A DNA stretch of 64,000 bases from a virus. Shown here piece after piece: positions 1 to 64,000 of the stretch. Under the pieces are notes generated by a model. That model was given only the letters and a program-made list of their open reading frames with translations, was not told where the DNA came from and did no database searches. The stretch's first letter is position 1; every line of letters begins with the position of its first letter. Location of the stretch: the IMG/VR virus record IMGVR_UViG_3300013131_000041, positions 1 to 64,000 of that record; one strand, 5' to 3'. The translations under genes and the position numbers were made by a program.

Positions 1-93
1 GTGGTCTGTATCTAGAGTAATATTAGATGCAACACTATTTTTAAAAGGTGTTTGAATTACTAAATTACCATTAAATTTCTTTACGCTAGCCAT
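1..93 (-). CDS. 5' part of an unknown gene, probably virion-related (cut by window edge)
   Basis: The first 31 codons of a minus-strand gene run off the left edge, starting with ATG at 93-91 and reading MASVKKFNGNLVIQTPFKNS and onward without a stop. An octamer GATAAATA lies 20 bases upstream on the same strand, as before other structural genes here, so late expression is likely. The product cannot be identified from so short a piece. Its place beside two small virion-type proteins suggests another structural protein, which is inference only. Confidence 0.6.
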   Translation of the reverse strand, partial: MASVKKFNGNLVIQTPFKNSVASNITLDTDH

Positions 94-113
94 TTAAAAT
101 ATCCAGTTTCTAT

Positions 114-121
114 TATTTATC
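114..121 (-). promoter_or_regulatory. Candidate T4-type late promoter (GATAAATA)
   Basis: Read on the minus strand the octamer is GATAAATA, one base from the T4 late consensus TATAAATA. It lies 20 bases before the ATG at 93, a normal late leader length. The same motif recurs before several structural genes in the window. Confidence 0.6.
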
Positions 122-136
122 ACCAAAGCATCAGAT

Positions 137-166
137 AAAAAAATAGCACCCGTGGGTGCTATTTTT
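137..166 (-). terminator. Rho-independent terminator after the gene at 180-1127
   Basis: AAAAATAGCACCC (139-151) and GGGTGCTATTTTT (154-166) are perfectly complementary. On the minus strand the hairpin is followed by a run of T. It lies 14 bases past the stop codon at 180 and ends that transcript. The A/T-rich arms would also let it act on the plus strand. Confidence 0.85.
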
Positions 167-179
167 AAGCTGCTTATGA

Positions 180-1127
180 TTAAGCGTTATTGTCTAACTG
201 CACTGATACATTAACTGTTGGTGTATCTAAAGTCCAAACAACTTGACTATAGTCAGCAAATTGTGTACCAGGAGTACCAGTACCACCACTAACAATAGTA
301 GCTGCGTGTTCTAGTTTAACTACCCAGTAAGTACCGCCAGCACTGTCAGTAGCATTAATAGTCATTTCGCCTGCTTGTGTAGGACCACCTGCGGCTGTAA
401 CAGCGGCAATAGTTGGACTATTAACTCCGTTAGTGCCTGTTGGTACTAAGCGAACGCGATCATTACTATCAGCTGAGTTAACAACATAATACAAACGACT
501 ACCTTCTTGTTTGTTGATATCAGACTGTAGACCTCTGCTTGCGCTTGTTGACCATGCGTTAGCTTGAATAGTGTTTGCACTTACGCTAGGACTGTTTAAA
601 GTTGCAGTTATAACACCGCTACGACCCACGTCACCAAATACAATTGGATACGCTGCGCTGAATGTGCTTGTTACCCCACGGCTCATTTCAACGTTGCCGT
701 TTGCAGACCAAATCGTTAAAATGTGTGCTGTTTGTGCTAGATTACCACCTGAACTGTGCATACCAACATATAAACCAGTTGTGTCAGTTACTGTTAAAAT
801 GTTACCTGCTAGGTTACCACTAAATGCTGTAGCTGTAACTGTTACGTTAGCCGGTTTAACGATAGTAACTGCTGGTGCAGTGGTATATCCTGTACCTGCG
901 CTGGTTACTGTTTGTGTTGTTCTGTTAATACTCAAGTTCGTACTTGTCTGTGGAGTCCATACTGTGATAGTACCTGTTGCTGTATCACCGCCAATTGGAC
1001 TTGCAGCGATGCTAATTGTAGCACCTTGTGAATAGTTATTACCTTGTGTAGTTACAGTTAAACTTGCTACACCTTCACCGCCTTCACCGGTATCACCTTT
1101 AAAATATTTCTTTTCTATTGGACGCAT
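180..1127 (-). CDS. Probable virion decoration/structural protein with repeated beta motifs
   Basis: This 315-residue protein has no recognised enzymatic motif. It opens with a basic segment and a short glycine-rich collagen-like stretch (GDTGEGGEG). It carries two copies of a G-Y-P-x-V-T-I type beta motif (around residues 25-55 and 76-97), then a C-terminal domain of about 110 residues. That domain (INKQ, then INATDSAGGTY, ending near LDNNA) is clearly related to most of the neighbouring 125-residue protein. An AAGGAG ribosome site precedes the ATG. It lies between two likely late transcripts and two genes from the capsid gene, so an outer-capsid or other virion role is probable but not shown. 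A long plus-strand open frame inside it is a shadow. Confidence 0.6.
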   Translation of the reverse strand: MRPIEKKYFKGDTGEGGEGVASLTVTTQGNNYSQGATISIAASPIGGDTATGTITVWTPQTSTNLSINRTTQTVTSAGTGYTTAPAVTIVKPANVTVTATAFSGNLAGNILTVTDTTGLYVGMHSSGGNLAQTAHILTIWSANGNVEMSRGVTSTFSAAYPIVFGDVGRSGVITATLNSPSVSANTIQANAWSTSASRGLQSDINKQEGSRLYYVVNSADSNDRVRLVPTGTNGVNSPTIAAVTAAGGPTQAGEMTINATDSAGGTYWVVKLEHAATIVSGGTGTPGTQFADYSQVVWTLDTPTVNVSVQLDNNA

Positions 1128-1138
1128 TATTGTTCTCC

Positions 1139-1516
1139 TTAAGCGTTATCTAAAATCACAGATACGCCATTAACTGCGCCTGTTAAATTCCAGCTAACAT
1201 GTGTGCTAGCAGAAAATTGTGTTCCAGTGTTTGGTACCAAATACGCTGTACGATCATATAATTTTTGTACATAATATGTACCGCCTGCAGAGTCAGTTGC
1301 GTTAATGTACATTTGACCTGCTGATAAGCTACCCGATGCTACTAGTGTCAGTACTTCAGCACCGTCACCTGTTGTAACTTTATATCGTTTGCTACCTTTT
1401 TGTTTGTTAATGTAACCAGTTTGAGCACTGCCTCCTGTTACATATCCTGTTACTTGAATTTGGCTTCCGGCTGTGCCAGTGTCACCAATATAGACTTTCT
1501 TAATTGGACGTCCCAT
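1139..1516 (-). CDS. Short paralogue of the neighbouring virion protein
   Basis: This is a 125-residue protein. After a start resembling its neighbour (M-[GR]-P-I-[KE]-K followed by GDTG), the body matches the C-terminal domain of the 315-residue protein encoded just downstream. Both share INKQ, the segment MxINATDSAGGTYxVxKL and the tail VxVxLDN. The pair therefore comes from duplication, with a beta-rich insertion in the longer copy. AAGGAG lies 8 bases before the ATG, and a GATAAATA late-promoter octamer is at 1586-1593. Only 11 bases separate the two genes, so they are co-transcribed. The role is inferred to be structural (decoration or accessory capsid protein); the family is not recognised by name. 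Confidence 0.6.
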   Translation of the reverse strand: MGRPIKKVYIGDTGTAGSQIQVTGYVTGGSAQTGYINKQKGSKRYKVTTGDGAEVLTLVASGSLSAGQMYINATDSAGGTYYVQKLYDRTAYLVPNTGTQFSASTHVSWNLTGAVNGVSVILDNA

Positions 1517-1585
1517 TTGTTTTCTCCTTAAAATGGCGTTCTAGGCCTACGCGGTGGGTGCCGCATAAGTTCTTCTGAACAGTAA

Positions 1586-1593
1586 TATTTATC
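1586..1593 (-). promoter_or_regulatory. Candidate late promoter (GATAAATA) for the small virion genes
   Basis: On the minus strand this reads GATAAATA, 69 bases before the ATG at 1516. It is immediately next to the oppositely directed sigma-70 promoter at 1599-1627, giving a divergent late/early promoter pair. Confidence 0.6.
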
Positions 1594-1598
1594 GCAGA

Positions 1599-1627
1599 TT
1601 GACTTTTACTGCGTTAGATAGTATAAT
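1599..1627 (+). promoter_or_regulatory. Sigma-70 promoter (TTGACT - 17 bp - TATAAT)
   Basis: TTGACT at 1599-1604 and a perfect TATAAT at 1622-1627 are separated by exactly 17 bases. Transcription would start near 1634 and give a leader of about 25 bases with GGAG before the ATG at 1659. This is a strong host-type promoter, unlike the late octamers before the surrounding virion genes. Confidence 0.85.
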
Positions 1628-1658
1628 TGCAGTTCATTTTATATATGGAGAATAGGTT

Positions 1659-2006
1659 ATGGCTAAAGTATATAAACATAAAATTATTGGAAAATACAAA
1701 GCTGTAAAACCTGTGTTTAAAGGTGGTATTACTAACTACGGTAGTATTGATAGTACACGTAAATGGGTAGAGTATGCGTTAGATATGTTAGACCTAAACA
1801 ACTTAATCTTAGTAGAGCAAGACTGGGATGTAAAGATGGACTTGCGTTACTGTTTAACTAAAGCAGAAAACAAAAAAGAATGGCATCAACGTCATCCTAA
1901 CTTTGATAGTAAACGTGCTAGACTTTTATATGACACTGTTAAGCCCTTGCCTCGTAAAGAAGCACAGCATAGTAAAGACGAACTAAACGACAAGTACTAT
2001 TACTAG
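1659..2006 (+). CDS. Small basic protein of unknown function, likely early
   Basis: This is a 115-residue basic protein rich in Lys, Arg, Tyr and Trp with no signal peptide or membrane segment and no family I recognise. The start is supported by GGAG seven bases upstream and by a near-perfect sigma-70 promoter. It stands alone on the plus strand within a minus-strand block of late head genes and ends in its own terminator, so it is a single-gene unit. Early expression next to capsid genes suggests a host-takeover or regulatory role, but nothing in the sequence shows the target. Confidence 0.75.
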   Translation: MAKVYKHKIIGKYKAVKPVFKGGITNYGSIDSTRKWVEYALDMLDLNNLILVEQDWDVKMDLRYCLTKAENKKEWHQRHPNFDSKRARLLYDTVKPLPRKEAQHSKDELNDKYYY

Positions 2007-2011
2007 CCAAC

Positions 2012-2037
2012 AAAAAAGCCCCTTGCGGGGCTTTTTT
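2012..2037. terminator. Bidirectional terminator between convergent genes
   Basis: AAAAAAGCCCC (2012-2022), loop TTGC and GGGGCTTTTTT (2027-2037) form an 11-bp stem with A/T tracts on both sides. It ends the early gene at 2006 on the plus strand and the capsid transcript (stop at 2063) on the minus strand. Confidence 0.92.
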
Positions 2038-2062
2038 ATTTTTCAATCCTAAAGAATAAATC

Positions 2063-3232
2063 TTATTGGAATGATAGGTTAGATACACCAATACTTTCTA
2101 AGTAGTCAGCTGCGTTACCTAGAGATGAAGCAGTGTTTGTAAGTTCAGCATAACCATAACGTGTCATGAAACCTACTACTGGTTCAAATGTATTTGGATC
2201 TAGAACAACACCGCTAGACATTAGAGGTACGTATGGGCAGTAGAACGCAGCTGCATCAGCTTCGCTAGAACCTTTGTAACCTACTAACACTGAAGTACCT
2301 GTACCAGCATAGCTGTTTACATAGATCTTCATAGCATTGTTCAATGTACCAACTAATTTAGTGTTAGTTGGAGCTTCAAATGTACCTTCTGTGCTACGAG
2401 CAAAAGCTGAAGTAGTTGCAGATTGTAGTACTGTTAAAGCTTCTGGACTTACAACTGCCCAGTTAGCTGCACCACGACGTGTACGTTGTGCAATCAAGTT
2501 AGCTGCGCGGTTAATTAAAACAGCAAGAGCAGCGTGCTCGTCACCAACGAATGTAGCAGTACCAGATACTGTAGCTTGGTTGTAGTTGTATGTGTTACCA
2601 GCTAAAGCTGATAGAGATGCTAAGATCTCTTGATCAATTTCAACTGTGATTTCTTGTGCTAAAGCAGCCATAATTTCAGCTTCAACATCTAAACCGTGCA
2701 TAGCTTGAGCATCTTGAGCTGCCTCAAATGTCCAACGTGCGCTTAGTTTACGTGTTTTAGCTTCAACTACTTGTTTCAAGATTTGAACGTTAATACGGTT
2801 ACCTGGTGTACCTTCTAGTGTTGATGTAGAAGCAGCTTTACCAGCTGTTGTACCAGAGTATGCAGTTGCAATCTTGAATGGGCTTAATGCCTCATCACCA
2901 CCTACTGTGCTGTCGCCACTTGTTGCTGTCACTTGGTCAGCGTAACGTACACGTAGAGTGTGGATTTGTGCTACTGGGCCAGTCATTGGTTGTACGCCAA
3001 CGATTTCGTTAGCGATAACTGTTGGCATAACACGACGAATTACTGGAAGGATTACGCGGTTTAATGTAGCAACGTTACCTACTGCTGTTGCGCCACTAGT
3101 TGCAGTTTCCATCAAGTGCTTCTTAGTGTTTTCTAAAATTACAGCCATTGTGGTTCTTTTAGAACCTTGTAGACCTTCTAACAGGGCGTCTTTGGTCTCT
3201 GTCCAACGGCTTTCTAATAGTTGGGTTGTCAT
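2063..3232 (-). CDS. gp23: Major capsid protein (gp23-like)
   Basis: This 389-residue protein is the T4-type HK97-fold capsid subunit. It follows gp20, gp21 and gp22 homologues in T4 order. Family-type stretches include VGVQPMTGPVAQIHTLRVRY near residue 78 and, at the C-terminus, the region around VVGFMTRYGYAEL. Shorter than T4 gp23 (about 520), it lacks room for a large insertion domain. The N-terminal 40 residues are helical and contain ILE and LME, possible gp21 cleavage sites of the (L/I)xE type, so the mature protein probably starts near residue 34 or 43. AAGGAAG precedes the ATG. No late octamer lies immediately upstream, so it is probably read through from the scaffold genes. Confidence 0.93.
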   Translation of the reverse strand: MTTQLLESRWTETKDALLEGLQGSKRTTMAVILENTKKHLMETATSGATAVGNVATLNRVILPVIRRVMPTVIANEIVGVQPMTGPVAQIHTLRVRYADQVTATSGDSTVGGDEALSPFKIATAYSGTTAGKAASTSTLEGTPGNRINVQILKQVVEAKTRKLSARWTFEAAQDAQAMHGLDVEAEIMAALAQEITVEIDQEILASLSALAGNTYNYNQATVSGTATFVGDEHAALAVLINRAANLIAQRTRRGAANWAVVSPEALTVLQSATTSAFARSTEGTFEAPTNTKLVGTLNNAMKIYVNSYAGTGTSVLVGYKGSSEADAAAFYCPYVPLMSSGVVLDPNTFEPVVGFMTRYGYAELTNTASSLGNAADYLESIGVSNLSFQ

Positions 3233-3266
3233 TTTATATTTCTTCCTTTTATAAAAGTTTTTACTA

Positions 3267-4364
3267 CTATTTTAGCCCTGCTAAACGTTTGATATCGATG
3301 ACATTGTCAGCGTTCTCAATTACGTCAGTTTTAGCAGATTTATCACCTGTCACTTCTTTACGGCTTTCAGCAATCATCACTTTCTCAGCTTTGACTGTTG
3401 GTGCGTTGTTTAGAACTGCTGGTAGATACTTGTCGTATGCAGTTTGTAGTCTTTCTGTCTGCACACCCTCGAGTAGGCTAGTCATTACTTCAGCTTTCTC
3501 TTTATTTAACGGTTTTAGTAATTCATTCATCTTCTCTTTACGAGCGATGCTTTCTGAAATTACTCGAACTTCACGGTTTTTAGATTCAACTAAAGCTTCT
3601 TTTTCAGCAATCACTGATTTGCTTTCTGCAATGATAGCATCTTTAGATGCTAGTGCAGCCTGCAATTTAGCAATTTCTTTGTTCTCATTTAGGTGAGTAA
3701 CAGCAAATTCGCTAGCGAACGCTTCAAATAAGCGACGGCCAAACATGTTCTCACGAGCAGTTTGAATGTCTTCTTTAAGTTGAGTCATTTCAGACCCTAG
3801 GTTTTGTGCTACTGCTTCTTTAACAAGACCTGCTGAACGTTTAATGAAGTCTTGTTGTAATTGAGCTAATTTACCCTTAGCTTCAGCTACAAGTTTAACT
3901 TTCGTTTCGACTACAGCTTGTTTGTCTTGTTCAAACTCTTTGATCTCTTCAGCTAACGCATGAATAACAAATTTTTCCAACTTAGCAACTGCTTCGTTTT
4001 GAACACGTTTGTCATCACGTAACTCTTTGATCTCTTCAGCTAATTTAGTAACCATGAAGTCATTAAATTTGCTTGAGCTTTCAACCATGTGACGTTTGAA
4101 TTTCACGCGGTCTTCTGCAAGAGCTTGTTTCTCATCGGCGAACTCTTTGAGTTCAGCGGTAAGACTTTCAGTAACCATTTTGTCTAGAGCTTCAACCATT
4201 ACAGCTTTGTCATGTGAATAACGGTTTGCGAATTCTTCACGCAATTCTGCGCGAATGTTTTCACGTGCTTCATTAATTTGTGATTCCCAAGCTTCTGTAA
4301 TAGCAGTTTGAGTATCTTCGTTAATGATACCGCTTTCCAACAATGGTTTGATAGCGTCTAACAT
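3267..4364 (-). CDS. gp22: Prohead core scaffold protein (gp22-like)
   Basis: This 365-residue protein is almost wholly alpha-helical and charged, with Lys/Glu/Ala-rich coiled coil as expected for the internal scaffold digested during head maturation. Its place between protease and capsid genes is the T4 gp22 position. Residues roughly 70-165 hold three related repeats, each with an AEEIKE or AELKE core followed by a D/E-K-Q/R helix, which suggests internal duplication and helps explain why it exceeds T4 gp22 (about 270). AGGAGAT lies close before the ATG, and the gap to the protease gene is 9 bases. Family assignment rests on position and composition more than on a motif. Confidence 0.85.
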   Translation of the reverse strand: MLDAIKPLLESGIINEDTQTAITEAWESQINEARENIRAELREEFANRYSHDKAVMVEALDKMVTESLTAELKEFADEKQALAEDRVKFKRHMVESSSKFNDFMVTKLAEEIKELRDDKRVQNEAVAKLEKFVIHALAEEIKEFEQDKQAVVETKVKLVAEAKGKLAQLQQDFIKRSAGLVKEAVAQNLGSEMTQLKEDIQTARENMFGRRLFEAFASEFAVTHLNENKEIAKLQAALASKDAIIAESKSVIAEKEALVESKNREVRVISESIARKEKMNELLKPLNKEKAEVMTSLLEGVQTERLQTAYDKYLPAVLNNAPTVKAEKVMIAESRKEVTGDKSAKTDVIENADNVIDIKRLAGLK

Positions 4365-4373
4365 TCTGATCTC

Positions 4374-5015
4374 CTATTTAATTTTAAGATCTTTGATTAA
4401 GCGTGTAACTTGCTCTCTCAAATACTTTTGCACTTTTTGATCGGCACTGGCTTCTTTTGCCATTTCGAATACCTTTTGACCACCACGCATATTCATCAAG
4501 CCCTCATAGATTGCTGTAGGATATGCGTTAGGAGCACTAGGTTGTGCCACTACATCTACTGTGACTATTTCAAAGTCACTAACTTTGCCATCAGCCTCGT
4601 TAACGTTACCGCTACCGCGACTAGATACGCCTAGTTTTACACCCGATTCCAACATGGTCTGAACTAACTGACCCATTGGAGTAGGTAAAATCTTTAATTT
4701 ACCAAAGCCATTAGGACCATCCATCCACATATCAGTAATCATATGTGACACACGGTCTAGGTTAATTTTTAAATCATCGGGGTGATCTACTTCGCCTAAG
4801 ACGCTGTAGCCACCCTTGATTTGTTCATTTAACGTAGAAACAGCTTTTTCAATTTCATTTACAGGGTACACACGCTCATTGTGATTACGTACACCACCTT
4901 GAATGAATATACCTTTCATATAACATGACTTGCCTTTGCCGTCGTGGCTATCTTCTGTTAAGATCTCCAATCTAGCCGCATCGTATGTTAAATTTTCTTT
5001 AAGGTATAAAGCCAT
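4374..5015 (-). CDS. gp21: Prohead maturation protease (gp21-like)
   Basis: This 213-residue serine protease cleaves scaffold and capsid N-termini inside the prohead. The herpesvirus-assemblin-like fold of T4 gp21 is recognisable. The catalytic His is in LGEVDHPDD (near residue 77) and the nucleophile region is KLGVSSRGSG (near residues 128-137), followed by DFEIVTVDVVAQPSAP. The length equals the T4 enzyme. AGGAAAAG precedes the ATG, and 13 bases separate it from the acidic core gene upstream in the transcript. It probably self-cleaves at its C-terminus like T4 gp21. Confidence 0.93.
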   Translation of the reverse strand: MALYLKENLTYDAARLEILTEDSHDGKGKSCYMKGIFIQGGVRNHNERVYPVNEIEKAVSTLNEQIKGGYSVLGEVDHPDDLKINLDRVSHMITDMWMDGPNGFGKLKILPTPMGQLVQTMLESGVKLGVSSRGSGNVNEADGKVSDFEIVTVDVVAQPSAPNAYPTAIYEGLMNMRGGQKVFEMAKEASADQKVQKYLREQVTRLIKDLKIK

Positions 5016-5028
5016 TGTCTTTTCCTAA

Positions 5029-5895
5029 TTACTTACGTAGTGGGCTTTGTTTGTTAACAGCAACACTACCGTCGTTACCAGCTAATTTACCTTCAGAACC
5101 TGTTGAAGATTCTTTGGTTTTAAATGCTGTTTTACCTGCATTTGCACCTGGTTTGTTTTGTGGGTTAGATACTAAAGTACCTTTTGGTTTTTCTGTACTT
5201 GCTGGACGATTACCGTCTTGGTTTTGATTGCCACCTTTAGATGTTACTGCTGTACCACCCATGTCATTTTTACCAGCTACAGTAGACTTAGTTTGTTTGC
5301 CACCCGATGCTGGAGTTTTAGCACCTGTACCAACCATCTTACCTTCTGAGCCTTGGCCTGTATCACCAACTTTCTCAACGTATTCGCGAACGATAGTTTC
5401 ATCTAACTCTTCTTCGTCATCTTCTTCGTCATCTTCTTCTGACTCATAGAATTCTTCTGGAGCACCTTCTTCAGCGCCAACTTCTTCTTCAGCACCGAAC
5501 ATATCAGCGTGCTCTGGTTCTTCAGCTTCGCCTGCCATTAAGGCGTCGAATTCAGCTTTAAGTTCGTCAAGAGCATCTTCTAAGTCAACTACACGGTCTT
5601 CGATACCTTCGTGGTCTTCTTCGTGTTCATCTTCTACACCGTTCTCATCGTAATCAAATTCGGCAGCTTCTTCGCCTTCTTCCTCTTCTTCAGAGATACC
5701 TTCTTCATCTAATGATACTTCGTCTACTAATTCTTCAACTTCGTTACCACCAATTGTTTCTTCTAAATCTTCTTCTGCTACTAAGCTCTCATAGATGTCG
5801 CGTGATTTCTCTACAACGATCTGATGGAATAATTCACGAGCTTTGTCGCTTTCATCATTAATGATGAACTCAACTAATTGTTCGTATTTGTTCAT
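5029..5895 (-). CDS. Acidic prohead core protein (gp68-position)
   Basis: This 288-residue protein has two very different halves. Residues 1-170 form a short helical N-terminus followed by an extremely Glu/Asp-rich region. Residues 170-288 are Gly/Thr/Lys-rich, basic and low-complexity, with two copies of a GSEGK motif. A sharp acidic/basic split, no enzymatic motif and a place between portal and protease genes fit a head-core component in the position of T4 gp67/gp68. AAGGAG precedes the ATG, and an ATTAAATA octamer at 5962-5969 could be a weak late promoter. The function is inferred from position. Antisense open frames encoding poly-Ser are artefacts of the GAA/GAT runs. Confidence 0.7.
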   Translation of the reverse strand: MNKYEQLVEFIINDESDKARELFHQIVVEKSRDIYESLVAEEDLEETIGGNEVEELVDEVSLDEEGISEEEEEGEEAAEFDYDENGVEDEHEEDHEGIEDRVVDLEDALDELKAEFDALMAGEAEEPEHADMFGAEEEVGAEEGAPEEFYESEEDDEEDDEEELDETIVREYVEKVGDTGQGSEGKMVGTGAKTPASGGKQTKSTVAGKNDMGGTAVTSKGGNQNQDGNRPASTEKPKGTLVSNPQNKPGANAGKTAFKTKESSTGSEGKLAGNDGSVAVNKQSPLRK

Positions 5896-6026
5896 TATGA
5901 ACTCCTTAAAAATCTAATATAAGTTTCGAAACTTACACCGGTAAGGTGTATTATGTTTATATATTTAATAAATTTGTAAAAAAGTGGGGTTATATGTGTG
6001 TTTTTTGAGCCAAAAAGGGGAGATAA

Positions 6027-6251
6027 TTACATGCCGCCTTGTTCTTGTGGCGGTGCCTTGTATTGTTGTTGTACAGCATCAATCTTCTTTTCGTGTTCCA
6101 ATTTACGAATATCATTCATAATACGTAAGCGATTTAGCTGTTTTAGAGTTAACTTAGTCTTGCGGAGATCGCGGAGTTTGACGACTGTGTTGTCGTCTTT
6201 TTCAGTTTCGTATCCTGCAGGAGTAGGTTCAAATATTTCTAATAGGTTCAT
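6027..6251 (-). CDS. Small basic head protein following the portal gene (gp67-position)
   Basis: Starting at ATG 6251 this gives a 74-residue basic protein with a long helix (RKTKLTLKQLNRLRIMNDIRK) and a Pro/Gln-rich end. The open frame extends upstream to 6380, but that part overlaps the portal C-terminus and reads as low-complexity shadow. The start 20 bases past the portal stop is preferred, although its ribosome site is weak. Cyanophage-type T4-like genomes, as I recall them, carry a similar small protein here. T4 has gp67 in this position, but that protein is acidic, so equivalence is uncertain. Confidence 0.65.
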   Translation of the reverse strand: MNLLEIFEPTPAGYETEKDDNTVVKLRDLRKTKLTLKQLNRLRIMNDIRKLEHEKKIDAVQQQYKAPPQEQGGM

Positions 6252-6270
6252 AACGTTATTTACCAAATTC

Positions 6271-8001
6271 TTATAAACCTGCGCCCGGCGTAGTTGTTGG
6301 GGTCGCGCCGCCTGCGCCGCCTGCGCCTGCTTCACCTGGTCCTGCTCCAGGTGTTGTACCCGGCATGCCCGGAGCTTCACCAGCTGGGGGTGCTTCTGGT
6401 GTTAGTGTATCCATATCTTGTTGAATTCCTGCATTAGTTACACCAACTGCACGTAGTCCTGCTTGCGGGATTTCTGTGTCGCCTACTAGGCCATTTTCTT
6501 GTGCCCATAACTCGTCGTTACGTTGCATTTCCTCTTCGCTCAGATCTAAATAGCGTTCTAATAAGAATCGTTTGCTTAGATAGCCATATCCCTCAAGCTG
6601 TGCAAATGACGCTATACGTGTTTGGTCAACTTCAGCCTGGCGATATTTTGCAAAATTTTGCGGTTCGTTAAAGCGCAGTTCAAATAAGGCGTTATCAATG
6701 TTAACTCCTCTCCAGCGCATGAACATCTTAAATTCTGTGTCTAACTTCTCACACACCATTGTTTGTAGACGTTTGCAGTATTGATTAAAGCGCCATTCTT
6801 GGATAAGTGCAGTAGTTGTTTTGCCATCACTATATGAGCGTTCACTTTCATCTGTACCAGTAGGCAGGTATGAGCTAGGAATACGCAAACCACGGAACAT
6901 TTTGTTTGTAAAGAACCGTAAGTCAGTAATTTCACCTAGATTACTACCACCCGGAAATGGTTCTACGCTAGAACCACGACCATCAGCAGTTACAGGGAAG
7001 AAGTAGTCTTCATTTGTTGACAATGGATTATATGTGGCATCCATCATGTTTTGACCGCCACCAGTTTGTGTAGGTATACGACGTTGATGAATTTCGTTTT
7101 TAACACGTTCTACATAAGCCATAGCCATGTGTGTTGGCATATTGCCCACGTCAATCTTAAATACACGACGTTCTGGCGCACGTTGTATGCGATAAATGAT
7201 AATAGCATCTTCTAATAGTTCTTTTTGTTTAAAGATTTTAAAGATGCTTTCTAATACGCTAGTACCAAATGGCCAATTTAAGTCTAAGCCTTCTGTTAAA
7301 CTGATGTGAACTACGTGTTCAGCATCAATAACTGCTTCGTTCTGTGCATGACTAAAGCGACTCCCACCACTGTACGGTGTTTGTGGTTGCACATAAGCGC
7401 CGCTAGGGCCGCCTACTTGCGGGTGATTGATAAATGTGTCACTTGAACTCAATGCGGTAGCTGTTAAGTTTTGGAAGTTAATATTAAGATCTTTAACCAC
7501 ATACTGCTCAGGTTTCTTGCCTTCTGCTTCGTTTACAATAACTTTAGTAATTTTGAACATTTCTGTCCAGTATAACTTAAAGTTTTCTGGATCTCGCAGG
7601 AATACCTGATCGCCATACTTAATAGTATTGCGGAATAGTTTAAACAAGCGTTTGTTTAGATCGTTTAGTGTTACCCATTGTTGTAGTTGATCTTTAAGGA
7701 TTTTAACTTCGTTGTCTGTTGGGTCTTCTTTGAAGAATAAATCAAACCCTGTACCATTTTCAATGTTTGACTGTGTACAGAATTCAGCGATAATGTCTAG
7801 TGCAGCATTAACTTCGCTGTCCATGTCCATTTGTTCATATTGATTATAGCGTTCTGTACGATTAGGGTGCCCAATGTACACTTCTGGTAATTGACTAGCA
7901 AAGTTACGATATCCTGTATCGGGTAAGCTATTACCCCCACCATTAATAGGACTCATCATACCACTAGTATTAGCAGTCTTAAAGTATTTTTTCCACGCCA
8001 T
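6271..8001 (-). CDS. gp20: Portal protein (gp20-like)
   Basis: This 576-residue protein forms the dodecameric DNA entry ring at the capsid vertex. It shows T4-type portal sequence: RYNQYEQMDMDSEVNAALDI near residue 54, the LNWPFGTSVLESIFKIFKQ region near 240 and YIQR/PERRVFKIDVGNMP-type stem sequence near 280. The length is close to T4 gp20 (524), plus a Pro/Gly/Ala-rich tail after about residue 540 that looks disordered. A late octamer AATAAATA lies at 8023-8030. It heads the head-gene transcript portal - small core proteins - protease - scaffold - capsid. Confidence 0.93.
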   Translation of the reverse strand: MAWKKYFKTANTSGMMSPINGGGNSLPDTGYRNFASQLPEVYIGHPNRTERYNQYEQMDMDSEVNAALDIIAEFCTQSNIENGTGFDLFFKEDPTDNEVKILKDQLQQWVTLNDLNKRLFKLFRNTIKYGDQVFLRDPENFKLYWTEMFKITKVIVNEAEGKKPEQYVVKDLNINFQNLTATALSSSDTFINHPQVGGPSGAYVQPQTPYSGGSRFSHAQNEAVIDAEHVVHISLTEGLDLNWPFGTSVLESIFKIFKQKELLEDAIIIYRIQRAPERRVFKIDVGNMPTHMAMAYVERVKNEIHQRRIPTQTGGGQNMMDATYNPLSTNEDYFFPVTADGRGSSVEPFPGGSNLGEITDLRFFTNKMFRGLRIPSSYLPTGTDESERSYSDGKTTTALIQEWRFNQYCKRLQTMVCEKLDTEFKMFMRWRGVNIDNALFELRFNEPQNFAKYRQAEVDQTRIASFAQLEGYGYLSKRFLLERYLDLSEEEMQRNDELWAQENGLVGDTEIPQAGLRAVGVTNAGIQQDMDTLTPEAPPAGEAPGMPGTTPGAGPGEAGAGGAGGATPTTTPGAGL

Positions 8002-8022
8002 ATTTGTTTAACCTAGGTTGTA

Positions 8023-8030
8023 TATTTATT
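8023..8030 (-). promoter_or_regulatory. Candidate late promoter (AATAAATA) for the portal-capsid operon
   Basis: The minus-strand octamer AATAAATA is 21 bases before the portal ATG at 8001, and a TAGGT element follows in the leader. It matches T4 TATAAATA except for the first base. Confidence 0.6.
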
Positions 8031-8066
8031 ATATTTAACTGTTTTATTGGGCTAGTGCAAATTATT

Positions 8067-10385
8067 TTAATTAGTATTATGCGCCACTCTGGCAGTATGA
8101 TTCACATTTTCTTTCATTAAATCTACTAATTCATTAAGTTTTGCATTTGTTTGGCCAACACCGCTACTTTCATCGTCGTTCATTGCTGCCATTGCATTTC
8201 TAATAGGTGCAGCTTCTGGTCTGCTCATAAATTCTGCTTGCAATTGATCAGCATTGAATCCCTCAAACCCTCGCATACGTTCTCTGAGTACCCCCATACG
8301 TCCTGCACTCATGCCTATCTGTGCTTGGAGATCACCTGCACCCATGCGATTGCCTGTCATTTCACGCATAGCATCAATGGCTCTCACTAAATTTGCTGTT
8401 GATGCTGTGCTTAATACACTAGAAGGTCCACTAATCAACTCAGGTCCCGATTCTCCAACCAATGCTGTTTGCCCTGCACCCAAGGTGCCACCACCTGCCA
8501 TAGTTTTTTGGAACAGTCCTAATTTTTTGTAGGTCTCCAATCGTTGATTGTAACTCGCATCAGTTTCGCCCGGTGCGCGGGCCACAATGTGAGAATACTG
8601 GTCAGCATCAAATCCCATATCAGCAGCAGCTGCTTTTTCTTTGCCTTGTTTTTCTCGTGTTGCACGAGTTGCGGCTGCATATCCTCGCCCTGGACCTAAA
8701 CCCATATCGGCTAACATATCCTCAACAACGCCTAGCATCTCTACACTTACTTTTGAAAATTGTTTAATTGCAGGAGTTAGATTTTCTTGAAGAGATAATT
8801 TTAAATCTTGTGCCGCTCTCTCAGCGCCGACCACTGAAGTAGTTAACTCATCATTGGCATTTTTAGCATCTAAGTTTGCCTCGGCCCCTTGAACCGACGA
8901 TTTGGTATATTTGTTATTAATATCTATTTGATCAGATAAAGTTTTACCATATTCTTTAAGATCGCCCACTGCATACGTAGCACGACCTATAGCAGTCATA
9001 CCTAAAATGCTCTTGTTAATTTCTTCGCCATGTTTGGCGTTTAATTCGGCACCTTTTTTGTATGTTAAAGTATGATTCATATACGCATCATACAATTCTC
9101 TACCTTTATCCCTTGCGCCTTTTACTTGCGCTTCGTATATTGCACCTTGCTCATTTACTACAGCACCGTTAAAAATTACACGATCTTTAAAATTCTTAAC
9201 TTCAACTGCGCTCATTGATGCAAGAGCGTCAGTGATTGCACGCTGCTCTTCTACGCTTTTAGTAGCTAATGCTTGTCTAAAACCTAATTCTTTTGATTCT
9301 TCTTCGGCGTGTGCCATTTTCTTTTTAGCATCTTCGCCGGTAATACTTGCAATCAATCTTAGATTTTCTGCATATTGTTGAGTTGCTCGTTGGACGTTTT
9401 GATCAGTAACTGTTTTACCGGTCAACCGCATTTGGCGAGTAACATCAGCCATTAGTTCTACTTGTTCTTCAAATCCGTAGCCCAATTTAAGTAACTGCTC
9501 TTGCGCTCCTGATTTTTTAAGCTCTGCACCAACACGGCCTAACATCTTAACCCCGTCGGTTACACTCAATCCTGCGGCGGCAATTTTGTCACTACTGCCC
9601 TTAACTACATTAGACATCTGTTCAACTGTTAGCCCAGCGTCGCCTGCCGCGGCACGCATACCTGTCATGCCATCTGTAAACATCGCCCCAGACGCATTCA
9701 TTTGATTGAATGCTTTGTATGTTTTTTCTACTTCTTTGGCTAAGATTTCTACGCCAAACTTAGCAAGTTTGGTTGCAGTTTCAGACGTGGAATCGAGTAC
9801 AGTGCCTAATACTTTTAGTGCACCTCCTACTACAAACCCCCATCCTTCTGTGGCGATTCCTGCGGCCATAGCTGCGTCGCCCAACGCATTTAAACTTTTC
9901 CCAACACCCGAAGCGGCTGAACCAGCTACTTCAATACCGGCTGTCATCAGATCAGCGGCTAGCTGAGCTCCCGACGCATCATTTTGAAGATTTTTAACAA
10001 ACTGACCAATTCCCCTTACCGCACTACCGGCCATTTCAGTTGTGGCCTTTTTAGTAGATTCTGATAGTGCTTTTGTAGCTGCTTCTGCGGCTATATCGGC
10101 TTTCATCTTCTTTTTAACAGCAATTTCTGCGGAACGTTCTGCCGCAGTTGCTTTATCAGTTGATGAGCTTAATTCGTCAATCGAATCATCAAGTTCATCC
10201 ATGACCTTTTTAAGGCTAGCATAGGTAGTTTGCTGACTCTTAGAGGCTTTAGTCAGCTTGTCTATTTCTTTTTGGAACTGAGCTGCCGATTTACCACCGT
10301 TCTTGTAAATATCGTCGAGGTCGCCAGACATCGCACCCCATCTTTCAAGGAATGCCCTTAAACTTTCTAAATTTTTATCATCCAT
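8067..10385 (-). CDS. Tail tape-measure protein
   Basis: With ATG at 10385 (GAGGT upstream) this gives 772 residues. The frame stays open to a TTG at 10439, but that extension lacks a ribosome site. The protein is Ala/Lys/Glu-rich helix over residues 1-130. An Ala/Gly-rich hydrophobic region follows (about 130-215: GSAASGVGKSLNALGDAAMA, then GWGFVVGGALKVLGTVLDS), then long helical stretches. Near residue 640 comes AGGGTLGAGQTALVGESGPE, a motif frequent near the C-terminus of tape-measure proteins. These features indicate the ruler filling the tail tube (role of T4 gp29). A TATAAATA late promoter lies at 10441-10448. Confidence 0.82.
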   Translation of the reverse strand: MDDKNLESLRAFLERWGAMSGDLDDIYKNGGKSAAQFQKEIDKLTKASKSQQTTYASLKKVMDELDDSIDELSSSTDKATAAERSAEIAVKKKMKADIAAEAATKALSESTKKATTEMAGSAVRGIGQFVKNLQNDASGAQLAADLMTAGIEVAGSAASGVGKSLNALGDAAMAAGIATEGWGFVVGGALKVLGTVLDSTSETATKLAKFGVEILAKEVEKTYKAFNQMNASGAMFTDGMTGMRAAAGDAGLTVEQMSNVVKGSSDKIAAAGLSVTDGVKMLGRVGAELKKSGAQEQLLKLGYGFEEQVELMADVTRQMRLTGKTVTDQNVQRATQQYAENLRLIASITGEDAKKKMAHAEEESKELGFRQALATKSVEEQRAITDALASMSAVEVKNFKDRVIFNGAVVNEQGAIYEAQVKGARDKGRELYDAYMNHTLTYKKGAELNAKHGEEINKSILGMTAIGRATYAVGDLKEYGKTLSDQIDINNKYTKSSVQGAEANLDAKNANDELTTSVVGAERAAQDLKLSLQENLTPAIKQFSKVSVEMLGVVEDMLADMGLGPGRGYAAATRATREKQGKEKAAAADMGFDADQYSHIVARAPGETDASYNQRLETYKKLGLFQKTMAGGGTLGAGQTALVGESGPELISGPSSVLSTASTANLVRAIDAMREMTGNRMGAGDLQAQIGMSAGRMGVLRERMRGFEGFNADQLQAEFMSRPEAAPIRNAMAAMNDDESSGVGQTNAKLNELVDLMKENVNHTARVAHNTN

Positions 10386-10412
10386 GCTTTTATAGACCTC
10401 GGTTTTTAGCAC

Positions 10413-10420
10413 CATAAATA
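10413..10420 (+). promoter_or_regulatory. Candidate late promoter (CATAAATA) for gp26
   Basis: CATAAATA lies 40 bases before the gp26 ATG at 10461 and faces the minus-strand octamer at 10441-10448. The two start points would lie within about 10 bases of each other, with opposed transcripts. Confidence 0.55.
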
Positions 10421-10440
10421 TAAAATATGATACTATCAAT

Positions 10441-10448
10441 TATTTATA
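10441..10448 (-). promoter_or_regulatory. Late promoter with exact T4 consensus (TATAAATA) for the tape-measure gene
   Basis: Read on the minus strand the octamer is exactly TATAAATA. Transcription from near 10435 gives a 50-base leader with GAGGT before the ATG at 10385. Confidence 0.7.
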
Positions 10449-10460
10449 GGAAATAAAACC

Positions 10461-11327
10461 ATGGGACAAACTCAAGTTTTCAAACAAGCTAACCCACTAA
10501 CCAAACATTTTAGACAGCCAAGCATTTACATAAAACTGCCAAGTAAAGGGCATTTTTGGCCTGAGGGCAGCCTTGAACAAACAGTAACTAATGAGATTCC
10601 TGTGCTATCAATGAGTACAAAAGATGAAATAATCTTACGCACACCTGACGCACTACTAAATGGACAAGGTGTGATTGATGTTATACAAAGTTGTTGTCCA
10701 AGTATTAAAGATGCTTGGAATATGCCTAGTATCGACGTTGATAGTGTTATTATTGCTATACGTATTGCTAGTTACGGAAACTCAATGGATTTTAGCGCAG
10801 AATGCCCGCATTGTAAGGATACACACGATTATGCTGTTGACTTAGGTGCTGTACTGAATAGTATCGACTCGCCAAATTATAGCAAACCTGTTGTGATAGA
10901 TAATCTTAAAATCAAACTGCGTCCGCAACCATATTTTAGTTTAAATCAAACAAATATCATCGCTTACGAAGAGCAGCAACTGTTACGATCTTTACAACTA
11001 CTTGAAGATAACAGTGCAGAAACACAGACAAAATTTAATAGTCAACTGAATAAATTAATAGATCTCAACATTATGATCACTGCTGACAGTACAGAAAGCA
11101 TTGAAACCGAAGAAGGGCAGATTGTAACTGATCGAGAATTTATTAAAGAGTTTTACACAAATTGTGATAATAAAACTGTTAAAGCTGTAAAAACACAACT
11201 TGATCTATTTAACTCTCAAGCAAACATCAAACCCTTCAACGTTGTTTGTGAAAATGAAGAATGTAAAAAAGAGTTTGACATTAATATTGTTTTTGATTTT
11301 GCAAGTTTTTTCGGCAAAGGCTCTTAA
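10461..11327 (+). CDS. gp26: Baseplate hub protein (gp26-like)
   Basis: This 288-residue protein belongs to the T4 gp26-type baseplate family (T4 base plate protein). Typical parts are YIKLPSKGHFWPEG near residue 24, ILRTPDALLNGQGVIDVIQSC near 72, and paired cysteines CPHC (near 116) and CENEEC (near 260) that look zinc-binding. TAGGAA precedes the ATG. At the 3' end codons 282-284 are AGT TTT TTC, giving the heptamer T TTT TTC at 11306-11312, and the stop follows four codons later. The -1 frame from there continues into a gp51-like domain, so part of the product may be a 360-residue fusion. Confidence 0.85.
   Translation: MGQTQVFKQANPLTKHFRQPSIYIKLPSKGHFWPEGSLEQTVTNEIPVLSMSTKDEIILRTPDALLNGQGVIDVIQSCCPSIKDAWNMPSIDVDSVIIAIRIASYGNSMDFSAECPHCKDTHDYAVDLGAVLNSIDSPNYSKPVVIDNLKIKLRPQPYFSLNQTNIIAYEEQQLLRSLQLLEDNSAETQTKFNSQLNKLIDLNIMITADSTESIETEEGQIVTDREFIKEFYTNCDNKTVKAVKTQLDLFNSQANIKPFNVVCENEECKKEFDINIVFDFASFFGKGS
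11306..11312 (+). other. Putative -1 ribosomal frameshift site (T TTT TTC)
   Basis: In the gp26 frame the codons read AGT TTT TTC, so the heptamer T TTT TTC has the X XXY YYZ form needed for tandem -1 slippage. After slipping, translation resumes at CGG 11312 and stays open for 76 codons. A hairpin GTCGT...ACGAC with inner CTTC/GAAG lies at 11345-11371. That is farther downstream than typical stimulators, so any stimulating element is uncertain. Confidence 0.7.
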
Positions 11328-11542
11328 CATTAGATAAAGACGCTGTCGTTGAACTTCTCGAAGGATACGACAAACAGGTAAGGGCCTTAAAAGATGATGC
11401 GTTGCGTATGTGTTGGTATATGCGAGGTGGGCTTAGTTACGACGACGCTATGCTGTTAAGTCAGACTGAAAAAGATATCATAAACAAAATAGTTAAAGAT
11501 AACTTAGAAACTACACAAAAAAGTCATCTCCCATTCTTCTAA
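11312..11542 (+). CDS. gp51: gp51-like domain in the -1 frame, no start codon of its own
   Basis: The 76 codons encode a compact helical domain with LRMCWYMRGGLSYDDAMLLS near its middle and the end LETTQKSHLPFF. It resembles the small proteins next to gp26 in T4-like cyanophages that are annotated as gp51, the hub-assembly factor. The open frame begins after a stop at 11294-11296, entirely inside the gp26 end. It contains no ATG, GTG or TTG until TTG/ATG in the middle of the conserved region, so independent initiation would destroy the domain. Expression as a C-terminal extension of gp26 by -1 frameshifting is the simplest reading. The alternative is an unusual start codon or a sequence error. 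Confidence 0.7.
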   Translation, partial: RQRLLTLDKDAVVELLEGYDKQVRALKDDALRMCWYMRGGLSYDDAMLLSQTEKDIINKIVKDNLETTQKSHLPFF

Positions 11543-11574
11543 TTCTATAGTATTATTAATTCCTAGCCATCGAC

Positions 11575-11582
11575 TCTAAATA
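11575..11582 (+). promoter_or_regulatory. Weak late-promoter candidate (TCTAAATA)
   Basis: TCTAAATA keeps the TAAATA core of the late octamer and lies 48 bases before the ATG at 11631. It is followed by a tetraloop hairpin in the leader. It is less certain than the NATAAATA sites. Confidence 0.4.
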
Positions 11583-11591
11583 ACTGACCCA

Positions 11592-11605
11592 CTGTAGAAA
11601 TACAG
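11592..11605 (+). other. Leader hairpin with GAAA tetraloop
   Basis: CTGTA (11592-11596), GAAA and TACAG (11601-11605) form a perfect 5-bp stem closed by a GNRA-type tetraloop. It sits in the short leader of the membrane-protein gene and ends 16 bases before AGGAG. It has no T tract, so it is not a terminator. mRNA stabilisation or translational control is possible. Confidence 0.5.
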
Positions 11606-11630
11606 CGTTGGTTATATAGGAGTCCTATTA

Positions 11631-11864
11631 ATGGAAATCTTAGCAAAAGTGAAAGGATGGGCAAATGCCCTTGCAGACGCATTAGTTAGTGTACTAGCAC
11701 TAGCAATCGTTTTAGAAGTATTGTTTAAGGGAGCAGCTGTCCCATTTCTACCAGCAACAGATGTAATTGGTTCAGTTACAGCAATCGTTAAAACACTAGG
11801 TGGTGAAGGTGTTGTTGGGTTAGTAGCTTTATGGGTACTATATTCAATTTGGAAGAACAAGTAA
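11631..11864 (+). CDS. Small two-helix membrane protein, holin-like
   Basis: This 77-residue protein has two hydrophobic segments, about residues 13-32 (ALADALVSVLALAIVLEVLF) and 58-73 (GVVGLVALWVLYSIW). They are joined by a polar loop, with a Lys-rich end. An AGGAG site precedes the ATG. Similar short membrane proteins occur near baseplate genes in T4-like cyanophages, as I recall them, without an established role. Size and topology fit a holin or an inner-membrane factor, but no endolysin gene lies next to it and the sequence does not decide. The gene ends at a strong terminator. Confidence 0.7.
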   Translation: MEILAKVKGWANALADALVSVLALAIVLEVLFKGAAVPFLPATDVIGSVTAIVKTLGGEGVVGLVALWVLYSIWKNK

Positions 11865-11886
11865 TTTAGTTCTTTTTAATTCGAAG

Positions 11887-11920
11887 AAAGGATTAAGTGT
11901 AACAGCTTAGTCCTTTTTTT
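11887..11920. terminator. Rho-independent terminator after the membrane-protein gene
   Basis: AAGGATTAAG and CTTAGTCCTT pair (one G-T pair) around an 8-base loop, and T7 follows on the plus strand. On the minus strand a weaker T-rich tail follows, so it may also stop the leftward early operon. Confidence 0.85.
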
Positions 11921-11973
11921 ATTGATTAGAATTTGCACTTTGTATCAGTTAGTTTAAGATGTCTGCGACATCT

Positions 11974-12006
11974 GCAATTATCGCTATCGCTCAATTGCTT
12001 TTTTTT
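11974..12006 (+). terminator. Terminator-like hairpin in the intergenic region
   Basis: GCAATT (11974-11979) and AATTGC (11993-11998) form a 6-bp stem followed by eight T. It may be a backup terminator for the plus-strand transcript or the 3' end of a small RNA. Confidence 0.5.
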
Positions 12007-12190
12007 ATCTTCTACGTTGTTTATATTAGTTTACTATGAAACATACGTTAAGTCTTGTGCTATCATCCAGATATCAGTCACAATTTACCTATCCGAGGCA
12101 AATTGCAACTGCACGCATCATCCGAGTACGGCATCACACTAACTAAAAGAGATTGTTATCATTAACACGGAAGCGGTCAGCCTGTACTCC

Positions 12191-12200
12191 CTACTCTAGA
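12191..12200. repeat. Direct repeat CTACTCTAGA, first copy
   Basis: This perfect 10-base repeat recurs at 12331-12340, where it forms part of a stem-loop. The spacing between copies is 140 bases. Confidence 0.5.
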
Positions 12201-12319
12201 TTTTTCTGGCGGTAGCTCAAACAGCCGTAGTTAGCCAACTGTTATTTTACTCTCGGGTCGGTTTGTTTCGGAGCCCGAATCATTTGGTTTTTACACCTAA
12301 GTTGAATGCCAATGCCGTT

Positions 12320-12343
12320 ACGTGTCTAGTCTACTCTAGACGT
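12320..12343. other. Stem-loop in the noncoding region
   Basis: ACGT plus CTAG (12320-12323, 12326-12329) pair with CTAG plus ACGT (12336-12343) around a 6-base loop, with a 2-base bulge. It includes the second copy of the CTACTCTAGA repeat. There is no T tract, so it is not a terminator. Confidence 0.45.
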
Positions 12344-12411
12344 TCCAAGCGCGGCCATTACGCGAGCGCCATCACCTCGTAACACAGAACTATGTCTGCA
12401 ATAGGGCTAAT

Positions 12412-12849
12412 TTACTTCTTTATTACTAAATCTTTTACTGAATTTTTGCCGAGTTTGATTTGAATTATGCCGTTGTAGTTGTTCTCACGTAGTAACACAT
12501 CTTCTTTAAATTGATAATATGCTTCTAAATAGTTTGTTTCACCTCTGCTGTTACATAAGTGAACTATTTCGCGAGTAAACTTGTCTTTGCCATGAGTGTC
12601 GATATCTGCTTGTAGTCGCGGACTAGATCCCCAGTAGGTCTTCCAATCTGTTTCTACCGTTTCACGACGTTTATTTTTCTTGCCTTTTAGAGGTGGTCTC
12701 TTTTTGATTGTAGTGAAATACTTGCGGCCAATGTAGTCATGACCATTTATTGTGTTGGTAATTCTGTAGATAAAGCCATAATAAGTGCCGATATCCTCAG
12801 ACTCAAATGCTACACCGTTATAAGTCCAAGGATGATCGTATGATGCCAT
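12412..12849 (-). CDS. GIY-YIG nuclease-family protein (Seg-like)
   Basis: From ATG 12849 this gives a 145-residue protein. The GIY-YIG core is at residues 22-37: YYGFIYRITNTINGHDYIGR, with the second motif as YIGRKYF. A basic linker follows, then DWKTYWGSS and a Glu in NYLEAYYQF that is a candidate metal ligand. Similar proteins are widespread in T4-like phages, annotated as Seg-type endonucleases. Whether this copy is a homing enzyme or a fixed phage nuclease is unknown. The frame extends to a TTG at 12873, which is less likely. An AATAAATA octamer at 12855-12862 sits almost on the start codon, and no ribosome site is visible. It is the last gene of the leftward operon. Confidence 0.8.
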   Translation of the reverse strand: MASYDHPWTYNGVAFESEDIGTYYGFIYRITNTINGHDYIGRKYFTTIKKRPPLKGKKNKRRETVETDWKTYWGSSPRLQADIDTHGKDKFTREIVHLCNSRGETNYLEAYYQFKEDVLLRENNYNGIIQIKLGKNSVKDLVIKK

Positions 12850-12863
12850 AGTACTATTTATTT

Positions 12864-13559
12864 TTAATCCCAAATTGATGACAAATATTCTGTGTACAAA
12901 TATTTGGCAAATTTACTGTGACTGTCGGTATCTTTCAACTGACCAGTTGGTGTAGTAGTAATATTATTCTGTTTGGCCCAAGAAGGAATACTTAAATCAA
13001 AAATATCCACAATGTTTTTTCTTTTTGCTAATGATTGATAAGATTCGGTCCCTAAAATATAACCTAAATTGCTCATTGATTTTACGTTAGTTGCTGCAGA
13101 AAAAATAAAATATGGTATTTGTAAATTTTCTAACGTACTAGTAAACATAAAGAGTTTATAGAAAAAGTGTGCAAATTGTGTGTTTATGTCTTCGTCGACA
13201 AGAGATTGTAATCTATACGCTGATAATTCTGATCTTGATAAAAAATCACGAGTTACTAGTTTACAACTACCTGAACTATCAAATTTTGACACAATACTTA
13301 AATCACTAGTCTCAGGTGCCCATACTTCTTCTCTGGTAATAAAACTTAATCCAATTAATGCAAAAAAATTTTGATTGTAACTTTTTAATTTTAAACAATC
13401 TTCTATAGTAGTTCTAAAGATTCGATCATTAGATGATCCTGGTATAGCTTTATTAATATAATTAACATTAAAAGTTTTTGCTAACACTTGACCATAAACA
13501 GAAATATTATCAACATCAGCTGAATAACTATCTCCGTTTATGTACAAGGTATTATACAT
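12864..13559 (-). CDS. SGNH/GDSL-type hydrolase-like protein
   Basis: This 231-residue protein has the block order of SGNH esterases: block I as LYINGDSYS (nucleophile Ser near residue 11), an Asn in GSSNDRIF near residue 44, and a C-terminal DSHSKFAKYL in place of the catalytic D-x-x-H (near residues 212-215). Such enzymes remove or transfer acyl groups on sugars, lipids or peptides. There is no signal peptide, so it acts in the cytoplasm or within virions. It shares the operon with a radical SAM/SPASM protein, echoing the SGNH gene at 58450 inside the radical SAM cluster. The GDS motif makes the fold likely; the substrate is unknown. Confidence 0.72.
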   Translation of the reverse strand: MYNTLYINGDSYSADVDNISVYGQVLAKTFNVNYINKAIPGSSNDRIFRTTIEDCLKLKSYNQNFFALIGLSFITREEVWAPETSDLSIVSKFDSSGSCKLVTRDFLSRSELSAYRLQSLVDEDINTQFAHFFYKLFMFTSTLENLQIPYFIFSAATNVKSMSNLGYILGTESYQSLAKRKNIVDIFDLSIPSWAKQNNITTTPTGQLKDTDSHSKFAKYLYTEYLSSIWD

Positions 13560-13561
13560 TT

Positions 13562-13753
13562 TTATTTTGCTGCCTTGGCCGCGTTTTTCTTCTCTTGGAT
13601 TTCAGCACGACGAGCTTTGGTTAGCTTGCCTAGGTCACCCAATGCGCCACGAGCACGTGTACCTGCTGCGCCTACACCTTTACCTTCAAATTTTTCATTT
13701 TCTGCGATATATGCTTCGTATGCTGCTACGATTTGTTCATGTGTTGTTGCCAT
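13562..13753 (-). CDS. Small histone-like basic protein
   Basis: This 63-residue protein has a short helical start and a Lys/Arg/Ala-rich C-terminus resembling histone H1 tails (GTRARGALGDLGKLTKARRAEI). Small proteins of this type are common in large T4-like phages, as I recall. Nucleic-acid binding is likely from composition but not shown. AAGGAG lies 9 bases before the ATG, and it is followed after 2 bases by the SGNH gene. Confidence 0.75.
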   Translation of the reverse strand: MATTHEQIVAAYEAYIAENEKFEGKGVGAAGTRARGALGDLGKLTKARRAEIQEKKNAAKAAK

Positions 13754-13764
13754 TTTACTTCTCC

Positions 13765-13935
13765 TTATTTGGTTAACATCGCTAGTTTCCTAGCAATTTC
13801 GTTTTGAATCTTTGCTTTGTTCTTCTTAGCTGAAGTTTTTTCTAACAAAGTTTCTAATTGTTTAACATTCAATGGCCCTAGTCTAGGTTTACCTGTTCTA
13901 GTCTGCATTGGATTAGCGTGCTTTTTAACTGCCAT
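13765..13935 (-). CDS. Small basic protein of unknown function
   Basis: A 56-codon gene starts at ATG 13935 with AAAGGAA upstream and encodes MAVKKHANPMQTRTGKPRLG followed by a Lys/Leu/Glu-rich helix ending in KLAMLTK. It fits tightly between the radical SAM gene (10 bases away) and the histone-like gene (11 bases away), which together with the ribosome site argues that it is real. It is basic and has no membrane segment. A regulatory or nucleic-acid-binding role is a guess from charge. Confidence 0.7.
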   Translation of the reverse strand: MAVKKHANPMQTRTGKPRLGPLNVKQLETLLEKTSAKKNKAKIQNEIARKLAMLTK

Positions 13936-13945
13936 TATAGTTCCT

Positions 13946-14959
13946 TTACCATTCTGTAGCGTACTGCTGATTTACCACTGATATACTACATTTAGTCTTA
14001 CATTCTGTCCAGGTAAAATTTTCAAAATCACCTGACCAAAATTCGTCATTTAACACTGTTTCTAGTGTTTTTTCGTTCAAATTGAACTGTTTTGATCTAT
14101 CTAGCCATTCGTTGTTATGATTATATCTGTTAGCTACCCAACAACAAGGCATTAATCTTCCTTGACTGTTTATAAACAATCCTTTATTACCCAAACTGCA
14201 CAACGGCAACACATCTTCATAAATCCTAGCGTTGGTATATAACTTCTTATTAGTTTCTAACCCTATTTCACTAGGTCTACGATCTGTAAAATATGTATAC
14301 TCACGTTGGAATCTATAATTACTGCTAATAAGTTCGTCTTTAGGTTGTAACAGATCACCTTCTGGATAGATACTATATACTTTATTAAATTTTGTGCTCA
14401 ATGTCAACTGAAATTGATCAAACCTTAATTGTTTTGCTAATGCCTTCATTTTATCTAAGTGATCTTCGTTAAACTTAAATGCAATAGCGTCCCATGTCAT
14501 GTAGGCCTTGCTGACAAATCTAAACGACTCGATACCTCTAATAATACTAGCCCAATCGCTGTTTACACGATACTGTTCATTGCTTGCTTGATCCCACCCA
14601 TCTAAACTAAAGTGTATATGATCGTTGGCATCTAAACTAACTCCTAGTTGTTGCCACCATTCGGTGTTTTTGTAGCTACCATTGGTTACAATAACAAATT
14701 TAACTGGTTTGATACTTTTAAAATAACGTATAACAGGGATTAAAGACTTGGCATAAATTGGATCACCGTCATCACCGCACAATGTGATCTTTTCTACATT
14801 GGCTCGAATAAAGTCTGGTGTAAAGTTGCGTTTGAAGAAGTCTAAGTCTAGTTCTGTATTAACTAAGGTATCAGGAACTTCTGTGCGAGCACAGCGTGGG
14901 CATTTTAATGTACACTTGCTGGATATTTCGATATGCCAATGCCAAGTTGCTAATTTCAA
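13946..14959 (-). CDS. Radical SAM/SPASM protein, canonical domain order
   Basis: This 337-residue protein carries the radical SAM cluster motif CTLKCPRC (Cys16, 20, 23) that binds the 4Fe-4S cluster and SAM. A GDDGDP stretch (62-67) stands where GGEP is usual. A C-terminal SPASM-like module has Cys254, the pair Cys272-Cys273 after GLFINSQGRLMP, and Cys320/Cys324. SPASM enzymes mostly modify peptides or proteins. Start: TTG at 14959 overlaps the gp46 stop (TTGA), implying translational coupling; no ATG lies before the essential cysteines. It sits between gp46 and two small basic proteins in the early operon. The substrate is unknown. Confidence 0.88.
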   Translation of the reverse strand: MKLATWHWHIEISSKCTLKCPRCARTEVPDTLVNTELDLDFFKRNFTPDFIRANVEKITLCGDDGDPIYAKSLIPVIRYFKSIKPVKFVIVTNGSYKNTEWWQQLGVSLDANDHIHFSLDGWDQASNEQYRVNSDWASIIRGIESFRFVSKAYMTWDAIAFKFNEDHLDKMKALAKQLRFDQFQLTLSTKFNKVYSIYPEGDLLQPKDELISSNYRFQREYTYFTDRRPSEIGLETNKKLYTNARIYEDVLPLCSLGNKGLFINSQGRLMPCCWVANRYNHNNEWLDRSKQFNLNEKTLETVLNDEFWSGDFENFTWTECKTKCSISVVNQQYATEW

Positions 14960-16728
14960 GATACTTCTACATCCGTGTTGTAAGTTGTAAACCCGTTTTC
15001 TTTAACCACAGTAAGGATATTATTCACTCGGCCTGCTAGTTCATCTTTATGTGAAACTAGCCATACACTCTTGTTACTATCACGTGTCATTTTCTTAAGA
15101 ATGGCCAAACTATTTTCTACACCGCTACTATCCATGCCACTATCAACTAACTCATCGATGAATAACAAGTTAATAGGCTGATACAATGATTCCCACACAT
15201 CACGGAACGCCCATGACAAACTTAAAATTAATCGATTGCGTTCACCACGGCTTAAGTTATCAAAGTCCAACTCTCTGCCTAGCTCTTGAATTTCTACACT
15301 TAAGTCATTTAAGAACTTAACTTGATGCGGTAAGCCAATCTTATCTAGATAATAACTTAGTCGAGCATTCAAGTAACTTAAGTTTTGATCAATGATACGT
15401 TTACGAATGTAACTGTCTTTATTGGTGAGCAATTTGTATAAGAACTCTTGGTGATCGCGAACACGCACCAACTCATTCATGTTTGTGTAGTCAATATCAG
15501 CCAGAGCAGTTTGCTTCATTTCCTCAATCTGTTCAGTGTACGGGTCTGTTTCGATACGTTTGGATTCTAACTGACTCTGTAAACTAGCCACAGTTGAACG
15601 ATGATGAATAGCATCTTCTTCTTTATCGTAAAACACCTTAGGCTGTGCGCCTAACTCGCCTAGTTCCGTAAGCGCATCATTGTTTTGTACTAATTGTGTT
15701 TGTGTGCTTAGGTATTGTAGTGCGGCTTCTTTAAGTGCAGCTTCTTTGGCTGTAAATACTTCTTCGTGTTTAGCGTCGTGCATTGTTTGACCGCAGGCAT
15801 AACACTTGTGCTCTTTTAAATCCGCAATTTCTGTTTCTAACTTAGTAATTAACTTTTCTTCTTTGGCCATATCTTGTTCACAACGTAGAACATATTTCTT
15901 TACGTCATCTATATCTTTGCGTTTTTGATTGTAGGCGGTAAGAGCTTTGTGTGCGGCAATTTCACTATCGATGTCAATATGAGATAACTGTTCAATCGCC
16001 GTTTCTAATTTAACAACATCTTCGGCGTGTTTATTCTGCCACAATCCTTGTCTACGTTCCAGACTAACAATCTGTTCTTTGATACGTTCGTTGGCTTCCT
16101 GGATAGCTTTAATTTTGTATTCTTCTGCTTGGATAGCATCTTTACTAGCTTTTTGCTGTTCTTTTAATGCTTCTGCTTTCTCACTCAAAAGTGTAATACC
16201 AAGCAACTGTTCAATGATAGCTCGTTGATCGCCTGATTTTAAACTTAGGAATGGTTCTGTGTAGGTATTAAGTGCTACAATGTGCTTGAACATATCGTGC
16301 GTCATTCCCAACAAGCGTTCAATTTCGGCTTGTGTTTCACGACTATCACCTTGACTGTTATCGTCTTTAGCTTCTTGCTCTTGGTCGCCAATGTAAAACT
16401 TCATCACATTTGACTTGCGACCACGTTCAATCTTATAGTCAACACCATTAACTTCAAACTCGATGGTAACTAACATGTTCTTACCATTGGTCTTGTTGAT
16501 TAAGTTGTCTTTGCGAATGTTGGTTAGAGCATTACCGTATAAGGCATAGCTTAAGGCATTAATGATAGTAGTTTTACCTGTACCATTACGTGCACCTGAA
16601 TCATCACCGCCTAGGTCAATGTTCTCACCTAAGACAAGTGTTAAGTCTTTGCGGTCAAAGTTAACTGCCTGGGTAGCATTACCCACGCTCATAAAGTTTT
16701 TAACTGTTAAATGTTTTATTCTAAACAA
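14956..16728 (-). CDS. gp46: Recombination endonuclease subunit gp46 (Rad50/SbcC-like ATPase)
   Basis: This 590-residue SMC-type ATPase works with gp47 in end resection, recombination-dependent replication and host-DNA breakdown. Walker A is GARNGTGKTT (near residues 46-55). Long coiled coils flank a zinc hook CYAC near residue 313. The ABC signature LSRGERNRL lies near residue 490, and Walker B LLFIDE near 525. The start is a TTG immediately after the gp47 stop; the next ATG would remove the first beta strand (FRIKHLTVKNF). The length is close to T4 gp46 (560). Confidence 0.95.
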   Translation of the reverse strand: MFRIKHLTVKNFMSVGNATQAVNFDRKDLTLVLGENIDLGGDDSGARNGTGKTTIINALSYALYGNALTNIRKDNLINKTNGKNMLVTIEFEVNGVDYKIERGRKSNVMKFYIGDQEQEAKDDNSQGDSRETQAEIERLLGMTHDMFKHIVALNTYTEPFLSLKSGDQRAIIEQLLGITLLSEKAEALKEQQKASKDAIQAEEYKIKAIQEANERIKEQIVSLERRQGLWQNKHAEDVVKLETAIEQLSHIDIDSEIAAHKALTAYNQKRKDIDDVKKYVLRCEQDMAKEEKLITKLETEIADLKEHKCYACGQTMHDAKHEEVFTAKEAALKEAALQYLSTQTQLVQNNDALTELGELGAQPKVFYDKEEDAIHHRSTVASLQSQLESKRIETDPYTEQIEEMKQTALADIDYTNMNELVRVRDHQEFLYKLLTNKDSYIRKRIIDQNLSYLNARLSYYLDKIGLPHQVKFLNDLSVEIQELGRELDFDNLSRGERNRLILSLSWAFRDVWESLYQPINLLFIDELVDSGMDSSGVENSLAILKKMTRDSNKSVWLVSHKDELAGRVNNILTVVKENGFTTYNTDVEVS

Positions 16729-17745
16729 TTATAAGTGCCTATAGATGTCAAGTAAAAGATTAGGATCGTAGTGATCGCTGTTGATATTTGTTAGATTGTT
16801 TGTAACAATGGTGTCAATACTTTCAAACTGTACATTGCCTAGGGCAATATCCTGACCTAGGTCAATTTGTTTATTAGGGATCAATGTAAGCTCGCGTAAG
16901 GTATATTGTCTCACAAATGTTTCTTTAATAAACGTAGATTCTTCGTAGGTAATATCGATGTCAATATTAACACGAGTGTGCATATCTTTTAATAATAGCT
17001 GATCTGGAACACGAAGTACATCACTTAGGTTATATATACGGTAGCGTGGTTGATCAGGCCAGGCATAAAACTCTGGACTCTCTCCCCAAGTAAGTACCAT
17101 CATGCCACGTTCGTCGTCTGCTGCATCTGCGAAGTTGTGCGGGAAACAGTTACCAATATAGGTAATGTTCTTAGCAGTTTGTCGTTTATGGAAGTGTCCA
17201 CTAAACACATGATCAATGTGACCAAAGTTTTCGCTACGCAATTCGCCGTGTTCAGGCATCTGTACCATGGCATTCATATAAAAATGCGGCAGTTCAAAGT
17301 GCCCAAACATGTACTTGGCGTTTAACTTGCTAATTCGTTTATGATCATCTCCCACCAACCAAGGTGCGATAACAACGTCACTATCGATAAACCAATCGTT
17401 AACAATTCTAACATTGGGTAAATGTCGTGCCCATTCAACGCTTTGAATATCTCGTTTATCTCGATAATAAAGATCGTGATTACCAGGGATAAAATAAACG
17501 ACATCAAAAGCTTCATTTAATAATTCCAGTGCTCGCAAGCTGTAGTTGAGTGTAACGATATTAATTGCCGCACGGTTATTATGCCAATCGCCTAAGAAGA
17601 AACAGGTCTCACAACCTTCTTCCTTGGCTTTGACAATAAACCAACGGATAAAGTTTAAACAGTCGTCGTTATGTAGTTGGCTGTTAGACTTTAATCCAAA
17701 ATGGATGTCGGTGCAGACTGCCGCTTTTTTAAATAAATTAGCCAT
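16729..17745 (-). CDS. gp47: Recombination endonuclease subunit gp47 (Mre11/SbcD-like)
   Basis: This 338-residue metallophosphoesterase is the nuclease partner of gp46. All metal-binding motifs are present in order: DIHFG (near 13-17), LGDWHNNR (near 48), PGNHD (near 89), FGHFELPH (near 148) and SGHFHKRQ (near 182). The length equals T4 gp47 (339). The TAA stop abuts the TTG start of gp46, so the two are translationally linked. No clear ribosome site precedes its ATG. A hairpin at 17765-17782 separates it from the sigma gene upstream in the operon. Confidence 0.95.
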   Translation of the reverse strand: MANLFKKAAVCTDIHFGLKSNSQLHNDDCLNFIRWFIVKAKEEGCETCFFLGDWHNNRAAINIVTLNYSLRALELLNEAFDVVYFIPGNHDLYYRDKRDIQSVEWARHLPNVRIVNDWFIDSDVVIAPWLVGDDHKRISKLNAKYMFGHFELPHFYMNAMVQMPEHGELRSENFGHIDHVFSGHFHKRQTAKNITYIGNCFPHNFADAADDERGMMVLTWGESPEFYAWPDQPRYRIYNLSDVLRVPDQLLLKDMHTRVNIDIDITYEESTFIKETFVRQYTLRELTLIPNKQIDLGQDIALGNVQFESIDTIVTNNLTNINSDHYDPNLLLDIYRHL

Positions 17746-17764
17746 AGTTATAGTGTATATGAAA

Positions 17765-17782
17765 CTAGACCCGAAGGTCTAG
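17765..17782 (-). terminator. UUCG-tetraloop hairpin after the sigma-factor gene
   Basis: On the minus strand CTAGACC, TTCG and GGTCTAG form a 7-bp stem closed by the very stable UUCG tetraloop, followed by TTTC. The T tract is short, so it may only attenuate between the gp55-like gene and gp47, or protect the upstream mRNA 3' end. Confidence 0.6.
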
Positions 17783-17800
17783 CCTAATGTTGCCAAAAAA

Positions 17801-18685
17801 TTATTCGTCAGGACCCCAACCACCGCCGTTGCCCCACTCGCCTTGTCGTGTGTAACTTGGGTTATAGTTGTTCATTTCTAAAATATCGTCACGAATATTC
17901 TGATTACGTTTTTCAATGTTTAATACACGTGTAAAACTGTTGGTAATTGCTGCTGTGTAATAAGCGAAAGGATTTTGTGATTTGCTTTCGTCAAACTGTA
18001 GACCAATTTGACTTAACTGTAGTAATGCTTGGCTACGCATTTCATCGTTGTAGGTATAACCACGCCAGTTACTACGAGTTGCGTACCTTTCGCATAACTT
18101 AATAAACATGTGGGCTAACTTATTGGTCATCGTGCCATGATCTTTACTAAACTTGCCTTTTTCTATGCCGCCCTTCCAGTGACTCATGCCTACTAGGTAA
18201 GGAGTATTGGTCTCGTCTACTTTGTAATGCTTAAACGGAGGGAAGTTACATTTAGTGTATTTTGCAGGTGCTTTAATCTGCATGTCAGGGTCGTCATACT
18301 CTGTTTCAAAGTCTTCGTCTTCTTCTAACTCTTCACGGAGTTTAGCATCTGCTTTCTTTTGTTTAGCTTCGTCGATTGGAATATGTTCCCATGTCATGAC
18401 ACGGAAAACAACGTCTGTACTTGGGGTATCTTTCAGTGGGCCAGTGTATTCGTCTAATTTCTTTTTAATGCCATTAAGGAGGTCTTGTTCTTGGAGTTCT
18501 TTGCCTAAACGCTCTATGCGAGCTTTACGTGCTTCTTCAATGTGTTTTTTAGTGATTTTATCTACGCCGGTTACGATCATGTCATAATCTTTGTCCGATG
18601 GTGTTGTAAAACTACAAAATGTTGCTTTACTTTTATGGATTTCTTTTAAGATATCCTTATTGTTTAGGTAGTTGACCTTTCTCAT
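17801..18685 (-). CDS. gp55: Late-transcription sigma factor, gp55-like, with long N-terminal region
   Basis: This is a 294-residue protein. Residues about 185-280 match the gp55-type sigma region: LAHMFIKLCERYATRSNWRG near 188, then YTYNDEMRSQALL, then SKSQNPFAYYTAAITNSFTR near 235, which corresponds to sigma region 2. gp55 family members direct host RNA polymerase to TATAAATA late promoters, which occur across this window. T4 gp55 has 185 residues. Here an extra, highly charged segment (about residues 28-180) lies between a gp55-like N-terminal piece (YLNNKDILKEI) and the sigma region. It is the first gene of the operon behind a sigma-70 promoter at 18715-18744, as expected for an early/middle regulator. 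Confidence 0.82.
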   Translation of the reverse strand: MRKVNYLNNKDILKEIHKSKATFCSFTTPSDKDYDMIVTGVDKITKKHIEEARKARIERLGKELQEQDLLNGIKKKLDEYTGPLKDTPSTDVVFRVMTWEHIPIDEAKQKKADAKLREELEEDEDFETEYDDPDMQIKAPAKYTKCNFPPFKHYKVDETNTPYLVGMSHWKGGIEKGKFSKDHGTMTNKLAHMFIKLCERYATRSNWRGYTYNDEMRSQALLQLSQIGLQFDESKSQNPFAYYTAAITNSFTRVLNIEKRNQNIRDDILEMNNYNPSYTRQGEWGNGGGWGPDE

Positions 18686-18714
18686 AATTAATGAAATTCC
18701 TTTTATATACTACT

Positions 18715-18744
18715 ATAATACATTCAATAAATACAGTAAAGCAA
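18715..18744 (-). promoter_or_regulatory. Sigma-70 promoter (TTGCTT - 18 bp - TATTAT) for the gp55-gp47-gp46 operon
   Basis: On the minus strand TTGCTT (18744-18739) and TATTAT (18720-18715) are spaced by 18 bases. The leader before ATG 18685 contains AAAAGGAA. The promoter spans the oppositely directed late octamer at 18726-18733. Confidence 0.65.
18726..18733 (+). promoter_or_regulatory. Candidate late promoter (AATAAATA) for the baseplate operon
   Basis: AATAAATA lies 24 bases before ATG 18758 with AAGAGG in the leader. It lies inside the spacer of the minus-strand early promoter, so the two could exclude each other. Confidence 0.65.
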
Positions 18745-18757
18745 GAGGTTTTTTACT

Positions 18758-19765
18758 ATGGCACTAAATTTGGGCGGATTACTACAACAATCGGGCGGCG
18801 GACTTCCTACAAAAGCCCTAGGAGCCGGCGCAAATACTGTATTTGATCTTTTGGATCCTAAGAATGCCCGTAATGCTATTTCTGGGCTAATGCCTGGCGG
18901 TATGAGTAGTGCTACTAAAGCGGCTCCGAACATAGGTTTCCAAAATATAAGTGGCGAAGGTGGTGCTAGTGCTGCCAACGAAGATGATTGGCGTATTCGG
19001 GTTAGTTTAAATCCAGGAGCAAAGGTATTCTATCAAGATCCTATGCTACTACCTAACTCTTTATTACATCCGCTAGTTGCAACTAACGGTGTTGTATTCC
19101 CGTTTACACCAACTGTATCAATGACACATTCTGCACAGTATAGCACACAAACACTTACACATAGTAATTATCCCGCACAGTTTTACAACTATTCAGAAGT
19201 GAGTGATATCACAGTATCGGGCGACTTTACAGTCCAAAATGCCAGCGACGGTCAGTATCTAATGGCTGTGATTTATTTTTTCCGCAGTGCAACTAAAATG
19301 TTCTTTGGCCAAGGAGATCATGTGGGTATGCCTCCTCCGGTTGTGTATTTAGACGGGTACGGCAGTCACTACTTACCGCACGTTCCGTGTGTATTAACTT
19401 CATTTGCTCACACAATGTCTAACGATGTTGACTACATTCAAGTGCCTGTAACACGAAGTGAATTAGATAGTAGTCCAGCAGAGCCTAACCGCGCAGTTCA
19501 ATTAACCGAAGAAGAACAAAAATATGTTCCTAGTTTATTGCGGTCAGAAACACAAGCAACTACAGCGAGTACGCAAGCAACTATGAAAAATAGTCGCACA
19601 AAAGATATTACAACAACTACTCGCTTGCCAACATTCAGTACAGTGAATATTACATTACGTCCGATCTACAGTCGTAAAAGTTTACACGATAAATTTGATC
19701 TTAATAAGTTTGCGCAAGGATACTTACTATCAAATAAAGATACCGGCGCAGGAGGATTTTTATAA
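18758..19765 (+). CDS. Baseplate tail-tube cap-type protein (gp48/gp54-like)
   Basis: This 335-residue protein has a Gly-rich, flexible first 70 residues, then a beta-rich core with NGVVFPFTPTVSMTHSAQYS (near 110), FYNYSEVSDITVSGDFTVQN (near 142), YLMAVIYFFRSATKMFFG (near 168) and YLDGYGSHYLPHVPCVLTSF (near 197). Closely similar sequences are carried by T4-like cyanophages as a virion protein at the tail tube-baseplate junction. I assign it to the gp48/gp54 group but cannot tell which. The stop overlaps the gp53 start (TAATG). It is first in the baseplate operon behind a late octamer. Confidence 0.7.
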   Translation: MALNLGGLLQQSGGGLPTKALGAGANTVFDLLDPKNARNAISGLMPGGMSSATKAAPNIGFQNISGEGGASAANEDDWRIRVSLNPGAKVFYQDPMLLPNSLLHPLVATNGVVFPFTPTVSMTHSAQYSTQTLTHSNYPAQFYNYSEVSDITVSGDFTVQNASDGQYLMAVIYFFRSATKMFFGQGDHVGMPPPVVYLDGYGSHYLPHVPCVLTSFAHTMSNDVDYIQVPVTRSELDSSPAEPNRAVQLTEEEQKYVPSLLRSETQATTASTQATMKNSRTKDITTTTRLPTFSTVNITLRPIYSRKSLHDKFDLNKFAQGYLLSNKDTGAGGFL

Positions 19766-20067
19766 TGGCCGTAAACTACGCTAAAACTAGCCCATATACC
19801 AAGACTAACTTTTATGGTTTCTTTCTTGATGTAGCAACCTTGCCCGACATACCAATCGTAGCATCTGATGTTGCTTACGAAATAGACACAATCTATAAAA
19901 ATCGTCCAGATCTTTTAGCCTACGACTTATACGGTGACCAAGGACTATGGTGGGTGTTTGCTATACGTAACCCTAATGTTATTCAAGACCCTGTGTTTGA
20001 TTTTGAGCCAGGGGTAACTATCTATATTCCGCAGAAACAAAATCTAATAGCAGCGTTAGGAATCTAA
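19765..20067 (+). CDS. gp53: Baseplate wedge protein gp53-like
   Basis: This 100-residue protein is shorter than T4 gp53 (about 196) but typical of the cyanophage form. It contains the wedge-53 signature: KNRPDLLAYDLYGDQGLWWV near residues 47-66, then FAIRNPNVIQDP and a LysM-like end EPGVTIYIPQK. It joins baseplate wedges to one another. It is translationally coupled to the gene before it through TAATG and followed after 5 bases by the hub-lysozyme gene. Confidence 0.88.
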   Translation: MAVNYAKTSPYTKTNFYGFFLDVATLPDIPIVASDVAYEIDTIYKNRPDLLAYDLYGDQGLWWVFAIRNPNVIQDPVFDFEPGVTIYIPQKQNLIAALGI

Positions 20068-20072
20068 CTTAG

Positions 20073-23000
20073 ATGGCCACATCATCAATTACAAAGAATG
20101 CTCAATATGCTGTTAACTTCTTTAAATCTAAAGGATGGACTGATGCACAAGCCGCAGGCATTGTGGGCAATTTGCAAGCAGAATCTAGTGTTGACCTTAA
20201 CCCCCAAGCATACAATGGCGCAGGTGGCGGTCAAGGAGCTGCTGGCATTGCGCAATGGCGCGGCGATCGCCAGGCCACATTTGAAAAAAAATACGGAATC
20301 CCTGTCAGAAATGCTACGTTAGATCAACAATTAGATTATGTCAATTGGGAATTAAACAATACCGAAAAAGCTGCTGGAGCCAGACTTAAAGCCGAAAACA
20401 CCGCGGCGGGTTCTGCAACAGTAATGGACACCTATTATGAAAGATCTGGTGGATCACAGCTACAAAAGCGTATACAATTTGCACAAACCCTATCGGGTGG
20501 GGTTCCTGAAGGAGTAGTTGGATCAGCTCCTCCTGAGGAAAGACCTAAAGAAGATGTTAAAGCATCTCAAATATATCTGGCTAACGTGCCACCAATTCCT
20601 AATAGGTTGCATGAATATTCTACCTACATTTATTCACTTAGTCTACACATCATGACCAATGAGGAATTTAACGATGTTGTGTTAACACAAAAATATACTC
20701 CTAAAAATGTACTAATTGCCAGTGCCGGTCGCCACAGTGATAGTTTCCCAAGAAATAAACATTTTAACGAAGATTTTTATTTTAACGATTTTAACTTATC
20801 AACTATTATCTCACCGAATGATGAGAGTAGAAATACTAATGCAGTTGATTTAAAATTTACCTTAATCGAGCCCTACGGGTTTACTTTGGTCGAACGAATA
20901 TTAGCAGTGACAGAAGAATTGGGGGGCAAAAATTATCTTGAAATGCCTTACTTGGTACAGATAGATTTCTTTGCAGTTGACGACGCTGGAAACCTATTGG
21001 GATCAATTCAAGAATTGCAAAAACGATTCCCAGTGAAATTTACCAACATGGGGATCAAGGTAACAGAAAAAGGTGCCGAATATGCTATCAGCGCAAGGCC
21101 ATGGGGACATGCCGCATTTGAGACATCAACAGTTACAGTGCCGGCCAACATGGAAGTTGTAGCTAGAACTGTGGGAGATTTCTTCCAAAGTGTCGAGGGC
21201 ACCGCAGATGACACTTATGCTCAGGCATTAGTTTCTAAGGCAGACTTACAGCAAAGGCAACGTACTGATACACAAACAGCGCAAACATTAAATGCGCCTA
21301 GTATGCTGTTTAATTCTTTAAACCAAGGGGCTGCTAAATCATCGATAAACGTTGATTCATTTGGCACTGCAATTAACGCATATTACCAGGGTCTTAAAGA
21401 AGCCAATAAAATATCAATAGCAGATGTGTATCGATTTGAATTTTTACCCGACCCGGACACGGGAGAGAATGTAATCGGGTCTGCTACATTTGTAGAGGAA
21501 AACAGAAACACGCCAAAAAGCACGCCCATGAAGAAGAATGAAAATAACAAAGATACTGTTAGTATGAAGTTATCTGACGTAGGCAGCAACCAAAACATCT
21601 ACGATATTACACGCGGTATTTTTAGTATAAACTACGGGACTACCATTGAAAAACTTCTAGAATATGTTATTCGTAACAGTAGTTACATTCATGACCAACT
21701 AGTTATACCCGACGGCGTTAGTCAAGAAGAATATCAGTCAAGAAAAGAAGAAATGAAAAATAAACCAATGAAATGGTTTAGAATTATACCTAAAGTTCGA
21801 TTGCTTGGTTATGATGACAAACGAGGCATTTGGGCTAAAGAAGTAACTTATACAGTTAAGCCTTATAAATTATACAATGTTAAAAACGATCTTGCGCCAC
21901 AAGGCATTGTAGTGACGCCTACTAAAAATTATAATTATTTCTTTACTGGAAAAAATGACGACGTTATCGACATAGATATCAAGTTTGATGCACTGTATTA
22001 TATTCAACAAACAGCAAATAGAAGTAGCATGAGTGTCACCGCTCCAACTGGTGATAGCTACACAGAAGAATATAGTGTAGACAACGCTAGTAATTACAAC
22101 GGCCCTGGCAACGGCATAGATTTTAATGTGGTGATGCCGTTGGTTATGAAACCAGTTGTACAAAACTCTAAAGGTGCTGCTACAGGGAATCCAACAACAA
22201 CTAAAGAAGTTGCTGCAGTTGACGTGGCTGAAAGTTTAATGTCTAGTAGCGAAGCAGATATGATTCGCGTTCGATTAAAAATATTAGGTGATCCTGATTT
22301 TATTAAACAAGACGATGTATTTTATCAAGGCGAAGCACAGTCTACAAATATTTCAACTACGGTTGATCCAAGACTATTACCTGGTGGCGGCAGTTTAGTA
22401 ATGGATGATGGTAGTGTCTATGTACAGGTATTGTTTAAAGTGCCTCGAGATATAGATGATGCAACCGGCTTTATGAAATACGATGCTGGGCAACGCAACA
22501 GCGTGTTTAGTGGACTATATCAGGTACTTAAAGTTGATAGTAACTTTAGCCAAGGCAAATTTATACAAGATCTAACATTAATTCGTATACCAAGACAAGT
22601 GGCATTTGACTACGTAGGTAGTAATACAGAAAAAGCAAATGCCAGAGTTGGGACAAATAATGTTCCGGGTACATTGGGCGTTTCTATAGACGCACCAACT
22701 GTTCCTACTATGCTAGTATCAGGAACATCAGCCCCTAATACAGCAGATGCAGCTGATTCAACTGTTGATCAAACCGCAGGGCAAGATCAAGATGCAGCTC
22801 AGACAAACAATGCTGAGTTACCACCACTAACAAACGAACAACAGGATCTTAAGGCAATCAAAGATACAGCGCCAACAGTTGATATAAGTGCGCAAAATCA
22901 ACAACCACCAATACCAACCCCGCAAGCGCCAAGCGAAGGTAAACTTGCACTACAACAAGAATTAAAAACACTTCAAACATCAACTGCCCCGTTGAATGCT

Positions 23001-23273
23001 GAATACCGTAGCGCACAATCAGAAATTAGTAGTTTACAATCTAGTATAGGGCAGAAACAGGCAATCATTGACCGAGCTCGATCAAAACTAGCAAGCGGAA
23101 CAATGACGCCTGAATCGGCTAATGCGTTAATATCCGAACAACAGGCAAGTATAAGTTATCAACAGAATTTATTAAACACTAAAGTAACAGCTGCAGCAGT
23201 AATAAGCACTAAAGTTCAAAATGCAACCGAGCAAGAGCAAGCATTACAGCAAAAAATTAATCAAGCAGTATAG
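20073..23273 (+). CDS. Large baseplate hub protein with N-terminal tail-lysozyme domain
   Basis: This 1066-residue protein begins with a domain of about 140 residues of the phage tail lysozyme type. AVNFFKSKGWTDAQAAGIVG near residue 13 precedes NLQAESSVDLNP, whose Glu is the likely catalytic residue, and then GAAGIAQWRGDRQ. It would cut peptidoglycan during DNA injection. The middle (about 165-850) starts IYLANVPPIPNRLHEYSTY and resembles cyanophage hub proteins. The position next to gp5 suggests the role of T4 gp27, though I see no clear gp27 motif. Residues about 950-1060 are Gln/Ser-rich coiled coil. An AGGAA site precedes the ATG. Confidence 0.75.
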   Translation: MATSSITKNAQYAVNFFKSKGWTDAQAAGIVGNLQAESSVDLNPQAYNGAGGGQGAAGIAQWRGDRQATFEKKYGIPVRNATLDQQLDYVNWELNNTEKAAGARLKAENTAAGSATVMDTYYERSGGSQLQKRIQFAQTLSGGVPEGVVGSAPPEERPKEDVKASQIYLANVPPIPNRLHEYSTYIYSLSLHIMTNEEFNDVVLTQKYTPKNVLIASAGRHSDSFPRNKHFNEDFYFNDFNLSTIISPNDESRNTNAVDLKFTLIEPYGFTLVERILAVTEELGGKNYLEMPYLVQIDFFAVDDAGNLLGSIQELQKRFPVKFTNMGIKVTEKGAEYAISARPWGHAAFETSTVTVPANMEVVARTVGDFFQSVEGTADDTYAQALVSKADLQQRQRTDTQTAQTLNAPSMLFNSLNQGAAKSSINVDSFGTAINAYYQGLKEANKISIADVYRFEFLPDPDTGENVIGSATFVEENRNTPKSTPMKKNENNKDTVSMKLSDVGSNQNIYDITRGIFSINYGTTIEKLLEYVIRNSSYIHDQLVIPDGVSQEEYQSRKEEMKNKPMKWFRIIPKVRLLGYDDKRGIWAKEVTYTVKPYKLYNVKNDLAPQGIVVTPTKNYNYFFTGKNDDVIDIDIKFDALYYIQQTANRSSMSVTAPTGDSYTEEYSVDNASNYNGPGNGIDFNVVMPLVMKPVVQNSKGAATGNPTTTKEVAAVDVAESLMSSSEADMIRVRLKILGDPDFIKQDDVFYQGEAQSTNISTTVDPRLLPGGGSLVMDDGSVYVQVLFKVPRDIDDATGFMKYDAGQRNSVFSGLYQVLKVDSNFSQGKFIQDLTLIRIPRQVAFDYVGSNTEKANARVGTNNVPGTLGVSIDAPTVPTMLVSGTSAPNTADAADSTVDQTAGQDQDAAQTNNAELPPLTNEQQDLKAIKDTAPTVDISAQNQQPPIPTPQAPSEGKLALQQELKTLQTSTAPLNAEYRSAQSEISSLQSSIGQKQAIIDRARSKLASGTMTPESANALISEQQASISYQQNLLNTKVTAAAVISTKVQNATEQEQALQQKINQAV

Positions 23274-23282
23274 GAATAACAC

Positions 23283-25322
23283 ATGGCAATTGATAGTAGA
23301 ATAGGTAATAAAGTAATTAAAAATGCTCGCCGCGAAGAAGCGTCTGGTACTCGTGTTGATCCGTATCCGTATATTGGTATTGTAAAGAATAATTTAGATC
23401 CCACACGCAGCGGACGACTACAAGTGTATATTCCCGACCTAGGCGGTCCTGAAGATGATCCTAAAAATTGGCGCACAGTAAGTTACGCTAGTCCATTCAT
23501 GGGGTATACCCCACAGACCTTAAGCTCAACTGAACGCCCTAGTCTAGAAAATAAATTTGGCGCAGTTCATCATACGTATGGTATGTGGTTCGTTCCGCCA
23601 GATGTGGGGGTACAGGTTATTGTACTTTTTATTGCTGGCGATCCGATGCGCGGCTACTGGGTGGCCTGTGTGAACCCGCATCTAAGTCACTATATGGTAC
23701 CCGGCATCGCAGGTACTAAAAATATAGATAAGACTAGTATCGCAGGTGGGGGCAAAGGGCTAAAAGATACAGACATATTACCAGTAGTGGAGTTTAATGA
23801 ATACACTAAAGACTTTACTAACAACGCCTTCTACAACAATAATAAACCAGTGCATACTTACCAATGGGATATCTATAAATCACAAGGATTGGATAAAGAT
23901 TACATTCGCGGCCCGCTATCTAGTAGTAGTCAACGTGAAAGTCCTAGTTTTGTATTTGGTATTAGCACTCCCGGTCGCCCAGTAGATGACCCTGCTGACG
24001 ATAACAACTATCTAGCCAGCCTTAAATCAGGTAAATTAGATCCCAAGTATCAAAATGTAAAAGCACGCAAAGGTGGGCATACATTTGTGCTAGATGATGG
24101 GGCTACCACAGGCGAAGATCAATTGATTAGACTTCGTACTGCTAAAGGACATCAGATTCTGATGCACGACACAAATGAAACATTATATATTGCTCACGGT
24201 ACTGGTAAGAGTTGGATTGAATTAGCCAAAGACGGCAGTATACTTGTATTTTCTAAAGGTGGCTTTGCCTTGCGCACTGAAGGTAGTGTTAACTTAAAAG
24301 CTGACGGCGACTTTAATCTGGATGTCGGTGGGCAAATTAAAATGCGTTCAGGGTCTGGAATTAGTTTAGAAACAACTAAAGTAGATGTGCTAGCCGATGG
24401 CAAACTGCGTATAACAGCAAAAGCAGGCACAGAAATAAAAACGGCTGCATATAAAATAGACGCAAGTGGAAAAATTAGTGTTAAGAGTGACGGTACAATA
24501 GCACTACAAGCATCTTCTATACTTCAAAATAGTGGCGGAGTTGATTCTCTTCGAGATGTAAAAAAATTACAAACTGCTCAGTTGCCTGACACATTACCAG
24601 TTGGAACAAGTTGGGTTACAAAACCAGGAGTTCAACAAACTATTGTTGGTATTGCTCCAACTCATGAACCATATGCTCGTGGCACCAAGGGGGTGTTCTA
24701 TATCCCAGAAAGTCCAGGCATACAACCTAAACCATATAGTGGCGATGTTGACGCTACTAAAAATACCGCCACTACAGGGGTATCAAATGGGGCTACAGTT
24801 AAAGATATTCGCAATCAGCCCGCCGCCAAAGAGGCAGTAGGTACGCTATCACTTGATCAAACCACTGCACTATCTTCACAACTTGGTAAAGGGAAAGATT
24901 ATTCTACTACTGGCGAAGATGGCACACTTGGAAAATATCAATTTGACTATAAGTCCCTGCAAGATGCCGGGTATCTTAAGAGTACTGTTACTAGTAACGC
25001 CGACCTGCAGAATCCTAATAGTTGGCTAGGCACCAATGGCATATCAGATGTTTCAAGTTTCTTAGCAAACGGTGCTGAACAAGAAAATGTTTTAAATCTA
25101 GTATCTAAATCAAATTACACAGCCTTAGTGGCCAGTGGAGCAATCACCAGTGAGCAAACCCCCGAGGATGTTGCAGGTATGATGGCAGTTGCGCAGAAAT
25201 TAGGTACAGATGCAGCATTAAAATTCCGCCAAGGCAGTGGGCCCGGCGCAGAAATATTCAACCAAGGTAAGTATGCTGTGAGTGTATTGGCACCACAACT
25301 ACCCGCCATTAATGCTGGATAA
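23283..25322 (+). CDS. gp5: Baseplate central spike protein (gp5-like) with C-terminal extra domain
   Basis: This is a 679-residue protein. Residues about 25-140 form the gp5/VgrG OB-fold (YIGIVKNNLDPTRSGRLQVY near 27, then GVQVIVLFIAGDPMRGYWVA near 107). Residues about 285-415 are a repeating beta-helix (SVNLKADGDFNLDVGGQIKM and similar strands) forming the membrane-piercing needle. T4 gp5 carries a lysozyme domain between these parts; none is visible here. Instead residues about 530-670 form a further domain with GTLGKYQFDYKSLQDAGYL, reminiscent of transglycosylase-like domains on other spike proteins, but catalytic residues are not certain. The lysozyme task may be taken by the preceding hub protein. 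Confidence 0.85.
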   Translation: MAIDSRIGNKVIKNARREEASGTRVDPYPYIGIVKNNLDPTRSGRLQVYIPDLGGPEDDPKNWRTVSYASPFMGYTPQTLSSTERPSLENKFGAVHHTYGMWFVPPDVGVQVIVLFIAGDPMRGYWVACVNPHLSHYMVPGIAGTKNIDKTSIAGGGKGLKDTDILPVVEFNEYTKDFTNNAFYNNNKPVHTYQWDIYKSQGLDKDYIRGPLSSSSQRESPSFVFGISTPGRPVDDPADDNNYLASLKSGKLDPKYQNVKARKGGHTFVLDDGATTGEDQLIRLRTAKGHQILMHDTNETLYIAHGTGKSWIELAKDGSILVFSKGGFALRTEGSVNLKADGDFNLDVGGQIKMRSGSGISLETTKVDVLADGKLRITAKAGTEIKTAAYKIDASGKISVKSDGTIALQASSILQNSGGVDSLRDVKKLQTAQLPDTLPVGTSWVTKPGVQQTIVGIAPTHEPYARGTKGVFYIPESPGIQPKPYSGDVDATKNTATTGVSNGATVKDIRNQPAAKEAVGTLSLDQTTALSSQLGKGKDYSTTGEDGTLGKYQFDYKSLQDAGYLKSTVTSNADLQNPNSWLGTNGISDVSSFLANGAEQENVLNLVSKSNYTALVASGAITSEQTPEDVAGMMAVAQKLGTDAALKFRQGSGPGAEIFNQGKYAVSVLAPQLPAINAG

Positions 25323-25330
25323 ATATTATT

Positions 25331-25705
25331 ATGGCTACATATAAAGGTTTTAGTACATTAGGTTCATCGAGTAACTTTCGTCTTACTGACTTTGATTTGA
25401 TTAAGCAGGATATTTTAAATCACTTCAATATTCGCAAAGGCGAGAAACTCATGCGTCCTAACTTTGGTACTATTATCTGGAACGTCTTATACGAACCTTT
25501 CACTGAAGACTTAAAAAGTGTCATCACGCAAGACATCCAGGCTATTGCGGCCTATGATCCTCGCGTGAGTTTTGACAACATCATTATTACAGAATACGAC
25601 CAAGGTATCCTAATAGAGCTACAGTTGCGCTATGTTTTAACTAATCAGACCAACACTATGCTCTTGCGCTTTAACGGCGAAAATCAAACTCTAACTACAC
25701 AGTAA
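25331..25705 (+). CDS. gp25: Baseplate wedge protein gp25-like
   Basis: This 124-residue protein is of the GPW/gp25 family, the wedge component that also starts sheath assembly. Typical segments are DFDLIKQDILNHFNIRKGEK near residue 20, LMRPNFGTIIWNVLYEPF near 40, and IEVELQLRYVL-like sequence near 98. The length matches T4 gp25 (132). The ATG follows the gp5 stop by 8 bases. The sequence GATAAATA at the gp5 stop codon is too close to be a convincing promoter for this gene. Confidence 0.95.
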   Translation: MATYKGFSTLGSSSNFRLTDFDLIKQDILNHFNIRKGEKLMRPNFGTIIWNVLYEPFTEDLKSVITQDIQAIAAYDPRVSFDNIIITEYDQGILIELQLRYVLTNQTNTMLLRFNGENQTLTTQ

Positions 25706-25730
25706 TATAAACTACGCTGTTTATTTCTAA

Positions 25731-25738
25731 GATAAATA
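25731..25738 (+). promoter_or_regulatory. Candidate late promoter (GATAAATA) for gp6
   Basis: GATAAATA is 20 bases before the gp6 ATG at 25759, with TTAGGAA in the leader. It sits in the only sizeable gap (53 bases) of the baseplate operon. Confidence 0.65.
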
Positions 25739-25758
25739 CATTATATTAGGAATAACGT

Positions 25759-28700
25759 ATGGCAATTACAACGAGACAGACTAGTTTATTAGTCGCAGAA
25801 GACTGGACAAAACTATATCAAAGTTTCCGCAACGCAGATTTCCAAAGCTATGACTTTGAAACTCTACGTGCTTCGATGATCAGTTATCTTCAACTATATT
25901 ATCCTGAAGATTTTAACGATTATATTGAATCTAGTGAGTTTATCGCACTAATTGATATGATTGCTTTCTTGGGCCAATCAATTGCGTTCCGCGGCGACTT
26001 AAACGCACGTGAAAACTTTATTGATACAGCACAACGCCGTGACAGTATTTTAAAACTGGCACGATTAATTTCATACAACCCTAAACGTAATATTGCAAGT
26101 CGAGGCTACCTAAAATTTAATAGCGTGTCAACAACTGAAAGTGTGTTCGACAGCAACGGCATTAATCTTGCAGGACTAGTAGTTAATTGGGCAGATTCTG
26201 CTAACAATAATTGGTTAGAACAGTTTACTGTTATTCTGAATGCTGCTTTACAATCAAATCAAGTAATTGGTAAACCGGCAAACAGTCAGATTATTGCAGG
26301 TGTTACCACAGAAGAATATCAAATTAACTATGTTCTTAACACGTTAGCAACATACCCTATTAAAGCCACAGTGGCGGGCACTAGTATGAACTTTGAGGTG
26401 GTCAGTGCTACTAGTTCAGGCGAAAGTTTTGTTTATGAAGTTGCACCAAATCTGAATGTGCCATTTAACTTCTTGTATAAAAATGACGGCCTAGGTAATA
26501 ACAGTAACAACACTGGTTATTTTATGTACTTTGTACAAGGTACACTGCAAAGCGTAGACTTTAATTTCCAAGAAAGTGTACCCAATAGAGTTTACAGCGT
26601 TAACGCCAATAATATCAACAACAATGATATATGGTTGTATAGTGTTGACAATAACGGTAATCTAGGCAACGAGTGGGTGCAAGTACCAGCAGTAGCTAAC
26701 ACAAACGTAGTTTACAATAATAGTACAGAGCGTAATATTTTCCAAGTAAATTCACGTGCAGGAGATCAAATTGATCTAGTGTTTGGTGATGGTGCATTTG
26801 CTAACATTCCAGTTGGTCGTTATAGACTTTACTACAGAACATCAAATGGTCTTCAATATAAAATCACCCCTGATGAAATGCAGAATGTCATCATTCCTAT
26901 TAACTATATTAGTCAAACAGGCCGTGTCGAAGTACTAAACATCAGTGCTAGTCTACAATACACAGTTGCTAATTCTAGTACACGTGAAAGTCTTGATGAT
27001 ATTAAACAAAAAGCACCACAGCAATTCTACACACAGAATCGTATGGTCACAGGTGAAGATTACAATATCTTGCCTTATACACTATTCAGCAACATCATTA
27101 AAGCCAAAGCAGTTAACCGTACTAGTTCTGGTGTTAGTCGTTACTTAGACGTTATTGACGTAACAGGTAAGTATTCATCAACTAACATCTTTGCACAAGA
27201 TGGTATTTTATTCCGCGACAGTTTTACGGATACATTTAGTTTTGACTACAACACATCAAATGATATCTATCGTGTAATTTATGATCGTATTCAACCTATA
27301 GCACTAGCGACAGAAACTCAACAGATGTTCTACGCAGATTATCCTCTGATTGTTTTAACTAACGTCTACTGGCACACCTCAACTGTTATTGCTAACGGTT
27401 GCACAGGATATTTTGTAGACGTAGATGGTAAGATTTTACAGATAGGCGATGTAGTTGCTAACACCAACAAATACATCCAACAAGGTGCGATTGTTCGATT
27501 CTCAGCAGGCCCAGGAAACTACTTTGATGCAAATAACTATGTTAAAGCGGGCACACCGAGTAAACCCGGTGACACATACTATGTTTATGCGGCAGTTGAA
27601 TTAGTAGTAGGGGACGGCACAAATGGCGGCCAAGGCAATTTAGCCAGCGGCGCAGGTCCTGTGACACTAAATCAAATTATTCCTTTAGCCGCAGACGGCA
27701 CACAACAATCGGTAATTGGCGATAAAGTTTTTGCAGTATTTAATAATAGTTTTGCTACTTCACTAGTAACCTCTATGGTGGGATACATTCAAGCGTATGC
27801 TAACTTTGGTCTGCGCTACGACACAGCATCAGGCAGTTGGAAAATTATCCTTCCTGCTGATTTAGATACAACCAGTGACTTTAACTTAACGTGGACAGGT
27901 GACACTAGCGGACAGGCAAAAGATGCAAGTTGGCTAATAGCATTTAACACAGTAGGAAAAACTTATACGGTCAGCTATCGTGGTCTACGTTATGTATTTG
28001 AAAGCGTACTAGAAACAAATTTCTATTACGACGGTACTACTAAAATTTATGACGCCAAGACAGGTATGACAGTTCATGACCAAATTAAAGTATTGAAGAT
28101 AAATTCTAATCCGGACGATAGTTATCCGTTGGCGTTAGACTACACTTGGTACATTAACAAGAACATTGTTGAAGTTGACGGTTACGTAAACATTAACAAA
28201 ATGTTAGTAACATTTAGTGATAGTGATAACGATGGCATTCCGGATAATCCGGAATTGTTTGATTTGATTGTAAATCCGGGGATTAATACAGAAAACAAGT
28301 ATGTATACTTCCAAGACACTGTAGGATATGACAACTTTGTAGTAAAAACCCCTGTAGATAATGCCACAGTGGTATCTACTTACAGCACCTTGCGTGCTAT
28401 TGAGCAGGCCAAGACTTTGTATCAAGATAACCAACTGTTTTATATTCCTAACATTGATACTTTCTATCAACTAAGTGTTAGTGGCGCAGTGTATACCATT
28501 TCAGAGGTTACTGGATATTCTTCTAAATTAGGCCGTCAGGATTTGTATTTCCAATATCGTCATAACAGTCCAAACAATAGAAGAATCGATCCAAGCCCAA
28601 ATAACATCATTGACTTGTATGTGCTAACACAACAATATCAAATTGATTATCAAGCATGGATACAAGATACTACCGGACAACTTACAGAACCTTCTGCGCC

Positions 28701-29175
28701 AACCAGCGAAGAACTACAAACAGATTATAGTTCACTAGATAACTACAAGGCTATCAGTGATAGTATCATTTACAATTCTGCTAAGTTTAAACCTTTGTTT
28801 GGAGTTAAAGCAGACCCTACACTACAAGCAACATTTAAAGTAGTTAAGAATCCTAATGTGGTTATTAGTGATAACGAAGTTAAAACCAGCTTAATTGCTG
28901 CTATCAATCAATACTTTGATGTAGCAAACTGGGACTTCGGTGAAACATTTTATTTCAGTGAACTAGCAAGTTATTTACATGTTCAATTAACACCAAATGT
29001 ATCAAGTATTACTATTGTTCCTGCTAACCAAGCAGAAGCATTTGGTAGCTTGTTACAGGTAAATGCAAACATCAATGAAATTATTACAAGTGCGGCCACA
29101 GTGGACAACGTACAGATTATTTCAGCAATTACAGCAGCACAACTAAACCAAACCGGTACAGTTATAGTAGCTTAA
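25759..29175 (+). CDS. gp6: Baseplate wedge protein gp6-like (baseplate J family)
   Basis: This 1138-residue protein opens with the gp6-type N-terminus: SYDFETLRASMISYLQLYYP near residue 30, then DFNDYIESSEFIALIDMIAFLGQ and RENFIDTAQRRDSILKLARLI. The baseplate-J core follows, with the region GDQIDLVFGDGAFANIP near residue 335 and TRESLDDIKQKAPQQFYTQ near 410. It is larger than T4 gp6 (660) owing to a beta-rich middle and C-terminal part. gp6 forms the inner ring that joins wedges. AGGAA precedes the ATG. It is followed after 20 bases by the giant gene. Confidence 0.92.
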   Translation: MAITTRQTSLLVAEDWTKLYQSFRNADFQSYDFETLRASMISYLQLYYPEDFNDYIESSEFIALIDMIAFLGQSIAFRGDLNARENFIDTAQRRDSILKLARLISYNPKRNIASRGYLKFNSVSTTESVFDSNGINLAGLVVNWADSANNNWLEQFTVILNAALQSNQVIGKPANSQIIAGVTTEEYQINYVLNTLATYPIKATVAGTSMNFEVVSATSSGESFVYEVAPNLNVPFNFLYKNDGLGNNSNNTGYFMYFVQGTLQSVDFNFQESVPNRVYSVNANNINNNDIWLYSVDNNGNLGNEWVQVPAVANTNVVYNNSTERNIFQVNSRAGDQIDLVFGDGAFANIPVGRYRLYYRTSNGLQYKITPDEMQNVIIPINYISQTGRVEVLNISASLQYTVANSSTRESLDDIKQKAPQQFYTQNRMVTGEDYNILPYTLFSNIIKAKAVNRTSSGVSRYLDVIDVTGKYSSTNIFAQDGILFRDSFTDTFSFDYNTSNDIYRVIYDRIQPIALATETQQMFYADYPLIVLTNVYWHTSTVIANGCTGYFVDVDGKILQIGDVVANTNKYIQQGAIVRFSAGPGNYFDANNYVKAGTPSKPGDTYYVYAAVELVVGDGTNGGQGNLASGAGPVTLNQIIPLAADGTQQSVIGDKVFAVFNNSFATSLVTSMVGYIQAYANFGLRYDTASGSWKIILPADLDTTSDFNLTWTGDTSGQAKDASWLIAFNTVGKTYTVSYRGLRYVFESVLETNFYYDGTTKIYDAKTGMTVHDQIKVLKINSNPDDSYPLALDYTWYINKNIVEVDGYVNINKMLVTFSDSDNDGIPDNPELFDLIVNPGINTENKYVYFQDTVGYDNFVVKTPVDNATVVSTYSTLRAIEQAKTLYQDNQLFYIPNIDTFYQLSVSGAVYTISEVTGYSSKLGRQDLYFQYRHNSPNNRRIDPSPNNIIDLYVLTQQYQIDYQAWIQDTTGQLTEPSAPTSEELQTDYSSLDNYKAISDSIIYNSAKFKPLFGVKADPTLQATFKVVKNPNVVISDNEVKTSLIAAINQYFDVANWDFGETFYFSELASYLHVQLTPNVSSITIVPANQAEAFGSLLQVNANINEIITSAATVDNVQIISAITAAQLNQTGTVIVA

Positions 29176-29195
29176 CATAGAAAGACGGAACGAGA

Positions 29196-32100
29196 ATGGC
29201 GACAAGAAAAACCTACAAATTTTTACCCTCAGTATTCCAAAGCGATGCTAATAAGAAATTCTTATCAGCCACGGTTGATCAGTTAGTAACTGACCCCAAC
29301 TTAGATACGCTTTATGGGTATGTGGGGCGTAAATTTGCTCCAACATATAAATCTAGTGATAGTTACGTAACTGAAACAGATCCTCTGAGACAAAATTATC
29401 AGTTAGAGCCGGGCGTGGTCATTCGTGATGAAAATAATAACATCACTTTTGTTGCTGACTATCCTGATCTTCTTGACAAAATTTCATACTATGGTGGTTT
29501 AACCAATAATCATAGTCGACTATTTGAACAAGAGTACTACACGTTTGATCCTAAGATCAGTTACGACAAACTGGTTAACTTCTCGCAATACTACTGGCTA
29601 CCTAACGGTCCTGATGCTGTAGAGGTTAACTCAAGCGGTGTAGATATCACAGCGACCTACACAGTAACTCGTGATGGCGCTAATGGTCGATATATCTTTA
29701 AGAACAATGGAGTTGTTGATAACAGTATTATTTTTGCACACGGTGGTGTATATCAATTTGTAGTTGATCAGCCGGGCTATCCTTTTTGGATCCAAACTGA
29801 ATTAGGGGTTGATGGCGTAGTTAGTGCCACACCTACACTAAGCTCGCGCGACATCTACGGAGTAGATAATAACGGTACTGACCAAGGTACTATTACATTC
29901 CGTGTACCACAAACTTATGCGCAAGATCGTTGGGTAAATATGCCTACAGTATTCAGCGCAGACTATGCAACTCCTATTCCTTACTACAAACTAGCTAATA
30001 GAACACTAAGTCAATTCTTAGCAGAATATCCGCAATACGCAGGTATTACTGGACAACTAAACGGCAAGTATACAATTTTTACTGAGGTTAGCACATGGAC
30101 TAGCGTGGGCGAAGATGCTTGGACTAACCCAGCAGTTATTGATAGTGATGGTGATGTGGTTCCTGGATATTCGGCTGGGGATGTGATTGCAGAGGCTGAA
30201 CGCTATGATGTGTGGCGAGTGGTATATGTTGATATTGGTCAAAAATTAAAATTAGATGCACCGGTTGCGGCTAACATCACAGCAGGCACAAGTTTAACAG
30301 TTGGTACTCAACTAACATCATTATTGTATGATGCAGTTGTTGGTCAAGAGTATGTGTATGTTCCAAATACATTTACAGCAAGTGTAGCTGAGGTTGTTAA
30401 GCGTACCGATGTAGTTACTGCTTTATCAGCAACAACATCAGGTACCAATGAAATCACAGTTACATCAACAGCTGGCTTAGTGCCAGATATGCCTATAGTA
30501 TTCATTGGTGCGCCAACAGTGGGGGGCATAGTATCAGGTACAACATATTATGTAAAAGATGTTGTTAATCTGACAACTCTTACTATTAGCGAAACAGTAG
30601 GCGGCAGTGAATATGCCTTAACAAATGACACCGGGATCATGGATGTAACAGCATCCTATACAGATATCCCTGCTGGCGCAGCTATTACTGCTATAGCCAA
30701 AGGCGATCCATTATTAAAATTAGTTCATGAACAAACAGTGGCAGTTGACGAAAAAGTCTACATCAGATTCGGAGTCCAAAACACTAACAAAGAATACTAC
30801 AAAGACTATGATGGTTTCTTTTACGAGACACCTGTCATCACAGCACAAAGTGATCAGTTGTGGATACAAGATGGTGTTTCTGCGAGAATTTATTCACCTA
30901 TCAAGATTATTGATTATGCTGGGTGGAATATCGATGTAGAAAATGATATTATTGGTCAGCTCAACTATACAAGTCCAAATAGTGTTGAATTTACGTCAGG
31001 CCTTAAAGTACAATTTGGTGATGACGTAATACCTGCAAGTTATCAGAATCGCCAGTTCTATGTAGAACAAGTTGGTGACACTACTGATGGCATCCAATTA
31101 GTGCCAGTTGATGAATTAGTTACTCCTGAATCCTACAATGATGAAATAACTACAAATTATCCAGGCGAATTCTTCCCAGATTATATCACAGTGAATCGTG
31201 CTAATAAGGCACGGAATGCCTGGGCCCGTAATAATCGTTGGTTCCACATAGATGTTATTACTGCCACTGCCGCATATAACAGTACAGTACCTACATTTGA
31301 TAACGGTATTCGTGGACAACGTCCTATCGTGCAGTTTGAAGCAAACTATCAACTATATAACGATGGTCGTGTTGCCAAAGCACCAATTGACATTTTAGAC
31401 ACTAGCATCACTAGCGCATTTACGCAACTACAAGGTCAAACATACACTAGTATATTTGGCATTGAAATTATTAACAGCAACGGTGACATAGTATATCCTA
31501 ATGGCCTGCGAGTAGTTTTTGCCGCAGATGAAGATCCTTTAGTTAAAAACAAAATTTATGTACTAACAGTAGTACAATACGACGTTGATGATTACGGCAA
31601 TCCTACAGGCACAAAATATATCGAGTTAACCAAAGCAGATGACGGGGATATTATTGCCTACAATACCACAGTGGTTAAACTAGGTTCATACAAAGGCAGC
31701 CAATGGTGGTTTGATGGTATAAATTGGAATTCAAGCCAGCAGAAAACATACCTGCAACAACCTCCACTGTTTGATGTATTAGATGCTACAGGTAAGAGCC
31801 TAAGCGCATACACCCGCAGCACATTTACAGGTACACAACTTTTTGGATATGTTCGTGCTACAACAGGGACCACTGATTCAGTGCTGAGCAGAGGACCAGT
31901 CGCTCCGGTGTATGACAGTGACAATAATGCTATTACAAATTTCTATTTGAGTTACAAAAACTTTACAACGCAGGGCGACATTAAATTTGAAAATTTCTTT
32001 AATACAGATACTTTCAGTTATGTAGATTCTAGCAGTAGCATTGTTACTAAAAATATTAATTTAGGCTATTTACAAAAAGTGGTAGATAGCCAAACTCTTA

Positions 32101-35100
32101 TACCTAAGAATACTTGGCTAACTGTGCCAGAACACAGTAAACAATATCAACTATTCAGTTTTGTTTATGCAACTGGTAACAACCCATTTACTATTGATAT
32201 TACTCCAACAGGTAACGAAAGAACTATCCCGTATGTAAAAGTTTTTCAAAACTTTGCATATTTAAATCCAGCAACTGATTGGACTATTAGCGACAAAACA
32301 ATCACTATTTTAACACCGTTAACGGTTGACGACCAAATTGATATTTTAGTTTATAGCTCTGAGATTAGTGCTAGTGCATTTTATCAAGTTCCACAAAACT
32401 TAGATTTAAACGCACAAAATATCGACATCGATATGTTGACTTTGGGTCAACTACGCAACCACTTAGTGGTAATTGCTGAAAACAGTACTATTTTAGAAGG
32501 CGAAGTTTTAGCACAAAGTAATCTACGCGACATTGATGTTAAACAACAAGGCGGCACTATTCTTAAACATAGTGCTCCGATTCCGTATGCGAGTTTATTC
32601 TTGATTGATAAACAAGCAAACATCATTAGCAGTATTAGATTTGCTCAACAAGAGTACAGTAAATTTAAAAACAAATTCTTAGAACTAGCAGTAAGTTTAG
32701 TTGGGGTTGATCCTACAGATCCTGTAGCTAGTGTTGATTTGATTTTAAATAAAATTAATCTAGTTAAAAACAAAAACTTCCCTTGGTACTATTCAGATAT
32801 GGTACCATACGGCCCACTTAAAAATATCGTAGGACAAATTGGCGCAATTGACGGGTTTGAAGTATTTGATCCGTTAAAATTAAACTACGAAATTACAAAT
32901 ATTTTCAACGATCAACAATTAAGCAATCGAGCAATTTTAGTATACCTAAATAATCAACAATTAGTTAAAGGTGTTGATTATTCATTTAGAACAGATACCC
33001 CTAGTATTGATTTTACTATTACTCTGACTGTGGGTGATATTATTAAGATTGTTGAATACAGTAATACTGACGGCAACTATATTCCTGAAACACCAAGTAA
33101 GTTAGGGCTATGGCCTAGTTTCGTTCCTGAGATATTTGTAGATGACACTTATAGAACAGCTACAACTGTTCTACGCGGACATGATGGTAGCATTACGCCA
33201 ACATTTGGTGATTACCGCGACGAGTTCCTATTAGAATTAGAGAAACGTATCTACAACAATATTAAATTACCAGCTAATACATCATTTGGTGATATTTTTA
33301 GTGTTGTTCCGGGCAAATTCCGTGCAGGCGATTACACTATAAATGAAATCAATCAAATCTTAGGTGATCCATTCATGTCATGGATTGGTAATAACAATCT
33401 AGACTATACATTAAATGATACATTTGATAGCAACGACCCGTTTACTTGGAACTATAGTAAGAGCTATGACCGTATTGACGGCGAAACACTACCAGGTAGC
33501 TGGCGTGCATGTTATCAATACTTTTATGATACATATCGCCCACACTTAACTCCGTGGGAAATGTTAGGATTTACCAGTGAGCCAAGTTGGTGGGAAGGCT
33601 ACTACGGTGCCGCACCTTATACTGGTGCAAACAAATTTATGTGGGACGATCTAGAAGCGGGTTATATTCGTGCAGGTGATCGCCGAGGAGTTGATTTAAA
33701 CTATGCTCGACCTGGACTGTCAACTATTATTCCTATTGATGAAAACGGTAATTTAATTAGTGTAGCATCTTTATTGTGTCGAACATTTAACAGTAGAAAT
33801 TCTGGAAGCGCATGGGCAGTAGGCCAACAGGGTCCTGTAGAATTTGCCTGGCGCATAAGTAGCGAATTCCCGTTCGCTGTTCAACAAGCATTAGCATTAA
33901 CTAAACCTGCTAAGTATTTTGGCACCTTAATTGATGTCTACAACTACACCCCATTGAATTCATTGTATTCACAATCTACAGATGCTGAAGGTGTTGTATC
34001 AGCTAATGAACAGTATTTAATGGCCGACACTAACAAACAAATCACACAAGGAGTGATCGACTATAACGGTAACATAACTTCCGGAATAATAAATCGCACC
34101 GCAGGTTACCTAAACTGGATTGTTGATTACCTGATTAACCAAGGTGTAAATCCGAATACATATCTATTACCGATGTTAAGAAATTATCAAGTAAACCTAA
34201 CTTACAAAGTGGGCGGGTATACTGATCAAAAATTCTTACAGGTACTTGCTGAACAAGTTAGCCCAACAAGCACCAACGACAGCATTTTAGTACCAAATGA
34301 AAATTATAATGTTTATTTAAATGAAAAGCCGGTGCCAGTAGACGATATATCTTACAGTGCAGTTATCATTGAGAAAACAACCAATGGCTATAGCGTTCGT
34401 GGATATGATTTAACTAAGAGTTATTTTACAATTATTCCAAGTATTGTAAACAACAATGCTTCAAGAATTACTGTATTAAATCGTTCAGCAACAATCTACA
34501 AAGATTATCAAAACTTGCTGATGAACGTTCCTTATGGTTACGAGTTTACTAGCACACAACAAATCGCAGATTTCTTGATTAGCTACGAACGTTACCTAAT
34601 GGCACAAGGATGGACATTTACAGAAACAGAGCCACAACTAGAACAACTTAAAGATTGGAAACTAAGTGTTCGTGAATTCTTATACTGGGCGCAACAGGGG
34701 TGGACAGCAGGCAGTATCTTAGTAGTAAGCCCTGTGTCATCGACCATAAATGCTGTCACATCGGGTGCGGTAACTGCTGGGATCGAAGATGCGCAGTATA
34801 GTAGCAAAGTTGTTGATCAAAACTTTAACCTAGTTAAAAATAATAACTACTCTGTCTATAGAACTCCTACAGAATTTAGACTAAACCTACAAGATCCTGC
34901 TAGTGTTATTGGATATGTAGAAGTTGATCTGGTGAGATATGAACACACACTAGTGTTTGATAATACCACAGTGTTTAACGACGTTATCTACCAACCGGAA
35001 AGCGGTAACCGCCAATTCCGTTTAAAACTAATTGGCCAACGTACTGCTAACTGGGACGGTAGTCTAAGTCCAGAAGGGTATGTATATAACAGTGGTGTGG

Positions 35101-38100
35101 TTGATGTTTGGAATCAAGGACAAGATTACCTTAAAGGTGACTTAGTAACTTATAAAGGACAATATTATACTGCCCTAATAGATACCCCTGCAAATCCATC
35201 ATTCCAGTTCCAATCTTGGCAAGTATTGTCAGCGTCCGAAATACAAAAAGGTCTATTGCCTAATTTTAGCACAATCGCTGTGCAAAGTCAAGGATATTAT
35301 GATAGCTATGCTAAGATACGCGACAAGGAACAACTAGCATATAGCCACGCACTTATAGGTTTTAGAGAGCGTCAATACCTTACTGATTTGGGCTTAACAG
35401 AAACAAGTCAAATTGAATTCTATAAAGGCTATATTGCGCAAAAAGGCAGCAAGAATGCTGTCGATGCGTTTACTAAAGCAACTATTAACAATTTAACCAG
35501 CAACATTGCCTTATACGAAGAATGGGCAGTACGTGTGGGTGAGTATGGCGCATTAACTAGCAACCCGTTTGTTGAGATTGCGCTTGATGAGAACATATTC
35601 GGTGTGAACCCAAGCGTGGCACGCTTTGTGGACCCAGCAGATAACAATATTGCTGATGGTATTAGTGTGTTTAATAGCAGCCAATTGTATAAATCTTATG
35701 GTTCTTACACTGCTAATATCGCATTATACAGAACAGAAAATAGCATTGTAGACAATGATATTCCTACAGCAGGATATGTGAATATCAATGATGTTGACAC
35801 GCAGATATTTGATCTAACTAACTACACAGATCTAGATGGTAAAATTGGTAGCATGGGCAGTGGTTACTTAATTTGGGTAGCCAAAGACTTTACGCAAAAT
35901 TGGAATGTATATCGTGTAACAGAAACAAACAATCATGTTACCGCAGTATCAAATAGCCTAAACGGTTATATTACATTCACCACAGATAATCCACATGGTT
36001 TTACCAAGTACAATGTATTTTTAGTTAAAGGATTTGATGCGCAGTTTGATGGGTTCTATCAAGTATTACAAGTCACATCAGCATCAAATATGCTGGTAAA
36101 ATATCACGGCCCTGTGACAGATATTGCTAGCCTAACAACTCAATCTGGCAAAGGTATACTGTTCCGTATGGATAGTATGCGCTTTAGATACATGGAAGAC
36201 AGTCGTATTTACGGTTTAGATAATCCACCTAACGGTTGGCGTGTAGGCGACAAAATTTGGATCGATAACGACGCACAAACATCAGCAGTGCAAGGTCAAC
36301 CATTTGGTACACAACCTAGCGGTACATGGAAGGTATATGAAAAACAATACCCATGGGTCGTGGGACAAGAGGTACAAAAAGGCATCAGTGAATATAACGC
36401 TGCTGACCAATTTGGTACTAGTTTGCGCATGAGTGCAGATGGTTTAAGTGTAGTTGTCGGAGCTCCGGGTACGAACTCTAATGTTGGCCAAGTAAGCACA
36501 TTCCTTAAAGATTTTGAAGGTAATCTAGTAGAAGGATTTACATTAAATCCTGCATCATCGTTGTCATCAAACACTTATGCGTTTGGTCATACTGTTGATC
36601 TAGCAACCGATGAGATTAAGACTCTTAAACTAGCGGTAGGCGCACCTAACAGCTGGTCTGGTAACGGATATGTTTATGTATACGATAAAACAATTACTAG
36701 CCAAACCTTTGAGCGCAGTCAGGTTATTGTTGGTAATGTAGCTGATCAGTTTGGCTACAGTTTATCATTTAATCAAACAGGCGAGTGGTTATACATTGGC
36801 GCACCTGGCAACAATACTGTATACGCTTATGGATTAAATCGTTTTGTTCCTACACAAAGTCAGGTAACATCTATAAACAACAAATACACAATGTATTTGA
36901 GCAGTAATATTGGGTCAATTAATGCTGGCGACACTGTTATACAAGCAAACACTGGTGCACGTGCAACAGTGGTGAGTGTAAACTCTTATACTGAATTAGT
37001 CGTTGATACTCTTACTAACTTTGTGTCTGCAATAAATGGGTCAGATGGCAACGTTGCTTTAGGTAACGTAACGATTCTTGCTAACCTAAGTGTTGTGAGC
37101 AGTGGTAACCTTGCTGTAAAAACAGTTTACCCATTTAACTTTGCAAGTAACGCGGTAACAAATACAGTTAATTTAACGTTCACTCCTGATGCTGGCATCG
37201 CTGGAGACGCAAACAGTCTATTAGTAACTACAGCAGATAAATTGTATATTCCTGATGTTGATTATGTATTTGAATACAATAACAATAGAATTAGATTTAT
37301 TAATAACGGCGACACTACAAGTAATGCTAATATTGCGGCAACTACCGTCACTATTACTCAACGTCCGTACTATACGTTAGTTCAAGAGCTACCAATTCCT
37401 ACAGGAAATAGCTGGGCACAATATGGTTTTGCACTATCAAGCAGTTATAATGGCGCACAACTAGCAGTTGGTGCACCTGGAGATACTGTAGCAGACAATG
37501 ACGGTGTATTACAACCAGGTGCTGGTAGCGTTTATGTGTTTGATCGTGTGATTGAAGCATTTAACACTGTCACTGATGCGATTGCTGGTACAGGTGGGCG
37601 CGATTATCAAACAGAAAATGATATACTTAGCGTATATAAAGTGACAATCAGCGGCATTGAAGTTAACGACTATACTGTAGTTGGTACAAATATTATTAGA
37701 TTTATTAACCCACCAGCAATTGGTCAAACGATCTTTGTTGAAGTAAACAAATTTAATCTACTAGAACGCTTAATTGGTGTAGATAGTTTAACAGGCGGAT
37801 TATCAGCTATCCAAGCAAATGCTGCATTTGGCACAAGTTTAACAATTTGTTCTAACAACTGTGCGATTTACATTGGTGCACCATACTACGATAACGGCAC
37901 TGAATATAACAGCGGTGCTGTGTGGAAATTCCACAATCGAGGTAGATTGTATGGTACCGACACTGGCTATGTACAAAATCCAGAATTTACCCCAATTAAT
38001 ACGATCCGCTTAAACAACTTTGAAGTTCGTATTAATCTTGGTCTCGAAGCTAACTTAACGGTTGCTGCAGGCGATTGGATTACACAGCCTAGCACTGGTG

Positions 38101-41100
38101 CAAATGTCCAAGTATTAGAAAGCACAACAGGTAACTATATTAAAGTTTCTAAATACCAAAACGCTAATGTGTTTGATATTGGTGCTAATGTCGCAGTTAA
38201 CAGTGCGTGGCCTACAAGTAACGTAGCAGTGCGCTTAACATCACTTGATGAATTTGTAGGAGATATTAACAGTGCTAACATTTTTGGTGTTACTGCTACT
38301 AATGTCAACGGCTACTTACGTTTAGATTCAGACGTTACTGTGGCTAAAGATCAATTACGTATTCTATCAGGCACATTGTATGATGGTGCTGGCCCATTAG
38401 CTGAAGCTGAAATGATCGTGTTTGCATTCATGCAGATTATTGTAAACCCATTTGGTCTACCTGGTGAATACTTTGGCAACAAAGTTAAATTAGCAAGCAA
38501 CGCATACATGTTGATTATTGGCAGTGCTCGTGGCACTACTAAAAACTTTACAACATTTGATGTAAGCACTACAGAAAATGGCACAGTAATTGATTACAAC
38601 ACTACTAGATTCCACGATAGTATTCCGGGCAGTGGTAGTGTTTATGTCTACGAATTGTATGATGATCCTCGCGATGCTGTAGAAAATCCAGGCCGCTATG
38701 CTTTTGCTCAACAGTTAGATCCAGGAAGTCTAGTACAAGGCGGCCAATTTGGCTATGCACTAGATATTGAAAATAATTCTATTACTATTAGTGCTCCCGG
38801 TGCAACTGTAGACGGAGCGCCAGACGGTTCAGGCACAGTGTACGTGTTTAATAATCCCACAGGCGGCCGTGGTTGGAATCTAATTCGCTACCAAGAAAAG
38901 CGTGTTGATTTAGACAGCGTAACACGTGCTTACCTGTATAACAGCCAAACCAATTTAATTGAAAATAATTTACAATTCATTGATCCTGCTAAAGGACGTA
39001 TACTTGGCCAAGCTGAACAAGAAATTAGTTTTAAAACAGAATACGATCCTGCAATTTATAACCGTGGCTTTAACCCTAAGGCTGACATCAATCAAAATGT
39101 TTACTGGGGTGAAAACTACGTGAGTCAAGTATGGTGGAACTTGAGTAAAGTTCGCTATGTTGATTACGAACAAGATACTTTAGTATACCGCAGTCTACAC
39201 TGGGGCAACTTGTTTGAAGGTAGCTCAATTGAAGTAAATGAATGGGTTAAAAGTTCAGTCCTACCAAGCCAATATGTAGAGTTTGGCAGCGACGGCGTGC
39301 CGTTATATGCAGACGATAGTGCTTACGTTGAGGAAATATTTGTAGACCCAACAACTAATATTATTACAAATAATTATTATTTCTGGGTGACAAATAAAAC
39401 CACAGTGGATCCAAACAACCCAGCACGTAATATGCCTACTACTGCTATTGCTGATTTTATTAGCAATCCTAAAAACCAAGGCATACCATACGCAGCTATT
39501 ATCCGCGGTGACGCTCTGGCATTCTACAATGTTGCAAATTACCTAAGTGCCGACAACGCAATCTTACACTTAGATCATCAATTGGCTATCAATACAGATA
39601 TTATTCACAGTGAATACGAACTAGTACAAAAAGGAAATCCTAATAATCCTATTCCAACTAAGTTAGTTAATAAACTTATTGACAGCCTAGCAGGCATTGA
39701 TAGTATAGGATCAACAGTGCCAGATCCGGCGCTTAGCCTGGCTGATCGCTACGGTATTAATGTTCGACCTCGACAAAGTATGTTTGTGGATAGACTACAA
39801 GCAATTAACGAACTAGTACAATATGCAAACAGCATATTTGTTGATAATCCTATTAGTGAACAGTTTGACCTAACAGGATTAAATGCTCAAGAGGCCGAAC
39901 CCAACTTTAAATTGGGTGAGTATGATCAAGCCGTTACAACTGATGCAGAATTATCATACATTGACACAACATCATTGACTCCAGGATACCTAGTGTTAGT
40001 AAAAACTGACACAACACAAAATGGTCTATGGGTTTTATACGAACTGTCTGCAGATAAGACCTGGGCAATTTCTCGAGTGCAGAGTTATAAAACAAGTCTA
40101 TACTGGAATTATGCCGATTGGTATGCAACTGGTTATACTAGTGCAACTAAACCTGATTTTAGCGTTGAAACTACAGTTGATGCACTAAAACTTGCAGGTA
40201 CTGTGGGCACAGTAATTTACATCCGTAACGCTACAGGTAATAATACTTGGCAGTTAGTTGAAGCAGATGTTGATAATACTTTAAAAGTTGTGGGTATTCA
40301 AAACGGTACAATTCAGTTAGACACTAGTTTAGGCAACTACGCTAGTAATGAGTTAGGTTTTGGCAATCAAGACTTTGACAGTAAACGTTACGACCAAAAC
40401 CCAAATAACGAAATTCGTGCAGTGGTATCGGCGTTGTATAACGATATCTTTATCAACACACTACAAGGTGAATTTAACAACTTGTTCTTTACATTGGTAA
40501 ATTATTTACTGACTGAACAGACTTATGTTGATTGGCTATTCAAATCAAGTTTCATCAGTATTACTCATAAACTAAGAACCTTAAGCCAATTCCCGAGCTA
40601 TGTAGTAGATAACCAAACTTACTATCAAAATTACATTGAAGAAGTTAAACCGTATCGTACTAAGATACGTGAGTATCTATTAGACTACACAGGTGAAGAT
40701 ATATTTGGTGGCGATATTACTGACTTTGATTTGCCAGCATATTATGATACACTTACTAACTATGGTATATTCCGTAGCCCAAGCGGTGAACAATCTTATG
40801 CGGACGAAGATAGTGCCACGTGGCAAACATGGCCATACAATCAATGGTACAATAATCGCACCTTACAGGTATATCAAATACAAATTGAAAATGCAGGTGC
40901 TAACTACGTAACACCTCCTACAGTAACTATTACTAGTGCTGATGGATACGGTAGTGGTGCAACTGCTGAAGCAATTATTGATGGAAACACTGGTGCAATT
41001 AGTAATATTGCAGTAACTAATAGCGGCATCGGGTATATCACCACACCAATAGTAACTATCAACGGTAGCTCTACAGAAAGTGCAACTGCGTACCCAGTGA

Positions 41101-42941
41101 TGTACAATCCTATGGTACGTACCTTTGACAGTAAACTAAAATTCGACCGTGTAAAATATACAAGTAACGTTAAAGTTTGGTCAGCAAATACTGTTTACTA
41201 CAAAACAGAATTTGATGCTAACGGCCAAATTTCAAGCGGCGATATTGTAACATACGCATTCCAAGACGGCAACGTAATGATACGCAAAGCCTACTTTATA
41301 AATGCAAATATTACAACAAGCACACAGTTTATTCCAAGTGATTACACAGTATGCCCACCAAGCTTCTTTGACAATGCTAACGATCGTATTGTGGGGTACT
41401 ATGAACCTGCAGATACTATGCCAGCTGTAGACACGATTCAAACAGCAATCACAGTAGCAAATGCAGCCACAACTACTGATACTATCTATGTGTACAATGC
41501 ATCAAGCCTTGCTAAAAACATGTACATCAGTGAAAGTAACGTTGCGGCTGGTTATGTTACAGGCATAATTAGTAACGTAAATATGCAGGTGAACAGCCTA
41601 GGATACTTCTTCGGTAATCTATCTAACAATAGATCGTCGATTGAAGGCATCTCAAACATGAGCGGGCTACAAGTAGGACAATATGTTACAGGCGCTAACA
41701 TTGGATTTGAAGCTACTATTGTAAGTATTAATACTACAACTAATAGCGTCAACTTAACAGATACAGTTAGTGGCAACGTAACATTGGCTAACATTAGTTT
41801 CGGCGGTATACCTATTAAAGTTACACAGGTTAAATTAACAACCAACGTAACCCTAGATACCGACACTACAATCTATGCTCGTTATGATAGCTTAGAGCAA
41901 CTTGTACCTGGGGTAACGTACCCAACAGCAGTAACGCAAAGTGCGCCATTTAAACTAAATCCGTTATTTGGCCGTAGCTGGGATATTGCTCCATTTGACC
42001 CTGTGCAATACAGCAAAGATGGTATAGCGTTGCTGTCATCAAGCGTATACGATCAAGCAATATACAGCTTGTATGCTAACTTAGCATTAGGTACACGTCC
42101 AGAGGACATTATTACAGCAGGCGGTCAGTTCATTGACACATATCACAGTTATGCACCAGAAGAGTTAGTTCCTGGTATCACGTTTGATACGTTGGATATG
42201 CGTGTTTATACTAAGATTGAAAATGGTGCAAATATTGTAGCTTATCGATACTTTGATAACATGATCAATCAGCCCGACCTATTGAGAATTGACGGTAGTG
42301 CTATTACTAAACTTGAAATTCCGTTGGCTATAACTGATAGTAACATCTATGTAACTGACGCAAGTATACTATATACACCTAATCCAACTTTCCTACGTCC
42401 TGGTGTGGTGTTTATCAATGGTGAACGTATTACATACTATAAGAAAACTATCTACACACCAACTGCGTGGTCTGCTAATACAGCCTACGTTGCAGGTTCG
42501 GCAATTAGTAATGATGGTACAAACTATATAGTAATCGGCAACGTGGTCGCTAATGCTTGGAGTTATGTAAATTCTGCCAACGTGCAAGTTCTTCCTGGAC
42601 TAAACGTTCTGGGTCAATTGATGCGCGGAACACAAGGTACTGCTGCACCGCTAGTCCAACCTTACTGGTCAGATGTTGTTGATGCTAGCCAAGCTCAACG
42701 TGTTCCTGGCACAACATTTGGTAACCTAATGCTTACTGCTAACGTGTTACTAAACAGCGGGTCGGGCACAGCGATTGACGGCAGCGGATTAGACGGGTCA
42801 ACTACTGCTGGTGCAGTATTCCTTAAATCCGGAGTGTTGGGTTCAAGTGTAATCCCAGGCATTAACAATTCGCTAGTAACTGAAGATGCGATAAATACGA
42901 TAACATCAGAAAATGACGATGACCTTTATACTGAGAATTAA
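29196..42941 (+). CDS. Giant baseplate/virion protein (4581 residues) with FG-GAP repeat region
   Basis: One uninterrupted frame of 13.7 kb follows gp6, where T4 has gp7. The N-terminus (FLPSVFQSDANKKFLSATVD, then YYTFDPKISYDKLVNFSQYYWLP) matches the very large virion proteins of T4-like cyanophages, so it is probably the wedge protein bridging gp6 to outer fibres. Residues about 2400-3225 hold seven FG-GAP-like repeats, each an FG near a first strand and then a GAP or near variant (GAPGTNS, GAPNSWS, GAPGNNT, GAPGDTV, GAPYYDN, GSARGTT, SAPGATV) before a VYVF-type strand. This is the pattern of a seven-bladed integrin-alpha-type propeller. Residues about 3890-3970 carry G-Y-x-x-P-x-V-T-I repeats. 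Antisense frames inside are shadows. Confidence 0.8.
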   Translation: MATRKTYKFLPSVFQSDANKKFLSATVDQLVTDPNLDTLYGYVGRKFAPTYKSSDSYVTETDPLRQNYQLEPGVVIRDENNNITFVADYPDLLDKISYYGGLTNNHSRLFEQEYYTFDPKISYDKLVNFSQYYWLPNGPDAVEVNSSGVDITATYTVTRDGANGRYIFKNNGVVDNSIIFAHGGVYQFVVDQPGYPFWIQTELGVDGVVSATPTLSSRDIYGVDNNGTDQGTITFRVPQTYAQDRWVNMPTVFSADYATPIPYYKLANRTLSQFLAEYPQYAGITGQLNGKYTIFTEVSTWTSVGEDAWTNPAVIDSDGDVVPGYSAGDVIAEAERYDVWRVVYVDIGQKLKLDAPVAANITAGTSLTVGTQLTSLLYDAVVGQEYVYVPNTFTASVAEVVKRTDVVTALSATTSGTNEITVTSTAGLVPDMPIVFIGAPTVGGIVSGTTYYVKDVVNLTTLTISETVGGSEYALTNDTGIMDVTASYTDIPAGAAITAIAKGDPLLKLVHEQTVAVDEKVYIRFGVQNTNKEYYKDYDGFFYETPVITAQSDQLWIQDGVSARIYSPIKIIDYAGWNIDVENDIIGQLNYTSPNSVEFTSGLKVQFGDDVIPASYQNRQFYVEQVGDTTDGIQLVPVDELVTPESYNDEITTNYPGEFFPDYITVNRANKARNAWARNNRWFHIDVITATAAYNSTVPTFDNGIRGQRPIVQFEANYQLYNDGRVAKAPIDILDTSITSAFTQLQGQTYTSIFGIEIINSNGDIVYPNGLRVVFAADEDPLVKNKIYVLTVVQYDVDDYGNPTGTKYIELTKADDGDIIAYNTTVVKLGSYKGSQWWFDGINWNSSQQKTYLQQPPLFDVLDATGKSLSAYTRSTFTGTQLFGYVRATTGTTDSVLSRGPVAPVYDSDNNAITNFYLSYKNFTTQGDIKFENFFNTDTFSYVDSSSSIVTKNINLGYLQKVVDSQTLIPKNTWLTVPEHSKQYQLFSFVYATGNNPFTIDITPTGNERTIPYVKVFQNFAYLNPATDWTISDKTITILTPLTVDDQIDILVYSSEISASAFYQVPQNLDLNAQNIDIDMLTLGQLRNHLVVIAENSTILEGEVLAQSNLRDIDVKQQGGTILKHSAPIPYASLFLIDKQANIISSIRFAQQEYSKFKNKFLELAVSLVGVDPTDPVASVDLILNKINLVKNKNFPWYYSDMVPYGPLKNIVGQIGAIDGFEVFDPLKLNYEITNIFNDQQLSNRAILVYLNNQQLVKGVDYSFRTDTPSIDFTITLTVGDIIKIVEYSNTDGNYIPETPSKLGLWPSFVPEIFVDDTYRTATTVLRGHDGSITPTFGDYRDEFLLELEKRIYNNIKLPANTSFGDIFSVVPGKFRAGDYTINEINQILGDPFMSWIGNNNLDYTLNDTFDSNDPFTWNYSKSYDRIDGETLPGSWRACYQYFYDTYRPHLTPWEMLGFTSEPSWWEGYYGAAPYTGANKFMWDDLEAGYIRAGDRRGVDLNYARPGLSTIIPIDENGNLISVASLLCRTFNSRNSGSAWAVGQQGPVEFAWRISSEFPFAVQQALALTKPAKYFGTLIDVYNYTPLNSLYSQSTDAEGVVSANEQYLMADTNKQITQGVIDYNGNITSGIINRTAGYLNWIVDYLINQGVNPNTYLLPMLRNYQVNLTYKVGGYTDQKFLQVLAEQVSPTSTNDSILVPNENYNVYLNEKPVPVDDISYSAVIIEKTTNGYSVRGYDLTKSYFTIIPSIVNNNASRITVLNRSATIYKDYQNLLMNVPYGYEFTSTQQIADFLISYERYLMAQGWTFTETEPQLEQLKDWKLSVREFLYWAQQGWTAGSILVVSPVSSTINAVTSGAVTAGIEDAQYSSKVVDQNFNLVKNNNYSVYRTPTEFRLNLQDPASVIGYVEVDLVRYEHTLVFDNTTVFNDVIYQPESGNRQFRLKLIGQRTANWDGSLSPEGYVYNSGVVDVWNQGQDYLKGDLVTYKGQYYTALIDTPANPSFQFQSWQVLSASEIQKGLLPNFSTIAVQSQGYYDSYAKIRDKEQLAYSHALIGFRERQYLTDLGLTETSQIEFYKGYIAQKGSKNAVDAFTKATINNLTSNIALYEEWAVRVGEYGALTSNPFVEIALDENIFGVNPSVARFVDPADNNIADGISVFNSSQLYKSYGSYTANIALYRTENSIVDNDIPTAGYVNINDVDTQIFDLTNYTDLDGKIGSMGSGYLIWVAKDFTQNWNVYRVTETNNHVTAVSNSLNGYITFTTDNPHGFTKYNVFLVKGFDAQFDGFYQVLQVTSASNMLVKYHGPVTDIASLTTQSGKGILFRMDSMRFRYMEDSRIYGLDNPPNGWRVGDKIWIDNDAQTSAVQGQPFGTQPSGTWKVYEKQYPWVVGQEVQKGISEYNAADQFGTSLRMSADGLSVVVGAPGTNSNVGQVSTFLKDFEGNLVEGFTLNPASSLSSNTYAFGHTVDLATDEIKTLKLAVGAPNSWSGNGYVYVYDKTITSQTFERSQVIVGNVADQFGYSLSFNQTGEWLYIGAPGNNTVYAYGLNRFVPTQSQVTSINNKYTMYLSSNIGSINAGDTVIQANTGARATVVSVNSYTELVVDTLTNFVSAINGSDGNVALGNVTILANLSVVSSGNLAVKTVYPFNFASNAVTNTVNLTFTPDAGIAGDANSLLVTTADKLYIPDVDYVFEYNNNRIRFINNGDTTSNANIAATTVTITQRPYYTLVQELPIPTGNSWAQYGFALSSSYNGAQLAVGAPGDTVADNDGVLQPGAGSVYVFDRVIEAFNTVTDAIAGTGGRDYQTENDILSVYKVTISGIEVNDYTVVGTNIIRFINPPAIGQTIFVEVNKFNLLERLIGVDSLTGGLSAIQANAAFGTSLTICSNNCAIYIGAPYYDNGTEYNSGAVWKFHNRGRLYGTDTGYVQNPEFTPINTIRLNNFEVRINLGLEANLTVAAGDWITQPSTGANVQVLESTTGNYIKVSKYQNANVFDIGANVAVNSAWPTSNVAVRLTSLDEFVGDINSANIFGVTATNVNGYLRLDSDVTVAKDQLRILSGTLYDGAGPLAEAEMIVFAFMQIIVNPFGLPGEYFGNKVKLASNAYMLIIGSARGTTKNFTTFDVSTTENGTVIDYNTTRFHDSIPGSGSVYVYELYDDPRDAVENPGRYAFAQQLDPGSLVQGGQFGYALDIENNSITISAPGATVDGAPDGSGTVYVFNNPTGGRGWNLIRYQEKRVDLDSVTRAYLYNSQTNLIENNLQFIDPAKGRILGQAEQEISFKTEYDPAIYNRGFNPKADINQNVYWGENYVSQVWWNLSKVRYVDYEQDTLVYRSLHWGNLFEGSSIEVNEWVKSSVLPSQYVEFGSDGVPLYADDSAYVEEIFVDPTTNIITNNYYFWVTNKTTVDPNNPARNMPTTAIADFISNPKNQGIPYAAIIRGDALAFYNVANYLSADNAILHLDHQLAINTDIIHSEYELVQKGNPNNPIPTKLVNKLIDSLAGIDSIGSTVPDPALSLADRYGINVRPRQSMFVDRLQAINELVQYANSIFVDNPISEQFDLTGLNAQEAEPNFKLGEYDQAVTTDAELSYIDTTSLTPGYLVLVKTDTTQNGLWVLYELSADKTWAISRVQSYKTSLYWNYADWYATGYTSATKPDFSVETTVDALKLAGTVGTVIYIRNATGNNTWQLVEADVDNTLKVVGIQNGTIQLDTSLGNYASNELGFGNQDFDSKRYDQNPNNEIRAVVSALYNDIFINTLQGEFNNLFFTLVNYLLTEQTYVDWLFKSSFISITHKLRTLSQFPSYVVDNQTYYQNYIEEVKPYRTKIREYLLDYTGEDIFGGDITDFDLPAYYDTLTNYGIFRSPSGEQSYADEDSATWQTWPYNQWYNNRTLQVYQIQIENAGANYVTPPTVTITSADGYGSGATAEAIIDGNTGAISNIAVTNSGIGYITTPIVTINGSSTESATAYPVMYNPMVRTFDSKLKFDRVKYTSNVKVWSANTVYYKTEFDANGQISSGDIVTYAFQDGNVMIRKAYFINANITTSTQFIPSDYTVCPPSFFDNANDRIVGYYEPADTMPAVDTIQTAITVANAATTTDTIYVYNASSLAKNMYISESNVAAGYVTGIISNVNMQVNSLGYFFGNLSNNRSSIEGISNMSGLQVGQYVTGANIGFEATIVSINTTTNSVNLTDTVSGNVTLANISFGGIPIKVTQVKLTTNVTLDTDTTIYARYDSLEQLVPGVTYPTAVTQSAPFKLNPLFGRSWDIAPFDPVQYSKDGIALLSSSVYDQAIYSLYANLALGTRPEDIITAGGQFIDTYHSYAPEELVPGITFDTLDMRVYTKIENGANIVAYRYFDNMINQPDLLRIDGSAITKLEIPLAITDSNIYVTDASILYTPNPTFLRPGVVFINGERITYYKKTIYTPTAWSANTAYVAGSAISNDGTNYIVIGNVVANAWSYVNSANVQVLPGLNVLGQLMRGTQGTAAPLVQPYWSDVVDASQAQRVPGTTFGNLMLTANVLLNSGSGTAIDGSGLDGSTTAGAVFLKSGVLGSSVIPGINNSLVTEDAINTITSENDDDLYTEN

Positions 42942-42944
42942 TTT

Positions 42945-44543
42945 ATGTCTATTAAAATAACGCAATTAGGAAATTTAACCGGAGTTTACGGTAATACTAT
43001 TATACCAGTAGTAGCAAATGTCGCAGGCGACTGGACTACTGTAAAAGGTAATTTAACACAGTTTGGTACATATATAAACCAAGCAGAAATTCCGTATGGT
43101 AATATCATTCCTGTAGCTGATGCTGTTTATAGTTTAGGAACACCGTCATATCGCTTTAAAGATTTATATTTGCTAGGATCCACAATTTATTTAGGCAATG
43201 CTACTATTTCTATAGCAAATGCAGCTATTACTGCGTCACTGCCAATTACTGCATCGTCAGTTAATGCAAGTAACATAAATGTTACTAACGAACTTAATGT
43301 TAGCAATCTATCTGTTACCTCAATAACCACAACAGATCTTACTACAACCGGAACAGTTACAGCGTCTGAGATTTCTGCAACCGGTAATATAACAGCAGGC
43401 ACAGTAACCACGTCTAACATTAGTGTAAGTGGTGAGTTAACTGCATCAAACTTAGCGGTATCGGGTAACACAATTAACGTAGGTAGCGCAGTACTTGATG
43501 TATCAACTGGTGCGTTACAAAGTAGTGTGCCAATCGAAGGGAATCTTACTTCAACCGCAAACTTAACTATGCAGGGCACACGTATTGAGTTTGCCCAAGG
43601 TGCTTACATTGTTGAAGAAGAAGTTTATGGTAGCCCGGGAGAATTTGCCTTAACATTAACCAGTGCCGAAGATGGTATTGTTGGTTTAAATGCTATGGAT
43701 GCTAATGCTAACGTTGTTAGTAGCGTGGTTGTGAGTAACGTAGCTGTACAATTAAATGTAGCAAACATTGATCCGGGTACCGGAAATGTTAACGTTTGGT
43801 ATTTTGACTCGATAGGCGGCGCAATTTTTCCAGACAACACACGACAAGATACTGCATATGATCCATCAGTTGACTATAGTAATGTTAAAGTTGCATCATA
43901 TCTATCAAGTCAAAATATTGCAAGTTACAGTAATGTAAACGTTCAATCATTACTTCCATCTTATAGCGGACTTGTTGGAAATAACATGGAAGTAGGTCTT
44001 GCAAATTCTGTGTTTGTATATACACAACTATCAATAGGCGCTATAAGCCCAATTAATTATGCAAATACGGTATTGGCCGGAACAAATGAGGCCAATGGAT
44101 ATGTGCAATTAAATATCCAAAATATTAATACTGTGGGTAATTTGGTTAGTGCTGATTTTATTGCTACTGCGCCAAATGGCTCAGATACTACAAACTTCAT
44201 CGATATGGGTATTAATGGTAACAATTATAGCCAATCGTTTTGGACCATCAGTGGTGCAAATGATGGTTATGTTTTTATCAATGGTGGACATTTAACATTA
44301 GGTACAGATACTCCCAATAAGACAGTTAGTATTCACACTGGTGGGATACTTGCTAATAATATCGTAACTACATTTAGTTCAAGTAACGTTACAATTAAAC
44401 CAAACTTAGTGGTAACTAATAGCTATGTGCCATCTCTTGCAAATAGCGCAGGTGTAGCAGGACAAGTTGTGTGGGACAGTGGCTATGTTTACATTTGTGT
44501 GGCAACTAACACGTGGAAACGTGCTAATATCAGCACTTGGTAA
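42945..44543 (+). CDS. Tail fibre-type structural protein
   Basis: This is a 532-residue Ser/Thr/Asn/Val-rich protein made of short beta strands. It contains the element DAVYSLGTPSYRFKDLYLLG (near residue 58) typical of phage fibre shafts, where LG..S.RF..LY precedes chaperone or trimerisation parts. The middle is a regular array (NVSNLSVTSITTTDLTTTG and related strands) that suggests a trimeric beta-helix. The C-terminus ends SGYVYICVATNTWKRANIST, as in several fibre proteins. It is coupled closely (3-base gap) to the giant baseplate gene and is the first of the fibre block. Confidence 0.75.
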   Translation: MSIKITQLGNLTGVYGNTIIPVVANVAGDWTTVKGNLTQFGTYINQAEIPYGNIIPVADAVYSLGTPSYRFKDLYLLGSTIYLGNATISIANAAITASLPITASSVNASNINVTNELNVSNLSVTSITTTDLTTTGTVTASEISATGNITAGTVTTSNISVSGELTASNLAVSGNTINVGSAVLDVSTGALQSSVPIEGNLTSTANLTMQGTRIEFAQGAYIVEEEVYGSPGEFALTLTSAEDGIVGLNAMDANANVVSSVVVSNVAVQLNVANIDPGTGNVNVWYFDSIGGAIFPDNTRQDTAYDPSVDYSNVKVASYLSSQNIASYSNVNVQSLLPSYSGLVGNNMEVGLANSVFVYTQLSIGAISPINYANTVLAGTNEANGYVQLNIQNINTVGNLVSADFIATAPNGSDTTNFIDMGINGNNYSQSFWTISGANDGYVFINGGHLTLGTDTPNKTVSIHTGGILANNIVTTFSSSNVTIKPNLVVTNSYVPSLANSAGVAGQVVWDSGYVYICVATNTWKRANISTW

Positions 44544-44551
44544 TAAAAACC

Positions 44552-44707
44552 ATGAATAAAAACGCGATAAATAAGAATATGGACGAAAAACAACCTACTC
44601 CGCAACCTGAAAAAAATCCGGACGAGAAGAGTGGAATATATGTAGAAGGGCGTATTAAAATATTTGACCCCGAAACAAAAGAAGTATACGTAAATGGACG
44701 AGCATAA
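44552..44707 (+). CDS. Short protein related to the N-terminus of the next gene
   Basis: This 51-residue protein has a charged, Pro-rich first half and the end GRIKIFDPETKEVYVNGRA. That end matches the opening of the next protein (KGFLKIFDPISMEVLVEKTNA), so it is a partial paralogue or a detached anchor module. An internal ATG at 44579 is an alternative start (42 residues). A GATAAATA octamer at 44566-44573 lies just before that codon. The stop is followed after no gap by the ATG of the next gene. Function unknown; an assembly or anchoring partner is likely from the shared motif. Confidence 0.65.
   Translation: MNKNAINKNMDEKQPTPQPEKNPDEKSGIYVEGRIKIFDPETKEVYVNGRA
44566..44573 (+). promoter_or_regulatory. 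Possible late promoter (GATAAATA) inside the start of a small gene
   Basis: The octamer is identical to the best late sites, but it lies within the first codons of the gene at 44552. It would serve the alternative ATG at 44579 only with an almost absent leader, or it could serve the gene at 44708. It may be chance in A/T-rich sequence. Confidence 0.3.
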
Positions 44708-45322
44708 ATGAATTCAACGGCGAAATTAGACATTAAAGGTTTTTTAAAGATATTTGACCCTATCAGCATGGAAGTACTTGTTGAAAAAACAAATGCCATC
44801 CATTACGAAAATTTCTCAGCGGCCCTAGCACAAAACGTAGCCAACAAAGGTACTAACTTTATTACAGAAATGCACTTTGGCAATGGTGGTACTACAGTTG
44901 ATCCTACAGGCGTTATTACATATTTGCCTACTAATACTAACGTAGCAAACGCAGACTTGTACAATCCTACATATTACAAGATTGTAGATGACACAAATGC
45001 TGCTAATACAGATCCTGTGAATAACAAAATGGTAGTAAGCCATACACCAGGATTAAAATATACAGATATTGTAGTAAGTTGTTTACTTGACTACGGTGAG
45101 CCTAGCGGACAAGCGGTGTTTGATAATAGTCAAACACTCACAGGCGACTTTGTTTTTGACGAATTGGGGTTGTTTGGTTATGTAAGTGGTGCGAGCGGTC
45201 TGGGAGCAGGCTTGCCGTTGCTAACACATGTAATCTTTAGTCCAGTACAAAAAGCATTAAATCGTTTAATACAAATAGAATATACAGTTCGAGTACAAAC
45301 TCTAACTAATTTGACAGCATAA
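44708..45322 (+). CDS. Conserved T4-like tail/fibre structural protein
   Basis: This is a 204-residue protein. Recognisable parts are IKGFLKIFDPISMEVLVEKT near residue 8, NAIHYENFSAALAQNVAN, MHFGNGGTTVDPTGVITYLP near 56, and the end VIFSPVQKALNRLIQIEYTV near 178. Proteins with this pattern are common in the tail-fibre region of T4-like cyanophages as virion proteins without a known precise function. There is no signal or membrane segment. The start abuts the preceding small gene. Confidence 0.7.
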   Translation: MNSTAKLDIKGFLKIFDPISMEVLVEKTNAIHYENFSAALAQNVANKGTNFITEMHFGNGGTTVDPTGVITYLPTNTNVANADLYNPTYYKIVDDTNAANTDPVNNKMVVSHTPGLKYTDIVVSCLLDYGEPSGQAVFDNSQTLTGDFVFDELGLFGYVSGASGLGAGLPLLTHVIFSPVQKALNRLIQIEYTVRVQTLTNLTA

Positions 45323-45335
45323 CTAGGAAGATAAA

Positions 45336-46697
45336 ATGTCATACATTGTAAATTTACCAGACGGTACCTTACTAACAACAATTTTAGATGGTACTGTAAA
45401 TAACACAGCGTCTAGTCTGACGCTAGTGGGTCGCAACTATAGCGGCTACGGTGAAATTATAGCAGAGGATCTAGTAGCACTACTAGTAAACTTTTCTAAA
45501 AATACTTCACCAGCTAATCCAAATACTGGACAAATTTGGTATGACAGTGGCAACAAGTTAGTTAAGGTTTATACTGGCACATCTTGGAAAAATGTTGGGT
45601 CAGCAACTTACTCATCAACTGCACCAAGTACTACAGTTGGCGGCGACTTCTGGTGGGACAGTGATGACAAACAACTATATTGCTACGATGGTACAAGCCC
45701 ATATGATATTTCAGGTTGGACTTTAGTAGGCCCTGGATATAGCAGTGCATCTGGCTACGGTAAGAGTGGCGCACTATTTGAAACTATTTCAGACGGCACA
45801 ACATGGCACCATGTGGTATCGATGTACATCGACGGCACACGTTATGCAATCGTATCTGAAGAATCATTCACACCTAATGTAAGTATTACTGGTTTTGGTG
45901 AACTACAGATTGGATGGAACATGAGCTCAGACGGAACTAAAGGTTACGTCTGGGGAACTGCAAACAACGCTAGTTACCTAGGTGGTCAACCAGCGGCTAA
46001 TTATTTCCGTAACAACATCAATAACAGTGGCACTGGTACACTATCGATTGTAAACAACGGTGGGTTAACTGCTGGTGCATACGGACAATTTGTTGCTAAT
46101 ATTACAAGTAATAATGTAAGCCTGCACAACACAGTTACTGGTAGTTTAAATCTAGTAAACAAAGGTAATGTGGCACTAACAGTTACGTCATCGGGCCAAA
46201 TAACAGTAAACACAGACCCAGCAGTGGCATTAGGTGTAGCAACAAAACAATATGTAGATAATAAATTCAACGACACTGTGTTATACGGTGTACCTGTTGC
46301 ACCAACCGCGCCATTTGGTACTGCTAATACAATGTTAGCTACAACAGAATTCGTTGTAAACAATTCGGGATTCTACAAATACAAGATCTACCAAGGCAAT
46401 AGTCATATGTGGATCAACGACAGCGGCGCAGGTAGTGCTAACTTAGTATTAGATGGCACAACCGTAATGACTGCCACAGCAAGTGGAGTAGTATTAAATA
46501 ATGGTGCTACTGCTACAACACAAGGACAGACCTATAACACTTCGGGCAATAGTTTAGTTGCTACTACGCAGTTTGCTAAAACAGCAACAACATGGTGGGG
46601 CGGCAGTGCTAAGTTTGTAAGTAATATTGCACCTGCGGTAGGTGTAAATGACATTGGAAGCAACGACGGTGACTTCTGGTTCCAATACGCAGAATAA
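45336..46697 (+). CDS. Tail fibre protein, paralogue 1
   Basis: This 453-residue protein begins with a module of about 190 residues shared with the proteins at 46712 and 48919: DGTVNNTASSLTLVGRNYSGYGE near residue 18, then ALLVNFSKNTSPANPNTGQIWYDS and a FWWDSDDKQLYCYDG strand pair. A conserved N-terminal module suggests a common attachment point on the baseplate, with variable distal parts. The C-terminal half is beta-repeat and contains VATKQYVDNKFND near residue 305. No receptor-binding motif can be identified. AGGAAG precedes the ATG. Confidence 0.78.
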   Translation: MSYIVNLPDGTLLTTILDGTVNNTASSLTLVGRNYSGYGEIIAEDLVALLVNFSKNTSPANPNTGQIWYDSGNKLVKVYTGTSWKNVGSATYSSTAPSTTVGGDFWWDSDDKQLYCYDGTSPYDISGWTLVGPGYSSASGYGKSGALFETISDGTTWHHVVSMYIDGTRYAIVSEESFTPNVSITGFGELQIGWNMSSDGTKGYVWGTANNASYLGGQPAANYFRNNINNSGTGTLSIVNNGGLTAGAYGQFVANITSNNVSLHNTVTGSLNLVNKGNVALTVTSSGQITVNTDPAVALGVATKQYVDNKFNDTVLYGVPVAPTAPFGTANTMLATTEFVVNNSGFYKYKIYQGNSHMWINDSGAGSANLVLDGTTVMTATASGVVLNNGATATTQGQTYNTSGNSLVATTQFAKTATTWWGGSAKFVSNIAPAVGVNDIGSNDGDFWFQYAE

Positions 46698-46711
46698 TAT
46701 AAGGTAAAGTA

Positions 46712-47989
46712 ATGCCATATTCAATAACGACTACATCAGGTGCTCCAGTAGCAACCGTACAAGACGCAACGATTAATACAACATCGACCGCACTAACTCT
46801 AATTGGTAGAGATTATGCAGGATACGGTGCATTTCTTAACGAAAACTTTGTTCACCTATTAGAAAACTTTGCAGCAAATGTAGCACCTAGTCAAAAGTTA
46901 ACAGGCCAAATTTGGTACGATACTAGTGCAAACACATTAAAAGTTTGGAATACGAGTATCAATGCGTGGAAACCAATCAGTAGTTCGTTGGCACAGGCAA
47001 ATGAACCAGACGGCGTAGATTCGAGTCAAGGTGATTTGTGGTTTGATACTGTTAATAATCAACTCCATGCTTATAATAACGGATGGCAACTAATAGGCCC
47101 GCAGATAACAGAAACCGATGGTACTACATCTGGTTCGGTTGTTGAGGTAATACAAGATTCTAGTGATATTAATCACACAGTAATTAAACTATATGTAAGA
47201 AATACAGTAGTTGGTATTATTAGTTCTGATGCGGCATTTACACCTAAGACTTCAATCAATGGGTTCTCTACTATCAAACCTGGTTTCAACTTAGCAAGCT
47301 CCACAGCAGTCGCTGATGCACAATATAATGGTGAAACTACTAATGCAACGACATTAAACGGTGTTACATCGGCACAATTTTTACGTAGTGATCAACCGTC
47401 TACTACAGCATACGCATTAAGCGTGGGTAATTTAGTTGTTGGCAGTGCATTGGCATTGAACGAAATTACTAGTAACAGTGAAGTACAAATTCAAAGCCTA
47501 CTACCTAGTTACGATTTAAACTTATATACTAATTTTTCCGGTACGCCAAGTCGTACTTTGGGTATTAGCGGAGCAACTGGTGGTGTTACTGTAGACAACG
47601 CATTAGCAGTGTTGGGAGCATTTAGTGTAGATGGCACAACTACATTATCTGGAACTATTACTTTAGGTGATGTAACTACTTTACAAAATAAAATTATACC
47701 TAGCGCAGATGGCTCGATCGATATCGGCGCTACAGCTACAAGATTTGCTAATGTACATGCTACATACTTTAATGGTATTTTTAACGGTAATGTACTAGCA
47801 CAACAAATTACAGTAGGTAATGTAAATATTTCTACAACAGCAATTACAGTAAATGGCAACACTATGGCTACTCAGTCATATGTTACATCTTATGTACAAA
47901 CAGCTGGCCGTAATAGTCAAGGTACCAGAACAATTAGTACCAGTGGCCCTAGTGGCGGCTCAAACGGTGATATCTGGTACCAGGTGTAA
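46712..47989 (+). CDS. Tail fibre protein, paralogue 2
   Basis: This 425-residue protein shares its N-terminal module with both sister fibres (TALTLIGRDYAGYGAFLNEN near residue 28, then LLENFAANVAPSQKLTGQIW), and is closest to the one at 48919. A shaft element DGSIDIGATATRFANVHATYF lies near residue 335, followed by short strands and a Gly/Ser-rich end (TISTSGPSGGSNGDIWYQV). It ends two bases before the glycine-rich adhesin gene, so that protein may be its tip or assembly partner. Confidence 0.78.
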   Translation: MPYSITTTSGAPVATVQDATINTTSTALTLIGRDYAGYGAFLNENFVHLLENFAANVAPSQKLTGQIWYDTSANTLKVWNTSINAWKPISSSLAQANEPDGVDSSQGDLWFDTVNNQLHAYNNGWQLIGPQITETDGTTSGSVVEVIQDSSDINHTVIKLYVRNTVVGIISSDAAFTPKTSINGFSTIKPGFNLASSTAVADAQYNGETTNATTLNGVTSAQFLRSDQPSTTAYALSVGNLVVGSALALNEITSNSEVQIQSLLPSYDLNLYTNFSGTPSRTLGISGATGGVTVDNALAVLGAFSVDGTTTLSGTITLGDVTTLQNKIIPSADGSIDIGATATRFANVHATYFNGIFNGNVLAQQITVGNVNISTTAITVNGNTMATQSYVTSYVQTAGRNSQGTRTISTSGPSGGSNGDIWYQV

Positions 47990-47991
47990 CT

Positions 47992-48870
47992 ATGCCTAAA
48001 TTGTGGGTCAATGATAGCGGTACATGGAAACAAGTACAGCGTGCCTGGGTAAATCAAAGTGGCACATGGAAACCTTTAAAACAGGGTTTTGTCAACGACA
48101 ACGGTATTAATCGTCAATTTTATCCCGAAGTAACAGGTAATGTAACATATTCTGTTCCAGGGCTATATACGTACACAGTTCCTGCAGGCATCACAAGCCT
48201 ACAAATTACAGTAGCTGGCGCAGGAGGCGGTGGCGGCGGCGGCGACGGTAGTTATTCAGGCCATGTAGGGTATGGCGGTAACGTTGTTACTTGGACATCA
48301 AGAACTATATGGCCGGGAAACACCTTAGTTATTAGTGTAGGTTCTCCCGGACTTGCAGGTAGCACTGGCGGTGGAGCGGCGGGCGGATTGGGCGGTACAG
48401 ATGCACGCGGCATATCCTACGGCGGCCGTGGCGGTAATAGTGGCGGATCTGGCTCGAGTGGCTCGGGTGGGGGCGGCGGCGCCGCAAGTTGGGTAGTAAT
48501 GAATAGTGGTAATGTTGCCTGTGCCGCAGGCGGCTCAGGTGGAGGTGGTGCCGGTGTTAACTCTGCAGGGTTAGGAATACTTAATATTAGTGCTAACCCG
48601 TATACTTACGGCTCACAAGGTCAAGATAAGTCGGGAGATGGTGGCGGTGCTGGTGGTGGTGGAGGTGGTTCTCTGCGAGGTGCTCCAGGCGGCCAAACAG
48701 TTGCTGGCGATAATGGCGCATATTCTGGCGGTTACGGATTAAGCTATGTTACACCTGTACCAAGTGAAGGCGGCAATTCGTCAGGGTATACTAGCAGCAT
48801 AGCATCAAACGGTGGCTCTGCAGCCGCAGATGGGTCTGCGGGATATGTTACGATTGTGCCTTTAATTTAA
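47992..48870 (+). CDS. Glycine-rich tail fibre adhesin-like protein
   Basis: This is a 292-residue protein. Residues 1-45 contain three copies of a short W-V-N-x-S-G-T-W-K repeat (VNDSGTWK, VNQSGTWK, VNDNG), likely a fibre-binding element. After a strand-rich spacer (TYSVPGLYTYTVPAGITSLQ), residues 75-280 are dominated by Gly runs separated by variable loops. This resembles the polyglycine sandwich of T-even type gp38 tip adhesins and other glycine-rich receptor-binding proteins. Host recognition is the likely role; the similarity is of composition and layout, not a proven homology. It stands between two fibre paralogues, as adhesin genes often do. Confidence 0.68.
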   Translation: MPKLWVNDSGTWKQVQRAWVNQSGTWKPLKQGFVNDNGINRQFYPEVTGNVTYSVPGLYTYTVPAGITSLQITVAGAGGGGGGGDGSYSGHVGYGGNVVTWTSRTIWPGNTLVISVGSPGLAGSTGGGAAGGLGGTDARGISYGGRGGNSGGSGSSGSGGGGGAASWVVMNSGNVACAAGGSGGGGAGVNSAGLGILNISANPYTYGSQGQDKSGDGGGAGGGGGGSLRGAPGGQTVAGDNGAYSGGYGLSYVTPVPSEGGNSSGYTSSIASNGGSAAADGSAGYVTIVPLI

Positions 48871-48884
48871 GAGATCGTAATCAA

Positions 48885-48892
48885 GATAAATA
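48885..48892 (+). promoter_or_regulatory. Candidate late promoter (GATAAATA) for the third fibre gene
   Basis: GATAAATA is 26 bases before ATG 48919, in a 48-base gap between fibre genes, with TAGG in the leader. It is the clearest octamer inside the fibre block. Confidence 0.62.
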
Positions 48893-48918
48893 AGTATATT
48901 ATTAAATAGGTTTAAAAT

Positions 48919-50358
48919 ATGTCATATACAGTTACTACAACAGCTGGTGCAACAATAGCAACAGTAGCAGACGGTACAGTAAATACCACAGCAACTAGTC
49001 TTACACTTATTGGTAAGAACTATGCTGGTTACGGTATTTTCTTAAACGAGAATTATGTTCAGTTACTAGAGAATTTTAGTAACAGTACTGCTCCTACAGC
49101 ACCTTTAACAGGTCAATTATGGTATGACAGCACAAACGATATTTTAAAAGTCTACAATGCTACAACAAATACATGGAAACCTATTTCAAGCTCAATCTCA
49201 CAATCAACAGCACCTTCAGCAAGTATTAGTGTAACTGGTGATATTTGGTGGGATACAACTAACGCACAATTAAAGGTATGGTCAGGAAGTTCTTGGGTAA
49301 CCATTGGTCCTGCATACACAAGCACATCAGGTACTAGCGGGCCAGTTACTGAAAGTATCAATGACAGTGGTGGCAATCCTCATGCTGTTACTAAATTCTA
49401 TGTATCAAATCAGGTTATTGCTATATTAAGTAAAGATGCAACATTTACACCACAGACAAGTATTCCTGGTTTTAGTACAATCATTCCAGGGTTGAACCTA
49501 ATCAGTCAAAGTACTTTAGCTGGAGCACAGTTCACTGGCGCCACAACTGGCGCAAGTACATTAGGTGGTTACACAGCGAGTCAATTCTTACGTAGCGATA
49601 TTGCTCAAACAACAAGTTATGCGTTTGGCGCAGCTGGCGGGTTAACTGTGGGCAGTGATTTAACATTTGATACCAGTTCAGGTACAGCAGTAGTAGCAGA
49701 AACAACGTCAAATAAAAATATACGTATTGATATAAACAAAAGTGGTGTTACAACAACAGCTTTGACAATTGCCGCAAGTACTAATACAATAACAGTAGCA
49801 AATGCTCTAGCAGTTACAGGTAATATTTCTGTAAGCGGTGGATTAACTATTGCATCAGGAAAACATATTACTCCAGCAGCTAACGCAACTAGCTTCTTAG
49901 GATCAGCAACTAGTAGATTTGCCAACGTGTACGCTACATATTTTGTTGGTCAAGCGATTACATCACAATACGCTGACTTAGCGGAACGTTTTGAAGCCGA
50001 TACAACTTATGCTCCAGGTACGGTTGTTGAGCTAGGCGGAGTAAAAGAAATTACAGCAGCTGCTGAAGAACTAACAGAAAAAGTGTTTGGTGTTATTAGT
50101 ACTGCGGCAGGGTTCTTGATGAACGGTGAAGCAGGCAATAATTTTACACACCCACCAGTAGCAATGAGCGGAAGAGTTCCTGTTCGTGTAACAGGTTGTG
50201 TATCCAAAGGCGATCGTTTAGTAAGCGCAGGCAATGGTATTGCACGTGCAGCGGCACGTAATGAATTAACACCATTTAACGTAATTGGCCGCGCACTAGA
50301 AGATAAGCACACGAGCGAAGAAGGCACAGTTGAAGCCATTGTAAAACTAAATAGCTAA
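48919..50358 (+). CDS. Tail fibre protein, paralogue 3, with conserved C-terminal domain
   Basis: This 479-residue protein has the shared N-terminal fibre module (TSLTLIGKNYAGYGIFLNEN near residue 26), a shaft with ATSFLGSATSRFANVYATYF near 320, and a C-terminal domain of about 130 residues absent from its sisters. That domain starts QYADLAERFEADTTYAPGTV and includes AGFLMNGEAGN and SGRVPVRVTGCVSKGDRLVS. It recurs at the ends of many phage fibre and neck proteins. I do not assign it an enzymatic or chaperone activity, though self-cleaving chaperone domains occur at such positions. Confidence 0.78.
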   Translation: MSYTVTTTAGATIATVADGTVNTTATSLTLIGKNYAGYGIFLNENYVQLLENFSNSTAPTAPLTGQLWYDSTNDILKVYNATTNTWKPISSSISQSTAPSASISVTGDIWWDTTNAQLKVWSGSSWVTIGPAYTSTSGTSGPVTESINDSGGNPHAVTKFYVSNQVIAILSKDATFTPQTSIPGFSTIIPGLNLISQSTLAGAQFTGATTGASTLGGYTASQFLRSDIAQTTSYAFGAAGGLTVGSDLTFDTSSGTAVVAETTSNKNIRIDINKSGVTTTALTIAASTNTITVANALAVTGNISVSGGLTIASGKHITPAANATSFLGSATSRFANVYATYFVGQAITSQYADLAERFEADTTYAPGTVVELGGVKEITAAAEELTEKVFGVISTAAGFLMNGEAGNNFTHPPVAMSGRVPVRVTGCVSKGDRLVSAGNGIARAAARNELTPFNVIGRALEDKHTSEEGTVEAIVKLNS

Positions 50359-50374
50359 AAGGGTATAAAAAGAC

Positions 50375-51343
50375 ATGTCGTACGCACAAGGTGGATTGAT
50401 ACAAGCCAATGACTATAATAATTTAGCCTGGGGTGGCAATACCACTGGTACATATAATAGTTCTGTAACAAATTTGGCACAGGTGATGGGTGTAGGGTAT
50501 GGTTATAGAGGTTATGGCCAAACAATTACTGCTATTAACGTTGTAGACATTGGCAGCACAGTTACAGGTACTCAATGGGCGGGTCTAATTTATCTAACTA
50601 ATCGTGCATTAGGTCACCAAAGCGGCGCAGGCGCACAATTAGGCTCAGGCGGTAACATCGGTACTACAGCAGGTAGTACAATCACAGCGTATGGTAACGT
50701 AGCAACAGCAGTTGGTACCGTTAATACTAATGCAAATACAGCATCTGCACAAGGTAGCACAACTACTGGTAGTGTTTTTACAGCTAACCCAAATGGTGGT
50801 TCTGGAACAATTTCAGGATCGTGGACTCGTACAGTTACTTTTGCAAGTGCTAATGCTGCTCGCTACTTCTTTAACTCCGGTGGTCAAATTAATTGGGTTA
50901 TCACAGGTGCAACTAATAATAACGGCACGCTACGTAGTGCTGATTTAGTAACGCAATGGGCAACATATCAAGCAGGTGGCAGTGTTAAAAATAGCAGTGC
51001 AACCCCTAGAACAGGTAGCGGTGGCACACAAAACACTGCAAACACAGGATTAGGCTACTGGGCTTTAACAACATTGGCACAAGAATGTTCAAAAATTACA
51101 TCAGCAAACTATCGTTATGAATATAACAGTGATTATACCACTGTAAGTTTACGCACAAATGGAGTACAAGGGTCTAACGGCGATGTAGGATCTATTTTAT
51201 ACATTGACTTTGGTTGGTACATGTTCTCAACTTATGCAGGGTTAAACGATAACGTTGATGTTACGGTGTCACATCGCATTGATATAGTGTATCCAGAAAG
51301 TACTTACTTGGCAAACACCTGGGGCACAGTAACTATATCATAA
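50375..51343 (+). CDS. Tail fibre-region structural protein
   Basis: This 322-residue Gly/Thr/Asn-rich beta protein starts MSYAQGGLIQANDYNNLAWG and has a GYGYRGYGQTITAINVV element near residue 42. The start resembles virion proteins near the fibre genes of other T4-like aquatic phages, and the body ends with a jelly-roll-like beta region (VDVTVSHRIDIVYPEST). It is the last gene of the virion block before the sigma-70 promoter at 51347. Its exact place in the particle is unknown. Confidence 0.65.
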   Translation: MSYAQGGLIQANDYNNLAWGGNTTGTYNSSVTNLAQVMGVGYGYRGYGQTITAINVVDIGSTVTGTQWAGLIYLTNRALGHQSGAGAQLGSGGNIGTTAGSTITAYGNVATAVGTVNTNANTASAQGSTTTGSVFTANPNGGSGTISGSWTRTVTFASANAARYFFNSGGQINWVITGATNNNGTLRSADLVTQWATYQAGGSVKNSSATPRTGSGGTQNTANTGLGYWALTTLAQECSKITSANYRYEYNSDYTTVSLRTNGVQGSNGDVGSILYIDFGWYMFSTYAGLNDNVDVTVSHRIDIVYPESTYLANTWGTVTIS

Positions 51344-51346
51344 TGG

Positions 51347-51375
51347 TTGCTTTTTTCTACTAGGGTCGCTATACT
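51347..51375 (+). promoter_or_regulatory. Sigma-70 promoter (TTGCTT - 17 bp - TATACT) for the modification gene cluster
   Basis: TTGCTT at 51347-51352 and TATACT at 51370-51375 are 17 bases apart. Transcription would begin near 51382, about 8 bases before the ATG, giving almost no leader and no ribosome site. This separates the glycosyltransferase/radical SAM operon from the late fibre genes. Confidence 0.7.
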
Positions 51376-51390
51376 AGATAATTACTAGTA
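51372..51390 (+). promoter_or_regulatory. Inverted repeat over the -10 box and start codon, possible operator
   Basis: TACTAG (51372-51377) and CTAGTA (51385-51390) are perfect inverted arms around 7 bases. They cover part of the -10 box and reach the first base of the ATG. It could bind a repressor or form a weak hairpin; the short arms make chance possible. Confidence 0.35.
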
Positions 51391-51704
51391 TGAGCGACTT
51401 AAATCAATTAATCCAAGAAATACGGTTAGCCACTGACTATCAAGTCAATAAACGTATCTTACGAGAAAAAATCCAAACAGACTTACAAGTAGCACATGCT
51501 GGTGGCTTATTTAAAGTTACACCAGAGCTAATAGCGTTTATTAACAGCTGGGATAGCGATGAACTGTTCTTAGAAGATACATACCAAAATCCAATCAAAG
51601 TTAATCGAAAAGAATTTCTAGAACTGTGTAAACAGCATTATCAAATGGTAATGAATACATGGCATATTCAACATGAAGAAATCAAACGTGCCCGTAAAGT
51701 CTAG
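51390..51704 (+). CDS. Unknown protein, first gene of the cluster operon
   Basis: This 104-residue, mostly helical and charged protein has a central VTPELIAFINSWDSDELFLEDT and an end rich in His/Gln/Lys. I do not recognise a family. It has no signal, membrane segment or cysteine pattern. It directly follows the sigma-70 promoter and overlaps the next gene by 32 bases, so it belongs to the glycosyltransferase/radical SAM operon. It could be an accessory or regulator, with no direct support. Confidence 0.65.
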   Translation: MSDLNQLIQEIRLATDYQVNKRILREKIQTDLQVAHAGGLFKVTPELIAFINSWDSDELFLEDTYQNPIKVNRKEFLELCKQHYQMVMNTWHIQHEEIKRARKV

Positions 51705-52482
51705 AGGGGTATTAGTATTTGCCTTCAACACAGAAAAGACTGATTATGTTCGTATAGCAGAACAAGCTGCACGACTTGTTCATCACACATTAAATCTTCC
51801 TATCACATTAGTCACTGAACCCGGTGTTATGTCAGAACACTTTGACACTACTATATATGTAGATAACACACTTAAAAATTTCAAAGTTGGTGAACAAGGT
51901 AGTTGGCGTAACGGTGATAGATTTAGAGCTTATGAACTTAGCCCATACAATGAAACCTTATTAATAGATACAGACTACTTAATGCTAGATGATAGCCTGC
52001 TTAAGTTATTTGAACAGGATTTTGATTATCGTATTATGAGCTGGAACAATAAACCTGCAACTCCTTGGTTACTAAAAATGGGAATGTATAGTCACGAGTA
52101 CTTATGGGCAACTGCTATATTATTCCGCAAAACTCCCAGGGCCAAGATGTTATTTGATCTTGTGGGTAGAGTGCAACGCAATTATGATTACTATAGAAGA
52201 CTATATCATATGCGCGAAGGAAACTTCCGCAATGATTATGCTTTTACTATTGCTAATAATATCTTAAATGGTTACGATTTAAACTTTGATCAAGGCATAG
52301 TTACACCTATGCTAACTTTTGCTGATGTTACAACCAGCATCGCACCTAAAGGAAATATGTTAGTGGTCAAAGAGCAAGAACGAGCCTATGTAATACCCCG
52401 CCAAAATATACACGTTATGGATAAAGGGTATCTGTTAAGTGACAACTTTAATGAATTCGTTAATACCGTATGCGCAGAGTAG
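51673..52482 (+). CDS. Glycosyltransferase-like protein with DTD motif
   Basis: This 269-residue protein has a GT-A-like layout. An N-terminal strand GVLVFAFNT is followed by TLNLPITLVTEPG, and the acidic motif in ETLLIDTDYLML (Asp99-Thr-Asp101) is the DxD-type site that binds metal and nucleotide sugar. Glycogenin/GT8-like enzymes show similar strands, but the family is not certain. ATG 51673 overlaps the previous gene; a GTG at 51688 with AAGAAA upstream is an alternative start. It would transfer sugar to an unknown acceptor, possibly a fibre protein or surface glycan. Confidence 0.65.
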   Translation: MKKSNVPVKSRGVLVFAFNTEKTDYVRIAEQAARLVHHTLNLPITLVTEPGVMSEHFDTTIYVDNTLKNFKVGEQGSWRNGDRFRAYELSPYNETLLIDTDYLMLDDSLLKLFEQDFDYRIMSWNNKPATPWLLKMGMYSHEYLWATAILFRKTPRAKMLFDLVGRVQRNYDYYRRLYHMREGNFRNDYAFTIANNILNGYDLNFDQGIVTPMLTFADVTTSIAPKGNMLVVKEQERAYVIPRQNIHVMDKGYLLSDNFNEFVNTVCAE

Positions 52483-53336
52483 ATCAATATAAAGCACAGC
52501 AGGGATTTTTCACAATAGCACAGAATAGTAGTGATGTAGATTACCTACGCCTGGCATATCTACAAGCATTAAGTATCAAATTAACCATGCCTGGTAGTCT
52601 ATATGCTGTAGCAGTCGACACAAATACCTTAGCGTTGGTCACAGAAGAACATCGCAAGGTGTTTGACTATGTCATTACTATAGAAAACGATGAATCAGCC
52701 TATGATGACTGGAAACTACGTAACGAATGGCAGGCATTTTTCCTGACCCCATTTAAAGAAACCATTAAATTAGAAAGCGACATAGTATTCACTCGTAGTA
52801 TTGCACATTGGTGGAATACGTTCAGACTTAAGAACATAGTGCTTAGCCAAGGCTGTAGAGATTATTATGGTAATCTAAGCCGTGACCGAACATATCGACA
52901 GTTGTTTGACGATAACCAATTACCAGATGTATATAATGGCTTAATGTATTTCCGTTATAGTCCTGAGGCCGCTGAGTTCTTTTGGTATGCAAGATTGATA
53001 TTTCAAAACTGGCCAGACGTCAAAAATACCTTAGTTAAATGCTACGACGACGAACCTACTACTGATGTAGTCTACGCACTTGCGGCCAAGATCATAGGTG
53101 AAGAAAAGTGTACTATTCCGGGTGTGGATTTTATTAACTTTACTCATATGAAGTCGGCAATTAATAAATTTGCTAGTACACATAACTGGCAGGACTTAGT
53201 AGTACACGAAGTTGATGCACCAATGGTTAGAATAAACAACATAAATCAATATCATCCCTTGCACTATCAAAATAAAGAATGGGTAACAGATGAATTAATC
53301 AAGGAGTATGCTGATGAATTGGCAAGAAGAGTTTGA
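52470..53336 (+). CDS. Glycosyltransferase-like paralogue with ESD in place of DxD
   Basis: This 288-residue protein has the same overall plan as its upstream neighbour: GFFTIAQNSSDVDYLRLAYLQ near residue 12, SIKLTMPGSLYAVAV and ETIKLESDIVFTRS near residue 97. The expected DxD is ESD (102-104), which may weaken metal binding or define a subfamily. Near the middle are CRDYYGNLSRDRTYRQLF and LPDVYNGLMYFR, the latter typical of a GT-A acceptor loop. It overlaps both neighbours. It may be an active or an inactive partner enzyme. Confidence 0.62.
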   Translation: MRRVDQYKAQQGFFTIAQNSSDVDYLRLAYLQALSIKLTMPGSLYAVAVDTNTLALVTEEHRKVFDYVITIENDESAYDDWKLRNEWQAFFLTPFKETIKLESDIVFTRSIAHWWNTFRLKNIVLSQGCRDYYGNLSRDRTYRQLFDDNQLPDVYNGLMYFRYSPEAAEFFWYARLIFQNWPDVKNTLVKCYDDEPTTDVVYALAAKIIGEEKCTIPGVDFINFTHMKSAINKFASTHNWQDLVVHEVDAPMVRINNINQYHPLHYQNKEWVTDELIKEYADELARRV

Positions 53337-53670
53337 GTCAGCCCTTCAAGCATTTGGTACTATAGTAGAAGAACCAATTGAATACCGACTGCATTACGAT
53401 TTGGGCGGTAATATTACCATGTGTACTATGCAACAACACCCGACAACAACAGATTACATTGTTGTAGATCGAGAAACCTACAGCAATTATACCAAATATT
53501 GTGTTGATATTGTTAAAAAACGACTAAAAAAGATTGACATCAACCCCGGAGTGAGTGTACAATTAAAACGTAGCAATCAAGGTTATGCGGCGGCTAAAGA
53601 CCACGCGGGCATTCTGTTGGAACCTGGTGAAGAATATTCTAGTGTAGAGTACTATGAAGCAAATTATTGA
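53314..53670 (+). CDS. Unknown 118-residue protein within the cluster
   Basis: The start at ATG 53314 is chosen because AAGGAG lies 7 bases upstream; an ATG two codons earlier is too close to that site. The protein is an alpha/beta mix with IVEEPIEYRLHYDLGGNITM near residue 16, a basic helix KYCVDIVKKRLKKIDINPGV and an acidic end. No family is recognised, and it has no leader-peptide-like double-Gly end. It lies between glycosyltransferase-like genes and overlaps both, so it probably acts in the same pathway. Confidence 0.65.
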   Translation: MNWQEEFESALQAFGTIVEEPIEYRLHYDLGGNITMCTMQQHPTTTDYIVVDRETYSNYTKYCVDIVKKRLKKIDINPGVSVQLKRSNQGYAAAKDHAGILLEPGEEYSSVEYYEANY

Positions 53671-54547
53671 TATAGCAGATTTAGACGTAATATATTTGAG
53701 CTATGATGAGCCCAAAAAGGAAGAGTTTTGGATTAAAATTCAGAACATGGTGCCATGGGCTCGTCGTGTAGATGGAGTAAAAGGAAGTGATGCCGCACAC
53801 AAAGCAGCCGCAGACGCAAGTGAAACAGATAGGTTTGTACTCATCGACGGCGATAATATCCCGGATAGTGAATTTTTTAACCTTCAACTCAATCTCGATG
53901 ATAGCAACCGTACTAAAGTTTTTCGTTGGCGAGCGAGGAATACGATTAACGGACTCCAATACGGAAACGGGGGACTTAGCTGTTGGACAAAAGACTTCGT
54001 CTACAACATGCGCACTCACGAAGCCTCAGACGGTGACGCAAAAAACGATGTAGAGTTTTGTTTCTACGCAGACTATTGGCCAATGGCAGACTGTTATAGT
54101 ACAACATATCCTAACCAAAGCCCATTCCAAGCCTGGCGTGCAGGATTTCGTGAAGGTGTTAAGATGTGTTTAGATCGCGGAGCGAAGCCCAGTCTAGAAG
54201 AATTTGAAAAGCGTGTACATAGTCGCAACTATGACAACCTGTGTATTTGGCAAACAGTTGGAGCAGATGTTGAAAACGGATTCTGGGCAATATATGGCGC
54301 AAGACTTGGAACATATATGACTATGCTACGTGACTGGGATTATAAATTAGTACAAGACTTTGACCATCTGGCATTTTTATGGGAATCATTTAGTAAAGAT
54401 GACCCAACAGCCTGCACTAATGTAGGCGATACCTTACGCACGCGGTTAGGGTTGCCTATTGTAGATATGGATCCAGATGAAAGTAAGTTTTTTAAGCACC
54501 ACTATAAGAGTAATTTCCGCAATAAAGGAATAATGGAACGTGAGTAA
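53654..54547 (+). CDS. Glycosyltransferase-like protein with DGDN motif
   Basis: This is a 297-residue protein. Residues 12-25 (VIYLSYDEPKKEEFW) and VDGVKGSDAAHKAAADAS near 39 lead to RFVLIDGDNIPDSEFF near residue 60, where DGDN replaces the DxD of nucleotide-sugar enzymes. Proteins with this block order occur in large aquatic phages and are usually listed as putative glycosyltransferases. GGLSCWTKDFVYNM (near 107) and NDVEFCFY (near 130) may form the acceptor site. It overlaps the next, radical SAM, gene by 8 bases. Confidence 0.62.
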   Translation: MKQIIDIADLDVIYLSYDEPKKEEFWIKIQNMVPWARRVDGVKGSDAAHKAAADASETDRFVLIDGDNIPDSEFFNLQLNLDDSNRTKVFRWRARNTINGLQYGNGGLSCWTKDFVYNMRTHEASDGDAKNDVEFCFYADYWPMADCYSTTYPNQSPFQAWRAGFREGVKMCLDRGAKPSLEEFEKRVHSRNYDNLCIWQTVGADVENGFWAIYGARLGTYMTMLRDWDYKLVQDFDHLAFLWESFSKDDPTACTNVGDTLRTRLGLPIVDMDPDESKFFKHHYKSNFRNKGIMERE

Positions 54548-55946
54548 ATCAAAATTTATGTCAGCTGCAGAAGAAATGCAGGACAAGTTAGGTCCTAGTC
54601 TCTGTTTAGCCAAATGGCAACAGGTAAGCCTACACTTACCAACCGGACTTAATAACAGTTGCTACCATCCGCCATTGCATGAAATGGATGCGCAGGTAGT
54701 TGAGTTTCACCCCAGTGCTATTCATAATACACAGTATAAGAAAGAGCAACGTAAAAAAATGCTTGAGGGCGAACGTCCTAAGGAATGTAACTACTGCTGG
54801 ACTATGGAAGATGCAGGACACCTGAGTGATCGTCACTACCGTAGTGGCGAGCCATGGGCGGCAGAACACTATGATGCTATTAAGAATATGCCGTGGGACG
54901 CAGATGTTACTCCTAGTTATGTAGAAGTAAACTTTAGTCACGGGTGTAACTTGGCATGTTCATATTGCAGTCCGCAGTTTAGTACAGAATGGCAGAAAGA
55001 CATTGACCGCTGGGGTGCTTATCCAACTAAACAACCACATAACGACCCTATGCACTTTAAGGGTCGCAGACAACCTATCCCTGTACGTGAAAACAATCCC
55101 TATGTTGAAGCATTTTGGGCATGGTGGCCAGAGCTATATCCACAACTAAAACACTTCCGTATGACTGGGGGTGAGCCATTGATGGATAAGAACACACATC
55201 GTGTGTTTGATTATATCCTTGCGGCACCTAAAGCAGACCTGCACGTTGACGTTACAAGTAACTTTAGTGTAGAGCCACAACTGTTCAACAAGTACCTAGA
55301 CAAAGTTAAAGACTTATGTACAGGCACAAAGATTGAACACTTTATGCAATATGTGAGTATAGACACAGGTATCCCGGAACATGCAGAATACATTCGTCGC
55401 GGATTAAATTATAATCGTCTTAACGAATATGTTAATCGCTTTTTAACAGAAATCCCAGGCCGGAACAGTTTAACGTTTATCATTACAATGAATAACCTCA
55501 GTATCTTAGGTCTGAAGAGATTATTAGAGCAGATTTTAATCTTGCGCAGACTCCACAGCACTACATATCAACGTGTGTGGTTTGATACTCCTGTATTGAG
55601 AACCCCACATTGGCAAAGTTTGCAAATCTTACCAGAAGCGTATGTAGGTATCCTAGAAGATGCTGTTAAGTGGATGGAGCAACATAAGATCGAAGAAGGT
55701 AGTAATCGCTTTGATGGCTTTAAAGACTATGAAATTCAACGTATGAAGCGCGATATTGACTGGATGAAGAAAGGCAAGAAACTAAGCGAAAAATATATTA
55801 ACGATACACGTGCTGACTTTTATCGTTTCTTTAATGAGTACGATAAACGTCGTGGAGCATATGACGAATATGCTAAACCGTTTGAACTTGTATTCCCGCA
55901 AATGAAAGAATTCTGGAACGAATGTAAGTACCATGCCGAAAATTGA
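54540..55946 (+). CDS. Radical SAM protein with N-terminal SPASM-like cysteines (A)
   Basis: This 468-residue protein has the radical SAM motif CNLACSYC (Cys136, 140, 143) and a GGEP element at 210-213 that contacts SAM. Before the core, Cys22, Cys41 and the pair Cys83/Cys86 (KECNYCW) form a SPASM/twitch-like set, so the auxiliary module precedes the barrel. It shares this layout with the proteins at 57098, 59103, 60409 and 61598, and is closest to 57098 (shared FHPSAIHNT/FNPKAIHNT and NPY[VA]EAF[WF]AWW blocks). Radical chemistry on a peptide, protein or sugar is expected; the substrate is not visible. Confidence 0.85.
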   Translation: MSKSKFMSAAEEMQDKLGPSLCLAKWQQVSLHLPTGLNNSCYHPPLHEMDAQVVEFHPSAIHNTQYKKEQRKKMLEGERPKECNYCWTMEDAGHLSDRHYRSGEPWAAEHYDAIKNMPWDADVTPSYVEVNFSHGCNLACSYCSPQFSTEWQKDIDRWGAYPTKQPHNDPMHFKGRRQPIPVRENNPYVEAFWAWWPELYPQLKHFRMTGGEPLMDKNTHRVFDYILAAPKADLHVDVTSNFSVEPQLFNKYLDKVKDLCTGTKIEHFMQYVSIDTGIPEHAEYIRRGLNYNRLNEYVNRFLTEIPGRNSLTFIITMNNLSILGLKRLLEQILILRRLHSTTYQRVWFDTPVLRTPHWQSLQILPEAYVGILEDAVKWMEQHKIEEGSNRFDGFKDYEIQRMKRDIDWMKKGKKLSEKYINDTRADFYRFFNEYDKRRGAYDEYAKPFELVFPQMKEFWNECKYHAEN

Positions 55947-57105
55947 TTTATACACAGTACGAGATCAGGACAATTTTGTATTTGATAATTTTTTAGATAA
56001 CATTAATTTAATTGAAGTTGCTGATCTTAATCAGTTATGGAACCAGGATCATCACTATGTGGTACTTAATAGAAATAAGATCCTCAGCCCCCACAACACA
56101 GTGATCAACGGAATTGATAACAACATCAGAGAGTTCTTATCAGCAAACTCCAAGAACAAAGTAATCATAAATGATTATCATGAAGTAAGTAAAGGCCATT
56201 ACGATTTTTTAAAGAAATACGATTTACTTAAATTTGCAGATAATCGTCAATTATTAATTATTGCTACAGATATGCCCAATGATGGATTTTGTGGCATAGA
56301 TATGCACTTACCTATAATTGTATCTCCTCAAAATATTGCAATCTCTCTACAAAATTTTGAAAAAATATACGAGAAAACAAATAAACCCTATACATTTTCG
56401 TGCTACAATGGTAGAGCATCATCGCATCGTGTTGTGTTAATCGAAATGTTAAGCCAATCTGGTGCGCTTGATAATGCGTTGTGGTCTTTAAACTCTACAA
56501 ATTTTGATACAGCATACATACGTGAAATGTATGGGATAAGCCCATCGCTAGACCATGTACGCTTACATAGTGTTCCTGATGAATATGAACATTATAAAAA
56601 TATAGTGCAGAACAATATTTGGGGGACTGACATCCATGATATTAAAAAGGTGTGGGGCGCTGACGATCACTTAGTTAAACCAATGGTACCAAATTTGTAC
56701 ATTGATACCTATTTCACAGTGATTACAGAAACTAATTATGAAATTGGTGTGCAACCATTGACTGAAAAGATATGGCGACCTATTCTAATGGGCCACCCAT
56801 TTATATCTGTAACTACTCCATACTATTATAAGACACTTAAGAAAAATGGTTTTAAAACATTTGGCTCGTTAATTGACGAATCGTTTGATGAAATTGAGAA
56901 TCCTGCTGATAGACTAAAGAGAACGGCTGAAACTATAATATCATTATCAAGAATGTCATTGGATGGGCTAAACTCATTTTTAAAGGAAGCGCGAGCAATT
57001 TGTGAGCATAATCGAGAAGAGTGCCTGTCGAGGTATGGTCGACAACTATTAACTAATCATACTAACATGCGCAATTTTCTAATAAAAAATTTCAACTATG
57101 CCTAA
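55933..57105 (+). CDS. Exostosin/fucosyltransferase-like glycosyltransferase (A)
   Basis: This 390-residue protein has, at residues about 253-320, YIDTYFTVITETNYE followed by LTEKIWRPILMGHPFISVTT and FKTFGSLIDESFDEI. This resembles the nucleotide-sugar-binding C-terminal domain of GT-B enzymes of the exostosin/fucosyltransferase type, where an E-K-x-W/F and a G-H-P-F turn recur. The same block occurs in the protein at 62817. The N-terminal half is variable, and no donor can be named. It overlaps radical SAM genes on both sides (14 and 8 bases). Confidence 0.68.
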   Translation: MPKIDLYTVRDQDNFVFDNFLDNINLIEVADLNQLWNQDHHYVVLNRNKILSPHNTVINGIDNNIREFLSANSKNKVIINDYHEVSKGHYDFLKKYDLLKFADNRQLLIIATDMPNDGFCGIDMHLPIIVSPQNIAISLQNFEKIYEKTNKPYTFSCYNGRASSHRVVLIEMLSQSGALDNALWSLNSTNFDTAYIREMYGISPSLDHVRLHSVPDEYEHYKNIVQNNIWGTDIHDIKKVWGADDHLVKPMVPNLYIDTYFTVITETNYEIGVQPLTEKIWRPILMGHPFISVTTPYYYKTLKKNGFKTFGSLIDESFDEIENPADRLKRTAETIISLSRMSLDGLNSFLKEARAICEHNREECLSRYGRQLLTNHTNMRNFLIKNFNYA

Positions 57106-58453
57106 ACAATCCAACGAAACATTAATAGAATATAAAGAGCGTGTCATTGACACTAAGAGTGCTAGCTTCTGTGGAGCCAAATGGTACAATGCTACTATCT
57201 GGTTAGGATCAGGGCAGACTACCAGTTGCCATCACCCCTTGCCGCATGCTATCAATGAACAAACAATTATGTTCAACCCTAAAGCAATTCACAACACTGA
57301 AGAAAAGAAAGACCAGCGTCGTCAAATGCAAGCAGGTGAGCGACCAAGCGGGTGTGAGTACTGCTGGAAGTTAGAAGATGCCAAGGCCAGTAGTGATAGA
57401 ATTTATAAAACAATTATTTACAGTGATGAGGACTTAAATGCAGCATTTAATACACCGCCTGAAGCAGACGTTAATCTACAAACTTTGGAGATCGCATTTG
57501 ACCGAACTTGTCAGTTTGCTTGTAGCTATTGTAACCCTGCTTTTAGCACTGCCTGGGTACGAGATATTAAGCGCAATGGAGCCTATGAACATCTCGTATC
57601 TGACGGACGCAATCACTTTACTCACCCTCATGATAGCAGTCAACTTTTTACACCTGATCAGGTTAACCCTTACGCTGAGGCGTTCTTTGCGTGGTGGGAA
57701 TCAGACTTACACAAAACCTTAAAGGAACTGCGTATCACAGGTGGTGAACCTCTGATGAGTCCATACCTGTGGCGATTGATTGATTGGTTTAAAGCAAACA
57801 AAGGCAAGAGTAAGACACGTCTTGCTATTAACAGTAACTTAGGATTTGAACGTGAAAAACTTGAAAGACTTTTGGATGCGTGTGAAGGCATCGAACTTGA
57901 TATCTATACCAGCAATGAATCTTGGGGCCGCCATGCCATGTATATACGCGATGGTTTGGATTGGAGCCAGTGGGTTAATAATGTACGTTATTTACTGGAT
58001 AGTAAGAAACTGCGAGGCCTCCATGTTATGTGCACCATCAATGCCCTTTGTTTATTTTCACTAACAGAATTATTATGGGAAATTGTTGAGCTTAAAAAGA
58101 AATATGGCAAAGATAGTATTAACTTTACTCTAAACATCTTACGATTCCCAAGTTTCCAAAGCCCACTAATCTTGCCCTTAGAGTTCAGAGAAGAAGCGTG
58201 CCGCAAACTAAATCACTTGTTTAACGCCTCACTAAAAATAGGTAATCTGGATTATCTACATGAATTTGAACGTGAACACATTGTTAGATTGATGACTTAC
58301 TTAAGAGACGTGGATAGTCCGCACAGTGGGGCACTAAGTAAAGAAATCTTACAGCGTGACTTTAAGAACTTCTACCAACAATACGACCAGCGCAGAGGAA
58401 AAGACTTTAAATATACTTTTCCAGAACTAAAAGAGTGGTACGATAATTTATGA
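57098..58453 (+). CDS. Radical SAM protein with N-terminal SPASM-like cysteines (B)
   Basis: This 451-residue paralogue of the protein at 54540 has core cysteines in CQFACSYC (138, 142, 145), GGEPLM at 215-220, and N-terminal Cys25, Cys44, Cys86 and Cys89. It conserves CxxPxxPH-like sequence SCHHPLPHAI and the DQRRQMQAGERPSGCEYCW block. A long inserted loop (about 160-195) separates the core from GGEP. The C-terminus (FYQQYDQRRGKDFKYTFPEL) resembles the end of 54540. It probably acts with that protein, possibly as a heteromer or on a related substrate. Confidence 0.85.
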   Translation: MPKQSNETLIEYKERVIDTKSASFCGAKWYNATIWLGSGQTTSCHHPLPHAINEQTIMFNPKAIHNTEEKKDQRRQMQAGERPSGCEYCWKLEDAKASSDRIYKTIIYSDEDLNAAFNTPPEADVNLQTLEIAFDRTCQFACSYCNPAFSTAWVRDIKRNGAYEHLVSDGRNHFTHPHDSSQLFTPDQVNPYAEAFFAWWESDLHKTLKELRITGGEPLMSPYLWRLIDWFKANKGKSKTRLAINSNLGFEREKLERLLDACEGIELDIYTSNESWGRHAMYIRDGLDWSQWVNNVRYLLDSKKLRGLHVMCTINALCLFSLTELLWEIVELKKKYGKDSINFTLNILRFPSFQSPLILPLEFREEACRKLNHLFNASLKIGNLDYLHEFEREHIVRLMTYLRDVDSPHSGALSKEILQRDFKNFYQQYDQRRGKDFKYTFPELKEWYDNL

Positions 58454-59106
58454 TTCTAGCATTTGGTTGTTCGGTTACACACGGAGCAGATTTAGTACAT
58501 CCGGGTCAGCACAGTGATAATATAGAATTTAGCTATCCTAATCTTATTGCTGATGCCCTTGGCGAGACATGCCTAAATCTTGCTGAATGTGGGATTAGCA
58601 ACGAAGGTATATATCACAAAGCATTAGATGTATTAAACAGTAAGGGGCCTGAAGTTACCAGGGTGATCATTGGCTGGACCAGTGATGTTAGAGAATATTG
58701 GCGAGCCGACGGTAGAGATTGGTATTTTATCCCTAGCTGGTGCGCCACTAACAAGGTTGGTGCAGAATTAAGGTATTTCAAAGACTATACCGACAGTGAT
58801 ATTGACTCGCATCCTCGACTATGTAGTGATGATGAAGCATATTTAGAACCATTGGCTAACATGTACAATTATCTAATGCGTTATAAATTTGATCCAGAAG
58901 AATACAAGTACAAGAAGTATAATTATATTTCGAGTATTAGAGACTATTGTACATTGTACAACGTCAAGTTGATTGAAACTTGTTGTCTGAGTCCAGTATT
59001 TGGTATTACAAACCTAGACAACTTTGGCACTTGGCGTCAAGGTCTAGGACACCCAACTCGTCAAGATCACAAACAAATAGCACAGCAGATATTATTAACT
59101 TTATGA
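58450..59106 (+). CDS. SGNH hydrolase-like protein in the cluster
   Basis: This is a 218-residue protein. Block I is LAFGCSVTHGADL (Ser near residue 8), block II/III lies in GISNEGIYHKAL (Gly, Asn), and the C-terminal GHPTRQDHKQIA supplies the catalytic His with a preceding acidic residue. Block I is a variant (GCS rather than GDS) seen in phage SGNH proteins. There is no signal peptide. Acyl-ester removal or transfer on a sugar or protein fits a modification pathway with the neighbouring glycosyltransferases. ATGA overlaps join it to both neighbours. Confidence 0.75.
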   Translation: MILAFGCSVTHGADLVHPGQHSDNIEFSYPNLIADALGETCLNLAECGISNEGIYHKALDVLNSKGPEVTRVIIGWTSDVREYWRADGRDWYFIPSWCATNKVGAELRYFKDYTDSDIDSHPRLCSDDEAYLEPLANMYNYLMRYKFDPEEYKYKKYNYISSIRDYCTLYNVKLIETCCLSPVFGITNLDNFGTWRQGLGHPTRQDHKQIAQQILLTL

Positions 59107-60419
59107 GTGATAAACAACAAGACGAATACTATAAGAATCATCACTATCACACACGTAAGCCTGTGTACATAAGTGAAGATAAACTACGTCCTGATCAATT
59201 AGATAGATTAGTTAACAGTGACTATTTCTGTATGATTCCCTGGATCCATCTTCATGCCTTTCCCGACGGTCGTGCTTATCCTTGTTGTTTGGGCGACGAC
59301 CGGCATCCTGTGGGTAGCTTTAAACAAGACAGTATGGAGACTGTTTGGAATCAAGAAGCATACCGAACAATGCGTACTAACATGTTAACAGAAAAGCCCT
59401 GCAAAGAGTGTACTAAATGTTACGAGCAAGAAGCCGCAGGCTTTATGAGTATGCGTAACAGTACAAATAAAAACTTTGGGCAACACATTAACATTGTTGA
59501 TCAGACATTGGCTGATGGTACTATGCCAGAGTTTAAATTGCGCTACTATGATATTCGCTTTAGTAACTTGTGTAACTTTACCTGCCGTACATGTGGCGGA
59601 TGGTTCTCTAGTAGCTGGTATACTGAAGAGGAAGAGATTTATGGCAAGCGTAACTATCCCAGAGTTATGTTTGCAGGCCGAACAGAGTTAGATATGTGGG
59701 AACAACTAGAACCACATATTCCTTATCTGGAGCAAGTATACTTTGCTGGCGGCGAACCTATGATGATGGAAGAACACTATCGCATATTAAAAGAATTAGT
59801 CAAACGTGAAATGTTTGATGTTAAGTTAATTTACAATACAAACTTCAGTCGCTTGAACTTAAAAGACGACAACGTTCTAGACTATTGGAAACTATTTAAG
59901 AATGTAAGTGTTGGTGCTAGCCTAGATGGTATGGGTGCTGTGGGCGAATATATACGCAAAGGCACTAAGTGGGATCAGATTGTTCGCAATCGTGAACAAA
60001 TGTTAGCAGTAACACCCGACACTGACTTTTATGTTAGTTCAACCGTTAGCTTATACAATGCTCTTCATGTACACCACTTTCATCGTTATTGGTCGGACCA
60101 AGGACTAGTGAAACCACAGGATTGGAATATTAATATCTTACAAGGCCCGGACCGCGATAGGATTGACGTATTACCTAAGGTGTATAAAGAATTAGTAACA
60201 GAGCAGGTTACTGAACACATTAAGTGGTTACAGCCACTAGATCACTTACAACGTGCTACCAGTGGATATGAAGGTATGCTAAATTTTATGAATAGCACTG
60301 ACAATAGTCACTTATTAAAAGAGTTTTTCCGTGTAAATGATATACACGATAAGTACCGTAATGAATCATTTGAACAAGTATTTCCAGAATTAATAGATTT
60401 GAGATCCAATGCTACCTGA
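59103..60419 (+). CDS. Radical SAM protein with N-terminal SPASM-like cysteines (C)
   Basis: The start is the ATG at 59103 that overlaps the SGNH stop (ATGA). The frame extends to 58980, but only as a shadow of the SGNH gene. This gives 438 residues. The N-terminal module has Cys43 in CMIPW, the pair Cys61-Cys62 in YPCCLG, and Cys100, 103, 106. The core is CNFTCRTC (157, 161, 164) and GGEPMM lies at 216-221. The CxxPW...PCC pattern closely matches the SPASM domain found at the C-terminus of the protein at 13946. A Gly-Gly-W follows the core motif. Confidence 0.87.
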   Translation: MSDKQQDEYYKNHHYHTRKPVYISEDKLRPDQLDRLVNSDYFCMIPWIHLHAFPDGRAYPCCLGDDRHPVGSFKQDSMETVWNQEAYRTMRTNMLTEKPCKECTKCYEQEAAGFMSMRNSTNKNFGQHINIVDQTLADGTMPEFKLRYYDIRFSNLCNFTCRTCGGWFSSSWYTEEEEIYGKRNYPRVMFAGRTELDMWEQLEPHIPYLEQVYFAGGEPMMMEEHYRILKELVKREMFDVKLIYNTNFSRLNLKDDNVLDYWKLFKNVSVGASLDGMGAVGEYIRKGTKWDQIVRNREQMLAVTPDTDFYVSSTVSLYNALHVHHFHRYWSDQGLVKPQDWNINILQGPDRDRIDVLPKVYKELVTEQVTEHIKWLQPLDHLQRATSGYEGMLNFMNSTDNSHLLKEFFRVNDIHDKYRNESFEQVFPELIDLRSNAT

Positions 60420-61608
60420 AAAAATTTGTATGCTACCTTGGATTAGTATAGAAACTAGTCCTATAGGCACAGCTCGTCCGTGCTGTCTTGCTGTGGACGA
60501 AATTACCAAACCCGGCGGATCTAAATATAACCTTAAAGAAAATACCTTAGAAGAAATATATCACAGCGAGTACATGCAAAATCTTCGCAAAGAATTTCTT
60601 GCAGGCAATAAACCAGAAACATGTCGTCGTTGTTGGGACGAGGAAGCTGCAGGTCGAACAAGTAAACGTATTAACAGCAAAATTAGATTAAAGGAATATT
60701 ATGACTCAGTTGATTGGAATAATCTTAACCCTGATCAGTTGTGGTTTATTGATCTTAAGCTCGGCAATATTTGTAATCTTAAATGTCGTATTTGTGGGTC
60801 TTGGAGCAGCAGTAAGTGGGTTAACGAAGAAATAGCCTATGTAAAAGGTTTAACTAATCGAAAAGAACATTTAGCCTACAAGTTTTTACAAGATGGCGCC
60901 TGGCCCAGAGAGACAGAAGTGTTCTGGGATAACTTACGTACTCTATTACCTAATATCAAATACTTTGAGTTTACAGGCGGTGAGCCCTTCCTTATCCAAC
61001 AACACTTCGATCTATTAGAGTACGCTGTTGAACACGATTTTGCTAAGAACATTGAAATACATTACAACACTAACGGCACTGTTTTTCCTGAGCAACACAA
61101 TTTATGGAGTCACTTTAAACATGTTGAAGTAGCATTCTCAATTGACAACACAAATGAAAGATTTGAATACGAACGTTACGGGGCAAAATGGGACGAAGTA
61201 CAGGCCAATTTAGCTAAGTTTAATCAACTACGCAGTAGTAAATTTAGTACACAATTATGCTTAACTGTTAATATTCAGAATGTTTATTACCTTCCAGAAA
61301 TCTGCGATTGGATATCTACGCAAACATTCGATCATGTATACTTTAATATGTTACATGATCCTTGGCACATGTGTATTAGTCGGATGACTTTGGCTGCTCA
61401 GGAGTTAGTAATCATGAGCTTGACTAACCATAAGTTTGATTCTAAGTATCGTGCTGAGATTTTGAGAATTATTAAGTTTATACAAAATGGTTTGGGCAGT
61501 GATGGGTTAGAATTCTTATCTAAGATGAAACAGGCTGACGAATATCGCAATCAAAGTTTTTTAATTACTCATTACGATACAGCAAAGGCGATGGGATATG
61601 AAAAATAA
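60409..61608 (+). CDS. Radical SAM protein with N-terminal SPASM-like cysteines (D)
   Basis: This is a 399-residue protein. Cys7 (CMLPW), Cys25-Cys26 (PCCLA), and Cys72/Cys75 (TCRRCW) form the N-terminal module. The core CNLKCRIC is at 122, 126, 129, and GGEPFL at 190-195. It is close to the protein at 59103 in spacing and in the GSW/GGWFSSSW region after the core, so these two form a subfamily. It overlaps neighbours by 11 bases on each side. It has no signal or membrane segment. Confidence 0.87.
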   Translation: MLPEKICMLPWISIETSPIGTARPCCLAVDEITKPGGSKYNLKENTLEEIYHSEYMQNLRKEFLAGNKPETCRRCWDEEAAGRTSKRINSKIRLKEYYDSVDWNNLNPDQLWFIDLKLGNICNLKCRICGSWSSSKWVNEEIAYVKGLTNRKEHLAYKFLQDGAWPRETEVFWDNLRTLLPNIKYFEFTGGEPFLIQQHFDLLEYAVEHDFAKNIEIHYNTNGTVFPEQHNLWSHFKHVEVAFSIDNTNERFEYERYGAKWDEVQANLAKFNQLRSSKFSTQLCLTVNIQNVYYLPEICDWISTQTFDHVYFNMLHDPWHMCISRMTLAAQELVIMSLTNHKFDSKYRAEILRIIKFIQNGLGSDGLEFLSKMKQADEYRNQSFLITHYDTAKAMGYEK

Positions 61609-62824
61609 CATAGATCAAATATATAAAGAGTTTGGAGAAGACATCTGTTTATTTCCGTTTTTGGCTGCATTTTATACAACATTTAACATACCGTATGATC
61701 CCGCAGGAAACAAGATAGCCCCTTGTAGTTTGTACGCAAATCACAAAACAGTCAATGACGGGATTATTAATTCTATTAACACCGATGAATGGAAAGACCT
61801 AAGAAAAAATTTCACCAAAGGTTCTTGCCATACGTGGGAACACTGTAAAAAATGTAGTAATGCTGAAAAAGCATTTGGGCATAGTTCTCGAGTTTTAAAC
61901 AATAGTTATTTTGCAGACCATTTACAAGTTGACATTGTCGATGAGGTCAAACATATTATAGACAATGATTATACGGTTGAAAAAATATATTCGTTAGATT
62001 TTTTCCCTAGTAATTATTGTAATTATGAGTGTATCATGTGTAATGCTACTTCATCGTCAAGTCGGTATGTTTTTGACCGTAAGATTTATTTCTTAACTAA
62101 TGTAAATTTAAATCCCAACGAAAAAATAGAATTTTTAGACGCAGATAGAGATTTTGAGGAAGTGCTCTCAACTGTTGAGATTATTAATTTTGCTGGGGGC
62201 GAAACCTTAATGCAACAACAAGTTCACAAGGTCATTGATTTGATGATTGAGAAAGATCTAGCAAAGAATGTAACTATATCTTTATTAACTAATGCTAGTA
62301 AATTCCCTGAAAGATTACTAGTACAATTACAACAATTTAAAAATGTTTTTTATACTATTAGTATCGACGGGATTGGCGACGTAATTGAATATCAGCGCAG
62401 AGGAAGCAAGTGGTCTGTAGTTGAAGAAACAGCACTTAAAATTAATCAACAGTTTGGTTCTGTGGTAAATTATGTTGCAACCGCAGTAAATGTATTTAGA
62501 TTTGCAGAGTTTATAGAATGGGCAAGCAAGAATAAGATTGATAAAGTGATTCTAAGTATAGTATTTGATAAAGAATATTTGTCTGTGTCGGTCATACCCA
62601 ATGAGTTGAAAGATAAAATAATAGCAAACCTCCAGACTGAGAAAACTAAGCACACTCAATATTATGCTGATCTACTAGATCAAATGATTTCAGTGCTTAA
62701 TGCGAATAAACATACGCCTGAATTACTACCAGAGTTCATTGAACGAATTAAAATAGAAGATACAGCAAGTAAAAAACCATTAGTAGAAGTGATTCCTGAA
62801 TGGGCACCTTATCTAAATGCTTAA
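61598..62824 (+). CDS. Radical SAM protein with N-terminal SPASM-like cysteines (E)
   Basis: This 408-residue protein is the most diverged of the set. Core cysteines CNYECIMC are at 141, 145, 148. GGETLM at 200-205 replaces GGEP. The N-terminal module has Cys17 (CLFPF), Cys43 (APCSL, one Cys where others have two), and Cys77, 83, 86. A poly-Ser stretch follows the core, as in the GGWFSSS of sister proteins. The Glu-Thr change in GGET and the single Cys may mean a different auxiliary cluster. ATG...TAA overlap links it to the glycosyltransferase-like gene that follows. Confidence 0.85.
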   Translation: MKNNIDQIYKEFGEDICLFPFLAAFYTTFNIPYDPAGNKIAPCSLYANHKTVNDGIINSINTDEWKDLRKNFTKGSCHTWEHCKKCSNAEKAFGHSSRVLNNSYFADHLQVDIVDEVKHIIDNDYTVEKIYSLDFFPSNYCNYECIMCNATSSSSRYVFDRKIYFLTNVNLNPNEKIEFLDADRDFEEVLSTVEIINFAGGETLMQQQVHKVIDLMIEKDLAKNVTISLLTNASKFPERLLVQLQQFKNVFYTISIDGIGDVIEYQRRGSKWSVVEETALKINQQFGSVVNYVATAVNVFRFAEFIEWASKNKIDKVILSIVFDKEYLSVSVIPNELKDKIIANLQTEKTKHTQYYADLLDQMISVLNANKHTPELLPEFIERIKIEDTASKKPLVEVIPEWAPYLNA

Positions 62825-63869
62825 TCTGGTTAGAATAGGCCCTACAGATTTTAGTAGCGACTACTTAGAGTGGATATTTGCAAAATACTTTACATTGTCC
62901 AATTTTGATCCCAATAAGAGCTACAACCAAGATTATTTGTTTGTGTTTAGTAGACCAAATAACTATGCCGAACATATTCTTTCTAAATTATTGAAGAATG
63001 GCCATAGAGTAATTGTTGCTAACCCATGGGAAGCTCGCCCTTATCTTTTGTCAATCGACTACGCAGAATATCAAGATCAAATACTAGTTATTTTAGGATG
63101 TAAAAATCCGTTTGACTACGGATGGAAAAACGTAGTTAGTGTACCTCGCTGGTTTTGGTTTAATGAACATTTGTGGTATACTTGTGATCACTCGATTAAA
63201 GAATCAATAGAAAGATATGTACCTAATAGGAGCAACAGTAAACTATTCTTAATGCCCATGCAACGCAGTAAAAAATTTAGAGATGCTATAGTTGACCGAT
63301 TAGAATCTAATTTAGATCAGGCTGTGTGGAGTTATGTAGAACGATGGGGAGGAACAATAAGTTTGCCTCGCTACACAACTAGTCCGTTTGAAACTATTCG
63401 TCCTGACAGGGTATTTGAACCAGAATGGTATAATCAAACATATTTCAGTGTAGTAGTAGAAACCGCAGTCAATCGATTGCAAGACATAACAAAAGAAACT
63501 TCCGGGCTACGCAGCGAAGATTATCCATGTGATGTGTTTGTAACAGAAAAAACATTTAAACCAATTGCATTTCAACATCCATTTATGGTAATAGGAATGC
63601 CAGGAACGTTGGAGTTTTTACGAAGCAATAGATTTGAAACATACGAAAATATATTTGACGAGTCGTATGACAATATGTTATTATTTGAGGATAGACTAGA
63701 AAAAGTCTCAATGAATATTAAAAATTTTAGCACTAGTAAGTATTCAGATTCTGTAACAGCACAGAAAATTGAGCATAACTATTTTAGATTCAATAACAGG
63801 GGTCTGGTACTGGAATATTTTAAACAGGATATTATTGATCCAATATATGAATTTGCCGCAAAAGCCTAG
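62817..63869 (+). CDS. Exostosin/fucosyltransferase-like glycosyltransferase (B)
   Basis: This 350-residue protein shares its C-terminal block with the protein at 55933: TYFSVVVETAVNRL (near 206), FVTEKTFKPIAFQHPFMVIG (near 241), and RFETYENIFDESYDN (near 273). T-E-K-x-F/W-[RK]-P followed by G/Q-HPF is the common element. The N-terminus contains a Rossmann-like start but no donor signature. An inserted loop of about 20 residues (ITKETSGLRSEDYPCD) precedes the block. It overlaps a radical SAM gene on each side, which ties the two enzyme types together. Confidence 0.67.
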   Translation: MLNLVRIGPTDFSSDYLEWIFAKYFTLSNFDPNKSYNQDYLFVFSRPNNYAEHILSKLLKNGHRVIVANPWEARPYLLSIDYAEYQDQILVILGCKNPFDYGWKNVVSVPRWFWFNEHLWYTCDHSIKESIERYVPNRSNSKLFLMPMQRSKKFRDAIVDRLESNLDQAVWSYVERWGGTISLPRYTTSPFETIRPDRVFEPEWYNQTYFSVVVETAVNRLQDITKETSGLRSEDYPCDVFVTEKTFKPIAFQHPFMVIGMPGTLEFLRSNRFETYENIFDESYDNMLLFEDRLEKVSMNIKNFSTSKYSDSVTAQKIEHNYFRFNNRGLVLEYFKQDIIDPIYEFAAKA

Positions 63870-64000
63870 AACACTATGTTTGGCACCTTGGGTACACACA
63901 TACCTAAGTCCTCAGACTGAACGCAGAATGTGCTGTGCCAGTCGCGAACCTGCACAGAACTTTAAGCAATACATTGACACAGAATCTGGTACTGGCAAGT
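63847..64000 (+). CDS. Start of a sixth cluster radical SAM protein (cut by window edge)
   Basis: ATG 63847 lies inside the end of the preceding gene, and the frame continues past the window edge. The 51 visible codons contain RTLCLAPWVHTYLSPQTERR then MCCASRE. This is the C-x-x-P-W...C-C start of the N-terminal SPASM-like module seen in the proteins at 59103 and 60409. The radical SAM core itself would lie beyond the edge, so the assignment rests on this module and on context. Confidence 0.7.
   Translation, partial: MNLPQKPRTLCLAPWVHTYLSPQTERRMCCASREPAQNFKQYIDTESGTGK

What the first reader, a model, noticed from the sequence alone, without database searches (positions are those of the whole stretch)
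51390..64000. Dense operon of radical SAM proteins, glycosyltransferase-like proteins and an SGNH hydrolase behind the tail fibres
Fourteen consecutive genes overlap their neighbours with no intergenic base from 51390 to the end. They include five complete radical SAM proteins (54540, 57098, 59103, 60409, 61598) and the start of a sixth (63847), five glycosyltransferase-like proteins (51673, 52470, 53654, 55933, 62817), an SGNH hydrolase (58450) and two unknowns. The core motifs are directly visible. Radical SAM/SPASM enzymes generally modify peptides or proteins, and SGNH and glycosyltransferase enzymes act on glycans. The interleaving implies a single pathway. I infer modification of tail fibres, adhesin or a surface glycan, but no substrate is visible.
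Basis: partly seen in the sequence, partly recalled or inferred. Interest (0 to 1): 0.92.

Follow-up and report, generated by a model that had tools for sequence, protein, structure and literature searches.

The report
Virus five-enzyme radical glycan-type operon
An abundant but uncultured group of large bacterial viruses carries, always right behind its tail-fibre genes, a long operon with five different radical-generating enzymes in a fixed order plus sugar-transfer and sugar-tailoring enzymes; it probably builds an unknown chemical decoration, most likely on the virus's own fibre or otherwise on the host's surface.

Summary
All fourteen genes are present at the stated coordinates and overlap. 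The 69.7-kb source record shows that the operon continues with the rest of the sixth radical SAM protein, a 412-aa protein of unknown function, three SGNH hydrolases and a NodU-type carbamoyltransferase. All six radical SAM proteins pass the curated cut-off of NCBIfam NF033640 (N-terminal twitch), a family without known function.

Comparison with IMG/VR gives the real finding. Five orthologous radical SAM enzymes occur in one fixed order (58 of 64 testable loci), behind one fibre-like protein and three GT-A-like proteins, in hundreds of uncultivated virus contigs. No GenBank phage record carried the core. Virus records of at least 280 kb with the cassette also encode an IscU-type Fe-S scaffold. 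Near-complete sets of the same enzymes sit in some bacterial chromosomes, as sisters of the viral clades.

Neighbouring 4,6-dehydratase and PseC-like aminotransferase genes, SGNH hydrolases and carbamoyltransferase point to a tailored glycan or glycoconjugate made in the cytoplasm. Invariant coupling to the fibre-like gene favours a virion-fibre decoration. Modification of the host surface remains a serious rival, and DNA hypermodification is disfavoured. The substrate is not shown.

The parts
50375..51343 (+). 322-aa fibre-like protein ('FIB'), Gly/Ser/Thr/Asn-rich, fast-evolving; proposed partner or substrate of the cassette
   Evidence: Sits between tail fibres and cassette; coupled to the cassette in all 59 testable loci for GTs and 58 of 59 for radical SAM, 20/20 synteny; median pairwise identity 37%, the lowest of the families compared
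51390..51704 (+). u104: 104-aa conserved protein of unknown function
   Evidence: Found in 40 related loci; no family hit; 57 of 59 fibre-like loci have it
51673..52482 (+). GTa: GT-A-like protein with invariant D99/D101 (DxD)
   Evidence: Alignment A2 of 22 sequences; no Pfam/NCBIfam/PDB sequence hit
52470..53336 (+). GTb: GT8-like (glycogenin-like) glycosyltransferase
   Evidence: Profile hit to glycogenin-1 E=0.002; invariant E102/D104
53308..53670 (+). u120: 120-aa conserved protein of unknown function
   Evidence: 37 related loci; no family hit
53654..54547 (+). GTc: GT-A-like protein with invariant DGDN motif
   Evidence: 66% mean column identity; AF2 model pLDDT 86.7 resembling GT-A/nucleotidyltransferase folds marginally; at least 598 IMG/VR relatives
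54540..55946 (+). RB1: N-twitch radical SAM, core orthologue 1
   Evidence: NF033640, 301 bits against cut-off 170; orthologue clade support 1.0 in 51 loci
55933..57105 (+). GT-B-like protein (optional, variable)
   Evidence: Shared C-terminal E-K...PF...DESYD block; no known homologue
57098..58453 (+). RB2: N-twitch radical SAM, core orthologue 2
   Evidence: NF033640, 297 bits; clade support 0.995 in 52 loci
58450..59106 (+). SGNH hydrolase (optional subfamily)
   Evidence: GCS and HP..H blocks in 12/12 members; Lipase_GDSL E=0.019
59103..60419 (+). RA1: N-twitch radical SAM with N-terminal SPASM/twitch, core orthologue 3
   Evidence: NF033640, 402 bits; SPASM E=1.8e-11 at residues 44-107; clade support 0.999 in 54 loci
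60409..61608 (+). RA2: N-twitch radical SAM, core orthologue 4
   Evidence: NF033640, 335 bits; in 54 loci, but clade support only 0.58; invariant radical SAM and N-terminal Cys
61598..62824 (+). extra, non-core N-twitch radical SAM paralogue
   Evidence: NF033640, 235 bits; falls outside the five orthologue clades
62817..63869 (+). second GT-B-like protein (optional)
   Evidence: Same family as 55933, 20% identity to it; no known homologue
63847..64000 (+). RC: start of the sixth N-twitch radical SAM, core orthologue 5 (continues outside the window to record position 65148)
   Evidence: NF033640, 288 bits; clade support 1.0 in 53 loci. Downstream outside the window: 412-aa unknown, three SGNH hydrolases, carbamoyltransferase

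Best explanation
The locus is a conserved biosynthetic operon of a lineage of large uncultivated tailed viruses. Inferred mechanism: in the infected cell's cytoplasm the GT-A-like (GTa, GTb, GTc) and optional GT-B-like proteins assemble a short glycan. In many members the sugars would come from virus-encoded nucleotide-sugar enzymes (4,6-dehydratase and PseC-like aminotransferase near the cassette). Five distinct N-twitch radical SAM enzymes, each kept as a separate orthologue, carry out successive radical modifications of that glycan or of its attachment residues. SGNH hydrolases and the carbamoyltransferase then edit acyl and carbamoyl groups. The acceptor is most likely the fibre-like protein encoded immediately upstream (50375-51343) or the neighbouring tail fibres, so virions would carry a modified receptor-binding tip. 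Shown: gene content, order, orthology, retention of the radical SAM cysteines, absence of membrane or secreted proteins (hydropathy scan), coupling to the fibre-like gene. Inferred: glycan product, order of reactions, substrate.
For: Five orthologue clades, each in 51-54 of 56 loci, with CxxxCxxC in every full-length member. In 64 testable RC loci RB1, RB2, RA1, RC and the 412-aa protein are present in 64, and all five radical SAMs in fixed order in 58. 20/20 viruses share the order gp6, giant protein, fibres, fibre-like protein, cassette; of 59 fibre-like loci, 59 have GTs and 58 radical SAM downstream. No cassette family has transmembrane or signal-like segments by a hydropathy scan, a few isolated members aside, consistent with a cytoplasmic acceptor. 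Glycan-type partners: carbamoyltransferase, SGNH, PseC-like aminotransferase and 4,6-dehydratase-like protein, the last two in 41/64 and 30/64 RC loci. Fe-S supply: IscU-type scaffold in 8/8 records of at least 280 kb, A-type carrier in 6/8, SUF-associated protein inside or close to the cassette in three loci. Phage virion glycosylation is a known phenomenon (Freeman et al. 2023, as cited in PMC12619734).
Against: No substrate or modification was observed. GT homology is weak for GTa and the GT-B-like proteins. N-twitch radical SAM islands in bacterial chromosomes are not generally in glycan loci: GT2 neighbours 6/115 against 2/117 in controls, too few to count as an excess. Vibrio phage K566 puts the family near lipid A genes PagP and LpxC, which fits the host envelope better. 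No T4-type late promoter consensus lies upstream of the operon. Adjacency to fibres could be inherited synteny rather than function.
Confidence: 0.45

Rival explanations
1. The operon remodels a host surface glycan (O-chain, lipid A or capsule) during infection, for example to stop superinfection or progeny re-adsorption; its place in the host-recognition island reflects selection on host-surface interaction.
For: Published reading for GTs in the host-recognition island of pelagimyophages, where radical SAM cassettes also occur (PMC7029224). K566: N-twitch radical SAM with GT8/GT4, PagP and LpxC close by. Bacterial chromosome L096: RB1-like radical SAM beside DegT aminotransferase, GTs, carbamoyltransferase and an ABC-2 exporter pair.
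Against: No flippase, polymerase, acyltransferase membrane protein or signal peptide in any cassette family. One-to-one coupling with a fast-evolving fibre-like gene is not explained.
Confidence: 0.3
2. The radical SAM enzymes act directly on amino-acid side chains of fibre proteins (cross-links, epimerisation, C-C or thioether bonds), and the GTs and SGNH act independently; a protein maturation cassette rather than a glycan pathway.
For: Twitch/SPASM radical SAM enzymes commonly modify peptides (established knowledge); the RA2 profile's only solved relative is the sactipeptide maturase SkfB. No short precursor gene fits in the overlapping operon, so a larger protein would be the substrate.
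Against: Relation to SkfB covers only the radical SAM core. Carbamoyltransferase, 4,6-dehydratase and aminotransferase partners are glycan-type. The fibre-like protein varies to about 37% median identity while the enzymes are conserved.
Confidence: 0.12
3. The operon makes hypermodified DNA bases, as phage carbamoyltransferases and GTs can.
For: A phage-associated carbamoyltransferase makes 5-carbamoyloxymethylcytosine (PMC8670742); dCMP deaminase, thymidylate synthase and DHFR genes lie downstream in some loci.
Against: At most one thymidylate synthase family gene was found per record, including records of 189, 289 and 329 kb, so no separate dCMP hydroxymethylase was seen. All 13 readable synthases have Asn at the position that is Asp in modified contigs (PMC8670742).
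Confidence: 0.03
4. The operon makes a small-molecule or peptide product (inhibitor, signal, cofactor) unrelated to fibres.
For: Multi-radical-SAM clusters are typical of natural-product loci (established knowledge); bacterial chromosomal islands of the family lack fibre genes.
Against: No precursor peptide, exporter or carrier protein gene in the cassette; constant linkage to the fibre-like gene.
Confidence: 0.1

Closest known systems
NCBIfam NF033640 twitch domain-containing radical SAM (N_Twi_rSAM)
   Same: All six cassette radical SAMs exceed the curated cut-off
   Different: The family model names no function; here five fixed orthologues act as a set beside fibre genes
Host-recognition cluster of pelagimyophages (PMC7029224)
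   Same: T4-like island with tail fibres, GTs and radical SAM cassettes
   Different: That island is described as non-syntenic and hypervariable; here gene order and five radical SAM orthologues are invariant across loci, and no GenBank phage record carries the core
T4-like environmental genome TARA_ERS488813_N000010 with 12 radical SAM genes and Fe-S genes (PMC5332604)
   Same: Many radical SAM genes plus Fe-S assembly genes in one virus
   Different: The passage read reports counts, not an operon, gene order, fibre link or GT partners
Vibrio phage K566 radical SAM/GT cluster
   Same: N-twitch radical SAM genes interleaved with GT8 and GT4-like genes
   Different: About 24% identity; no match to the fibre-like, u104, GTc, 412-aa or RB2 proteins in the phage collection; lies near lipid A genes
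Phage virion glycosylation (Freeman et al. 2023, cited in PMC12619734)
   Same: Phage-encoded GTs decorating virion proteins
   Different: No radical SAM step is described there as far as the citing text says

Membership tests
NF033640 N-twitch radical SAM | Whole-protein score above 170 bits | tested here: met
   301, 297, 402, 335, 235 and 288 bits
NF033640 N-twitch radical SAM | CxxxCxxC cluster motif for the SAM-binding Fe-S cluster | tested here: met
   Present in all full-length members of the three groups
NF033640 N-twitch radical SAM | Cysteine-bearing twitch/SPASM segment N-terminal to the radical SAM core | tested here: met
   SPASM at residues 44-107 of RA1; invariant C7, C25, C26, C72, C75 in RA2
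NodU/TobZ carbamoyltransferase | Carbam_trans_N and C domains over cut-off | tested here: met
   128.7 and 128.3 bits; not over the NodU equivalog cut-off
GT-A glycosyltransferase | Fold and DxD motif | tested here: inconclusive
   Motif invariant; GTb to glycogenin E=0.002; GTc fold match marginal; GTa no homologue
RiPP-type radical SAM system | Dedicated short precursor peptide gene | tested here: not met
   Genes overlap throughout, no room for one; larger protein substrates not excluded
5-carbamoyloxymethylcytosine DNA modification | dCMP hydroxymethylase-type thymidylate synthase homologue (Asp177) | tested here: not met
   At most one thymidylate synthase homologue per record, Asn type in 13/13 read
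Gtr-type O-antigen conversion cassette | Membrane flippase and membrane glucosyltransferases | tested here: not met
   No transmembrane-like family in the cassette
Virion glycosylation system | Glycan detected on virion protein | not testable with these tools
   Needs virions and mass spectrometry

The most novel reading that the evidence does not exclude
A virus-encoded assembly line in which five successive radical SAM enzymes, supplied with Fe-S clusters by virus-encoded scaffolds and carriers, build a previously unknown glycoconjugate on the phage's receptor-binding fibre; the chemistry is shared with an uncharacterised pathway on bacterial chromosomes.
Probability: 0.35. Interest if true: 0.88.

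Novelty: new variant of a known kind. Interest (0 to 1): 0.72.

Why it matters
Radical SAM genes in phages have been noted but not explained. Here a fixed set of five orthologues in hundreds of virus contigs, with a chromosomal counterpart, turns a scattered observation into a defined pathway that can be expressed and assayed. If it decorates fibres, it would be a new layer of phage host recognition or shielding and a source of new glycan chemistry; if it decorates hosts, a new form of surface remodelling.

Tried and rejected
(1) Looking for the cassette in GenBank phages: no match for the fibre-like, u104, 412-aa, RB2 and GTc proteins; only weak radical SAM matches in Vibrio jumbo phages and one marine single-cell virus. 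(2) DNA hypermodification: disfavoured. (3) Cyanophage origin via psbA: none in 14 records. (4) Function of the 412-aa protein by fold: no PDB match; only uncharacterised phage proteins, including one of Agrobacterium phage Atu_ph07. (5) Pfam neighbours of bacterial N-twitch radical SAM genes: dominated by further radical SAM proteins, the small GT2 difference is not convincing. (6) T4-type late promoter: one exact site in the window, not upstream of the operon, fewer than chance. (7) The 'Pacearchaeota' genome hits look like mis-binned virus contigs; read from the gene content, not tested further.
Full report
WHAT IS THERE. The window is the first 64000 bases of a 69679-base virus record. It carries a tailed-virus structural block: major head protein, portal, baseplate hub, baseplate wedge, a 4581-aa virion protein and tail fibres. 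From 51390 to the end all 14 genes run in one direction and every junction overlaps, against 1 of 14 junctions in the block upstream. The rest of the record (L008) shows the operon continuing: the sixth radical SAM, a 412-aa protein, three SGNH hydrolases and a carbamoyltransferase that runs off the end. The six radical SAM proteins in the cluster all pass the cut-off of NF033640. A further radical SAM protein on the other strand at 13946-14959 is of another type, with a C-terminal SPASM domain.

CONSERVATION. A search with the protein at 60409 gave 55 virus loci. Clustering and gene order show one cassette: fibre-like protein, u104, GTa, GTb, u120, GTc, radical SAM genes, 412-aa protein, SGNH genes, carbamoyltransferase. 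A tree of the radical SAM proteins gives five orthologue clades, each in 51-54 of 56 loci and in the order RB1, RB2, RA1, RA2, RC; only one pair of loci swaps the last two. Support is high for four clades and low (0.58) for RA2. The window has all five plus one extra paralogue at 61598. Full-length members all keep CxxxCxxC. Among RC loci with at least 9 kb upstream, 64 of 64 have RB1, RB2, RA1, RC and the 412-aa protein, and 58 have all five radical SAMs in the fixed order. These counts describe related viruses and are not independent events.

LINK TO FIBRES. Sequence upstream of the cassette in 20 viruses gave the same order in all: gp6 (where reached), giant protein, a 204-aa protein, tail fibres, fibre-like protein, cassette. 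From the other side, 59 fibre-like loci had at least 6 kb downstream: all have GTs and 58 have radical SAM genes; the remaining contig has the GTs and ends early. The fibre-like protein is the most variable family compared (median identity 37%), RC the most conserved (72%). This fits enzymes acting on a common feature of a variable exposed protein, but does not prove it.

CHEMISTRY. Carbamoyltransferase and SGNH enzymes commonly tailor sugars (established knowledge). In many loci the next genes include a DegT aminotransferase closest to PseC-type models and a 4,6-dehydratase-like protein, present in 41 and 30 of 64 RC loci. GTb matches glycogenin; GTc has a confident model with marginal GT-A-like matches. 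No cassette family has membrane or signal-like segments by a simple hydropathy scan, so the work is probably cytoplasmic. Fe-S supply is encoded too: all eight records of at least 280 kb have an IscU-type gene (interrupted in two), six have an A-type carrier, and three loci carry a SUF-associated protein in or close to the cassette. No control set of cassette-free jumbo phages was searched for these, so the association is suggestive.

BACTERIAL COUNTERPART. N-twitch radical SAM genes are frequent in the phylum of a Deltaproteobacteria MAG (94 of 291 genomes over cut-off) and form chromosomal islands of up to eight genes in 19 kb. One genome (G240, L152) has all five types next to obg, and the viral RA1, RB1, RB2 and RC clades each have its protein as, or among, their sisters. 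Orthologues of RC occur in 12 of 369 genomes, mostly with partial sets. The five-way division is therefore older than the viral cassette. Neighbours in bacteria do not settle the substrate: a few loci look like glycan loci (L096; L174), but there is no convincing general excess of GT2 genes.

KNOWN BACKGROUND. Radical SAM cassettes and GTs were noted in the host-recognition island of pelagimyophages, read there as host O-chain modification (PMC7029224). One T4-like environmental genome has 12 radical SAM genes plus Fe-S genes (PMC5332604). Vibrio phage K566 interleaves N-twitch radical SAM with GT8 and GT4-like genes, with PagP and LpxC close by. I found no description of the fixed five-enzyme set; the literature searched is open-access only.

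VERDICT. Real, conserved and unexplained. I commit to a glycan-type decoration of the virion fibre at 0.45, host surface remodelling at 0.30, direct protein maturation at 0.12, small molecule at 0.10 and DNA at 0.03.

Noticed in passing
window 13946-14959 (-): A seventh radical SAM protein, with C-terminal SPASM, next to SbcC; homologues sit inside the cassette in L049, L050 and L051.
   Followed up: partly
window 29196-42941 (+): A 4581-aa virion protein matching phrog_10938, conserved in the same place in 20 of 20 related viruses.
   Followed up: partly
L152 5151-17147 (bacterial genome G240): Bacterial chromosome with all five radical SAM types of the viral cassette next to obg; product unknown.
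   Followed up: partly
L065 and L097 (MAG labelled Pacearchaeota): Contigs that look like virus sequence (clamp-loader, lysozyme-like and cassette genes) binned into an archaeal MAG.
   Followed up: partly
G030:C1:77125-77501 and G409:C1:258224-258602: IscU-type genes apparently split or frame-shifted in two jumbo virus records; could be assembly error, intron or decay.
   Followed up: no
L053, L057, L095, L134: Amidinotransferase-like genes near N-twitch radical SAM genes in viruses and bacteria; identified by eye only, no NCBIfam hit for the L057 copy.
   Followed up: no
window 10441-10448 (-): The only exact T4 late promoter consensus TATAAATA in the window, fewer than expected by chance, directly before the gene at 8067-10439.
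   Followed up: no
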